Assembly: GCA_903813345.2 (NCBI GenBank)
Contig: CAIIXF020000009.1
Coordinates: 16,889,759 to 16,953,758, forward strand
DNA length: 64,000 bases
Direction: 5' to 3'
Source: Owenia fusiformis
Taxonomy: Eukaryota > Annelida > Polychaeta > Sabellida > Oweniidae
The notes beneath the pieces are model-generated. The model had not been told where the DNA came from, searched no databases, and worked only from the letters and a program-made list of their open reading frames with translations. Shown piece after piece: positions 1 through 64,000 of this stretch; position 1 is the stretch's first letter; each line of letters starts with the position of its first letter. A program made the position numbers and the translations under genes.

Positions 1-1117
1 TTGCAGACAAGGATTTTAGCATTTGACTTCAAAATGGCCGACAGGAAGTAGGTATCGATTTAAATTTTTTTCATCCACATCTGCATGCACTCATAAGTTA
101 TCCCTGAAAATTTGAAGGTGATATCTGTAGCGGTTTTGGAGAAAACTGCCGGACGTTCGGACGGACGGACAGACAGACGGACGCGCCTAGGCCGACAATA
201 TGGCCCCACACTATGTGGTGGGAACATAAAAACATACAGCACAATCAAAACCAGCTCTAGATCATAATCAAAATCATTATTGAAAAGAACAAAGTTCATC
301 CCTATTATACAGTTCACTGGTCCACAGCAGAGCAGTTGACTTATGGCTAGTTATATACTCAACCTCTATGACTAGTTATTTAACTCAACCAAAAATATTG
401 ATTTGAAGTCTCAAACTTTGAGAAACTTAGAGAGCACAATTTGTGACCTAGTTTGATGACCTTGACCTTGAAAATTTTTACTTTTTCAGAGCTCAGTGAG
501 TCTTTTTTGATTAGGCTCACCAAAATTTGATAGACGGCCATATTTTTTAGTTACAATTGAATTCATCACAAGAAATGATGAAGTATAAGGAAAAACTTTG
601 AGAAACTTAAAAAGACTTACATTAGACCTAGATTCTGACCTTGACAAAGGTAAAAATTTAATTTCAAAATCTTCAATTTCTTAAACTTGGAAAATAGCGA
701 TGACAGGCCAAATATGGATATACATAAAATGTATGTGGATATGACTTCATACGAAGCAGTTTTAACTTGTGTGGCCAATGTTGACGGACGGACCAATGGC
801 TGGATGGACCAACGGACTGACGGATACCTAGTCGATCCCACTGGCTCACTGTGTGAGCCAAAAACCCCAAAACAGTTACATGCACAAGTGCTGAGCAAGA
901 AACTATTACACCAAAAGTAGTGACTTGGATTTTTATTAATTCCGTCAAAATGTTGCATTTGAAGCACAAAATGGCAAATTTTGATTATAAACCAATCACA
1001 ATTAAATGTTTCCCTATATTTATTAAAACCAAATATATTCTATCATAGGATTTCTCAAGGGAATATGTATGCAAAATGTGGAGACTTAACTCTCAATAGT
1101 AAAGAAATGAGAGTAAA
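1..1117. repeat. Dispersed repeat fragments in EME1 intron 10
   Basis: Two diverged copies of a repeat ending in GGACGGAC tracts plus a small hairpin (about 1-235, ending CCCCACACTATGTGGTGGG; about 420-870, ending GGCTCACTGTGTGAGCC), and one satellite-like unit at 341-392. The missing EME1 exon 11 was not found here. Confidence 0.55.
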
Positions 1118-4100
1118 TACAGGGTGAGCCAAAAAACAATTTTTTGAAAGCGCATGGATTTAAATAACATTTTCCTGGATATGCAGGAATCAATTTTACA
1201 ATTGTTCCTGAAGTCGGATAAATAAATCTCTAGGTTTTTTGAGTAATAAAGGTAAACAGACGCCAGTTGTTAATCATGCCTCAAATTTAAGTACCAGATT
1301 GACATATTAGTCAGTCTGTCAGAAAAACACATGGGTAGGTTGTTCAGTATATTCTGGAATAATTTCCAGAAAAAATGGAATTATATTAGAGGTATCTTAA
1401 AACAAATAAGTAACATGAAGAAAACTGATTCAGCATCAAGAGAAAACGGTGATTTGGGAAAGTCTTCACAGTGAAAGCAATTCTGAGATCTTATTTATGG
1501 CAAAAAAGATCACTATGGAGCTTGATTTAGCCCACACATTAAAGAATCTGTTTCTTCATTGCCCTTTAAGACTCAAATAAATTAAAAGTCAAGAAGAGAA
1601 CATCATTTTTCGTCCAGACTTCCCCATGCCAGTTCCGTTTTTCTTGTGTTGAACCAGTACATCTTATCTTTGTTATCGGTCTCAATACACTTCCAATGCT
1701 TTTATTTCTATTAGAAATAGAAACTACAGTAGTGTATTTCAATCGTCTTGCCAAGGTGTTATAAAATTTGTCTCGATTAGTAGTTCAGATTTCGCGAATT
1801 ATTCCACGAGTCTGTAATTTGCGAATTTGTATTCATATTCGCAATTCCGCAGCGAATCACGATGTCAAATACATTGTTTTTCTCACAAACAGTATTAAAC
1901 TATGTACAAATGATTGTTTTTATTTTAATGAACATGAGTAATAAATTTAATTTAAACGAAATATTTTAGAGTTATTAATCTAATTTCATTTATTACATGC
2001 TTGGTGATCGGAAAAAAAGAACGGAGGGGGAGTAGGCGATCTCTGCAAGAAAATCAAACAAATCTGGAAAAATTATTTTTTCAAACGAAAGTTTATGACT
2101 GAATTGCAAAATGAATAGGTGCAGTACATGGCAGAATATGTTAGGTCTTCTAGTATTTATGTTGGACTGAAACACTTTTAAGATATGAGATCTATTAAAA
2201 AAGGCGCATCATCACCAGCATGCAAAAGTCAATGTTTTTGCTATAAATCAGGCAACAATATAGTCTACACGACCTGTAATGAATAGGTATAAGGGACGTT
2301 ATTATCACAACACTAATGACATTGCCCCCTTTTTAAAGTTAGTTTCCATGCGTTATGTAAAAAATAATCGAAAAAATTAATATTGAACGGAGCGGGGGAG
2401 TGAATGGAGGGGGGGGAGTAATGTCTTTAAGATGGAACAAATTTACAAGAACTTGTGTAATGGAAAAACTAAACTCAGTACCTCAGTAAGAAACTGGATA
2501 TTACATCTCAGGAGAATGAAAAATGGGAAAATGTGGAGTTGTTATATAACAAGTTGGAATAAATTCAAGTAACATGTCTTATCATGTGTTACACGAGGGG
2601 AAATTCTACCCGCGTATATACGACCTACCGCCGAGTAAGACACGCATATACCGCCAATCCAATGTTTGTTAAGGTACATCTCGTAGGAAAATGGACAATA
2701 AAGGTAATATAATGTCACTATCAATTCCCTTGGATGGTTAGAATTGTTACTAAGATGTTCTAGCAGGCGGAATTGGCCTAGAATTATAGTTGAAATATAT
2801 AATTGTTATGTCCAAATTAAGAGATAAGTTAAACGTATAATGGTTTTCGATTTGTTTTTCTCATTCATACTCGCTTTAATTGATAATGAGCCATACATAA
2901 GACATACTTGGGCCGGTAAATGTATGTCATATGCATAATATATTAAGTGTCAAAATATTAGGTCAAAATAGCACTTTTGAACAGCAAAATCTTCACATAA
3001 ACTTTGTCCTAAAAGATCCGATGTAATTGGACATCGGACCAGATGTGATCGACGAGTAATATTATAAAGATCCGAAAATATCTTGAGTAAATGATCTCAG
3101 AATCCGAACATTACTTGAGTAAAATATGTTGAGATCTGATTATATCCTTGAGTCTATGACATGCTGATGATGATATAGTGTTAGGGTTACTTTTGGGAGT
3201 TTTCAAACCTTGATTTAATTGCCTTTATTAGAAGGGTTACTCGTTATTAATACTATTGTAACATTTTGACCCAGACTGACACAACAGAAATTAGGCTATC
3301 AACATTGGAGGATAGGAAAAGCGCGGAATTGCGTTTAATTGAATTATTATCAATATTTATGGATAAAAAGGAATATGACCTATCTTCATTTTAGGAGCCG
3401 TTTACTGATATTTTAGTCAAACTTGAGAGCGAATGAATTGCATTTAAATCAATTATTATCCATATTTATGGAAAAAATGAATATGTTTCGCGTCCCTAAT
3501 CTCTACTGGTCAATCTTTTTTCATTTTAGTAGCCGTTCTACTGATATCTTATTTTATTCAAAATTGAGAGCGAATGAGCATAACGGGTAAACTTTGCACA
3601 TTTTAGACCAATCAAAATATATAACTATTTTTCATATGTTTATCGTCTTGGTAGATACAAAATAACACGTACCAAACTCATTGGATTATGAGCATAGTCA
3701 GATAGAAGTGGTGATATCATCAACAATGAAAATTATGGTGATTTGAGTAAAAGCATGAATCCAATGTTTAAAAGAACTTCGCGGGACAAAGACGTTGACG
3801 TATAGTGCTGCGGGAATTTTATCATAATAACAGGAATATTTGTGATACTTCATGTTATTATATGATCATTCGAAAGCTTACTCACTACCTCATCGGGTTT
3901 TACTCACGGTATAATCGGAATACTCAGGCGGTAGCATCGGGTCCTGTTGAATCGTACTTGTGGTATAATCGGGTCTTTCATTTTCAACTTTCACCTGTGT
4001 TTTCAATGATATGCAACGCATGGCAGTGAGAGAAATGTGATATATTTGCACCTATTGTATCTTTGAATCAAATGGAGTAAATACAGCCATGGTTCTTACT

Positions 4101-7100
4101 TATTTAAGATGTAAAACATCATTCTAATATACTCCTCATAAAAAGTTAAGGATCTGCCATTTTTGTTAAATTTCATGAAATTCATCAATTTTAACATCAA
4201 ATTTTGACCCAATGTAATGGAGATATAACATTGAAACGTTGCGGACTTTATAGTAAATAGAATCAAGATACAGATTTATTTTCTTTATTGGGATTTCTTT
4301 TGTTCCCTGCTTAGAGAACAGTCGTTAAACAAATATGGGGATTAACATGTAAACCTATGAGGTCCTTAACTTTTTTTGAGGAGTATATTTAGAAGTTGAA
4401 TTTAGCGATTTGATAGTAAATATTGCATTAAGTACTCATTATTCTCTAAACATAAGTGCCTGGAACAACAACTATATTGGTTACAAACAATTCTGTGTTT
4501 TATCTATTTCTCATATTGAGAAATTCAATATAAAACAGGAGTTAATTAACTTATCCTCTACATTTTCAGACATCTTCGGGTCTTTGCTCGGTGGTAGGTT
4601 GTATATACGCAGGTAGACTTTCCCCTCGTGTCTTATATACACATTACCCCCCCTCCATTCATCCCCCCTCTGTTCAATTTTTTTTTTTAAAACGTGTGGA
4701 AACTACCTTTAAAAATAATATCATTAGTCTTGTGATAATAACGTCCCTTATACTCGTACCTATTTATTACAGGTCATGTAGACCATTGTTGCCTGATTTA
4801 TAGCAAAAGCATTGACTTTTGCACGTTGGTGATGATGCAACTTTTTTAATAGATCTCATTTCTTAGAAGCATATCAGCGTGATTTATTCAGTACGTAGAG
4901 CCGGAAATGAAAAAAACTGCCATGTCAGTGAAAATCAAAATTATTGATGCTGATTTCAATTTTTGTCGCAATTAATCGTAAGTATCTGCTTTGAATTGGT
5001 AGATATTGACAACTCGTGATATACCTAGGCCATTGTGGGGTGAACAGCATTGAAAACAGGACTAAATAAATAGTACCATGGGTACTGGGCTCAAATGGTG
5101 TTGCTCAAAAGTGAATGATGGCTAAAATGGCAAAAAATAAAAGAAAACTGATAAAAAATTTGGACGATTTTTAGTAACAAAATTATTTCATACAACTACT
5201 CTTTACAAAGACATGGCTTTTTACAATGCAGGACACCTGACATTATTTGTAAAGCTAGGAAATGGGCCAAAAGTGAATTTCATGAGACAAATATGGTGAC
5301 CATTTTGAAAATAGGCGAGCTTTTGAACCAGGAGTCATAGGGGAGTTTTCTGCATTGATGTTGAACAAAAATAACTTAAAAAGGGAATCCTATCGACAGA
5401 AAGCAAATGGTCCAAAACTGAATTTTTCGCTGGACAGAAGAGGCGGCCTTTTTGAAAATAGGCGAGCTTTTGAACTAGGAGATGGGGGTTTTCTATATTG
5501 ACGTTGAACAAAAATAACTTAAAACGGGAATATTATTGACAGAGGTTTTAAAACGGGCCAATTGTTGACAGACAAACAGACAGACGGACAAGTGAGTGAT
5601 TGCAATTGCTCACCATGTGAGCTAAAAACGACTGTAGGACATGCAATGGTAAGATTTTTTCTAGTGTATTTTTTTCATGAAAAATCGAAAATCCTATTCG
5701 ATCTCAAAATTACGCGAATTACTCGATTCCAAAAATCCCCGTGAGTTACAACACTAGTCTAATATACGTCAAGCATTACACACTCTGGCTGGAGTGGATG
5801 AATAAAAAGTCAATCTGGAAATGTATTTGAGGCATGATTGCCAGGAACCATATAGCTAGTTCATATATATTTAGGGAAATGTATATGAGGCATGATTATA
5901 TCATTGTAAAAACTGTTGCATTGAAATTATCAAAATAAAAAATGTGAATGTTTTTTGACCCACCCTTTATACAGATTTGGGACTTGTGTTCTCCCCTACT
6001 ATTCATCCATATGGCTAGTTAATATAATTAACTGTATACATTTGCTTGTCAATATTTATCAACCATATAGCTAGTAACTAATAATACATGTATATTCAAT
6101 CTTATGGCTAGTTAATATATTCAACCATACAGCTAGTTCATATATATTTAAACATATGGCTAGTTAATATATTAAACCATACAGCGAGTTCATATATTAT
6201 TTAAACATATGGCTAGTTAATATATTCAACCATATAGCTAGTTCATATATATTTAGGGGAGGCATCAAAAGTTCGATGTCGGATCGGAAACTTAATAAAT
6301 CTAGTTTTGACTCTGACCCCCCCCTCACCCCAAAACTAAATACCATAAAAGTTGATCGCTTACTTCCGGTTCGAGAATTTGAAAAATTATTGCTAAACAC
6401 GATCTAGTTTTTGTTCATTTCTATCGTTAATTTGTGGCTTTTAACAACTATTGACAGAAAAGAATCCATTGGAAAAATCTTGACGAAGAAAGCATCAGGT
6501 AAAATCTTTATTTTTAAACCATTCCAAGGCATTCTGAGTCGTAATTGCCAAAAATTTGAAATGTTGAAATTTGTCGGATAGCAAACTGAAATGGGTTTGA
6601 ACCCCCTCCCCCCTAACTAGATTTATTTAGTTTTCTATCCGACATCGAACTTTTGATGCCTCCCCTTACACATATGGCTAGTTAATATATTAAACCATAT
6701 AGCTAATTAATATATATTTAAACATATGGCTGGTTAATATATTCAACCATATAGCTAGTTCATATATATTTAACCATATGGCTAGTTAATATATTCAACC
6801 ATATAGCTAGTTCATATATATTTAACCATATGGCTAGTTAATATATTCAACCATATAGCTAGTTCATATATATTTAAACATATGGCTAGTTAATATATTC
6901 AACCATATAGCTAGTTCATATATATTTAAACATATGGCTAGTTAATATATTCAACCATATAGCTAGTTCATATAATTAAACATATGGCTAGTTAATATAT
7001 TCAACCATATAGCTAGTTCATATATATTTAAACATATGGCTAGTTAATATATTAAACCATATAGCTAGTTCATATATATTTAAACATATGGCTAGTTAAT

Positions 7101-10100
7101 ATATTAAACCATATAGCGAGTTCATATAATTAAACATATGGCTAGTTAATATATTCAACCATATAGCTAGTTCATATATATTTAAACATATGGCTAGTTA
7201 ATATATTAAACCATATAGCTAGTTCATATATATTTAAACATATGGCTAGTTAATATATTCAACCATATAGCTAGTTCATATATATTTAAACATATGGCTA
7301 GTTAATATATTAAACCATATAGCGAGTTCATATAATTAAACATATGGCTAGTTAATATATTCAACCATATAGCTAGTTCATATATATTTAAACATATGGC
7401 TAGTTAATATATTAAACCATATAGCTAGTTCATATATATTTAAACATATGGCTAGTTAATATATTCAATCATATAGCTAGTTCATATATATTTAAACATA
7501 TGGCTAGTTAATATATTAAACCATATAGCTAGTTCATATATAATTAAACATATGGCTAGTTAATATATTCAACCATATAGCTAGTTCATATATATTTAAA
7601 CATATGGCTAGTTAATATATTAAACCATATAGCTAATTAATATATTCACCTGAATAAGAGATTGTGGACTTGGGTAGGCAGCCACAATAGCATCAGCGAT
7701 TTGTGCACTGACATTTTTGAACTGCTGCATCTGTTTCCTCCATGCCTGGGTAACGTTTGGGTTTGGCACAACTATAACAATGAATGAAGAATACAAGATT
7801 TATTGAAAAACTTGTACAATGGCTAAAAGAAAACAAGATGGCCATCAAAAAGATAATCTGCAAACAATTTGGTAATCTTAAAAGCCATTATCCTTGATAT
7901 GAATGGACACCCAAAAATAAATCATCTTTCGAGTTTTGTACACTCTTACATTCCTATGAATTTGAATTTTGACAAGCTGTTTTATCAAAGAGCTTCTAAA
8001 TTTGCTTCCAAAACAATTGGCCACCAAAACGTTTATCAGCTGTAGAAGTTGGTACCCTGTAAAAGTTGTACAAGGAATAAAATCCAGCAAGGGATATTTC
8101 TGGAATCAAAGGAGCATGTAGGTTATCGCAAACAATTTCAGAAGGTTATATCTTGGATTATGACTATTTTCTGACAATGAAGACAAGTTTATCTTTTAGA
8201 TCAATTCATTATCTCAAAGAAAATTATATACAGTAATAATAAAGTCAAACAAACTCGGATATATTTAACTAGCAATCAACCAATCAACACACTTTTTCAA
8301 AGATGTTGACCCCATTTTCACCAAAAATGCAATCATTTTTTACAATGTTTAATGCATTACTATTCTTTATTTTGATGTATCAAATAGTTCTTGAAAGAAA
8401 AACTTAATTGCTTTAAGATAAGTGTTCCCCATGTTATTTCTCCATTGAAAAATCTCATGCTATCCATTGGTTTCAGTTCATTTTGGTCATCCAAATTCAG
8501 TATCTTTAAAGTCCCTGAAGCAATCAACTCTTCCTTTTAGGAGATCGAACATGTCTCAAAGCATATTCTAATTATGGATTCAACAATATAATAAAAAGGT
8601 TGCTTTTTGGTGAAAATTAGGTCAACAATTTTGAAAAAGTATGTTGATTGGTCCATTGTCCCTTCAATATCACTTAGGTCTGATTAACTAAATTATATAT
8701 ACTTTTCTTGAAGATAATGAATGGATCTAAAAGATACACCCATGTTCATGATCAGAAAATATTAATAGTTCAAGTTAGAATCATTTGAAATTGTTTGCAA
8801 TAACCTACGTGCTCCTTTATCGAATTATTTCTAAAATGGCATCCAGAAAACAAGTCAGAGAAAGTTCCTCAGATGTTCAATTTATTGCCACAAAAAATAG
8901 TACCATTGGTTCTATGCTCAAGTAGTGTCACATAGCTTATAGGACGACAATAAAAAAAGGGATATGAATTTTTGCTGATTATTTCATAAAACGACTGTTA
9001 TCAAATGTAATGTAATCTTCATACTCTGACACAGACAGTCCAGGTTCACAGAAGTCAGACCATAAGCTGTTTTGTCCTTGTATAAACACTGTGTACAATG
9101 TACTGACTGTATTTTTATGTTGATGTCATAAAAATTGAATAAATTATATAAACTAGATAGAAGTGATATATACCTGTGCTTATTTTAACACTGCCTGAGC
9201 CTGCTTCAACATTGAAGGTAAAAGCAGTATTTAGTCTGTCCCTCCTAGAAATCAATAAGAAAAGACTTACAGGACTTTCTATTCCATTTATATAGAAGCT
9301 ATAGTATCACACCGGAACACCTTGACAACAGTAAAGTCAGATACTGTTGTCACAAAAGGCAGATGTAACTGTTGCTTGAACTCGTTAATCACTTGGTTCT
9401 CATTTCATGGGACCTTATCGTCACTGATTCTGTGTATATATTAAGCTCCTGTGATGGTGTATTATATGAAATCCCAATTTTGATTAAATGTGGTCCAGAA
9501 TCGCCACGATACATCGTCTTACATATCGTCAATGACAACAGAATCTGAATTTGAAATAATTAACAAAACAATGGCACATGGTTTAAGATGTGATAACGGA
9601 CAATGGTGGATGTATTGCATTGGAACATAGGAAAATGTCAACGTGAACTAGACACTTTACCGTTGTCTCTGTATATACCATTGTGAAATATGATCATTAC
9701 CATTTCGATTTTGCAGCACATTTGACCCACATTTACCGTTGTCATTTATACAGCATCCGTTGTCCTGTGTCATATTTTGATCGGTAAACATTTCGATGAT
9801 AGAACATATTTTACTATACAAACACTTTGATTGACTGATCTACCAAAGGAATTTAATTTAGCTGATCTATTAAACATGCAGTTAATGAAAATCAAATCGA
9901 ACACAACAGTATCCGACTTTACCATTAAGTTGTCAGGGTGTTCCGGTGTGAGTATACAATAAACAAATATAGGAAATGCAAACTAAGCAATCTGGATGAC
10001 AAAACATTTAAGAGGTCTAAGTTTTGAAGTGGAACAACTCACATATGAGTATAACATGGCAAAATATATTGAGTAAATCAATTTAAGCTAAAATGTACAA

Positions 10101-13100
10101 AACATATGTTAGGTTTAGTACAACTCACTTGTATGGTGTCTCAGCAACAGACTTTGTGAATGACATTATTAGTTTGGCAGCATCATCATTTGTTTCAACA
10201 ATTCTCACATTTATATTACATTGCAAGTGAAGATCAATCAATGCCTGAAATTAAAACATGATGTGTTATCCATTTTATTATGCACTGAGTTTATATTACG
10301 TCTTTGGAACTACCCAGACATCTTTGATGGGTTTTAATTATCATACCAGGCTGTTCAATTTTGAAACTTTCAAAGAATGTAAAAAAACATTTATGCATTG
10401 ATATACAAACTAGAAAAACAGCAACTCCACGGAGTAGCAAATCCCACCGAACAAAAACATGTTTTGATAAATAGCCGCCATATAAAATTTGAGCCAAATC
10501 CATCCACTGGTATGTGAATTGTCAAAGATTATGTTTTTATGAAACATGGTTGCAATTTTGAAATTCAGCTGTCATCTTTAGATTTCTTCTTGAGTAGAGC
10601 TCATATGTCCCAAGGCATCAGCATATAGAATTTAATCCAGATCCATCAACTGATACTTGAGTTATCAAGGATTACATGTTTCATGAAAATTGGCAGAGAT
10701 CTCGATATATAGCAGCCACCTTGAAAATTTCTTCTCAAGCAGAGCTCCTTTTTCCCTCAACATCAGCATATAAAATTGGAACCAAATCCATCCTCTGGTA
10801 TTTGAGTTATCAATGACTACGTTTTTTCACGAAAAATAGCGGCCATTTTGAAAATCAGTGGCCATCTAGAAAATGTCTTCTCGAGCAGAACTTCTTTGTC
10901 TCTAGGCATCAGTATATAGAATTTGAACCAAATCCATCAACTGGTATTTGAGTTATCAACAGTTACGTTCTTTTATGAAAAATGGTGGCCATTTTTAAAT
11001 TTAGCCGCCATCTTGAAAATCCCTTCTTGAAAAGAGCTCCTATGTCCCTAGACAACAGCATGTAAAATTTGAACCAAATCCATGGAATGTTATTTGAGTT
11101 TTTTTTACAAAAAATGGCCACCATTTTGAAATATGGCTGCCACCTTGAAGGCTCTTTTGTACCCAGGCAACAGCATATAAAATTTGAACCAAATCCATCC
11201 ACTAGTATTTGAGTTATCAAAGATTATATTTTTTCCGAAAAATGGCCGCCATTTATTGAAAATTCCTTCCTGAGCGAAGGTCCTACACCCATAAGGCATA
11301 AGCCTATAAAATTTGAATGAAATACGTCAACCGGTATTTGAGTTATTGCCCGGACACACGGACGAACGGATGGACGGATGAACGAATATCTATATATACA
11401 TGTATATATACATCTATATCCCCCTTGAACTTCGTTCGGTGGGATAAATAAGAATAACTGCTTTACGATTGGTCAGAGGTTATGGTTAATGGTTGCTAAG
11501 GTAACTTGTGTTTTGGTCAAGATGGTTTCTATGCAAAATTTCTGCACACGACAAAAGATTGTCACATTTCTCGTTTATTTTAAACATTTCTCGCCTTTAT
11601 GACATTCACACGAAAAAAGACGATCAAATTAAAGTAATGTCCTAATAATATAATATAACTGCTCATATAACATCATATATACCTTATATATATTTTGAGA
11701 CCAAATCATGAGCACAGTTTTACCAATATATTGAGAAAATCAACAGGACAACAAGTCTAAAACAACATACAATTATTTTTAGATTAATTGATATTGTAAA
11801 ATGCTTTTAAGTTATTAAAATAACATTCCCAACGGATAAAAATGTGTTGTAACAAAACGCCGGGAATCGAACCCCAACCTTTTGGAAAAAATAGGGGATG
11901 ACAAAAAGTCCAACACACTACGTACTGCGCCACACAATGACTGCATGTACAAATTTTACAACAATATAAATAATTGAAATAAAGGAATATAAGTGTGCTT
12001 CTTTTATTTCAAAATGATAAATATATATGACTGATATTGTTGAAATGTATGTTTTTTGGATGTTTTTTCATCTGATTTATTAAATAACGATGTTTTATTG
12101 AGCATCGAACTTCCCGTCATCGGTCTTGGCAAATACAATCGGTTGCCGGGATATTGAGCCCAGGCAGCCAATCACAGATCGAAGCACATTGAAGCGGGTT
12201 TTTCAATTTTATTTCAAACATTTATCGAATAAAAGTTGATGCAGGATGGATTTATGGCTGAGAACAATCATCAAATTGATACCGTTAACGAATTGTCTGA
12301 AGCCCCAACATTGGTAAGTCGATAGAAATACTTGTTTTACATAATATAACACGAAAATACCAGAGGGGTTACTCTAATTGTGCTTTTGGACGACCTGATC
12401 TTTTTAAGATACCAACAGTCTCTAGTGGATATATGGAAGATAATTGGGAGAAAATTCCTTCAATTCGAGGGGCTCTGTCGGGGATTTCTTCAATCACTGT
12501 AACATTGTCTAGCTCGATTCTTGCAGGATCCTTGCTTTATTTTAGCAATCTTTACCGTTATCTCTTCAATAACAATACTTTACAAATATTGAATGATGTT
12601 GAGTGTAATACCTGTATTTATTCTAAGGCTGTATTCCACGCAGCTCGTAGGGCAAGTGGAATACATCCCCCAGATTTCCCATCCCCCAGTATTGCACGAA
12701 AACAGAATTCAATATTTGTTTTATTATTTCATACATATTAACAGATCTATTCAACAATATTAATTTATTAACTACATGTATAAAGTGTCTCAAAATCGAA
12801 AATAGGACAAATTATAACACAGTGTTCACAGTGGCCTATACATGTGACGTCACATTCGTTGAATACCTGTATTTAATTTTCTAGAAATACACCTTTCATA
12901 TTGATTTCTTATACATGAATGGAATACCTTGGGGTATTTTTAGTCACATGGTACACGGCCGACCAATCACATGCTGATTATCACTACAGAGAAATAATAA
13001 ATACCATTGTAAAACAAATATGCTGTTACTTCATTTTGATGTTGCAAAAATTGCCACACATGAAATTCCCTGGTATTTTTGACTTCTTTCATACATGGGC

Positions 13101-16100
13101 ACTTATTAGAATGGTTTGAAGGATGTATTTTCAATTTTCTAAGTGCCCAGGCGCTAATTACAGATATACAGTAAGTGAATGTCCAATTAGATGAATTGTC
13201 CAATCACAGTGTTGATCCCTCATTACAAGTTCAATATCCAAAGGCAAGGTAATCCAATATAAGTTCTGATATGAAATCTTTCAATAATCACTTAACTTGT
13301 AGAATGTGTATTTTTAGAACTGTGATTTTGATTGGAGATCTCCAGTCACATGACTTAATTATGAAATACTAAAATCTTTTAGAACCTTCTCAAATATAAC
13401 AAGTGAATGACTCATCAGTCTTGTTTACAAAAACAGGATATTTTTAGAACAGTGTGACCTTGGGCTTGAAGCATGAAATAAACAACATTCCAGTATTCAA
13501 ATATTAAATATGTATCTTAACTAAAGATGAATATCATAGTATACAATAGACTAGGTGCGAGTAGAAATATCTTAATTTACATCATTAAATATTCAAAATT
13601 CAGTCAAAGTGATGTCATATTTGAAATCTACATGTAAAAGTGCATCTAGAAATATGGTTTCGAAAATTGTTTATCAGCTTTGAAAATTTAATTTTTTTTA
13701 GAAAATGTGACTTCTTGTTCGGGTTGATTCCCCATAGACCCCATGTTACAAAATCACAAAAAGTGAATTATCTTTTCTTGTATTGGACAGATAACATTTT
13801 CTTTTACTGGACATATTTTAATTTGCATATTTATTAGATACATAAGGGTTATATGAAAATTGAACCACGCAAATAGATGTAATTTAAGTTAAAGGGAACT
13901 TTCTACTATGCCCGCCATGTTATCTGACCAGAGCGAGCCACCTAGTGGTGAATCTGGTAACTACCTATTCGCATCTGCGTTATTATTCTCAGTAACGTAA
14001 CATTACTCAGATGTAGCTCATAGCGTGGCAAAATAAGTTATACTCTATTACCTCTTCAACGTTTACTCTGGAGACAGACACATCAATGCCCATTGAAGCT
14101 TTGGAATTTCGTGATATTCCATCTTTGCCAAGTACAGCCCCTCTATAATTCCTTTGCTGAACCGTTTTCTGGCCTCTAGAAAGAAACAAAATGTGTACTT
14201 TATTTGTACCGTATTCTCTGTTATTACCGCCCACTCTCTAATAAGCGCCCACCCCGCTTCACAAAGTTCAAGAAACATCGAGGAATCAACAAGAATTGAA
14301 GAATATATCAGGAAAAAAATATTTCTCAAAATCCAGGAGCGGGCGATAATAGAGTACTTACCCTAAAACTGCTGTAAACACGACGCGTTTTGTAATTCTA
14401 TGCATCCTCTCGATACATATCTATCGATGGGTGCTTCCCACACCATACCATGCTAATATTGTCTCCAAATAGTCCATAATGAATGAAGGAATTGTTCTTT
14501 ATCGGCATTCAGAAATTTCAAAAGCTACTGCGCAGATGTTCTGCGCATGTCAAGGTCGTGAACTTTCTGGTTTCTTTTTAATGTTTCTCGACTTTTACAC
14601 GACTTTTGCACGAATAATGATGATCTCTCATCAAATTAGAAATAATGTATAACTTTAGATCGATATCCAGCAGTCTCTAGTGGAAATATTGAAGGTAATC
14701 GGCGATAATGACAAAGTGGGCGTGCCGGAAATAAATTAGACATAGACGGGTCTTCAACCACTGTCAATATTGTCTAAGCGATCTTTACCGTATTCTCTCC
14801 AATAACAGCACATGTCATATTATTATAAAAATATGTTGAAGAAAATGCATTCTTGTCAAGAAAAATTGCCATACATGAAATTCCTCGGGATTTCTGATTT
14901 CTTTCATACATGGGCGCTTATTAGAATGGTCTAAATAATGTATTTTCAATTTTCTAAACGCCCTGGGCGCTAATTACAGAGAATACGGTATTTGCTTCAA
15001 ATATACATCCAATTGGCCAAAAGGTCTACTATTTACAATGAACACATAAAGTTACAAATAAATGTACATGTGTAGGACATGGACATACAAGTCATTAACA
15101 TGCAAAATGTCACCACCATTTGTTATGACCCCAACCACCAATCACCAACTGCCATCACAAAAAATGGAGAGCATTACGATATGTCACCACTTTTTGGTGG
15201 TGACATAATAATATACTCAATATTCGTGCTTACTTGAAATATTTTTCAAGGCCCTGTGTGTAGAATGTCACTGTTTTTCCAGGAAAACCTGAGGTAGCTT
15301 TTTGTGCTAAATTGTTCAAACTGATCTGATGGGTTGTATATATTCCTTGGCTTGTCTGAAATACATATGTACATGTATGCATTTTATGTTTAAATTTCGA
15401 TGAAGGACCTCTGGATTGCAATATACATTCTCAACTAGAAAAACAGCAACTCCCTGGAGTAGCAAATCCCACCAAACAAACATATTTTATCATTGTTCAT
15501 CTCATCATTCATCTCATTTGGACATAACATGACAGAAATAATTAGGAAGTAGTTGAGTAGTATTGTCTCACTTTGGCAAAATGTATATAATCATGTGTTG
15601 TTACGTCATATTCCTTCTCCAGCAGAGTCTAGTGAACATTAAGCATTATCACGGTGTCCAACCCAAACGCTCTTACATGCATGACGGAGCGTTTCATTAC
15701 TGAAATTAAACAAAGAAACGTTCCGGAGTAGGAAAACTGGCGGGCGGGAATGATGGGCCATCTGACGATTTATCAAATAATGGGAATCAGAGGTATGAGT
15801 TACATATCTCGAGTATACCATTCGATGGGTGTGATATTCATGTTGTACTTGGCTGGCTGTTGGCGTTTGAAGCAATTGATGATTTGCGATCACCGGATGG
15901 ATTCTATCTTGAAGTGACGTCACAATTAGGTCACCCAGCTTTAGATGTTTGATTTTGAGAGATTATCTTCTATATTTCGTGCTTTATTGATTTATTTTTC
16001 ACGAAAGCGTTCTATTTGACTAGATCAACATTCATGGTAAGTGCATACCAAGTCTAAGATCTTACTGACGTGATTTAGATAGCGGTTAAGCGCCCCCCGA

Positions 16101-19100
16101 TTTTGAAGAAATCGGGGGGCGCTTATAGGCATCGATGTTTAGTATAAATTTCACCCAAACTTCGCACATATATAGATATACTCATGATCTAGTCAAATCG
16201 GCATACCTGGTAAATATCCGACCCATGGTTTTCATAAAAGAAACGACAATATTTTTTGCACAAAACTGCCACTTCACCGCCATTTCGTGATTCCATCATG
16301 TCTAATATCATTTCTATATGACGTCACACCAATAAGACGAAATACGTGACAACAGTATCCATAAACAAAATTCCTGAATTCTGATCGCAAAAGGTCAATT
16401 AGGAAGACCTATATAAAGCAGTACAGTTTTCAAAATTTAAAAACGTATTTGTCAATCTACCGGTCAAAACCACTTTTGTCAAGATATGTGATTAGTTGAG
16501 CCAAGATTAGAGCACCAACATACCGAAAATCCAGTCTTAAAAATGATGACACTCTCATATTCAAGAAACGCTCCGATCTGGTTAACATAGTGAACTAGAA
16601 ACGCTCCGGTAGTCTAGCTCTGTTTAGGAAATATATAGCTTGCCTTTCCTTTTGAGGAAGAGAAAGAAGAGATCTATTACACCCCTTGGCATCAAAAGAA
16701 GAAAGATTATAAACATTTTGTTTTTTTCAATAGTTTTATGATTTAGCACACATTTAGGCATAACATCATCTAATGTAGGCTTAACGTTTAGCACCCCAGG
16801 TTCAGACTTTTCAATCTGCCTAACAAGTACAACACGTTTTTGAGAGATAGATTAGATTCGGAACTCTTCTCTAATAATCTGAAAATGATATCAAAACAAA
16901 ATGGTAAGAGCGTTTCTAAAATTGTGTCCTAAATCGACGGAGCGTTTCGAGGAAAACAAGCGATTTCTCAAGAACAAGTAATGGATTTGGACTGGGATTT
17001 TAGGAAATGAGAATGTACGAGTTTGTGATCTACTACTTTAACAGAAAGATTAACGTTTTCATATAAATACTAGTTTAATTCGTAATTTGTGGTCAATTCG
17101 TCATCTTCAGATTCGTTCGATCTACACTACGGAGCTTTGATCAAGCAAATAACAGTTTACCACCAGAAGTTGTATAAATAAGATCTTTGCTCACGGTATT
17201 GTTCATCGACTGGTACATAATATTTCACCATAACATATGATATGTAAGAGAAACGAGTGAAACAATACTTACCGTCATAGTGGAATCTTCATGAGCCGCC
17301 ATTTTTATTTTGCTCCGGAGCGTTTCCGCGTTAATGAAACGCTCCGTCGTGCATGTAAAAGCATTTGGGTTGGACACCGTGATTATATAGCCTATAAAAT
17401 TTGAACCAAATCCAATGGCTGGTATTTGCATGTATCAGAAAAAAATCATATTCCCCTCAAAAATGCAGCCATTTTGAATTCCTATGTCCGGAAGCCATCA
17501 GCAAATAAAATTTTAAAGGCCCCATATAAAGTTTAAACCACTTTGGCTTATATTGTAGTCTTACCCAATATTATCAAGTGTGATATGTGAACTTTTTTTT
17601 TTAATTCAAAAAGTGGTTTTTGATAGACTTTTTGTTCCAAAATTTGTGAATTTATTTAAAACCAACTTTTAGAGGTCACTCATATCTACTAATTAGCCAC
17701 AATTCATACCAATGTATAGCATCCATCCTCCCATGTTTTTCGCCGAAAAAATTAAGAAAATCGGTTCATAAGTAAGCGAGAAATGAACTTATCAGTGCAT
17801 GAAAATGGTTCTGATTAATACGGTTCCACGTATTAATCTGACAGGAGCTGGTATCTTTATCCTGGCTAGAACCATAGACAGTTCAAGCCAGCACAGGCCT
17901 TTTATCGAGTTAGTATTACTCTAGTAATCAACTTCTCTGGTGAACTAGTTAGCTTGAGCTGGCTCCTGTCGCCGCTATCTGGGATTGAACCCAGGATCTT
18001 GGCATCAGAAGTCCAGAGTGCTAACCATTACACCACAGAACCGAGAACAAGACCGAAAAAACCGAAGAAAATGCATTTCAAAATTTTAGTTCTCATAGAA
18101 ACCAATGGTACAATGATATCTAAAACATATTTAACCTGGTTAGACAATCAACATTGGTTTTTTATGAAAGTGTAACATATTTAGAAAAGATTGACATCGA
18201 AAGAAAATTTTTTTCAATTTTTTTCAAAAAGTTTTTGGTACCTTAGTGACATCACTAATGTTTCAAAATATTTTTGATATGCTAAAACATTGAAGTGGCC
18301 CATTATGGCATTTCATTATTGAAATAGTGTGTCCTTTGTTCAATCTTTGCATTGGTGTTAAAAAGATAATCTTTTTTGAAATGCATTAAGAAATATTTGA
18401 TGATTAAGTTTCAACTTTTTTTGAAAAATGGCAGGAGTCAATATTTTCTAAATATGTTAGACTTTCATAAAAAAACAATGTTGATTGTCTAACCAGGTTA
18501 AAAGGAATAATAAATTATGTTGTAGATATCATTGTACCATTGGTTTTTATGAGAACTAAAATTTTGAAATGCATTTTTCTCAGAACCATTTTCATGCACT
18601 GATAAGTTCATTTCTTGCTTATTTATGAACCGATTTTCTTAATTTTTTCGGAAAAAACATCGGAGGATGAATGCTATGCATTGCTATGAATTGTGGCTAA
18701 TCTTCCTTGACCTCTAAAAGTTGGTTTTAAATAAATTCACAAATTTTGGAACAAAAAGTCAATCAAAAACCACTTTTTGAAATTTAAAAAAAAAGTTTCA
18801 CATATCACACTTTGATAACATTGGGTAAGACTACAATACAAGCCAAAGTGGTTTAAACTTTATATGGGGCCTTTAACAAATTCTATTTTAAAATTTTGCA
18901 GAAAATTGTTATGTAGGTACAATTCCAACTTTTGTTTGTGAATTGTCTACTAAATAGCAACTCATATTACTTGATTACAATGCTCTTTTTCTTTACCTTT
19001 AAATACCTTTAAATTAGCTTTTAAATCTGTATGAAAATTGTTTCTTATAAAATCCCATATCAGTATACAAAATTAAATTTTATAAATCTGTGAGTCAAAT

Positions 19101-22100
19101 CATCTTCTTCATTTTCAATGCAAAACTTGCAGATTGCATCTTTGAAAGTTTATAATTTGTTATCACAACATAATGTACGTAAAAACTTTCATGGAAAACT
19201 ATTAATTTGGTCTCATTAGTGACCTTATGTGCTAACAACCACTAGACGTATTTATCTACATCTGTATCATCTTAATAAGAACATGTACTTACCTTAGAGT
19301 ATGCATTAACCATGTCTATGAATGCTGCTAATGGTATGTATATCAATACCTGGTCTTCTACATTCTCCCTAGAAATAGTAGTCATCTGAAACAATACAAC
19401 CAAATGTTCAAAGCCCCCAGGCAAAGTTCGTCTTTTATCAATAAATATTCCACATTGCATTGCAAAATTCAAATATTTTATTTACTGTTTTGGACTGATG
19501 GAGTTATGTCACATTATTTTGACCATAACATTTCTGGTATGTGCAGTTTAAGCATATAAAACGTTGTGATGTCACAAGATCATGAAAGATACATAGCTTT
19601 TCTAAACTAGACAACAGTAACGCCAAAGCGTAGCAAATCCCATCAAACAGCCATGGCTGGCATTTTTACAAACAAAGTATAGAGTAAAAACTGTAAAATA
19701 ATAAACAAAAAATGGCCACCTTTTTCAAAATGGTTGCTCACTATAGCCAAATTGTCATCAGAAAGTGTAATATGCTTCTAAGTAGGCACATATAAAATTT
19801 TAACAAAAATGTACACACGTACATGTCATTGGCGGCCTTTTTCAAAATGGCCGTCTACTTGCCAAAATGTCATAGACAGTGTGCCTTGCTTATGAGTATT
19901 CACATATCAAATATATACAAAATCACTTTATCACCTTTTGAGTTATCGTAAAAAATGTAAAATAACACATATAAAAATGGTGGCAATTTTTTCAAAATGA
20001 CCTACTCCCCAAAGTATCATTAGACAGTGTGCCATTCTTATAGTATTCACGTATCAAGTATGAACAAAATCGCTTCACTACTTTTAGAGTTATAGTAAAA
20101 AATGTTAAAATTGCCGCCTTCTACCAAAAGTGTCATTAGGGTGTGAGTACCATAATCCAACATGAAATTCGAAAATTCTGAACAATGCTTTGTACATATG
20201 GCGTTCATGACCAACTATAAAACGCTTACCCCCCCCGTGGTGTTATATATCAAAATGTACCTGCTCATATAGGGGTTCAATTGATCTACATCAAATTATA
20301 GCAGTCAGATTACTTTTCAAGATATCAGCATTGATTTCTTATAACTCGCGTTTGCTACCATTTGCTCAGTTCTGAGATCCCGGGTACACGCGTAGTAAAC
20401 ATGCCCACGTTGGAACTATTTTTGACCTACATCGTTATGTTCGATATTAAAATGAAAGATGAACTCTTCCTTTTAATTTTGATACCAAATAATGGCATAC
20501 TATGTACCCTAGACGGCAACTGCGGCAATGAAAATGAAAGATGAACTCTTCCTCTTAATTTTGATACCAAATAATTGCATACTATGTACCCAAGACCAGT
20601 ACTGTCAACCCCCAAAGATTTTCTCGCGGGACAGATTTTTTAGACCCAGTGCCAAAAATTCGCGGGATTTTGCGGGACATCCACCTAAATTCGCGGGACA
20701 TTTAAGGGATTCGCGTGATTGCGCTAAATAGGTCAAATTTTGATCAAATTAGCGGGATTTCGCAGGACCATTCGAAAGACAAGCACGCTAATTACGGAAC
20801 AGTTAACAGGGTAACCACCAAAGACTTCATAGAGGGACAGATTTTTAAAGACAAAGTGCCCTAAATTCTCGGGATTTTGCGGGACATCCACCTAAATTTG
20901 CGGGATGCCGCAGGACATTCAAGGGATTTGCGTGATTGGGGCTTAATGTAAAAGTACTCAAATCAACTTTCAGATACTGATTTATCAAATATAATTCACT
21001 TAACTTTAGTAAACGTCAACACAATTCTACACAATACGCATAGAAATATTATTAAACTATCAAAAAACATGCTTTAGGTGTGACGTAATCCAACACGAAA
21101 TTCAAAAATTCTGAACAATACTTTGCACTTATGGCGTTCGTGACCTACTATGAAACATTTACCCCCCCCCCCTCCCCCCATAGTGTTATATATTAAAATG
21201 TACCTATTCATATAGGGGTTTGATTAATCTACATCAAATTATAGAGAGTCAGGTTTCTTTTCGAAATATCATTGTCCATTTATTGGAACTCGCGTTTGCT
21301 AACATTTGCTCAATGAGATGAAGGCTGTGCCACGCTGTGACACGCGTAGTAAAAAGGCCAACGTTGGAACTATTCGTGACAAACATCCCAATTTCCGTAA
21401 TTAAAATGAAAATGCACTCTCTTCCTCTTTATTTTGATACCAAATAACGGCATATATATATATCTTTTATTGACTCTCTGATGTCATTGCAATGACATAT
21501 TAGTCACTACAAACTACAATATACAAAATTAAACTAAGACTAAACTAACTACTTCATAGGAAATATACAAAGTTGTAAAATACAATTACAGCATCACAAA
21601 ATGTAAAATACAAAAATGAGATTATTGTAAAATACAGATACAACATGACAGAATTTAAAACATCAGTGTGATGTATCATTGTTACAATATTAATCCAGTT
21701 TTTTGAATGAATGATAAATGAACTTTGCTAGATGTAAAATTACATAAGAATTTTTATGAGACAAAAGCTTTTTGAAAATAAAGTTAGGACTTCCTACAAA
21801 ATTAAATTGCGTAAGGGTGTCAAACAAAAGTTTTCTCTCTGTTGTATTTTTCTTACACACCATGATAAAGTGTTGTTCATCTTCTAAAATACCACACATA
21901 TTACATAAACGTTCATCCAAAGGTCTTGGCTTAGGCTTCAAATGACGACCAATTTCTATATGTAATTTGTGTGAACTAAGCCTAAATCTACTTATTGCTT
22001 GTCTGTAATTTTTATTTTGTATATTTAAATAACCCTCTCTTTCAAAGACATTTTTGAATGTTATGTAAGTTCTTAAAACAGGATATTTGAAAATATCTTT

Positions 22101-25100
22101 CTGCCACTGAGACTTATAATTCTGATACAGTTTTTTTGTTATCATCTTGATAAAAATATAATCATCATCGATCTTTTGAGTTTCCCAATATGAGAATAAA
22201 TCACATTTTTTCAAAATATCAGTGATTTTGTTTGACCAAGTGCCTTTAAAACCCAGTTGGCTCATTTCACGGTCATGCGTATATGTTTTATGAAGAATGT
22301 TTCCAGGTGATAGATGAATTAAACGGAGCCAATATTTAATTAACTTAATTTCAAAACGTATTTTTAATGGGTAACGTCCTAATTCTCCATAGACTGCTGG
22401 TGTTGCTGTTGATTTTTTAACACCTAATAAACTTTTAAGAAAAGATAAATGCATTGTCTCTATTGTCTTAAGATGTTTTTCATTAATCCACACCTCTGAA
22501 GCATAAGTTAGGATAGGTTCAACTAAAGAGTCAGAAAGGTGCAATGCAAGATTAACTGGAATGTCATTAAATTTTTTATATTGCTGTTTAACTTTAAACA
22601 AAGCTTTTCTTGCCTGCTCTTTTAGATAACATACATGCTGGTCAAAATTCTTAGTTTTGCTGAATACACATCCTAGATATTTATATTGCTCAACACTTTC
22701 TATTGCACTATCATTGAATGTGAAAACTATATCAAATTTTGAGTTAAAAACAATTGATTTTGTCTTTATTGTGTTAACTATAAGATGATATCTCTTACAA
22801 AAATCAAAAAGACAATTGAGCAAAGTTTGGGCGCCATCTTTACTATTTGACATCAAAATAAGATCGTCAGCCCAAAGTAAGTGGTTTAACATATTTCCAT
22901 CAAATTGAATACCATTTTCTTTTGGTAGATTATCTTTTAAATCATCAAGGAAATGGTTGAATAAATAAGTACTAAGTACAGAGCCCTGCATTACTCCGAC
23001 ATTTGTTTCGAAAGCAGGGGTGACACCTTCTTTTAATTTCAGGCATGCTTTTGACTTTTCATACATACTTGTTATAACCTTGAACATGTTAGAATCAGGT
23101 GATATTCCCGATTTACATAGTTTATACATAAGTGCCACTCTATTTACATAGTCAAATGCTTTTCGAAAATCTATCATAATACAGACTAATGGCTTTTTCA
23201 TAAGCTTATAACGGGTTATGATTGTGTTTAAAATATATAAATTATCTGTTGTTTGATGTCCAGATTTATAAGCACCTTGAAGTGGATCCTGAATATCTAA
23301 CATTTCGGCATTAAAAACAAGTCTGTTTTGTATTACTCTATCAAAGATATTTCCTATACATGCTAAGACATTTATTCCCCTATAGTTATCAGGATTAAAT
23401 CTACAACCTTGTTTAAAGAGAGTTGTTAACATACCTATACTCCATTCATTAGGGTAATCACCATGAAAAAAGATGTGATTAAAAAGGGATGTAAATTCAG
23501 GAACTAATATACTGCAATTTTTAATGATATTAGAAGGTAACCCATCAATTCCAGGAGCTTTGTTAGCTTTAACTTTATTAAGAGCAGCATATACTTCAAA
23601 TTCTTTTATACTGCCATTAAGGACTTCATGACTTATTCTTATTTCCCCTGTGCAAACACCATTTGTATCATATTCATCAATAAATAATTGCATCTCTTTT
23701 AATGCTACGTCATCAAAATAGTCAATTTTGGGGTTCTTACCCAACTTTTCAAATGCACAAAAAAGTTCTGATGCCTCAATAGGGATTTCATTTGTATTAC
23801 TGCTTCCTGGAATACTGTTTATCATTTTCCAGAATTCTGTTGGATTTTGAGATTTGAAAGAAATGAGAGATTTTAATAGATTTGACTGATATGCTCTTTT
23901 TTCATGTTGTTTAGTTTGATTGTACTTTCTCTGTAAATCAGCAATAATGTTATTTGGTAGCTTCTGCTTAATGGCAGAATGTAAATCCTTTTTCAATTTC
24001 TTGCATTCACTATTAAACCATGGGTTCATTGGGAACTTTTTAGTACTGTTCTTTAGATGTTTAAGTGGGAATATCTTATCAGAAGTGTCATATATTACAT
24101 GTNNNNNNNNNNNNNNNNNNNNNNNTACTCATGTTTAAGGTCTCATGGAAGTTAACAGGAAGTGACAAAACAAAAAATGACAAAGCCATGCTGGATTTTG
24201 AAAATTTTTTGAACCAAGATAACAGAGTTCTGTTTGGACCTCCAGTCAGTTTAACTAGTTCCACATATCATTTACATGACCAGGAACACAGTTGAAATGG
24301 TCAGAATGACCATAAACATGATAGAATAACCTTTTCAGCCCTCTGAAAATGTGACTAAAAAATAGCTAAGAGTAGGTGCTCAGGAAAGGTCACTGAACAG
24401 AATCTTTTGACTTTTTCAGAAAATGTGCCCAATATATTGCTCTAAATGATACAATTCAAAAAAATTTGATATCATTCTTAGAAAAAGAAAAAATTGAAAA
24501 AAACTGAATTGAAAATCGATCTATTTTCCTTTTTACTACAGCCATTATTGTTTCAGACGATTTTTTAAAATTTCAAAGATTGTGTCATTTAGAGCAATAT
24601 ATTGGACACATATTCTGAAAAAATCAAAAGATTCTGTTCATTGACCTTTCCTGAGCACCTACTTTTAGCTATTTTTCAGTCACATTTTCAGAGGGCTAAA
24701 AAGGTTATTTTATCATGTTTATGGTCATTCTGACCCTTTCAATTGTGTTCCTGGTCATGTAAATGATATTTGGTACAAGTTAAACTGACTGGAGGTCCAA
24801 ACAGAACTCTGTTATCTTGGTTCAAAAAATTTTCAAAATCCAGCATGGCTTTGTCATTTTTTGTTTTGTCATTTCCTGTTAACTTCCATGAGACCTTAAG
24901 AGACTGTAGTAAACAATCTGAGTTGGTATTTGAACCAACATCAACATAAAATTTCTCAAGTAAACCATTGTTAATATTAGCATCCAATAGCTCAGTGAAT
25001 TGTTTCTTTAATGTAGGATCCCATTTAAAGTAAGAGTAAGGTAAATTCTGCATGTTTTTGCTGGCTCTATCTTTAATTTTGAACTGACCTAGGTTGAAAT

Positions 25101-28100
25101 TAAAATGTATAGGACAGTGGTCAGAATCCGGATGCCGTTCATGTACTTTAAAGTCTGAAATTGTGTTGAGAATATCAGCTTGAACTGCAACATAGTCTAA
25201 TACAGATTTCCCTTTACTTGGATCTAAATCATTTTCATTTATATATCTATAGTATGTAAAGTGACCAATATTTTTATCATGAAAGAATCTCCCATTTAGT
25301 ATTCTTAAATTAGATGCCTTGCATAAACTTATGAATTCATTGCCATGTGTCTGGCTTATTGCCTTTAGATTTTTATCCATTGAGACACGATTATGAAGAG
25401 AGGCATTTAATTCATGATGATTATTTATATGGTGGTCATTTAAAAAATAAGAATTGGTAAACTGATCATTTGATCAATGAACATCAATATTCAAATCTGA
25501 CAACTGGGCAGTACGAGCGTTCATATCTCCACATATGATTGTTTTACCAGATAGTTGATAAGAAGCAATCGATTTCTCCAAGATGTCAAAATTGTCAAAA
25601 TTTTCATAAGTTGAACCTTTATGTGGCATATAAACAAAGCATATATAAATATCATTCTCTAAATTATATAAAGAAGACTTAACTCTTATCCATACAAAGA
25701 AATCATGAGTCTGTTTTGACACCTCAATTGAACTATACAATTCATCCTTTATGAAGACAGCAATGCCTCCAGAATAAACATTTGAGTTACTATTTTTAGA
25801 CTTTCTTGCCAGATTATGTACAGTATAACCATTAAATGATAAGCTGTCACATGGATCTAACCATGTCTCGCTTAACAGGATCACTGCATATTTACTGAAA
25901 AGCTCATAAATATCACATCCATCATATAATTTATCAGAAATTCTGTTAATATTCCAAAATAGAAAATTTATATCTTCTTGACTTGTATTATCATTTGTTT
26001 GGTTTAAATGTGCTTTTGTGTTGTTGTCAGTTGATTTGAGCCTATAGCGCAGATCATGCGACTTGGCATTCAACTGTGTTGTTACAGAACTAGAAAATTG
26101 AATACTATTTACATTTTGGGAAACCTGACCTGATGTGGTGTTCAAATGTACATTGTGAGGGCCTAAATCAAAGTTTACATCACCTTCACTTGTATTATCA
26201 TTTGTTTGGTTCAAATGTGCATTTATGTTTTTCTCAGTTGATATGAGCCTATAGCGCAGATCCTGCGACTTGGCATTCAACTGTGTTGTTACAGGACTAG
26301 AAGATTGAATACTATCTACATTATGGGAAATCTGACCTGATTTGGTGTTCAATTGCATATTGTGAGGGTTTGAATCAGAATTATTTACAGTCTCATTATC
26401 TATATATAATGAGGCTTCATTTATCATCATATGATTTGATTCATGGAAATGAATAGCATTGCATTCAATCTCATTACAAGAGTCACTCATACATTCTGTG
26501 TCTATGATACTATCACACTGATCAGTGTTTATAACTTGAGCCCAGTTCGAGGGTAGTGAGGGTTTCCAATTCTTGCTGCATCTGCATAGGAGTTGTGTGT
26601 TGAATTAATGATAGACAACATCGCATCTACCAACCGAGTTCTTCCAGTGTGATTAAAGTGGAGTTTGTCGTTAAAAAGTATGTTCATGTTGGGGTTCTGT
26701 GATGTTGAATCATTTATTCTGTTGATATTAATGAAATGGAAGCCTTTTTTCATGGCAAAAGACTCCATCTCTCCATTGACATGGTCAATTTTGATATTCA
26801 TTTGTTTGACTTCTTGTGGTTTGGCATGATCTCCCCGGTGATGCAGTCCACACAAGGTTATTTTAGAAGTTGGATGCTGGTTTTTGGCTGTCATTGCAAG
26901 GTTTTTTAACTCATAAATAATGGTTTGTGCAGAGTCATCTTTTACATTGTTTGTTCCAAAACCGAGGAATTTGTGATCTGTTGATCTACCTATGTCACCT
27001 TGTTGTATGACTCGGGTTGCATATTCAATGTTAGCACCACTATATACTGATGAAGTCACATTCATGCTTTTCCCTTTTGATCTAGCATTCATAATACCCG
27101 CCAATTTCTTCCCATTTGAAGAGTACATTATATGGACAGAAGTAGGGAGCTGCTTGTGACCATTGTTGAATTCCCTTGGTGTTGGCTTAGGGGGGTTCTT
27201 TGGAGCAACTTTAGCTGCTTTGTTAGAGGGTCTCTTGTTGGTAGTTGGTGAGATACCTTCTTTGTCATGGGTGGGTAATCCCTTTGAAGCAGAGTTTGGG
27301 GGTGTATTTATGACAGGCAATGAGGTATTCTTAGTGACAGAGGTCTTGGAAGTCCTGGTCTTTGAAGTTGGTCGTCCCTTTGGAATAACTGTTGGGGGTG
27401 TCATTGATTGTGGGAGTGACTGATTGAAATCATGACAACCCATCTGTTGAAATCTCTCTATAAGAGCGACATTTTTTCTGTGTTGGGTTGCAAGATCTGC
27501 TTTTAACCCCTGTATTGTCGTAATTTGCCACTTCTCATTTAACTCATAGCATTCTAGCTTAGTTGCTATATCTCTCATCTCTTGCTCATGAAGTTGTTTT
27601 GCCATCTTGATGTCATCTTCACTCTTCTTGTCAGCTGCTTCAAGCCTATAGTGCAGATCCTGCAACTTGGCATTCAGCTGAATTATTTGTCGACTATGTT
27701 CCACAGACTTCTCTTCAAGTCTCTTTTCAAGAGATATAGTCCTCGTCCTAAGTTTTTTGTTTTCACTTTGTAACTCTAGTGTTATGCCCGTGTTTTCAGG
27801 TTTTGAAGTAGATTCTGTCTGAGTAGGAGATTTATTTGACAATTTGACTGTTGCTGGTTGTGGTTCATTCTGAGAAAGTGGTTCTTTGATATCTGGCTGA
27901 GTTTCTGGAATAACAGTAGGCTGAATAAGGGACTGAGATAAAGGTTCTGGGATGGGTTCATCAGTGTCAGTTTGAGTGTTGGGTATAGTATCATTACCCA
28001 AGAAGAAGATAATGCTGTCCTCACCAATGTCTATTTCCTCAGACTGGCTAATGAAAATATCCTCTTGCGTCTGTGCTGGTGATGTTCTACATGGTGTTGA

Positions 28101-31100
28101 TGTAGATGGCAGAGATGTAGAGTATGAGTCAGAGGTAGGAGTTCGTTTCAATGAAATTAATGTACCTTTGATCAAATCAAAATCATTGTCTCTCCAATCC
28201 TGTAGTTCTTCTCCAAAGACAGTGATAATGCCCGAATCACCAATTTCCACTGTCACATGATTTAATACGGTTATTTTAGTTCCATATTTGATCCGTGTTT
28301 TTGTTGTTTTCATACTTTTTCGCTGATAGAACTGCTTGAAAGCCTCTAACCACAAAAGTGTTCTTTCTGTGTAGAATACCAGACTCATAAACTCATCATC
28401 TAAAACAAGTACACCTGTGTTTTCCACATCCTTATATTCAAAATTCTCATGCAATGTCTCTGGGTTTTTCTTAAGAGTTCTCATTGTTTGCTTCTTTGTA
28501 TTCCTTCTATTCTTGCCCTTGGCATCAGGTGTTGAGAATGTTTTAGTGCATGTACGTCGAGTTTCTCGGTCTGCCATTTTTCTCAGAGATAAGTTAGTTT
28601 ATATACATTTATGATCACCCTGTATACTATGTATTATATCCAAATGTTGTAAATAGTTTCACTTTCTTCCAAGTTCAATATATAGGTATGTTTACAAGTT
28701 CAATATGTAGGTATGTTTGTATATTTGGCTATTCAATTCACCTCCCTCAGTTTATATACAAATTTTTAGATACTTAAAGTAATTAAATGGCTGTTCCATT
28801 TACTCCTCTCCAATTATGAAAAACAATGGAATGGCTGTTCCATTCACTCCCTGTAGGCTTTACACATTTTTTCATGTATATTTTGCTCACTATATATACT
28901 TCCTAAATTATATTTTCTTAAATTTCCTTCTGTCATTAACATAAAGATTTATTCCAGGTTATTGTTTCCATATTGTCCTCTTATATGTTTATCTTATGCT
29001 TTTCAAAAGTTTTTCCAAAAAATTCAAAAAAAAAAAAAAATTTTCCTTTGTTAAAACTCAGAACTTTTTCTTGCTAATTTCCTTGTAGCTAATGTCCACA
29101 CTATTGTTTTAATTAGTCCAATGTGTTCTCTGTAACTTCATGTATAATCCAAATATAATTACTTTCCTCAAACTGTTCTTAAACACTCTTTAGATATGAT
29201 ATTAATGTGAGCAAAATTATACTAGGTACTTGATAAGCCAACTATGGTGTTATTTGGATCAAAATCACAGTTTTATGTATGCCCTTTCCAAAAGCAGTCT
29301 TCGATGATCGACGCACTAGGAGTTTTCCAGCACTTTTCATATTAGGTAAACTTTACTCCTCAAAAGCGAAAAAACTTAGCTTCTTATATCACAAGATAGT
29401 CACAATTATTTAGCCTCGGGGATTGTTACAATTTTGAAAATTCGCGGAGGTTAAAGCCGACATTTGCGGGACTTCGCGGGACATTGCGGGACACGCGAAT
29501 TAGCCAAATTTTGATCAAATTCGCGGGAAAATCCCGCCATTCGCGGGACACTTGACAGCTCTGCAAGACGCCAACTGTGGCAATTTAGAACAATATCGCA
29601 GTTTTTAAAGTTACAGCAAAAATCATAAAATAGCGTGTAAAGGCTGCCATTTTTCAAGATGGCTGCCATGAGCTTCTTTGACATTTCTAGCTTTATTTAT
29701 GTCCTATATAATTCTTTTACATTTAAAACATATTGCTATTTCAGTTTTACATATTGTACCAAAATTACTGTAAAATTGGCACTAAAATGGCCATTTTGAA
29801 AATAGATTTTTGAGCAGAACTTCTACCCCCATAAGCTATATGTATACAAAATATGAACAAAATATCCTAGATGCAAGTAGAAATAATCTTGATTTACATC
29901 ATTAAAAATTCACAATTCAGTCAAACTGATGTCAACGGTATCTGAGTTATTGCCCGGACAGATGGACGGATGGATGGATGTACGTACGGACGTCTTTAGG
30001 TTGCTGCTTGTATTGTGTTAGCTTGAGAATATCTTTATTCTTTTTACTCTTTGTTCTTCTATTATTTGGTATTTATTTTAATCTTAGCCATGTGGTATAC
30101 CTCACCGATGTGCCATATCAAACCACTGTGTCCCGTGTTTGGCGGACGGAGGCAATCCCTATATCCCTCCGAACTTCGTTCGATGGGATAAAAAGTATAA
30201 AAGTGGTAAAAATTACCTTCTGTTGGTCATAATGATAGGTTTTCCTAACCCAAGTGATGGAGTTTGGAATTGGTTGAGATTCAATGAGATAGTTCACATC
30301 ATTGCCTTGAAGGGCACCTAGCGCTGCAGCTCCACCAGGGCTCTCAAGGATCTTAGAGTCAAATACAACACTCATGAACTGAAAGGAATTAAAAGTTTGA
30401 CTTATAGCTGTCATTCTCCTGATTCTATGAATGTAGGGGCTCCAGACAACATAAACGCTTCACTCAAAAATTCTCATTTCACATAATTTTCTTAGTTTCC
30501 CTGATCAAGTACAAATTGTCAGCTCATGGGCGTCAGAAGGGGGGGGGATTGTTGAAACAGCAAAAGTGCAGTATTTTACTTTCTGGGAGTTTCAAATTTC
30601 TCGCATTTATTTATTCAATAATTTCCGCTTGCAGACAGTTATTTCCATTGTACCAATGCCATCATTGAAAGATTTTCAAAATGAAAAAGATTGTATTCAA
30701 TTTTTTTTGTTATTCTAGTATATGCGTAGAGTATTTTCATTTGAAAGCATTTAGGTATAATTTAATTTGGAAATATGTGTACGTTCTATTGGACTAAAAA
30801 TTAAATGAATCAGCTGTTTAAAACATAAAAATGTTGCATGTAGCAAAACAGAAGAATGCTGCATTGACACAGGTAGGGATCAAACAGCACTCTCCTGTAA
30901 AAACTGCTAATAGGGAGTTCAGGCTTGCAATGTTTTTCACAACCTAAATGTGAACGGAAAATATGTATAGATTGGTGTTTCAATTTTATATGCAAGCTAA
31001 AACTCCCTATTATCTGTACATTTCACATTTTAAATACAGGGTGGTCAAAAAAACTGGAAACCCTAACACCATTTTCCTAATATCTTTGTCATTTTAAGAA

Positions 31101-34100
31101 ATAACTTCGCACATTTGTACATCACTCAATTTCCTACCTGCCTACCTTATTTCATGACCATCAGATTGATAGTCACAGTGTTACAGCACTTAAAAGAACA
31201 TTTCCTGTGGCCACTATTGCACTGTAGACCAACTCATACATGTCGTCCAAAATGTCCCTACCTATGGGGATATGGCAGAGATAGAGTGTATAAGAATGAC
31301 CTCAGGACACTTGCAGACCTCAAAAGTGAGATCATCTGTTTCATTCAGGCCATACCTGCTGAGGAATGCATTTGGATCATTATAATGACAACTGCAGGTT
31401 TTCCTACAGCGCAATGATGGCCAAACCTGAAGCATGTTGTTCAAAGTGCTGTAAAATTGTGTAAAACTATCAGTCTGATGGTCATGAAATATGGTAGGGT
31501 AGTAGGAAATTGAATGATGTACAAATGTGTGAAATATCAGGGAATAATTCCTTAAACTGACAAAGATGTAAGGAAAATTTCCGTTTTTTGAAGCACCCTG
31601 TATCTGTGGTATATGGGGGAAGTAATACAAACCAGAGGCCTTATTCACAAAATATCGCAATTTGAATGCGATTGCTATTGCTATGCGATTGCGACATAGC
31701 AATTTTGGCGCGGTATTCACAATGACGTGATATCGCAATCGTGTAGCAATAGCAATCGCATTAGGATAGCAATGTGTTAGCAGCTTTACTGTAACAAGTA
31801 AAGCAAACATAGGATGGTTGAAACCAATGGTATTTAATTGATTCACGACTGTCTGTGGAGTTAATAATAAAAACTAAGATTAAATAAAATAAAATTGTTG
31901 TGTTTAAATGATTTATAAACCCAACACTCCATTTATTTGAGTACATGTAGTTTATTCGATTCTATCCCAAGATATATTTCTAAATTCTATTTTAAAAGGG
32001 TATGGGAGGGGACCCTCTCAATATCATATCTTCTAGGAACTTAGTTTATGTTAGCTGTTTTCCAATAATCGTTCAATCAATTCCCTTCATTGCCTCAAAT
32101 CTTTCACTCCTCCATATTTTTACAATTTACTCTTTATCTATTAATGGAACTAAAGTTCATGTCCATTCCCTCATACAACGACGATACCTCTCGATCATCT
32201 CATGATCATCGTAAATATCCAATGGATGTGTTCTGTCGCGAAATAATCTAGGTCTTACTAGATGCTGTCTGCGGTTCACAGCTATCACGCCATTTTGTTT
32301 TACAGTGTCTCAGACGACTGATAATGGCGGGAATTATAACATTGCGATTCATTGATAGCAATTTTAGATGAAATATAGAAAATATTCTTCCATTATTTAA
32401 GACGACTTTAGACCCTTAGTATCTCTCAGAACACATGAAATGATGATTATCTTAAAATTGTATGTTGGTTAGTATACCGAAAAACGTTGTATTAAAATAG
32501 CAAATGATTCTGAGAATGCTAAACGCATTTAATTAAAACATAAAGCAACCCTTAATATTGCGACTGTATTGCGGCTGGTAGAGGGTAGTCGCAATTATAT
32601 GACGTTATTAATGTGATTGAATTGCTAAGTCGCAATCGCACTTGTGAATAAGAATTTTAGCGATTTTTGCAATGGCGATTGCGATGTCGCAATCACATAG
32701 GATGCGACACATTGTGAATAAGGCCTCAGATTTTGACCTAAACAGCTAGCCACAAGAAATTTTTTTTATGATTTTTCTCAACTGTGTGCCAGTATATGAA
32801 GAAATTTGAGATAAGCTGGCTATAAAAAATAGCAAAATACAGATCAGATAATTATTGTAAAATGTGATTTAGATGCAGTTTTATGGCCTACCTGTGTGTG
32901 ATTTGTATCCGAGAGGGCGATTTTTACCCAATAGTGCGGTGAAATATACCAATAAAATTATTTTTTACAGGAGAAGCTGTTTGATCCCTACCTGTGATTG
33001 AGCAACAGAGAAATGAATGTTTTATGAGGTAAGTATCTGCTAACAAGAACAGGTTAATAAGTGATGACCAGGGATATTATTTATTTATGTAGGTACCAAC
33101 GGGTAATATCAATATTAATATGATAAATAAACCATATCACTGATTTAGTTTAATCAGGAAAGAACTATTTATAGTCCTTGAAAACGCTCAGTTGCACCAA
33201 ATAATGCCCCCAAATCCCCCCCCCCCCCGGAAGGCCACATAATTAGTTCCTGTGCCACCTATATTTTCTGAAAAATGCACCCACCTGCAGTAAACAGTTA
33301 TTAGTACTTGATAGTTAAGATGAACTCATCGTGGTAAGCCACGCCCTTTCCATCTTTATCCTTCTGGAGAGACCGTGGACTTATGTGGACTTAGTTTCAA
33401 TCTCTGCGATCCTCAAATCAAGCTTTTTCGAGCTCTCCAATCAGAAGCATGAAACACGATGACATATGTTGATTGACATGAGATTTAAGGGTGCCGTAGG
33501 TGCGGCACCTCAGTCTAACACAATATACAGAATGGCATCGCTAGTGAGTCTATCCCATCGTAAAACTGAATTTCAGTCGGGATTGTAGTTCAAACTTGAG
33601 CTTTGGTGGCATTTTGAACTGAGACTAACTTTAAGCTTAGGGAAAGTTGAATCTCGAAATGAAAAAAATACGTTGAATAAAAACAGCTTTGCGGCACTTA
33701 AATATCCCGGTCTAACTTCATCTAAATCATACAGTTACATCTGGTCGCCGGGTTGGCCCAGTGGTTAAGGCATTGGTGTGAAAAGCAGGAAGTCTGGCTT
33801 CATGCTGAAAAGTAGAGGTCTTGGGTTCAAACCCAGGTCACAGCACTTCTTGTGATTTGTCTATGACCTATGACTGCTGACCTATACCGGCGATTACTAC
33901 AGTGCTGCTAACTCGATAAAAGACTGGCGCTGGCTAGAATTGTCTATGGTTCAAGCTAGGATAAAGATACCAGTTCTTCAACTCGACAATTGGAAGAACT
34001 GCTCTACCTTAGTAACTAATATGTCATGATATGACATCTAAAGAGTCAATAAAAGATATATATATTTCTTATCGCAATTTAGGAGTCACCACTTAAATCA

Positions 34101-37100
34101 ATATTATGAATATTTGGGCCCGCCCCTTTGATCAGCATTTCAACCTCGAAATATCAGAGCATCTGCGATGCAACAGAAAGAGATGCTATGAGTATCAGAA
34201 TGAGATGAACTTAAGAATTTTGACTACCTTCAGGCATTCTCCTGGTTTTGCATTCTTCCTTGCCTCTTGAAGACACCTTCTTTGGGCACTATCCTTGTCC
34301 TTGCTGAGTTTCTTCTCAAGTCTCTCTTTGACCCGGGTTTCCTTGTCTTTCTGTTTTTGAAGTTTCAATGCGTCTTTTTGCTTCTGTTTTTCTAGCTTCT
34401 TGAACTACAATGATAGACAATGTCTTGGAACAAAGTATTGATTGTACTTATTTTGAATACTTCATGCCATGTTTGTCAAAATGATCATGGACGATCATGG
34501 ACCTTAAGTGTCAAAATATATAAGTTTGGATACTTTCATCAAATTACATCAAGGCTAACATCTATTTTCAATAGCTACAAAGAAAACCCCAGAACATACC
34601 TTATTTCTGCCGATATTCACAATCAAATCAACCTAAATCCTCCCAAAACCATAAAACATCGACAGAAAAAATGCTTGCTTGTTCAACATTACACAAAGGA
34701 CCATGTTTTTTTACAGAATGTTTTCAATAATTGGTTTAAGAGAAAAACATTGTTGAATTCAGTTCACCACATCGATACCAATTTAAGGATAACAAAATTT
34801 CCTTTCTCCATATGTCAAATAGATTAGATATATTCTATGGATACCAACAGTAGTACTCAATACTTTGGTTTGAAATGAAAAACTTTTCTACAATTTTCAG
34901 TGGCGATCTTAAAACAATTTTTTAAGTTTATCAATATCCATCTGCCCACTGATTATGAATAAAATCTAAGCTTTGTTCATTGGGACATTAATATTTTAGG
35001 TATCAAGTAAGCATTAGGAGGGAAAACGCAAATTACAACATTAAACAAGTCATTATTCGAATTCAAACCAATTATACTTCATTGTATACTGCACTTTTCA
35101 AGACTGTATAATGCAGAAGCCTATTGTCAAATGTCTCATTAAAATATGCTTGTCTTTAAAATACCAAAAGGATGAGGCAGGGAATGGGTCAGGGTTTAAA
35201 ACCCATAAAACTTCATTTATTTTATATATATATTGTACCTTAATATGTTATCTTTCTTTACAATGTCATATTTTGCCATTTTGACAGTCAAATTATGAAA
35301 ATATATGGCACGAAAATGCACATATTTTTCTGAAAAAAACAAACCCAGATTATTTTTAGTGATTTTTCTGAGTAAATCCTCCAACACAAAACGAGAATTT
35401 GCAATATTTCAAAGCTTTATAGAAACTCCTCTATTGTATTAAACATATCATATTTTACTGTAAATCAATAAAATAAATGCAAACACAGACAAATAAAATA
35501 TGATTCATATTCTATAATTCTCCTTTTTATTTGATGAAATCGACTTTGATGGCAAAATGATCAATTGTACAGTTCCCGACCATTCTGAGACTTACTTCCT
35601 TTATCCTATTTTGATCGGCAATCTCTTCTGGTGATCTCTTCTTTTTATTACCATTTCTCTTTTGGCTATCTACATCGCTAGAAACTGCTAGAGTACTTGA
35701 GGAGGAGGCTGAGGTCCCTTGTGAATCAAGGTCACTTTTTGGGCTATACCTTGATTTACTTGTACTGCATATTGTTCTTGACTTTTTCTTGGGAATACTG
35801 TGGTAATCTGATTCTTCTATTGGTTCTCCAGTTCTACGATCAAGCAATGTGCTGCTTGTGCTTCCTTTTTCAATTCTAGTTCCATCTTTATCCCCCCAAA
35901 CACCCATTTTGCTTTTCAATTTAAAAGATAATGGCATTTGTTCCAGTTCTATGTCACTGTCACTCTCACTGAATTCAGGATTTGTTGAAGATTTATCTGA
36001 ACTTTTGTCCTTTGATTCAATTTTACATCCATCATCAGAATCATCAGATATCATATCAACCTTTTGAATTAGTTTTTTATCTGCATTATTTATCCTTGAT
36101 TTAAATGTAATTTTTTTTACTCCATGTTGTTCAGTATTGATATCACCTGATTTTGCTACTACATGTACTTTATTCTTTGTTCCATCTCCATGAGCTAATT
36201 TACTGCTATATCCAAAAATATGATTTGCAGATGGGAGGTCCATGTCACTGTTTTCATCAGTTGAACTGATATTGTCACTCTCAGCCTTAGGACTGGAGAA
36301 AATATGTATTGGGGAGTCAGGTTCATCCACTGCTTGAAGTATCTGCAAACACAGGTCATTGAACAGTATATTGAAGTAAAAATTTCACTTTTGTGTTCTA
36401 GGATCAAGGGACCAATGCAAAAGTTCAATGTCAGAGAGCCAACTACTATCTTAATAATTAACTCTCAGATACCCCCTCCCTCTGTTAAGATTATATGAGA
36501 AATGTTGACACCCCTCACAATTTTGAGAGTTTTCCTAGCACAACAGGTTTGTAAGTTTTAAAGCTTTTAGAACCTTTGCAATATGTATTTCTCATTTTCT
36601 TTTGGACTATCATTCCTTACAAAGTTACAAGGGATAATTGATTTAGTAAAGTGAATAAATTATATTAAAATGACTAAACAGGAAGTGACAAAGCCATGCT
36701 GGATTTCAAACATTTTTTGAACCAATATAACAGAGTTCTGTTTTGACCTCCAGTCAGTTTAATTAATTCCACATACATGGTCAAAATGACCCTAAACATG
36801 ATGAAATAACTTTTTGGATAGTGTTATATATCAATCTCATTCTTCTGCCACAGTGTAATTATCCCACCAAACAAAGTTCATAGGGATATAGAGAACCCGG
36901 GTGTTCATTTGCCCGGCTGATAATCTCAAATACTAGTTGACGGATTTGATTTAAATTTTATAGGCTCATGCCTTATGGGTGTAGGACCTCTGCTCGAGAA
37001 GGAATTTTCAAAATGGCTGCCCTTTTCGTAAAAAATTTAATCTGATAACTCAAATATCAGCAAGCAGATTTGGTTCAAATTTTATGTTGCCGTTTCTGTT

Positions 37101-38870
37101 TTACATTCGGCAATCGGCAACTTTAGATCCATGGCAATATTTCATGTTATTCCATAGTTAGCATGATATTCATAGGATAACATGTGAAAATAAAAACTGT
37201 ATTTTTGTAATCAGTGGTAAAATATGATATTTTTGACAAATTTTCACTTAACCATAGCATACGTTTTTTTAGCTATGACATACGACGTCGTATGCGATGG
37301 TTTATGGATTTTTGCTACTTCAGACTCAAAACGAGGCTAAGTGTCAACATCGCCGGATCGTTTGGAAAATTCGAATTAAATGACTTAGTTTCCGACGATT
37401 CTGATGATGACTTTAACTATGGAATAAAAAGAACATCCTATGATTTACTCGTGATATGATTTTAATCCACTCATGGTTATTGATATCTGTACTCTCTCGC
37501 TACGCTCGCTCGTGCAGATATCATATCCATTCGTGGATAAAAATCATATCACTCATAAATCATAGGATATCCTCTATTTATACAGTATTACTTCACAGTG
37601 TATCAGCTTTTTTTCTACAATTCAGATTTTCCTGAAAAAAATCTTGGTAAAAGATATTACAAAATATGTGAAAATTGGAAAGATTGACCGTTTAGTTATT
37701 TCTAAAAAAATGTTTTAAGGACAGGGTGCATGTTGGGAAATTTTCTGCAATCCTCAATTGAGTCACATGTTATTTTTCAAACAAGAATAACTCCTTCCCC
37801 ACATTGTCAACATCTTCCAAGTTTGCACAAAGAGTGCACTTATGTGCCTAGAAAAGCTTTGTGAGAAGGTTTGTTTTGTAAAATGTATAAAAAATGAGAA
37901 AATTCAGTGAAAAAATTTCTGAAAATTTTCTGATTTTTTTCACTGAATTTTCTTGTTTTTTATACACTTTATCAAAACATCCTTCTCACAAGTCTTTTCT
38001 GGGCACATAAGTGCACTCTTTGAGCAAAACTGGAAGATATAGACAATGTGGGGAAGGAGTGATTCTTGTTTGAAAAATAACATGTGACTCAATTGAGAAA
38101 TGCAGAAAATTTCCCATCATGCACCCTGACCTTAATTTAGCATTGCTCTCAATGGGAAATTTTATTTTATTTTTTATAACAAGCCTTCACAGACATGATT
38201 TTAGGACGAAATGGCCGCCTTAACATTTACCCAGAATGCCAAAAAACTAGTCAGTTCTAAACTTTCATAGGTAGAAACATCCCTGAGAATTTCAAATGAA
38301 TCCCTCAAACGGTTTGGCTGGAAACCTGTAGACAAGATTATTCGGGACGCCCGCCTGCCCGGCAAACTGATTACAATATAGCACCTTAGGGTGCGATAAA
38401 AAGCCACATGTTTTGTCACTTCCTGTTTTGTCATTTCCTGTTATAACCAAGGCACCTTAGCACCACGGCACCTAATCCGGTAGCCGCTATATGCATTGCG
38501 GGATGAAAGAACTCACACGTGACACTCACCACAGGCCCAGGAAGATTTTAATCCCCCCCACTCAGTCACTGTATAATGTACTTTTTCTAAGTAATAGATA
38601 TTGGGTTGGAGGGCATGAACTCTTGTTCCCATGTCTGTGGCACTCACAGTTCTAGACTATATCCTCTAGTCTGAAATTTTTGGGAAATTTGGAAAATTCT
38701 TAGGAAATTCAGTCTTTTTTTTCTAAATCTAGACTAGATCTACTCACAGTTCCATCAAAGATCCTATTGATTGTTTCCTCAACGTTTTGAGTCAACTCGA
38801 GATCTTTACAGATGTCTTCTTCTGCAACATCGGGACAAACGCTGCGTACTCTATGAATATCATTCTCCAT
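1..38870 (-). CDS. EME1: EME1 gene, coding exons 1-10; 3' end beyond left edge
   Basis: EME1 is the non-catalytic subunit of the MUS81-EME1 structure-specific endonuclease (XPF family), which cuts flaps, stalled forks and Holliday-type junctions in the nucleus. Ten exons (38870-38748, 36342-35596, 34404-34228, 30378-30217, 19385-19293, 15355-15234, 14175-14052, 10244-10129, 9244-9174, 7771-7650) total 1857 nt, exactly 619 codons, with GT-AG ends and matching phases. Recognisable EME1 blocks in order: an acidic N-terminal region with EQMPLSFKL, a Lys/Glu-rich helix ending KPGECLK, GGAAALGALQ, TVTFYTQGLEKYFK, SRVNVEE-ALIDLHLQ, AETPYKRDRLNTAFTF, and QAWRKQMQQF followed by AAYPSPQSLIQ, which starts the C-terminal helix-hairpin-helix region. 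Human EME1 is about 570 residues; the final ~60 (helix-hairpin-helix end and stop) were not found down to position 1, so they should lie outside. The neighbour MRPL27 favours EME1 over EME2. Introns reach 10.8 kb. Confidence 0.93.
1490..1754 (-). pseudogene. Tc1/mariner transposase fragment
   Basis: The peptide QEKRNWHGEVWTKNDVLF followed by FNLFES resembles the RNWTVEDWKKVLFSDE...FNLF block around the second catalytic Asp of Tc1-like transposases; the DE itself is lost. Stops follow in the same frame. Confidence 0.5.
2172..4872. repeat. 2.7-kb imperfect palindrome
   Basis: Arms about 2172-2640 and 4570-4872 are inverse (GATCTATTAAAAAAG, GCAAAAGTCAATG, AAGGGACGTTATTATCACAA). The left arm has ~150 extra bases. 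The interior has a diverged ~125-bp tandem duplication (3320-3440 and 3440-3580, word GAGAGCGAATGA) and the MITE at 4132. Confidence 0.7.
4132..4383. mobile_element. TA-flanked MITE, CTCCTCA ends
   Basis: Ends CTCCTCATAAAAAGTTAAGG and GTCCTTAACTTTTTTTGAG plus GAG, flanked by TATA. Typical of Tc1/mariner-derived MITEs. No ORF. Confidence 0.82.
6009..7645. repeat. ~52-bp satellite array abutting EME1 exon 10
   Basis: Unit: two related ~26-bp halves, CATATGGCTAGTTAATATAT and CCATATAGCTAGTTCATATA. About 23 units, some 48 bp. Isolated units are at about 341-392 and 5846-5873. The array ends in the splice donor of EME1 exon 10 and is interrupted by the MITE at 6256-6665. Confidence 0.93.
6256..6665. 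mobile_element. TTA-flanked MITE (PIF/Harbinger-like) in the satellite
   Basis: Inverted ends of about 50 bp, GGGGAGGCATCAAAAGTTCG and inverse, with TTA duplicated (6253-6255, 6666-6668). A TTA/TAA duplication and G-rich ends fit PIF/Harbinger. No ORF. Confidence 0.82.
7650..7771 (-). CDS. EME1: EME1 exon 10: start of the helix-hairpin-helix region
   Basis: 122 nt, ending phase 0 at donor GTGAAT. It encodes NVTQAWRKQMQQFKNVS and AAYPSPQSLIQ, matching ALVWRRQIQQLNRVS and NAYPSPQLLVQ. The donor site is immediately followed by the 52-bp satellite array. Confidence 0.93.
8108..8818. mobile_element. Foldback MITE in EME1 intron 9
   Basis: Ends AAAGGAGCATGTAGGTTATC and inverse, with ATC on both sides. 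Arms of about 230 bp (GCAAACAATTTCA; TTTTGGTGAAAAT). Confidence 0.75.
9174..9244 (-). CDS. EME1: EME1 exon 9
   Basis: 71 nt. It completes Lys, then RDRLNTAFTFNVEAGSG and VKIST, with one base carried over. It matches RDETTFSF...GGVKVD of vertebrate EME1. The exon is too short to show as a free-standing ORF; it was found by phase and similarity. Confidence 0.88.
9308..9950. mobile_element. Foldback MITE in EME1 intron 8
   Basis: Ends CACACCGGAACACC and GGTGTTCCGGTGTG. The arms share GACAACAGTAAAGTC with diverged copies. No ORF. Confidence 0.75.
10129..10244 (-). CDS. EME1: EME1 exon 8
   Basis: 116 nt, starting ALIDLHLQCNIN and ending SVAETPY plus two bases. It matches the vertebrate ALVDLQLH...FTKAVAEAPF block. 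Donor GTGAGT. Confidence 0.92.
10409..11442 (-). mobile_element. Helitron/Helentron-like element, subfamily I
   Basis: 5' end TCCCACCGAACGAAGTTC at 11442, a tract of GGACGGAT words, then ~130-bp repeats with AAATTTGAACCAAATCCATC, GAGTTATCAA and CCGCCATTTT. The 3' end has hairpin ACTCCGTGGAGT and CTAG at 10409-10412, followed by T. Located in EME1 intron 7, next to exon 8. Confidence 0.77.
11443..12554. other. Non-coding part of EME1 intron 7
   Basis: Holds the tRNA-like sequence at 11850-11950. On the plus strand, an open stretch at about 12246-12313 starting MAENNHQIDTVNELSEAPTL is followed by a good donor GTAAGT. Segments here recur in diverged form at 14560-14780. No complete gene. Confidence 0.4.
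11850..11950 (-). repeat. tRNA-like sequence, probably a SINE head or pseudo-tRNA
   Basis: On the minus strand TGTGGCGCAGTACGTAGTG looks like an A box region and GGGGTTCGATTCCCGGC like a B box, about 50 nt apart. No clean cloverleaf with an acceptor stem was drawn, so it is not called a functional tRNA. Confidence 0.5.
12555..13163. mobile_element. Longer, diverged relative of the TACCGTATT MITE
   Basis: Starts TACCGTTATCTCTTCAATAA and ends GCGCTAATTACAGATATACAGTA; shares internal sequence with the copy at 14786. Ends are approximate. Confidence 0.5.
14052..14175 (-). CDS. EME1: EME1 exon 7
   Basis: 124 nt. One base completes the Lys codon from exon 6, then 41 codons ending SVSRVNVEE, matching the vertebrate SRVDAEE block exactly at the junction with exon 8. 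Acceptor TTTCTAG, donor GTAATA. A MITE begins 31 bp upstream of the acceptor, at 14207. Confidence 0.92.
14207..14361. mobile_element. Short MITE with TACCGTATTCTCT end
   Basis: Left TACCGTATTCTCTGTTATTA then CCGCCC; right GGGCGATAATAGAGTACTTA. It is near the acceptor of EME1 exon 7. Related elements are at 14786-14990 and about 12555-13163. Confidence 0.6.
14786..14990. mobile_element. Short MITE with TACCGTATTCTCT ends
   Basis: TACCGTATTCTCTCCAATAA and inverse TTACAGAGAATACGGTA. The inner part (CATACATGGGCGCTTATTAG) repeats at 13085-13160 in a longer, more diverged relative. Confidence 0.7.
15234..15355 (-). CDS. EME1: EME1 exon 6
   Basis: 122 nt, starts phase 0 and ends after two bases of a Lys codon. 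GKTVTFYTQGLEKYFK is the degenerate active-site strand of EME1, where catalytic XPF members have ERK; the loss of catalytic residues fits a non-catalytic subunit. Confidence 0.9.
15650..17381. mobile_element. 5-bp-TSD element with CACGGTG ends
   Basis: About 50-bp inverted ends beginning CACGGTGTCCAACCCAAA, with ATTAT duplicated (15645-15649, 17382-17386). Words like GAAACGCTCCG recur at both ends and inside (near 15685, 16565, 16600, 16910, 16935, 17315, 17335). No transposase ORF. The 5-bp duplication and CAC start recall Transib/RAG-type ends, but also fit other groups. Confidence 0.78.
16087..16125. other. Perfect GC-rich hairpin
   Basis: A 17-bp perfect stem TAAGCGCCCCCCGATTT with a 5-nt loop, inside the CACGGTG-ended element. 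Its GC content is far above the surroundings. Confidence 0.85.
17517..18872. mobile_element. TTAA-flanked long-hairpin element with a SINE in its left arm
   Basis: TTAA at 17513-17516 and 18873-18876; ends AGGCCCCATATAAAGTTT and inverse. The arms are about 550 bp and pair across about 18210-18430. The left arm is longer than the right by the SINE at 17816-18047. In EME1 intron 5. Confidence 0.85.
17816..18047 (-). mobile_element. tRNA-Gln-headed SINE
   Basis: The head has TGGTGTAATGGTTAGCACTC (A box) and GGGTTCAATCCC (B box), very like tRNA-Gln. The central domain (17911-17848) has AACTCGATAAAAG, TGTCTATGGTTC and AGGATAAAGATACCAG. The tail is the hairpin ATTAATACGTGGAACCGTA. Inserted in the hairpin element's left arm. 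Confidence 0.85.
19293..19385 (-). CDS. EME1: EME1 exon 5
   Basis: 31 codons, phase 0, acceptor TTGTTTCAG and donor GTAAGT. The peptide has EDQVLIYIPLAAFIDMVNAY, matching the EME1 block that ends in a hydrophobic strand and a Phe-x-x-Met-Val helix. It is separated from exon 4 by 10.8 kb holding the LINE. Confidence 0.88.
24103..24125. other. Assembly gap (23 N)
   Basis: Run of N inside LINE ORF2, 10 bp from the TTAA-flanked hairpin. Its true length is unknown. Confidence 0.99.
24139..24895. mobile_element. TTAA-flanked long-hairpin element inside LINE ORF2
   Basis: TTAA at 24135-24138 and 24896-24899 borders two inverted arms of about 370 bp that begin GGTCTCATGGAAG and meet near 24500-24540. 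Removing the element and one TTAA rejoins the LINE peptide as LLQSLKHE. Fragments of the same family are at 36660-36830 and about 38400-38445. TTAA target sites are used by piggyBac and Kolobok; the terminus does not decide between them. Confidence 0.82.
26529..28577 (-). CDS. LINE ORF1: coiled coil plus SGNH esterase-like domain
   Basis: 682 residues, intact. Residues ~1-50 are basic. ~55-145 hold a domain with ERTLLWLEAFKQFYQR that I cannot name. ~150-260 are Pro/Ser/Thr/Gln-rich linker. ~265-375 are a coiled coil (heptads around LEKRLEEK and QLNAKLQDLHYRL). ~385-475 are a basic Pro/Thr linker. ~480-660 are an SGNH hydrolase-like domain with GTNNV (the Asn block) and DKLHFNHTG (the Asp-x-x-His block); the usual GDS Ser block is not clear. 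Esterase domains occur in ORF1 proteins of some CR1-type LINEs, where ORF1p binds RNA in the retrotransposition particle. Start chosen at the first ATG, 49-55 bp from the end of the element. Confidence 0.9.
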   Translation of the reverse strand: MADRETRRTCTKTFSTPDAKGKNRRNTKKQTMRTLKKNPETLHENFEYKDVENTGVLVLDDEFMSLVFYTERTLLWLEAFKQFYQRKSMKTTKTRIKYGTKITVLNHVTVEIGDSGIITVFGEELQDWRDNDFDLIKGTLISLKRTPTSDSYSTSLPSTSTPCRTSPAQTQEDIFISQSEEIDIGEDSIIFFLGNDTIPNTQTDTDEPIPEPLSQSLIQPTVIPETQPDIKEPLSQNEPQPATVKLSNKSPTQTESTSKPENTGITLELQSENKKLRTRTISLEKRLEEKSVEHSRQIIQLNAKLQDLHYRLEAADKKSEDDIKMAKQLHEQEMRDIATKLECYELNEKWQITTIQGLKADLATQHRKNVALIERFQQMGCHDFNQSLPQSMTPPTVIPKGRPTSKTRTSKTSVTKNTSLPVINTPPNSASKGLPTHDKEGISPTTNKRPSNKAAKVAPKNPPKPTPREFNNGHKQLPTSVHIMYSSNGKKLAGIMNARSKGKSMNVTSSVYSGANIEYATRVIQQGDIGRSTDHKFLGFGTNNVKDDSAQTIIYELKNLAMTAKNQHPTSKITLCGLHHRGDHAKPQEVKQMNIKIDHVNGEMESFAMKKGFHFININRINDSTSQNPNMNILFNDKLHFNHTGRTRLVDAMLSIINSTHNSYADAARIGNPHYPRTGLKL
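30217..30378 (-). CDS. EME1: EME1 exon 4: first strand/helix of the XPF-like fold
   Basis: 54 codons, phase 0. FMSVVFDSKILESPGGAAAL followed by GALQ and IPNSITWVRK matches the vertebrate block VVLDPVLLQ...LLGALQ...CSVTWRR. Acceptor CTTTCAG and donor GTAATT flank it. The exon sits 28 bp from the 5' end of a Helitron-like element (end at 30188). Confidence 0.93.
31037..31600 (+). mobile_element. Mariner-group MITE with a transposase remnant
   Basis: TA-flanked ends CAGGGTGGTCAAAAAAAC and inverse ...GCACCCTG, arms of about 160 bp. The centre (31255-31410, plus) encodes LWGYGRDRVYKNDLRTLADL and QAIPAEE, matching the C-terminal part of mariner-type transposases (the LWGYLKDRVY...IPAEM pattern). 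It is an internal-deletion derivative. Confidence 0.82.
31636..32726. mobile_element. Inverted-end MITE AGGCCTTATTCACAA
   Basis: Ends AGGCCTTATTCACAA / TTGTGAATAAGGCCT with CAG on both sides (31633-31635, 32727-32729). Subterminal GCGATTGCTATTGC words on both sides. The ends resemble PIF/Harbinger or ISL2EU types; no ORF. Confidence 0.65.
32997..33741. other. Part of EME1 intron 3 without recognisable content
   Basis: Unique AT-rich sequence with a C run near 33218-33230 and a small hairpin GGTGCCGTAGGTGCGGCACC at about 33490-33510. Nothing coding. Confidence 0.5.
33742..34070 (+). mobile_element. tRNA-headed SINE with a LINE-like 3' tail
   Basis: A box TTGGCCCAGTGGTTAAGG (33753-33770), B box GGGTTCAAACCC (33823-33834). 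The central domain (33909-33973) is shared with the SINE at 17816. The tail has ACTAATATGTCATGATATGA and AGAGTCAATAAAAGATATAT, nearly the same as the LINE tail at 21452-21510. In EME1 intron 3. Confidence 0.88.
34228..34404 (-). CDS. EME1: EME1 exon 3: charged helix before the nuclease-like domain
   Basis: 59 codons, phase 0 at both ends. It starts FKKLEKQKQKDALKLQ and ends NAKPGECLK, equivalent to the Arg/Lys/Glu-rich segment and PEECLK motif just ahead of the EME1 nuclease-like fold. The composition predicts a long charged helix. Confidence 0.92.
34405..35595. other. EME1 intron 2, no gene or repeat seen
   Basis: AT-rich unique sequence. The plus-strand ORF at 34420-34827 has no recognisable domain and is treated as chance. 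Confidence 0.5.
35596..36342 (-). CDS. EME1: EME1 exon 2: disordered acidic/Ser-rich N-terminal region
   Basis: 249 codons, phase 0 at both ends (acceptor TTTGCAG at 36343, donor GTAAGT at 35595). It encodes a low-complexity Ser/Asp/Lys region with an acidic stretch and PLSFKLKSK, matching the acidic-plus-PLAxRL segment of vertebrate EME1. Basic KKKRSPEEIADQNRIKE ends the exon and leads into the coiled exon 3. Regions like this carry phosphorylation and SLX4-type interactions in the family; no specific site is claimed here. Confidence 0.88.
36855..37085 (+). mobile_element. Helitron-like subfamily I, 5' fragment
   Basis: Starts TATCCCACCAAACAAAGTTC and keeps one and a half monomers with CCTCTGCTCGAGAAGGAATT before ending abruptly. 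In EME1 intron 1. Confidence 0.65.
37435..37568. repeat. Small palindromic element in EME1 intron 1
   Basis: Arms ATCCTATGATTTACTCGTGA and inverse TCACTCATAAATCATAGGAT; loop with CTCGCTACGCTCGCTCGTGC. Probably the end of a larger decayed element starting near 37085. Confidence 0.6.
37719..38131. mobile_element. TTAA-flanked near-perfect hairpin element
   Basis: TTAA at 37715-37718 and 38132-38135; arms of about 200 bp begin GGACAGGGTGCATG / CATGCACCCTGACC and meet near 37920. In EME1 intron 1. Confidence 0.88.
38748..38870 (-). CDS. EME1: EME1 exon 1: start codon and CUE/UBA-like domain
   Basis: ATG at 38870, 41 codons, ending phase 0 at the donor GTGAGT. The peptide begins MENDIHRVRSVCPDVAEED and continues with a pattern like ubiquitin-binding CUE/UBA helices: a VCP turn where CUE domains have MFP, and a hydrophobic final helix with EETINRIF. 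The start is chosen because this is the first ATG of the open exon and it faces the MRPL27 start across a short promoter. The domain call is inference from a short pattern. Confidence 0.82.
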
Positions 38871-39151
38871 TTTTCCACAGCTTTGACTTAGATCATGGTC
38901 TCGCTAAAATTGTGTTGTTCAATTTTAAATTTGCGCGCTCGGGTTCTTGCAATATTCATCCGCAGTTCTTTCGATCAAGAACAAGAAATTCACGATATAA
39001 TTATATATTCATTAAATTTTATACGACTATCTATGTGTTGAGGTGTTGATTGGTAACAGACTTAGGTTATTGTACAATAGGCAGGATTATAGGTCTTCAT
39101 TCTTCTGAACTATATTTCGGTGTACTGATATCCGGCTGTACTACTTTCAAA
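38871..39151. promoter_or_regulatory. Bidirectional EME1/MRPL27 promoter region
   Basis: 281 bp separate the divergent start codons of EME1 (38870, minus) and MRPL27 (39152, plus). It holds an inverted CCAAT box (ATTGG at 39049-39053) and a GC-rich core TTGCGCGCTCG near 38931. AAAATGGCAGCC overlaps the MRPL27 start and resembles a YY1 start-site motif. No clear TATA box is placed. Transcription starts are not determined. Confidence 0.6.
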
Positions 39152-39212
39152 ATGGCAGCCCCCATGTTTTTCAAAAATTTAAAATTATTTTCAAACATTT
39201 TCAAAATACAAG
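39152..39212 (+). CDS. MRPL27: MRPL27 exon 1 (mitochondrial presequence)
   Basis: 61 nt from ATG to donor GTACGT, ending after one base. The leftover G joins AT of exon 2 to make an Asp codon, which confirms the phase. There are five Lys and no acidic residues in the 20 codons. Confidence 0.88.
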
Positions 39213-42200
39213 GTACGTCTATTTTTTTTATGCACACTTATTATACATATATTACTAGAACAAAATGCTGTTGTATTTCTGTGTATTTATTTTTGGTCGC
39301 CCAATTAGTCCACAGAGAGCTTTTTACATATGATTTGTATCGTAACAAGAAAATCCAGTGAAAAATCACTGAGACCCTATCTGTTGCAAGACTAACGCTT
39401 GGCGTAACCGTCACCATGTTATTTGGTGTTTTTTAAGTAGCGCAAGGATCCTGCCATGACCGTGGTAATGTTATCGTGAAAGCCTGGTATAACCGCGACA
39501 ATGCTGTATTATATTAAAATGCCTGCCATGACCATGGTAGTGTAATCGTGTAAGCCTGGCGCGACCGCAACCTTTATATGACATTAATGACCCGTTGCTG
39601 TTGGTATTTTTTATGAATAAATCTTATCAATTGATCATTATAGAAAGTATATGCTTTCGAATTGAAGCTCTTTGAATGAGAGTAGAGATATAGTTTGTTC
39701 GCAAATTATTTATGAGTAAAAATTAGGTTTTCGTTGTGAAATTAATACACATTTTTAGTAGTCTTTATTTACATATTTAAGGTAGTTAAACACGAAGAAA
39801 AATTGTCATTACAGTGTTCTCATGCTACTTAAAATACAACCACGATCATGAGAGGCCTTGCAACTATTGTCACGGTCATACGGGGCTTTAACATTACCAC
39901 GGTCATGACAGGCCTTATAAGCATTGTCACGGTCATATTAGGCTTTAACATTACCACGGTCATGACAGGCCTTGCAATAATTTATGATTAGGACTGCTAT
40001 AACCGTGACAATGTTTATAGCAAAGCCGGGCATGACCGTGACAATGTCATATAGTACTGCAAGGCCTGGCATGACCGTGACAATGTAATATAGTATTGCA
40101 AGGCTTGGTATGACCGCCGTGGCAGTGTAATGTAGTATTGCAAGTTCAGGTATGAAAGTGGTGATGTAGAAATTTATGATTAGGACTACTGCTATAACCG
40201 TGACAATGTGTATTGCAAAGCCTGGCATGACTGTGACAAGGTAATATAGTATTGCAAGGTCTGCCATGACCGTGACAATGTAATATAGTACTGCAAGGCC
40301 TGGCATGACCGTGACAATGTAATATAGTATTGCAAGGCTTGGTATGACCGCCGTGGCAGTGTAATGTAGTATTGCAAGTTCAGGTATGAGAGTGGTGATG
40401 TAGGTGTTTAACTACCTTAATTATGTTAATATCAAAATTACTACTAGACATTATATTCACATTATTTCCGCATATTCTAAAATAATTAATCATTTACACA
40501 GAATAAGACAAGTTATTTGAGTCACGCTAATAAACAATTTATTTAAAAGTGGATAGTAAACAAATCACTAACATACAACAATAAAAAATTCTTAAATTAA
40601 ACGTAAATGCTACGGCCGCGCCAGGCTTCCACGAAAACACTCACGGTCATGACAGGCCTTGCAATATAATACAGTGTTGTCACGGTTATACCAGGCTTAC
40701 AAAATAACACTGCCACGGTCATGGCAGGATCCTTGCGCTACTTAAAAAACACCGAATAACATGGTGACGGTTACACCAGGCGTTAGTCTTGCAATAGATA
40801 GCATGTGAAATCACTGAAAAAATACAAAGACCCGAAGATAGAAGGGAATTGAAAATGGAATCAAAGTAAATGGTTACATTGCCACAGGAGTCCCATTTAT
40901 ACTTGTATACTGTTCTGGACGGGAATGCACGCTCCTTTACCTTATGTTACATTTTGTACTAGGCCTTTTTAGTTTTAAATCAGATTTAAAACTTTGACAA
41001 AATTTTACATTGACTTGCATTTGTTAACTTGCATGAATACAGGAATAGGACTATAAACTTTACAAACTTCAACATTATATGTCACCATCTCATGATCTCT
41101 ACATGGTGACATAAAAAATCTTCTAACTTTAGCACATATATTGTGGTATCATAGAGCCCAAAAATAGACAACAAATTTCAGAAAGTCCAATTTAAACCCT
41201 GGTAGATGACTTCTAGACACTGGTTTTTCCTCAATGTTGCCCTTGGTAGTTGTCTTTGGAGATTCTGGATTGATCCTCAGGTACTGTATGTCATTCTGGA
41301 CTTGTTAACCTTTGTGATTACCTTGTGTGCCCTGGAAATGTAAAGGACGGAAAGGCATATTTATGACCTTTGTCAATACATTTATTTGTACACTTATCAT
41401 TTCGTTCGAAAATATACATGTCGTCGCGTGAGAATAACTTTGTACTAACTGCCATTTTCAAAAAAATTGAGATAGACATGGAATTTTACTATTTGAAACA
41501 CAGGCTTTCATCGTAGATACATGCCCCATCTCAATTTCCTCTCATTAAGCTAGAATTCAGTGTGAAATTGTACCATCTCCAGACAAACAGCTTATTTCTA
41601 ATTTCAAATTGTCATATCTGATATCAACTGTTTCAACCAATCAACTCTCTAAGAATTGGTCATGTGACTTGCAAAACTTGGAGTTATAACAATCTTATAT
41701 TAAAACGAAGTATGCCAATATGCATGTTATTGTATCTAGAATGAAATAATGTTTTGTAACACAATACCATGCCAGTTTGCATGCCTGGCCTTTCATGTTT
41801 TAGTTTTAGAACTATTACAAGTAGATCAAAAAAATACAATGATACAGTATGTGTAATCCCATGCATACTCAAATTATATGCCCTCAATTACTCTTTGTAT
41901 TATGGATGCTCATTGGATTATTCATTCATGGCCACATGATATGAAATAGAATTACTAATTTCCTCGAAAACCTAAATCCTTGCTACCAGGGAAGATGAAA
42001 AGTACAAATGACCAGTTAATTAGATCATGTGAGCAGTCAAAAGTACCCTTTATCTTCCCTGCTACCAGGTCTTATAGGGGTTTGAATGGCAAAATGCAAT
42101 AGAAATGCATATACGAAGCTGTCATCATTAAATGTTGAAAATGAAAGACTACTTATTTGTTTCTTCAAATAGAGTACATAATAATAGCAGGCCTGTCAAC

Positions 42201-42462
42201 TGTCCCGCAATTTGCGTATTTGTCACGCATTTGCTGAAGAATTTGAAGTCACGCCAGTTTTTTTTGCGTGACAGAAAATGTCACGCAAATACGCATTTTA
42301 CCTGGTAATTGTCACGCAAAAATATTTCTGTAGAAAATTTTTCGAAATATGTTTACGATACGGTAAAAATACGAACGTCGGAAAAAACCGAACGCAATTT
42401 GTTCGGATTTGTCACGCGAATCCCGTATATGTCACGCATGTTCATTGGAAATTTTCGTACCT

Positions 42463-42498
<36 letters not shown>

Positions 42499-45400
42499 GT
42501 TGACGATATCGCGAGCGTAGCGAGCGCGAAAAATCTGAGGTGATCAAAGTTTGGCAAAGGTGCTCAAACTTTGGCCAAAGGTGTTTAAAAGTTGGCCAAA
42601 GGTGTTCAAAATTTGGACTTAGGTGTCCAACATTTTGAAGTCACTCATATTAGGTGGTCCCAAGTTGACAGCCCTGTAATAGGTTATATACTAGATATAG
42701 TAATCAAAACAAATAGTAACTGTCATATTTTGCACTACATTGCTCAAAGGCAATCACTGTCTGTATGCTATTGAAATCTCTTTCAAAATGATGTTTTATA
42801 GTTTGTGGAAAAAAGCTAAATCTATTTAAACTAGCTTTAACTTTTACTGACCATACACTATATCAATAAGGAGTTATCTTTATGTTAGTATAGTCCCTTA
42901 AAACACTTATTTTATTTTCTCTTCATCTATGATTTACTTTGCGCTTTTCACTGAACATCTGGGATCTTTTAAGTTATTTTATTACTAGTATGTTTTTCAG
43001 ATTTGTCCTTTCTTTTGCATTTTTGGGATCATTGTTTTTAGATCATCTATATTTTATTTTGGAAAAGTAACAAATTGGTTCAATTTCTTTACAAAGAGCC
43101 ACTCTTAGTCTCCACTTCTACAATTGCTTCAATTCCCAATTGTACTCCACAGAGTAGCAAACAACAGAAAATGAATGGATAATGATAGCTGCATTCCAAT
43201 GAACAAAATGTGATTACCTAAATCGAGGTTTCATCACTTTCACTAATCTAAAATGAATTAGAAATTATTTTTCTATTTTCAAATTTCTTCCATGTGCATG
43301 TAATAAAAATTGGTTATGTCTTAGGCCCTAAGGATCGTAAAACTTGCTGGTAAAAATGGAATTACAGACCAGTTGCAATGTTATTCTCCTATACCCAGTG
43401 AAAAAATCAACTGGTCTTTATCAAAAATGACCTGATAATAACCAGCGGACCGGCCCTTAGGGGCTACATTGTAATGTGCTGGGAGGTTTAGGCTACAGGG
43501 TTTATACCGAGGGAAATATGTGGGGGACCGTATTGGCATCATTGGTTTCAATGCATTGTACTTCTGCCTTAGTTGCAAAGGCAATAAATTCTTTTTGAAG
43601 GGTGTCCTGAGATTCCAAAATTAAGAAATAATTGTACTTATTTGAGAAATTGATTTTAAAGTTTTATAAATTGAATTTTCTTTATTTTATTAGATAATAT
43701 TCTTTGGTTTTTGAAGATTTTTTTACGAAGCAAAACATTATTTTTCATTCTAGATACAATAACATGCATATTTGCATACTTTGTTTTAATATAAGATTGT
43801 TATAACTCCAAGTTTTGCAAGTCACATGACCAATTCTTAGAGAGTTGATTGGTTGAAACAGTTGATATCAGATATGACAATTTGAAATTAGAAATAAGCT
43901 GTTATTCCGGTGGGAAATTGTATCAACTCCATTTCCATAGTTTTAAAAAAGGATCTTGTAAATTGTTTCGAGGTATGATATTTCATATAAGATATATCTA
44001 GGGTGAGACCAGGTGACATACAAAAAATCAAGTTTCACATAGCAATACTAAGTAAGATACAGACCTCTAAACTTTCAAACCTTGATTTCTCAGTTCCGTA
44101 AAAATGTGAGATAGTACAAAGTTATTTTCATGCGACGATGTATTCTCTCAAAATCAGGAAATCAGGGTGATGACCATGGAAATTTTGTAGGGAATTTCAG
44201 TCAAGAAAAAGTAACGAGTGACAACTTACACTTGCTCTGAGTGTAATAGGTTAATGGAAATACTACTTACTTTGGCCTTCGCAGTAGTTACACTTGTTGT
44301 TGTTGTTGTAATAGGCCTATACTGCATGATGTTTTTGTAGTTGATGTCACTGAAAAAGAAATAAAGGGGTACAAAAAGGGGTGTGAACATTTAAGTTTGA
44401 CATCAGCCACTGTGTCGTGTGGAGAGTGTGATACAAAATTGACGATGCAGCGCGATTAATACTCTAAATCACAGGCTGGTATCGAAAGATTTGTCCGCTG
44501 TGACGGAGCATGCTATTTTTCATAAAAATATTAAGAATGCTTCACGATTTATTTTTTAACTCATATGTTTCGTTATATCTTATCTTAGTCTTGCCATTTT
44601 GAACCATGCACTGTATCAGATTTCTATGCTTCCATTTCATCAATTTGATTGGTGTGGAAACATCTGCCATTTTGGTAAATTTCCTCACTTTTCCATCTCA
44701 ATTTTTCAACTGGGTTTTGGACAGTATACATCACAAAGAAACTTATCGTGTCACTTGTCGATTATGATGTCATAGAGACAATTAGAAAAATTGAAGAATT
44801 TGAAGAAAAATAGCCACCCAAAGACACCCCAGTTGTCCGAAACCCAGTTGTCCGAAACCCAATTCTCCGAAAAATATAGTCATAATTTACCAGAGAAAGG
44901 AGAGTTTCATGCCATGTATTTGGCAAAATTAATGGGATAGAATGGCAGGAACGGGGGATTTATTTTACATTGTGATTCTAAAAAAGGTTATAAAACACAA
45001 TATATATTACGGAACAGTTTATCTTATCTTCTTCAATCTCTTTAAGCAAAATAAAATGAAACATTTTGAAACAGATAAAATAAGTTAACGCATAGAACTT
45101 TAAAAATAAAACAGTGTCAAAATATTTCGTCGCATTTATTTTCTTAGTCTCTGTCTCTATCAAATCGTAAAAGCTAGAACAAAACATTCTAAACTTAATC
45201 ATCTCCAAGGATTTATTTTTCAGCATTCGTTTCCGGCATTTGTTTTTTATGTTCTTCTCCTGATTTGTTTGACAATAATCAGAGAAAGTGCGTATACATA
45301 TAGATTTGCGTGGCATATTCTGTCACGCAAAAAAATGGGCGTGACTTCAATTTCTTGTCTGTCTGAGGACGTATTGAGAATGAGGTAGAATTAAAGAATT

Positions 45401-48400
45401 CTTATGAACGAGTCATGCAAGATACTAGAACTAGTAAAGTAATTTATTGGATAAGTTGATTTCTGATGGATCTGGATAAAATATGTTTCAAAACTTTGTG
45501 AATACTAGATAACTACATTTAGGCAGATATAGTATCTTGATATATTTGGCTATCATTCGTTTAAAATACGTTCCTAAACCTATGAAGACGTTAGGTGAGA
45601 AATATTGCTATTGTACGTTCGAAAAGTATTTGGTTGTATTTTGTAGTTTACAAGTTACCCATGAACTTTCGTAGGCTAAACATTAAATAATTAACGTCTT
45701 GACTTAGCATATTTAGCCTAATTTTGCAATGATGTTAACGTGATTCCAATGTTATGTTGTCGTGATTCACAGAGGTTGCGACAAGATTCGTTTTAAGAAA
45801 TTGTATTTTTAGATAATATCCCCTAATTTTCGGAGAACTGGGTTTCGGATAACTGGGTTTCGGAAAATTGGGTTTCTGAGAATTGGATTTCGGACAACTG
45901 GGTTTCGGACAACTGGGTTGACCCCCCCAAAGACACTTACACCTGCTAATTGCCACTTTACAAAGAGTTTATTCAAGCAAGAAAACTGTTTGTAAAAACG
46001 TAATTTCGGGTTGAACATGGTACCCACCATTCTGGTTACCATAGCAACCATATCACAGGACCAATCAAAATTGAGATCCCAAATTTGAACATATAATGTA
46101 TAAATGTATAACACATATGTGTACCAAGTTTCATTGTAAAAGTCCTATTTTCCCTGAAGTTATGGCATCAATTGCAAAACGTTTTGAACCACCTAAGTAT
46201 GATCTGTATGTATTACATTATAATATGATATGGTATAATATCTTATTACATATATCATGTTGAATCATTTATCATTGCACATCATATCATATATCATGAT
46301 CATATCATATCATGTGTCATATTACATCATATATCATGTCATATCATATATCATACTATATCACATATCATATTCATATCATATATCATAACTTATATCA
46401 CAATATACCATACCAAATATCACATCATATACAGGGCCCTCACCAGGAAATACAGGGGGGGGGAGATTTCCCAAAGATGACCTTTCATATTGGCACGTTC
46501 GAACTGAACTGAATCTCCCAATGTGCGTTGTAGTTTTATGAGTATTCTCTACAAGTTTGGATCGAGTAACTTCAATAGTATTATCGTAGGTTTAAAATGA
46601 TGATATTGAACTGATGTTAACGCCATTTCCACGATTTCAAGTTTTACTTTGCGCATGTGCAGCCCTGAGAGAACACATGCTCATGATTGTTCACGTGATC
46701 GCATCCTGTAATTTGATTGGAGATGATGCAGGAGACGACATAATGGGGAATCCCCGAATATGATAGAATATGAAAGAATTATGGGAGCTACTCACTTCTT
46801 CTGAGGAAATATTTAGGGTGTGGTGCTTACATCTATAGAATAACCAGTCAATCATATTTATTTTATATTTAATCCTTTTTACATGCTATAATTGTATAAT
46901 CAGTCAAGTTTAGACTATGGAAATAGTCATGATTTGCCAATAGGGTGTGAAGGGAGCTAAATAGAGTGTGGCCATTTTTAGAATAGGCGAACTTTTGAAC
47001 CAGGAGTCATAGGTTTTTTCTGTATTGATGTTAAACAAAAATAACTTAAAACAGGAATCCTAGTGATAGAGGATTGACAGAGGATTTAAAAAGAGCCAAT
47101 TGTTGACAGACGGACAGACAGACAGATGGACGGACAGACAAACGGACAAGTGAGTGATTGCAATAGCTCATAAAATAAGAATAACATGTCACTCTATATG
47201 AGGGTTGCATCAAAATGGCCTGAAGTACACATCTACCTAAAGACAGATCACGGCAATCCTTGTTAGTCTTTTTGGCGTGGTTTCAGATGTTGGCATCCAA
47301 GTGAGAAATGCCTCTAAAAAGGCTGGTGGGTCATCAAGGAACAAGCGTAAGAACACACCTGGTAAACATAGACGCCTGGTATTGTCAGATGGAGAGTTTG
47401 CTCAGCAAGGGAACATCTTATGTACTCAACTAGGCCTGAAATACTATCCTGGAGAGAATGTAAGTAGAACATACTAAGAACATACTAGAACATGCTAAGA
47501 ATGCTATACTGATTGTTCAAGTTGTTATGTTACAGGTTGGATGTGTTAAGAATGCTATATTGATTGTTCATGTTGTTATGTTACAGGTTGGATGTGCTAA
47601 GAATGCTATATTGATTGTTCATGTTGTTATGTTACAGGTTGGATGTGCTAAGAATGCTATATTGAATGTTCATGTTATTATGTTACAGGTTGGATGTGCT
47701 AAAAATGCTATATTGATTGTTCATGTTATTATGTTACAGGTTGGATGTGCTAAGAATGCTATATTGATTGCTCATGTTATGTTGCAGGTTGGATGTGCTT
47801 AGAATGCTATACTGATTGTTCATGTTGTTATGTTACAGGTTGGATGTGCTAAAAATGCTATATTGATTGTTCATGTTGTTATGTTACAGGTTGGATGTGC
47901 TAAGAATGCTATATTGATTGTTCATGTTGTTATGTTACAGGTTGGATGTGCTAAGAATGCTATATTGAATGTTCATGTTGTTATGTTACAGGTTGGATGT
48001 GTTAAGAATGCTATATTGATTGTTCATGTTGTTATGTTCCAGGTTGGATGTGCTAAGTATGCTATATTGATTGTTCATGTTGTTATGTTACAGGTTGGAT
48101 GTGTTAAAATGCTATTGATTGTTCATGTTGTTATGTTACAGGTAGGATGTGCTAAGAATGATATACTGATTGTTCATGTTGTTATGTTACAGGTAGGATG
48201 TGCTAAAAATGCTATATTGATTGTTCATGTTGTTATGTTACAGGTTTGATGTGCTAAAAATGCTATATTGATTGTTTATGTTGTTATGTTACAGGTTGGA
48301 TGTGCTTAGAATGCTATACTGAATGTTCATGTTGTTATGTTACAGGTTGGATGTGCTTAGAATGCTATATTGATTGTTCATGTTGTTATGTTACAGGTTG

Positions 48401-51400
48401 GATGTGCTTAGAATGCTATACTGAATGTTCATGTTGTTATGTTACAGGTTGAATGTGCTAAAAATGCTATATATTGATTGCTCATTTTGTTATTTTACAG
48501 GTTGGATGTGTTAAGAATGCTTTATTGATTGTTCATGTTGTTATGTTACAGGTTTGATGTGCTAAAAATGCTTTATTGATTGTTCATGTTGTTATGTTAC
48601 AGGTTGGATGTGCTAAGAATGCTTTATTGATTGTTCATCTTGTTATGTTACAGGTAGAATGTGCTAAGAATGCTATACTGATTGTTCATGTTGTTATGTT
48701 ACAGGTTGGATGTGCTAAGAATGCTATATTGATTGTTCATGTTGTTATGTTACAGGTTTGATGTGCTAAGAATGCTATATTGATTGTTCATGTTGTTATG
48801 TTACAGGTTGGATGTGCTAAGAATGCTATACTGATTGTTCATGTTGTTATGTTACAGGTTGGATGTGCTAAGAATGCTATATTGATTGTTCATGTTGTTA
48901 TGTTACAGGTTTGATGTGCTAAGAATGCTATATTGATTGTTCATGTTGTTATGTTACAGGTTAGGGGTGAGACGAGTCGAAAAAATCCGATTCGAGTCGA
49001 ATCTGATTCGAGTCAGAAAATGACGATTCGAGTTTCGAATCCGTTTCGAGTCGCGCGAAGTGCGAACAACATCGCTTTTGACCGTTCGTATTTTTAATGC
49101 GTCAATGGTGGAAAGCCGGAAATATAAACAAACACAATTCGTCGTAAGTTTATTCTGATTTTATTACATATATTCTTTCATTTATGTGTACATACAATAT
49201 AATAATTTAATACAAGCATATCCAAGTCATTGAAACTTATATATTCAACGCAATATCGAGTAAAAACATGCATATTGACAGTATTTTTCTGAATTTTTTT
49301 ATTTTTTCGAATTTTTTTCTCAACTCGAAAATGATTCGATTCATCAACTTCTACTCGATTCGACTTGACTCGAAGCCCCTAACCCGCGAGTCCTCGACTC
49401 ATCGGGTTGTCGTCTCACCCCTATTACAGGTAGAATGTGCTAAGAATGCTATACTGATTGCTCATGTTGTTATGTTCCAGGTTGGATGTGCTAAGAATGC
49501 TATATTGATTGTTCATGTTGTTATGTTACAGGTTGGATGTGCTAAGAATGCTATACTGATTGTTCATGTTGTTATGTTACAGGTTGGATGTGCTAAGAAT
49601 GCTATATTGATTGTTCATGTTGTTATGTTACAGGTTTGATGTGCTAAGAATGCTATATTGATTGCTCATGTTGTTATGTTACAGGTTTGATGTGCTAAGA
49701 ATGCTATATTGATTGTTCATGTTGTTATGTTACAGGTAGAATGTGCTAAGAATGCTATACTGATTGCTCATGTTGTTATGTTCCAGGTTGGATGTGCTAA
49801 GAATGCTATATTGATTGTTCATGTTGTTATGTTACAGGTAGAATGTGCTAAGAATGCTATATTGATTGTTCATGTTGTTATGTTACAGGTAGAATGTGCT
49901 AAGAATGCTATATTGATTGTTCATGTTGTTATGTTACAGGTAGAATGTGCTAAGAATGCTTTATTGATTGTTCATGTTGTTATGTTACAGGTTTGATGTG
50001 CTAAGAATGCTATATTGATTGTTCATGTTGTTATGTTACAGGTAGAATGTGCTAAGAATGCTATATTGATTGCTCATGTTGTTATGTTACAGGTTGGATG
50101 TGCTAAGAATGCTTTATTGATTGTTCATGTTGTTATGTTACAGGTTGGATGTGCTAAGAATGCTATATTGATTGTTCATGTTGTTATGTAACAGGTAGAA
50201 TGTGCTAAGTATGCTATATTGATTGCTCATGTTGTTATGTTACAGGTTGGATGTGCTGAAAATGCTATATTGAATGTTCATGTTGTTATGTTACAGGTTG
50301 AATGTGCTAAGAATGCTATATTGATTGCTCATGTTGTTATGTTACAGGTTGGATGTGCTAAGAATGCTATATTGATTGTTATCCCATCGAACGAAGTTCG
50401 GAGGGATATAGGGAACGCCCCGATTTTATTCATATTTTGTACACATATACCCTATGGGGGTAGAAGTTCTGCTCGAAAGCCGATTTTCAAAATGGCTGCT
50501 CATTTAAAAATGGCGGCCATTTTAGTGCCGATTTTACAGTAATTTAGGTGCAATATGTAAAACTGTAATAGCAATATGTTTTAAATGTAAAAAAATTATA
50601 TAGGACATTAATAAAGCTAGAAATGTAGATATTAAAAAAGCACATGGCAGCCATCTTGAAAAATGGCGGCCTTTACTCGTTATTTTACGATTTTTGCTGT
50701 AACTCGAAAAGTAGTGGAGCGATTTTGTTCATATTTGGTATGTGAATACTATAGGCATGGCACACTGTCTAATGACACTTTTGGTAGAAGGCGGTCATTT
50801 TTCAAAATGGCCGCCATTTTAACGTATTTTACTATTACTCGAAAAGTAGTGGAGCGATTTTATTCATATTCGGTATGTGAATACTGTAAGCATGGCACAC
50901 TGTCTAATGACACTTTTGGTAGAAGGCGGCCATTTTGAAAAATGGCGGACATTTTGAAAAATGGCTGCCATTTTAACTTATTTTACTATAATTCGAAAAG
51001 TAGTGGAGCGATTTTGTTCATATTTGGTACGTGAATACGTATCAGCATGGCACACTGTCTAATGACACTTTTGGTAGAAGGCGGCCATTTTTCAAAATGG
51101 CCGCCATTTTTACGTTTTTTACTATAACTCGAAAAGTAGTGGAGCGATTTTGTTCATATTTGGTATGTGAATATTATAAGCATGGTACACTGTCTAATGA
51201 CACTTTTGGTAGAAGGTGCCCGTTTTGATAAATGTTCGATGGGATTCGCTACGCTTTGGCGTTGCCGTTGTTCTGGTTCATGTTGTTATGTTACAAGTAG
51301 AATGTGCTAAAAATGCTATATTGATTCAGACTTGCCAACCTCCCGTTTTTTACGGAAATCTCCCGTAAATTTTTTGTTTTTCTGTAAAAAATACCAAACT

Positions 51401-54400
51401 CCCGTACCGTTTTCATCCGTAAAAACTCCAGTACCGTATTTCTACTAAAATCTTCCGTAATTTAAAAAAAAAATATATGGCCTTAAAATCTCCCGTATTT
51501 TTGCTGAAATCTCCCGTAAAATCTCCCGTATTCTGGTATAACTCCCGTAAAATCTCCCGTATTATTGGTATAACTCCCGTAAAATCTCCCCGTTTTTTTT
51601 GCTGTCGAAATCTACCGTATTTAAAAGGAATTTGACAAATGTGTGACCTTGATTATTGCAGGCACGCTTCTTTCTTTTACTCCAAGAAGGATTGGCACTT
51701 TCATAAATAACTTAAAGTACTTCATTCCCATGATTCAAATTGCTTTTCTGCGATCAGTTCGGTATAAGTTTGCACACCAAATGTCCACAAACGGGCCAGT
51801 TCATATTCTGTCATACTTCTGTCGGGAGAATACATTTTTTTTATATGGGCGCTAAACAAAATGTTCCCGCAATATAAGGCGCATTATGGGTAGGGACTGC
51901 TGTGAAATAATGAACGTAAGTGACATCTATCTTAGATTATAAGTTCTAATTAATTTATTAACTGCGTATGCGTCATAATAATTTCAACCAAGATTTAATA
52001 CCGTAAAAACTCCCGTTTTTTCAAAATCTACCGTAAAAACTCCTGTTTTTTCAGAAATCTACCGTAAAAATTCATATTTTTTCAAAATCTACAGTAAAAA
52101 CACCCGTTTTTTCCGAAACCTACCGTAAGAACTCCCGTTTTTTCCGAAATCTATCGTAAAAACTCCTGTTCTCTCAAAATTTACCGTAAAAACTCCAGTT
52201 TTTCAAAATCTAAAGTAAAAACTCCCGTATTTTAAGAAATCTACCGTAAAAACTCCCGTTTTTCAAAATCTACCGTAAAAACTCCTGTTTTTTCAAAATC
52301 TAAAGTAAAAACTCCCGTTTTTTAAGAAATCTACCGTAAAAACTCCCGTTTTTTCAAAATCTACCGTAAAAACTCCAGTTTTTTCCGAAATCTACCGTAA
52401 AAACTCCAGTTTTTCAGAAATCGACCGTAAAAACTTCTGTTTTTTCAAAATCTACCGTAAAAACTCCCGTTTTTTCAGAATCTACTGAAAAACTCCCGTT
52501 TTTTCAGAAATCTACCGTAAAAACTCCAGTTTTTTCAGAAATCTACCGTAAAAACTCCTGTTTTTTTTAAAATATACTGCAAAAACTCCTGTTTTTTCAA
52601 AACCTACCTCAAAAACTCCCCATTTTTAATGAAATCTTCCTTAAAAAAAGTCGTTTTTTAAAATGTACCGCGAAAAATACACATTTTTTTCAAAATTTAC
52701 CGCAAAAACTCCCGTTTTTTAAATCTCCCATAAAAACTACCGTTTTTTTTCAAAAATCTCCCGTAAAAGTACCGCAATTTTTTTTAAACCCCCAAAAATT
52801 TTTCATTTTGGGTTGGCAAGTCTGTTGATTGCTCATGTTTCTATGTTACAGGTAGGATGTGCTAAGTATGCTATATTGATTGCTAATGTTATGTTCCAGG
52901 TTGGATGTGCTAAGTACAGTATGCTATATTGATTGTTCATGTTATGTTACAGGTTGGATGTGTTGGTATGTGAATACTATAAATGTTGTATAGGGGTGAG
53001 ACGACAACCCGATGAGTCGAGGACTATAGTGTTTATAGATTTTGTTCATATTTGGTACGTGAATACGTATCAGCATGGCACACTGTCTAATGACACTTTT
53101 GGTAGAAGGCGGCCATTTTTCAAAATGGCCGCCATTTTTACGTTTTTTACTATAACTCGAAAAGTAGTGGAGCGATTTTGTTCATATTTGGTATGTGAAT
53201 ATTATAAGCATGGTACACTGTCTAATGACACTTTTGGTAGAAGGTGCCCGTTTTGATAAATGTTCGATGGGATTCGCTACGCTTTGGCGTTGCCGTTGTT
53301 CTGGTTCATGTTGTTATGTTACAAGTAGAATGTGCTAAAAATGCTATATTGATTCAGACTTGCCAACCTCCCGTTTTTTACGGAAATCTCCCGTAAATTT
53401 TTTGTTTTTCTGTAAAAAATACCAAACTCCCGTACCGTTTTCATCCGTAAAAACTCCAGTACCGTATTTCTACTAAAATCTTCCGTAATTTAAAAAAAAA
53501 ATATATGGCCTTAAAATCTCCCGTATTTTTGCTGAAATCTCCCGTAAAATCTCCCGTATTCTGGTATAACTCCCGTAAAATCTCCCGTATTATTGGTATA
53601 ACTCCCGTAAAATCTCCCCGTTTTTTTTGCTGTCGAAATCTACCGTATTTAAAAGGAATTTGACAAATGTGTGACCTTGATTATTGCAGGCACGCTTCTT
53701 TCTTTTACTCCAAGAAGGATTGGCACTTTCATAAATAACTTAAAGTACTTCATTCCCATGATTCAAATTGCTTTTCTGCGATCAGTTCGGTATAAGTTTG
53801 CACACCAAATGTCCACAAACGGGCCAGTTCATATTCTGTCATACTTCTGTCGGGAGAATACATTTTTTTTATATGGGCGCTAAACAAAATGTTCCCGCAA
53901 TATAAGGCGCATTATGGGTAGGGACTGCTGTGAAATAATGAACGTAAGTGACATCTATCTTAGATTATAAGTTCTAATTAATTTATTAACTGCGTATGCG
54001 TCATAATAATTTCAACCAAGATTTAATACCGTAAAAACTCCCGTTTTTTCAAAATCTACCGTAAAAACTCCTGTTTTTTCAGAAATCTACCGTAAAAATT
54101 CATATTTTTTCAAAATCTACAGTAAAAACACCCGTTTTTTCCGAAACCTACCGTAAGAACTCCCGTTTTTTCCGAAATCTATCGTAAAAACTCCTGTTCT
54201 CTCAAAATTTACCGTAAAAACTCCAGTTTTTTCAAAATCTAAAGTAAAAACTCCCGTATTTTAAGAAATCTACCGTAAAAACTCCCGTTTTTCAAAATCT
54301 ACCGTAAAAACTCCTGTTTTTTCAAAATCTAAAGTAAAAACTCCCGTTTTTTAAGAAATCTACCGTAAAAACTCCCGTTTTTTCAAAATCTACCGTAAAA

Positions 54401-55935
54401 ACTCCAGTTTTTTCCGAAATCTACCGTAAAAACTCCAGTTTTTCAGAAATCGACCGTAAAAACTTCTGTTTTTTCAAAATCTACCGTAAAAACTCCCGTT
54501 TTTTCAGAATCTACTGAAAAACTCCCGTTTTTTCAGAAATCTACCGTAAAAACTCCAGTTTTTTCAGAAATCTACCGTAAAAACTCCTGTTTTTTTTAAA
54601 ATATACTGCAAAAACTCCTGTTTTTTCAAAACCTACCTCAAAAACTCCCCATTTTTAATGAAATCTTCCTTAAAAAAAGTCGTTTTTTAAAATGTACCGC
54701 GAAAAATACACATTTTTTTCAAAATTTACCGCAAAAACTCCCGTTTTTTAAATCTCCCATAAAAACTACCGTTTTTTTCAAAAATCTCCCGTAAAAGTAC
54801 CGCAATTTTTTTTAAACCCCCAAAAATTTTTCATTTTGGGTTGGCAAGTCTGTTGATTGCTCATGTTTCTATGTTACAGGTAGGATGTGCTAAGTATGCT
54901 ATATTGATTGCTAATGTTATGTTCCAGGTTGGATGTGCTAAGTACAGTATGCTATATTGATTGTTCATGTTATGTTACAGGTTGGATGTGTTGGTATGTG
55001 AATACTATAAACATGGCACACTGTCTAATGACACTTTGGTAGAAGGTGGCCATTTTGAAAAATGGCTGCCATTTTAACGTATTTTACTATAACTCGAAAA
55101 GTAGGGGAGCGATTTGTTCATATTTTGTATGTGAATACTTTAAGTATGGCACAGTGTCTAATGACACTTTTGGTAGAAGGTGGCCATTTTGAAAAATGGC
55201 TGCCATTTTTGCTATATACTTTGTTTGTAAAAATGCCAGCCATAACTGTTAGATGGGATTCGCTCATTTGGCGTTGCCGTTGTTCTGGTTCATGTTGTTA
55301 GGTTACAGGTTGGATGTGCTTAGAATGCTATACTGATTGTTCATGTTGTTATGTTACAGGTTGGATGTGCTAAAAATGCTATATTGATTGTTCATGTTGT
55401 TATGTGACAGGTTTGATGTGCTAAGAATGCTATATTGAATGTTCATGTTGTTATGTTACAGGTTGAATGTGCTTAGAATGCTATACTGATTGTTCATGTT
55501 GTTATGTTACAGGTTGGATGTGCTAAAAATGCTATATTGATTGTTCATGTTGTTATGTTACAGGTTGGATGTGCTAAGAATGCTATATTGATTGTTCATG
55601 TTGTTATGTTACAGGTTAGATGTTTGTTCATGTTACAGGTTGGATGTGCTAAGAATGCTATATTGATTGTTCATGTTGTTATGTTACAGGTTGGATGTGC
55701 TAAGAATGCTATATTGATTGTTCATGTTATTATGTTACAGGTTGGATGTGCTAAGAATGCTACATTGATTGCTCTTGTTCCTGGTACAGTGAAGCTGTCT
55801 ACAGAGTTTGTCAATCCTTATCCAGAGAGTCCTCTTTACCAGCCAGTTAAAGATGGTGTCATAATCAAAAAGACATTTGTACATGTATTACCAGATCCTC
55901 AACATCAAAGATTTAAGTTAAAATCAATGACTTGA
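39152..55935 (+). CDS. MRPL27: MRPL27, mitochondrial ribosomal protein bL27m (3 exons)
   Basis: bL27m is a large-subunit mitoribosome protein; its family sits near the peptidyl transferase centre. Exons 39152-39212, 47287-47459 and 55741-55935 join (phases 1, then 0) into 142 residues plus stop, close to the human 148. Exon 1 encodes a basic, hydrophobic, acid-free start (MAAPMFFKNLKLFSNIFKIQ) typical of mitochondrial presequences. Exon 2 has the L27 signature ASKKAGGSSRNKRKNTPGK, QQGNILCTQ and YYPGEN. Exon 3 continues VGCAKNATLIALVPG and ends KTFVHVLPDP...FKLKSMT. Intron 1 is 8.1 kb of inverted-repeat elements. Intron 2 is 8.3 kb and almost wholly a tandem array of the exon 3 acceptor junction plus insertions, so exon 3 could in principle start at an earlier in-frame copy; 55741 is chosen because it is the last acceptor and gives normal family length. 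It is head to head with EME1. Confidence 0.94.
39376..40803. repeat. Inverted-repeat element of CATGACCGTG words
   Basis: The left end TATCTGTTGCAAGACTAACGC and the right end GCGTTAGTCTTGCAATAGATA are inverse; both arms continue for about 150 bp (GGCGTAACCGTCACCATGTT). It hosts the TTAA element at 39781. In MRPL27 intron 1. Confidence 0.75.
39781..40416. mobile_element. TTAA-flanked element, GGTAGTTAAACAC ends
   Basis: TTAA at 39777-39780 and 40417-40420; inverted ends GGTAGTTAAACAC / GTGTTTAACTACC. The interior is tandem ~40-bp words such as CATGACCGTGACAATGTAAT and AGTATTGCAAGGCCTGGC. It sits inside a larger inverted repeat built from the same words. Confidence 0.8.
41405..44160. repeat. 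Large inverted repeat in MRPL27 intron 1
   Basis: Arms about 41405-41770 and 43720-44160 are inverse (shared GAGAGTTGATTGGTTGAAAC, TTGCAAAACTTGGAGTTATA read on opposite strands). The 6-bp-TSD element at 42188 lies between. No transposase identified. Confidence 0.75.
42188..42676. mobile_element. 6-bp-TSD hAT-like element, GTCACGCAAAT type
   Basis: Ends CAGGCCTGTCAAC and GTTGACAGCCCTG with perfect TAATAG on both sides (42182-42187, 42677-42682). The interior has repeated GTCACGCAAATACGC words on the left, TTGGCCAAAGGTGTTCAAA words on the right, and a run of 33 C at 42464-42496. In MRPL27 intron 1. Confidence 0.85.
44828..45928. mobile_element. Inverted-end element of CAGTTGTCCGAAACC words, 8-bp TSD
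   Basis: Left CCCAGTTGTCCGAAACCC, right inverse with an extra TTGACCCCCCC. AAAGACAC flanks both sides (44820-44827, 45929-45936). The ends are two to six copies of a ~15-bp word. The interior is AT-rich with a Lys-rich chance ORF. Confidence 0.7.
46196..46435. repeat. CATATCATAT-type AT-rich minisatellite
   Basis: Irregular tandem words CATATCATATATCATG for about 240 bp in MRPL27 intron 1. No unit boundary is stable. Confidence 0.8.
46930..47170 (+). repeat. Dispersed repeat ending in GGACAGAC tract
   Basis: Shares GAATAGGCGAACTTTTGAACC, ATAACTTAAAACAGGAATCC and GACAGACGGACAAGTGAGTG with 5280-5630 and parts of 60500-60900. The copy at 5630 and the one at 850 end in a hairpin (GCTCACCATGTGAGC). 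Confidence 0.6.
47287..47459 (+). CDS. MRPL27: MRPL27 exon 2 (bL27 signature)
   Basis: 173 nt between acceptor GGTTTCAG and donor GTAAGT. It carries the conserved Lys-Lys-x-Gly-Gly-Ser-Ser start of mature bL27 and ends at PGEN in phase 0. Confidence 0.95.
48964..49423. mobile_element. TA-flanked MITE inside the MRPL27 array
   Basis: Ends are GGGGTGAGACGA and its inverse TCGTCTCACCCC, each next to TA. The ends carry many copies of words like GATTCGAGTCGAATC. A truncated end of the same family is at about 52991-53028. No transposase seen. Confidence 0.7.
50382..51276 (+). mobile_element. Helitron/Helentron-like non-autonomous element, subfamily II
   Basis: The 5' end TCCCATCGAACGAAGTTCGG is followed by AGGGATATAG, itself an imperfect hairpin. 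The interior has ~120-bp repeats with GGCCATTTTTCAAAATGGCC and GAAAAGTAGTGGAGCGA. The 3' end has the small hairpin ACGCTTTGGCGT and terminates TTGTTCTGG. It sits in the 51-bp array, so the empty site is known: TT is found on both sides. A fragment of the same 3' end lies at about 55006-55286. Confidence 0.75.
51327..52824. mobile_element. 6-bp-TSD hAT-like element, CTCCCGTAAAA type (copy 1)
   Basis: Inverted ends CAGACTTGCCAACC / GGTTGGCAAGTCTG with TTGATT duplicated on both sides (51321-51326, 52825-52830); removing element plus one TTGATT restores the array unit. The interior is mostly ~30-bp tandem words of the form CTACCGTAAAAACTCCCGTT, plus a ~350-bp unique part around 51630-51990. No transposase. 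A second copy at 53355-54852 arose with the 2.0-kb duplication. Confidence 0.85.
53355..54852. mobile_element. 6-bp-TSD hAT-like element, CTCCCGTAAAA type (copy 2)
   Basis: Same ends, flanks and interior as the element 2028 bp upstream; it exists because of the segmental duplication, not a second insertion. Confidence 0.85.
55741..55935 (+). CDS. MRPL27: MRPL27 exon 3 with stop
   Basis: 64 codons plus TGA. The first ~10 codons (VGCAKNA...) are also the exon-like half of the 51-bp array upstream. From codon ~11 the sequence is unique and matches the bL27m C-terminus (KTFVHV). The reading frame is open back to about 55504 through earlier array copies. Confidence 0.93.
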   Translation, partial: VGCAKNATLIALVPGTVKLSTEFVNPYPESPLYQPVKDGVIIKKTFVHVLPDPQHQRFKLKSMT

Positions 55936-57229
55936 GCTGTATAAGTAATGGTATAAAAGAAGTGTTGTTTTACTTTTCAAAGGACATTTCATAATTTTAA
56001 ATTACACCAAATGAAAAACTATTTATTGGCATAAGGATTTCTGTGAATTGCTTTAATTTGGTGGTTTGATAACAACCTTCAAAATAAATCTCCGCCAACT
56101 TTTGAAAATGAAATGCCCAGTAATTTTCGTCCAGTGCCTTTTTCATGCATTGCCTTAAACATTAAAACTTTGGTTAAAAACTTGATTATATCATGGCTAT
56201 ATTGTCAATTTTTAACTATTTACAAAGATCTAAAGAGTTAGATAGTAGTCTAGATAAAACAATCTGATACCAGTAAAGATGAAATTGTGTTATCGGTGGT
56301 AAGCTGTGAAGTGAGTATTACAATTGATGATGGTAAATTATCCAAATTGAATAGTAGCTAAAATTTGCCCAATTTTCCAAATTCAATAGCACCAAATGAA
56401 AGCAATTCACAATACAAGATGGACAGATGAACTAAACTCAGTCTGTGGATGCCATTACCTTGCTGTGACATATTTAGTGACATATTTTAAATCAACACAC
56501 TGCATTATACATGTTATATAGAACACTGACTATGTAGCAAATACCATGTGTCAAATGTTTGGTTTTCCACATTAAAACTTTAAATTAAACATTTGCAAAG
56601 ATAACATAATAAACTATTTGTTGCTATTTATTGAAGTATGTGTTTATTCATTTTTTCAAGTACACTTCAAGTAATCAGGCATCTGATTCATTTGGATGAT
56701 TTTAAAAATTGTCGAATGAAAATTCCATCTCAAGGAACTAGAAGACACGCAGTAAATGGTACTTGAAGAGCAAAACACCAACTAGATTGATACTGTCTTA
56801 TCCTTGAGAGTTCAACAAGCCACACAACATAAATTGCATGTTTAATGGTCATCATGTAATTTATTCAGCACATAATCAGTTGTAGACACTAATCTGCCAA
56901 TAATATTAGTATGTTCTTATTACTTTGCTTGGAAATGAAAAATATTTGTGAAAAAATGTCCACACATTTATAAAGCAGTGGCCATCTTCGAAAATATTTT
57001 TGCATAAATCAATTTACTAATATCCATACATCTTTCAACCAAATATAAAGAAAATCTATCCACTAGTATTCAAGTTATTTTCTGGTTGGACAGACTGACA
57101 GACATTCTTGGGATAATTATTAACAATCATCATTTCATTCTTTTTAAATTTCAAAATGTCATACTAGAATGTACATTGGAATTCGATTTCAATTCTGATA
57201 CTAGCAGATTAATTTGACAAGATTCATTA
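55936..57229. other. MRPL27 3' flank, no gene seen
   Basis: AT-rich sequence with one candidate polyadenylation signal. No ORF with similarity and no clear repeat structure; 56940-57120 looks like a decayed dispersed repeat ending GGACAGACTGACAGAC. Confidence 0.5.
56083..56088 (+). promoter_or_regulatory. Candidate MRPL27 polyadenylation signal
   Basis: AATAAA 148 bp after the MRPL27 stop codon, at a usual distance for a short 3' UTR. No other evidence. Confidence 0.45.
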
Positions 57230-59139
57230 TCCCACCAAACGAAGTTTGTAGGGATATAGAGAAGCCGTCCATCAGTGTTCGCTCGTCCATTTGTTTGTCC
57301 GAACCATAACTCAAATACCGGTTAATGGATTTGATTCAAATTTTATAAGATTATGCCTTATCGGTGTAGGACCTCTGCCCAAGAAGGAATTTTCAATATG
57401 GTTGCCTAATTCAAATGGCCGCCATTTTTTCATAAAAAAGTAATCTTTGATAACTCAAAAACCAGTGAACAGATTAGGTTAAAATTTAATATGCTGATAC
57501 CTAGGAACATAGTAGCTCTGTTTAAGTAAGAATTTCCAAGATGGCAGCTGAATTTCAAAATGGCCCCCGTTTTTCATAAAAAGATAATCTTTGACAACTC
57601 ATACCAGTGAACAGATTTTATATGCTGATGTCTAGGGACACAGTACTTTTCAAGATGGCAACTAAATTTCAAAATGGCCACCATTTTCCGTAGAAAAACA
57701 TAATTTTTGATAGATCAAATACCAGTGAGTGGTTTTGGCCCAGATTTTAGATGCTGATGCCTAGGGACACAGTAGCTCTGTTCAAGAAAGAATATTCAAG
57801 ATGGTGGCTGAATTGCAAAACTGCCGCCATTTTTCGTAACAAGAAAATGCAGCAAAACTCCTCGAGTCGAGGTCTCCAAGTCAAAAAATCCCCGACCCTC
57901 TTATCTGTTGATTATCCTGTTTATAACTGATTCAAGAGCGTTGCACTGAACGAACCTATATGTCAATTTGTTATTTGTTTAGTTGTTGGTTGGGTAACAT
58001 GTTTATGACGTCACAAATGATGCGAAGAATCTTTAAACCAATCAGTGAAGTCTATGTTAATTGTTTGTTTAGTTGTTGATGCGGCAATACGTGTCTGACG
58101 TCACAGGTGATTGCATCATATTCCAGTCACGCCATTTTACGACATTGCATAATTTTAGCTGATTTTGGCTTCATTTCACTTTATTTGAAAGACTTTTAAA
58201 AATATAATAATGAGTCAGTATTTTTTCTAATAAATATTAATATTTGAATTTGAGTTCAAAGTTCGAAAATTTGATCAACTGATTGAAATCACATTTTAAA
58301 GAGGTGAAGAAGTGAATAATTACAGGAGCAAACGTGATCAATGGTTCGAGGTCTCCCGCAAAGTAGTCGCTACGCTCCTACTTCGCGCTGCCTTCGGCAG
58401 AGGAGACCTCGAAAAAACAACAACATAATCTTTGATAACTCAAATGCCAATTAATGGATTTGGTTCAAATTTTATATGTCAATGCCAATGAACAGAGGAG
58501 CTCTGCAGAAGACAATTTCAAGATGGCGGTTAAATTTCAAAATGGCTGCCATTTTGTTTAAAAAACGTAATCTTTGATAACTAAAATATCAGTGGATGGA
58601 TTTAGTTCAAATTTTAGTTGCTGATGCCTAGGGACAAATGAACTCTTTTGAGAGGACGTTTTGCAGATGACAGCTGAATTTCAAAATGGCCTCATTTTTC
58701 GTAAAAATGTTATCTTTGATATATCAAATACCAGTGGATGGATTTGATTTTATATGCTAATGCTTAGAGATAAAAGGGGTCTGCTCAAGAAGTTATTTCC
58801 ATGATGGCTGCTATTTATCAAAATGGCTGCAATTTGTCGTTAAAAATGTAATCTTTGATAGCTCAACTATCAGTAGATAGATTTGGTTGAAATTTTATAT
58901 GGTGCTAATTACTGAACTAAGGACAAAGGAGCTCTGCTCAAGAAAAATTTCAAGATGGCAATCAAATTTTATTAAAATGGCTGCCATTTTTTAAAAAATA
59001 CCAGTGGATTTATTTGGTTCAATTTGGTTTGTATGGTCATATGCTCTGTTCAAGAAGAAATTTTCAAGATGGCCACTAAATATCAAGTATGTTTTGTTCA
59101 GTTGGATTTGCTACTCCGTGGAGTTGCTCTTATTTTTGG
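57230..59139 (+). mobile_element. Helitron-like subfamily I, near full length, with insertion
   Basis: Starts TCCCACCAAACGAAGTTTG at 57230 and reaches the 3' hairpin ACTCCGTGGAGT at about 59110-59121. About eight diverged monomers. An element bounded by CGAGGTCTCC / GGAGACCTCG (57867-58412) is inserted in it. Confidence 0.72.
57867..58412. mobile_element. Inverted-end element CGAGGTCTCC
   Basis: Ends TCGAGGTCTCC and GGAGACCTCGA. It contains two diverged direct repeats with TGACGTCACA (about 57965-58110) and a palindromic tract GTAGTCGCTACGCTCC near the right end. Superfamily unknown. Confidence 0.55.
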
Positions 59140-59945
59140 ACACTTATATTTGAAAAACAGAAAAATGGTACGAGAAACCAAAAATGGTCTTTATAAGGAA
59201 CACAATAAAAACAAGGCACATGGTCATGACGTGAATGAGAGCGCAACAACGAAAAACCTTCAAAATGGCCACCAGAAAACAAGATGGCTGCCCAAAAGTT
59301 ATTTAGCTCTAGAACTTGATATCTATCATGTGTGTGAAATCTGATCTGACGAGCGGTTTTCCGGATATGGTGATGACAAGGTTCATCGAAAAACCTTCAT
59401 AATGGCCACCAGAAGACAAGATGGCCACCCAAATGTTTATCAGCTATAGAACTTGATATTGTCTATCAGATGTGCAAATTTGGAGAAAATCCGATGAGCG
59501 GTTTTCCTGAAATGGCAAGATTTATTGAGAAACCTTCAAAATGGCCACCAGAAAACAAGATAGCCTCCTAAAAGTTAATCAGCTCTAGAACTTGATATCC
59601 TCTATCAGGTGTGCAAATTTGGAGAAAATCCGATGAGCGGTTTTCCTGAAATGGCAATCAGCTCTAGAACTTGATATCCTCTATCATGTGTGCGAATTTG
59701 GAGAAAATCCGATGAGCAGGTTTCCTGAAATGGCAATGACAAGATTTATCTAAAAACCTTCAAATTGGCTGAAGTAAAACAAGATGGCCACCCAAAAGTT
59801 AATCAGCTTTAAAACTTGATATCCTCAATAAAGTGTGCGAGTTTGGAGAAGATCCGATGAGCGGTTTACCTGAAATCGCAATGACAAAAATGGGATAACC
59901 ACGACAACGCTCACTTTGTCATCATGACAACTATATCCCATCGAT
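59140..59945. repeat. Tandem ~110-145-bp repeats downstream of NTHL1
   Basis: Four to five diverged units share GAGAAAATCCGATGAGCGG, AAATGGCCACCAGAAAACAA and CAGCTCTAGAACTTGATATC. No coding signal; intergenic between MRPL27 and NTHL1. Confidence 0.65.
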
Positions 59946-60066
59946 GGTGTGATAAAAACTGAGAAAAAATGCAGAAAGGACAATGCAGAAAAAGTGAAAA
60001 CACAAGGTTTGACCTAGATCTTGAGTTTTGACCATATCGGTAGATTTAAGAAGAAAACTGGCAATA

Positions 60067-60412
60067 TTGACAATGCTTTATCTAGAAGTAGCACTACATT
60101 ACGCTGACAGTGATCATAGTTTGTTGACTTTTTGTCAGTGAGTCATTTTTGCAGCAGCACTCCATGTTGACAGAGCTCATTGTTGACTGTTACAGTGTTA
60201 TATCTTGAAGTAGCTTTACAATGGTGACAGAGTTCATTATTTGTTGACTATGTCACAATGTTGCATCTTGCAGCAGCAATAACATGGTGACAAAGCTCAT
60301 TGTGTTGACTGTTACAGTTATATTTAAAAGTAGCTGTACCATGATGAAAGAGTTCATTGTTTGTTGACAAGATTATATCTAGTGGAAGCTCTACCATGAG
60401 GACAAAGTCTAT
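60067..60412. repeat. Degenerate ~57-bp tandem repeat at the NTHL1 3' end
   Basis: About six diverged units share words such as GTAGCWxTACCATG, GACAAAGYTCATTG and TTGTTGACTGTTACAG. The rightmost unit (about 60360-60412) is the end of the NTHL1 coding sequence and its stop; the others run downstream of the gene. Boundaries are approximate. Confidence 0.7.
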
Positions 60413-60504
60413 TGTTTAGGCAAGTTATGCATTTAGGGTTTACAGGAAGGCATGTCTGTTGGCCAAATCCCACCAGAAGTCCATTAGTTTCTCTCCAAAG
60501 GTCT
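60354..60504 (-). CDS. NTHL1: NTHL1 last exon (4Fe-4S loop) with stop
   Basis: 151 nt from acceptor TTTCCAG to TGA. The exon contains all four cluster cysteines ([17 protein letters not shown]). The last ~14 codons are made of one copy of the neighbouring ~57-bp repeat. Confidence 0.93.
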
Positions 60505-62426
60505 CTGGAAATAAAATCAGAAACAAAATAACTTAATGGGAATCCTATCAACTCAGGTTTTAAAATGTGGCACTATTATTGTCTGACAGAGAGACAGATG
60601 GACAACTAATGTGATAACTAAAATGGCTGACGATATACTAGTGGATCTTTCCCATTATTTACAAAACAAGATTATCTCACAAGACTTCTGTTAACAGTGA
60701 CATAGGTTTTTAGAATGCAGGACACTTGAAATTATTTATAAAACCACTGAAAATAGGAGAGCTTTTTAACCAGAACTCATAGAGGGATTTCAGCATTGAT
60801 TAGAAGAGGAACCAAAATAACTTAGACAGGAATCCTATCGACCCAGGTTTTAAAACATAGCCCTATTGCTGACTGACAGAAAGACAGAAGGACAAACCAA
60901 AAGAATGGTCAACAATAAAATAAATTCACTGTCAAATGACCTTTTGTTGAAATATAAAAGCTTCAAACGATTGCTTAACTCATTGCTGACCAACCCCGAG
61001 ATATCTCTGGGTGCTGTCCAATAATTGTCACACAATTTGTACCAATAATCTTGACAAATATTGTTGCGGTTACTAGGGGAATATGGTTGGGTGCAATTGA
61101 AATATATTGTCATTGGCTTCACAATGGCATAACACATAGCACAGAGGGTGTTAATACAGTCCATTTTATGCTAATATGAAAACATTCTATCTTGCTAAAT
61201 TTTTCATCAAAATGGCCGGTCACCAACAGAAAACCTCCAAAATATGTAGCTTTGGCCAGCAATGAGTTAAGGTTTTAAGCCTTAGACTCAGTGCAATGTA
61301 GAATGACCACTGAAGGTGTTGCTTTCCAAAATTTGCATGAGATGCGCAACATCGAGTGATCATTTTAGGAAATGACACCTGAAAGTAATGGTCATTCCAC
61401 AATGCATTGAGTCTTGGGCTTAAATTTTTTTCACACATTGAAGATAAGAAATCAGAAGAAAGAACAAACTTTCAATGAAACTTTTTGCAAAGGTCAAGTT
61501 GGCAAAGCATCAATTTCAATCTGTAGTCAAGTAAAGTTGTCACCTTCACAACCACATAAGGAATGACCTTGGATGCGGTGATTTAAGGATTTAAGCCCTG
61601 GACTCAGTGCAATGTGGACTGAATCATTCTTCAAAAAGGTGTTATTTCAACCTTTGCATGAGATGCACAGCATGCACAGTGAAGTTTAGGAAATAAACCT
61701 GAGTGGAATGAATCAGCCAAATTGCCTCAAGTCTTAGGCTAAAATTCTTTTCACAGATTGCAAAATATTTTCTACGAAATTGCTAAAAGAACATATTATC
61801 AATGAAACTTTGTTCAAAGGTTAAGTTGGCAAACCATCAATTTTAATCTGAAGAGACAAGTTGTCACCTTCACATCCATTCAACGAATTACCTTGGGTTG
61901 CGATTGTTGGATATATAATGCAGTGCGGTTATATGAAATACTGTGTTGGGATTGGCTGGAATCGGACACTCCTTGCCTAGCTATTTGTGAATAGCTATAT
62001 AATGCACTTCAGTTATATAAAATAGTGTGTTCGGATTGGCTGTAATCGGACACACCTTGCCACCTTAATTAAAGATTTTATCGTTCAAAAACTTTTTTTT
62101 ATGAATTTGTCCGATATCTGCTTAAATATGGTACGTATATTTGTGTTGCTTGTTAAATTACAAAATAGGTAGGGTAAAGAATATGTCAGAGTCGCTTGAT
62201 CTCGTCCCAGAAGCAATATTTTGTCATTCCAATCGCCTAGAATTGAAAAAAGCTTACCTTGGAAGCCAGTCTTCAAGGGCAACTCTGGTTTCTTCTGGTT
62301 GTTTTGTTGGCTTCTTCACCCAGCCTAACCTGTTGCTGATCCTATGTACATGTATATCCACCCCTATGCCAGTGACCTTATTCCAGGCCACCATCATAAC
62401 TATGTGAGCCATCTTCGGGCCAACAC
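60354..62426 (-). CDS. NTHL1: NTHL1, endonuclease III-like glycosylase, last two exons
   Basis: NTHL1 is a bifunctional DNA glycosylase/AP lyase that removes oxidised pyrimidines in base excision repair, in nucleus and mitochondria. Exon 62426-62258 encodes the helix-hairpin-helix [15 protein letters not shown] with the catalytic Lys, and [14 protein letters not shown] with the catalytic Asp. Exon 60504-60354 encodes [18 protein letters not shown] and the Cys ligands of the 4Fe-4S cluster, spaced C-x6-C-x2-C-x5-C. Phases 1 and 2 match across the 1753-nt intron. Compared with human NTHL1 and E. coli Nth, the residue after the catalytic Asp is Ile instead of the usual Thr. The last exon ends with a non-conserved tail ([14 protein letters not shown]) that lies in a tandem repeat. 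Upstream exons were not found to 64000. Confidence 0.94.
60505..62257 (-). repeat. NTHL1 intron with two tandem duplications
   Basis: Positions about 61260-61590 and 61590-61910 are two diverged copies of a ~325-bp segment (shared ACTCAGTGCAATGT, TTTGCATGAGATGC, AAGTTGGCAAA). Positions about 61920-62060 hold two ~75-bp copies with GGATTGGCTG and ATCGGACAC. 60540-60900 holds fragments of a GGACAGA-type dispersed repeat. Confidence 0.65.
62258..62426 (-). CDS. NTHL1: NTHL1 penultimate exon (HhH and catalytic Asp)
   Basis: 169 nt, acceptor GTCTCTCAG and donor GTAAGC. It enters in phase 1 so that Gly-Val-Gly-Pro-Lys is complete, and leaves in phase 2 inside the Arg of LPR. Confidence 0.94.
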
Positions 62427-62640
62427 CTGAGAGACAAAAACAACCAGTTAACAACAGGTAGAATCAAGTTTTGACAATTGTCCTCTGAATTATAGAGTTC
62501 CAATTTTAAAGCTTATATATAACATGTGTTTAGGGATAGCCTGTATCTGATCATCATTTCCAGTATTAATATCACAGAGAATTGTAAATATATAAATAAG
62601 AATTTAAAATATATACATTGAGAAGAGATTTAATGTAAAA

Positions 62641-63606
62641 CTAGACAACAGCAACGCCAAAGCGTAGCAAATCCCATCAAACAGCCAGTGACAGTGTGCC
62701 ATGCCTATAGTATTCACATACCAAATATGAACAAAATCGCTCCACTACTTTTCGAGTTATAGTAAAAAATGTTAAAATGGCGGCCATTTTTTTAAATGGC
62801 CGCCATCTACCAAAAGTGTCTTTAGACAGTGTGCCATGCTTATAGTATTCACATACCAAATATGAACAAAATCGCTCAACTACTTTTCGAGTTATAGTAA
62901 AATACGTTTAAGTGGCTGCCATTTTTCAAAATGGCCACCTTCTACCAAAAGTGTCATTAGACAGTGTAGTGTACCATGCTTATAGTATTCACATACCAAG
63001 TATGAACAAAATCGCTCCACTACTTTTCGAGTTATAATAAAATACGTTAAAATGGCCGCCTTCTACCAAAACTGTCATTAGACAGTGTGCCATGCTTATA
63101 GTATTCACATACCAAATATGAACAAAATTCCATTACTTTTCGAGTTATTGTTAAATATGTTAAAATGGTGGAAAAATGGCCGCCTTCTACCAAAAGTGTC
63201 ATTAGACAGTGTGCCATGCTTATAGTATTCACATACCAAATATGAACAAAATCGCTCCACTACTTTTCGAGTTACAGCAAAAATCGTAAAATAACGAGTA
63301 AAGGCCGCCAATTTTCAAGATGGCTGCCATGTGCTTCTTAAATATCTACATTTCTAGCTTTATTAATGTCCTATACAATTTTTTTACATTTAAAACATAT
63401 TGCTATTACAGTTTTACATATTGTACCTAAATCACTTTTAAATGAGTGGCCATTTTGAAAATCGGCTTTCGAGCAGAACTTCTAGTCCCATAGGGTATAT
63501 GTGTACAAAATATGAACAAAATGGGGCCAATGGTATTTGAGTTATTGCCCGGACGGAAGGACGGAGGCGTTCCCAATATCCCTCCGAACTTTGTTCGATG
63601 AAACCA
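62641..63606 (-). mobile_element. Helitron/Helentron-like element, subfamily II
   Basis: Terminal CTAG at 62641 followed on the element strand by T. The hairpin is followed by five ~120-bp monomers with CCGCCATTTT words; the other end at about 63600 has a decayed TCCCATCGAAC. It lies upstream of the NTHL1 exons, probably in an NTHL1 intron. Confidence 0.75.
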
Positions 63607-64000
63607 ATAAACTGATAAGTTCATATTTGAGTAAAATTCTAAAAAAGTATTATAGGGAATATAACAAGCCACATGCTAATGCAGGTCAATTGTTAAGTGT
63701 TGTACAGTGCGTATAAAAAAAAAAGGCAACAGATTGTTATCTCGGAAAAGCACAAAACCAGTGATAACAGCATTGATTTCATTCAATGTACCATAAAGCC
63801 ATGTGTCTCCTCTTTACAATGATATATCATTCATTGAAATTTGGTCATGGTTGGGCGAGTAATCATTCCATTTGCAAAGTAGGCCAAAATTAGCTTGGGG
63901 CCAAGTTATAAACATCGCAAAAGTCAGTGTTCGGAGCCCAATGCAATATTGGAAGAAAACATATAACCAATGCTGACTGCATCCTTTTCATTCAATGTAC

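Follow-up and report, generated by a model that had tools for sequence, protein, structure and literature searches.

How can a gene be spliced correctly when the intron ahead of one of its exons is filled with tandem copies of its own 3' splice site? The question is raised by a locus of the annelid Owenia fusiformis, embedded in a window of 64,000 nucleotides (C9:16889759-16953758 of an assembly of 498,259,871 bases and 525 contigs; positions given here without a contig name are those of the window). The assembly has three matches to PF16915, the erythrocruorin linker domain, which is an annelid family; a search for COX1 yielded nothing. The initial annotation of this DNA had described an intron built from 55-60 copies of its own acceptor in the gene for the ribosomal protein MRPL27. 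The elements of the gene are the following:

47287-47459, plus strand: MRPL27 exon 2, coding from 47289, its start being inferred from the TTTCAG at 47281-47286
47460-47465, plus strand: GTAAGT, the donor of intron 2, read from the sequence
55741-55935, plus strand: MRPL27 exon 3 including the stop codon, placed by homology of the joined protein, with a single match in the assembly
56083-56088, plus strand: AATAAA, a possible poly(A) signal, read from the sequence

The frame at 47289-47459 encodes the N-terminal portion of the ribosomal protein L27 (PF01016 of Pfam, Ribosomal_L27, E 7e-10), and exon 3 alone matched no Pfam family. When exon 2 is joined to exon 3 (55741-55932), a protein of 121 residues is obtained, whose residues 3-120 align, gap-free across the junction, with mammalian MRPL27 (E 5e-20); joining also lifts the L27 score to 64.1 bits, against 39.2 bits for exon 2 by itself. 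Judging from this homology, the gene is MRPL27 (bL27m), as initially annotated, and 55741 is the true boundary, i.e., the copy that adjoins the rest of exon 3, which is apparently the last coding exon. Exon 1 was sought in a simple search that turned up no convincing candidate. Intron 2 is in phase 0; the initial annotation had correctly placed the array between exons 2 and 3, and its donor at 47459 is the last base of exon 2, the GT of the donor itself beginning at 47460. It had also considered that MRPL27 might be supplied by another locus. The L27 family and exon 3 each gave a single match in the 498-Mb assembly, with both exons intact, and searches with the L27 profile and with exon 3 found no second MRPL27 locus in this assembly, which has gaps. 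Since the two exons are intact, their alignment is gap-free at the junction and no second copy was found, the correct splicing of MRPL27, presumably an essential gene, must be sufficient.

The copies of the acceptor were counted by a boundary-anchored scan of the junction between intron end and exon start, which yielded 66 unit boundaries from 47536 to 55741, true junction included, and thus 65 extra copies. They are arranged as follows:

47493-50380, plus strand: main array with 48 unit boundaries, exon-like starts at 47536-50348, mostly 51-nt units
47536, plus strand: first base after the first decoy acceptor, the use of which would give a 76-nt intron
55288-55740, plus strand: last array block from the boundary scan, nine decoy boundaries (55309-55690) followed by the true acceptor

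Eight further, degenerate boundaries lie among inserts at 51297-54981, four in each copy of a duplication described below. The array is therefore real and slightly larger than the 55-60 copies first annotated; the 51-bp unit is confirmed, 51 of the 65 spacings being exactly 51 nt (four are 48, three 53 and one 24 nt, and the remaining six are long gaps at inserts). The unit does consist of the intron end plus about 30 nt of exon 3, its consensus sharing 31 of the first 33 nt with exon 3; the true junction (55740/55741) is indeed its last member, and the first decoy lies at the supposed distance of 76 nt from the donor. AG is kept at 64 of the 66 boundaries and GT follows all 66, so that 63 of the 65 decoys read AG|GT; the two boundaries that have lost the AG (TTACAA, at 51297 and 53325) are duplicates of one another. 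Forty-two distinct boundary sequences exist among the 66. The 51 regular units share a mean pairwise identity of 94.1% and vary at 17 of 51 positions, several of which have one variant in common in at least five units, as expected where exchange spreads variants. Neighbouring units are not more alike than others (lag-1 identity 0.942 versus 0.941 in permuted order, sd 0.003), so that no local homogenisation is apparent. Exon 3, which the unit matches, codes for conserved L27 sequence, and copying therefore went from the exon to the array. Searching with a pattern of 33 nt across the boundary (at most three mismatches) gave 53 reported forward matches in 498 Mb, all within the array, and none on the reverse strand, and the reversed control gave none either; being confined to the array, the pattern points to self-copies rather than chance. 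These comparisons support a derivation of the units from MRPL27's own acceptor and the start of exon 3.

The intron is made of such copies only in part, because it also harbors three inserts and a large tandem duplication, which are located as follows:

48964-49421, plus strand: insert 1, within the array, with ends GGGGTGAGACGA and TCGTCTCACCCC (sequence and blastn within the window)
50383-51275, plus strand: insert 2, mobile-element-like, with approximate ends (blastn within the window)
51010-52983, plus strand: first copy of a 1,975-nt tandem duplication (blastn within the window)
51327-52824, plus strand: insert 3, with ends CAGACTTGCCAACC and GGTTGGCAAGTCTG and TTGATT on both flanks
53038-55011, plus strand: second copy of the duplication (blastn within the window)

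Relatives of insert 2 were detected by blastn within the window at 62690-63527 on the other strand, and insert 3 contains 30-nt internal tandem repeats. The two copies of the duplication are 99.9% identical, with no mismatch and two gaps, and their junction (52984-53037) includes 36 nt copied in inverted orientation from the end of insert 1 (49389-49424). Such an inverted filler is of the sort that template switching could leave, and it speaks for a real, recent duplication rather than a slip of the assembly.

In order to compare the decoys with the true site, splice sites were scored with a textbook-like matrix rather than a trained model, and with 26 control introns resolved out of 51 exon pairs of chaperonin, carrier and proteasome genes. 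The true acceptor (55740/55741) scores 3.63, and 57 of the 63 decoys with AG score at least as high, so that the expectation that the decoys look as good as the real acceptor holds. All 63 lie above the median (2.37) of 16 chaperonin control acceptors; in the larger set of 26 introns the acceptor median is 2.79 and 58% of the acceptors fall below the true one, these control scores being raised by a choice made partly with the same matrix and at least one control (MITO C9, acceptor score -3.5) being doubtful. The donor of intron 2 scores 3.30, above 23% of the 26 control donors with the same textbook-like matrix. Of the 66 units, 50 have a branch-point-like YTNAY at -24 and 58 have one at -17. 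Having an AG, a T-rich tract and a branch-point-like TTGAT, each decoy would be expected to work as an acceptor. The first block holds 15.7 acceptor-like sites per kb (score not lower than the true one minus 0.5), as compared with 1.65 per kb on that strand beyond 47.0-56.0 kb. The 51 regular units were examined for constraint on their acceptor positions and none was found, the variability of TTACAG|GT not being significantly below that of the remaining positions (5 mismatches in 8 positions, P 0.17). As regards length, the control introns span 149-7,091 nt (median 375, n=26); the introns of the first two decoys (76 and 127 nt) would be shorter than all of them, and those from the third decoy on (at least 178 nt) would be inside the control range.

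If a decoy is assumed to be joined to exon 2 with no further splicing, a stop is met before exon 3 in 58 of the 63 readings of decoys with AG, and on this ground a coding tandem repeat was rejected: the array is not kept as coding sequence. The five last decoys (55513, 55564, 55615, 55639 and 55690) read in frame to the stop of exon 3 and would give a longer protein. The stretch 47839-48246 is an open frame within the array, and short in-frame exons are conceivable through the four units that carry the stronger donor-like CAGGTAGGA.

Arrays of this type are known. According to PMC3087553, amphioxus "mirages" are tandem repeats of the 3' end of an intron and the 5' part of the next exon; the one of BflGb6 is described with six and three units of 150-160 bp in two haplotypes, its unit includes the start of exon 2, and many units carry AG/GT signals. 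The same source cites earlier cases, Adh3 and others, and the Adh3 data together with RT-PCR results are said there to suggest no interference with regular splicing; PMC3902484 adds the case of PGBD5 and cites Adh and troponin C. In the MRPL27 array, too, the units join the end of the host intron to the adjoining part of the exon, the copy placed by homology at the true boundary is followed by the rest of the exon, and most decoys keep their splice signals. The array is therefore a very large mirage, known in kind, and the statement that no host gene of this sort had been described does not stand, both on account of the amphioxus cases (PMC3087553, PMC3902484) and of others in the worm's own genome. 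It shares with BflGb6, BflGb9 and Adh3, where both types of boundary occur, the nature of a minisatellite of intron/exon boundaries with AG/GT signals (PMC3087553); unlike BflGb6, it counts 65 extra copies of mostly 51 bp and, unlike the amphioxus mirages, it is hosted by an annelid and precedes an apparently last coding exon. The 60- and 108-bp tandem repeats of lancelet PGBD5 likewise span 5' and 3' splice sites, but their copies are described as few and imperfect (PMC3902484). Other systems are related more loosely. Intron gain by tandem genomic duplication also involves a duplication carrying splice signals, but there a new intron arises, whereas in MRPL27 an existing one has grown (PMC4974935). 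The ABCA7 intronic VNTR is another intronic tandem repeat linked to splicing of its host gene, whose units, in the description given, are not stated to be copies of its own acceptor (PMC5954066). Decoy exons in retained introns also offer possibly competing, unproductive splice sites, but are described with no tandem array of their own acceptor (PMC8706089). No such array outside lancelets was among the matches listed in a partial coverage of the literature, mostly judged by title and start of the abstract.

Within the genome of O. fusiformis itself the MRPL27 array is not alone. A sample of 50 segments (189,329 bases) from chaperonin, carrier and proteasome loci of the same assembly was inspected by eye and with an ungapped in-register rule (15 or more matches out of 20 on each side), and contained these further boundary arrays:

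C11:35576738-35577720: eight decoy acceptors in register (ungapped rule)
C11:134865-135400: three decoy acceptors in register (ungapped rule)
C8:21853866-21854200: one decoy acceptor in register (ungapped rule)
C1:58969600-58970200: one decoy donor in register (ungapped rule)
C10:1069150-1069590: one decoy acceptor in register (ungapped rule)
C3:18449461, a proteasome exon: four decoy acceptors before it (by eye), in an array that extends beyond the segment read
C4, near 4300760, a carrier exon: one decoy acceptor before it (by eye)
C4:4301172-4301457: 65-nt acceptor-like array (by eye), whose true exon may lie beyond the segment read
C11:141615-142089: degenerate 28-nt donor-like array of about 16 copies (TGCTAAAGGTGAGTACTTGCC type), directly after a chaperonin exon (by eye)
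C10:13376945-13377199: weaker, degenerate donor repeat (by eye)

The ungapped rule found no in-register decoy at the two carrier sites or in the 28-nt donor array of C11. Some decoys of these mirages show no difference from the true site across 40 nt, and most of the spacings are not multiples of three (83/89, 86, 104 and 154; 96 is). Exon edges were not enriched in tandem copies, which were detected at 9 of 228 edges and in 158 of 1,864 tests made at 932 randomly drawn positions (Fisher P 0.014, edges having fewer, with null positions that are not independent). These positions were kept away from the listed exons; of 1,500 draws, 568 were discarded because an exon match was no more than 200 nt away. 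The automatic edge test is crude. It overlooked the carrier mirages and the degenerate donor repeat of C10 that inspection by eye had revealed, scored one array (C11:134945-135344) twice, from adjacent matches, and in many cases settled on an AG or GT of an array that is not the splice site. An array at C3:20462110, where a long open carrier frame has its 3' end, was counted by this test and was not called a mirage. On the simplest reading, short tandem duplications abound in this genome, and those that happen to span splice sites are tolerated. Two of the carrier matches, at C483:308525-311197 on a small contig and at C2:17735848-17738577, cover (nearly) the same profile ranges with near-equal scores; one is possibly an alternative haplotype, in which case a comparison of alleles is conceivable.

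The explanation that we consider probable is that the MRPL27 array is a neutral minisatellite without a function of its own, and that the exon-adjacent site is used in enough transcripts. Its basis is what is directly established on the anatomy and self-derivation of the array, the single gene found, the retention of AG|GT, the scores of the decoys and the similar arrays elsewhere. A short stretch comprising the 3' end of intron 2 and the first 31-39 nt or so of exon 3 would have been tandemly duplicated, slippage or unequal exchange would have led to the approximately 65 extra copies, and mobile elements and one large duplication would have interrupted the array. Enough transcripts would then join the donor to 55741, the copy followed by the remainder of exon 3 and the poly(A) site, and the decoys would be neutral passengers, costing some mis-spliced RNA. 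Sufficient use of 55741 would follow from the gene being intact and single, and the choice might be made through definition from the side of the exon and the poly(A) site, helped by the introns of the first two decoys being shorter than any control intron. Most readings of the array meet a stop, its acceptors bear no sign of constraint, and most spacings elsewhere do not preserve the frame, which is counted in favour of neutrality. The scores of the decoys, 57 of which equal or exceed the true site, count against it, and so do the introns from the third decoy on, whose lengths lie in the control range. According to PMC9225289, sites closest across the exon are preferred where the flanking introns are large, which is a point in favour; competing 3' sites at least 20 nt apart show an overall upstream preference, significantly reduced under exon definition. 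This upstream preference predicts real use of the decoys and thus counts against neutrality as well; some leakage into them is a fair expectation. The invariant GT and near-invariant AG do not discriminate, since functional retention or a young, homogenised array would both give them.

The opposite view would be that a sizeable fraction of transcripts have the donor taken up by decoys and end as stop-containing or unspliced RNA, so that decoy copy number sets the output of MRPL27. The decoys are intact and strong, their readings mostly stop early, upstream acceptors are favoured overall in one data set (PMC9225289) and decoy exons have been tied to intron retention (PMC8706089); however, the acceptor positions bear no sign of constraint and tandem copies at exon edges are no commoner than elsewhere in the non-coding DNA of the genome, and we regard this regulation by copy number as unlikely. 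The protein might also be lengthened by repeats of some 17 residues (VGCAKNAILIVHVVMLQ), through use of the last five decoys or of in-frame runs, for example 47839-48192, which ends at a CAG|GTAGGA resembling a donor. This agrees with the reading of those five decoys through to the stop of exon 3 and with the open frame at 47839-48246, where CAGGTAGGA reaches a donor score of 5.82 at 48142 and 48193; on the other hand, the insertion would fall inside the L27 domain, acceptor 55690 shortening the profile match from 1-69 to 1-57, most of the array is closed by stops, and five consecutive open units seem unremarkable in a rough estimate, so that such isoforms are very unlikely.

The AG|GT of 64 boundaries would further allow the units to act as zero-length exons in a stepwise (recursive) splicing towards 55741. 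This seems extremely unlikely, because the commonest unit start, GTTGGA (39 of 66), has a donor score of 1.49, with only one of the 26 control donors lower, and steps of 51 nt are far below the shortest control intron; recursive sites were rejected on the former ground, the control donor median being 4.80 and the stronger CAGGTAGGA being present in 4 of 66 units. A copy number due in part to misassembly, or a gene that is not expressed, finds an argument in the 1,975-nt stretch repeated at 99.9%, but is highly improbable in view of the many distinct boundary sequences, of the 36-nt inverted copy at the duplication junction and of two exons that are intact and single in the assembly. The neutral mirage remains the most likely reading for MRPL27.

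If mirages occurred genome-wide in the lineage of this annelid, which is distant from amphioxus, and if many constitutive genes had perfect decoy acceptors or donors on the intron side of the true sites that were almost wholly ignored, the choice being made from the side of the exon or poly(A) site, which we advance as a tentative possibility, then 63 decoys about equal to the true site would be ignored in MRPL27, the first only 76 nt past the donor. The further mirages in the small sample of chaperonin, carrier and proteasome genes point to decoys being common in the genome of this worm and present outside lancelets, and they bear on intron growth, intron gain and automatic gene annotation. 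The MRPL27 intron represents a natural experiment, in which one donor faces 64 near-equal acceptors with introns of 76 to 8,281 nt in a gene that is single in the assembly. Pairing on the intron side predicts the use of the first copies and pairing on the exon side that of the last, which makes this intron a sharp test of upstream versus exon-side rules of acceptor choice.

In the rest of the window, LINE-like frames occur on the minus strand at 21690-28598, that at 21693-24095 matching a reverse transcriptase (PF00078), the only family named in a Pfam search with nine long frames of the window other than those of MRPL27. At 6666-7645, where no gene was identified, a strong 52-nt minisatellite is present in 19 copies, with a higher-order period of 206 nt.
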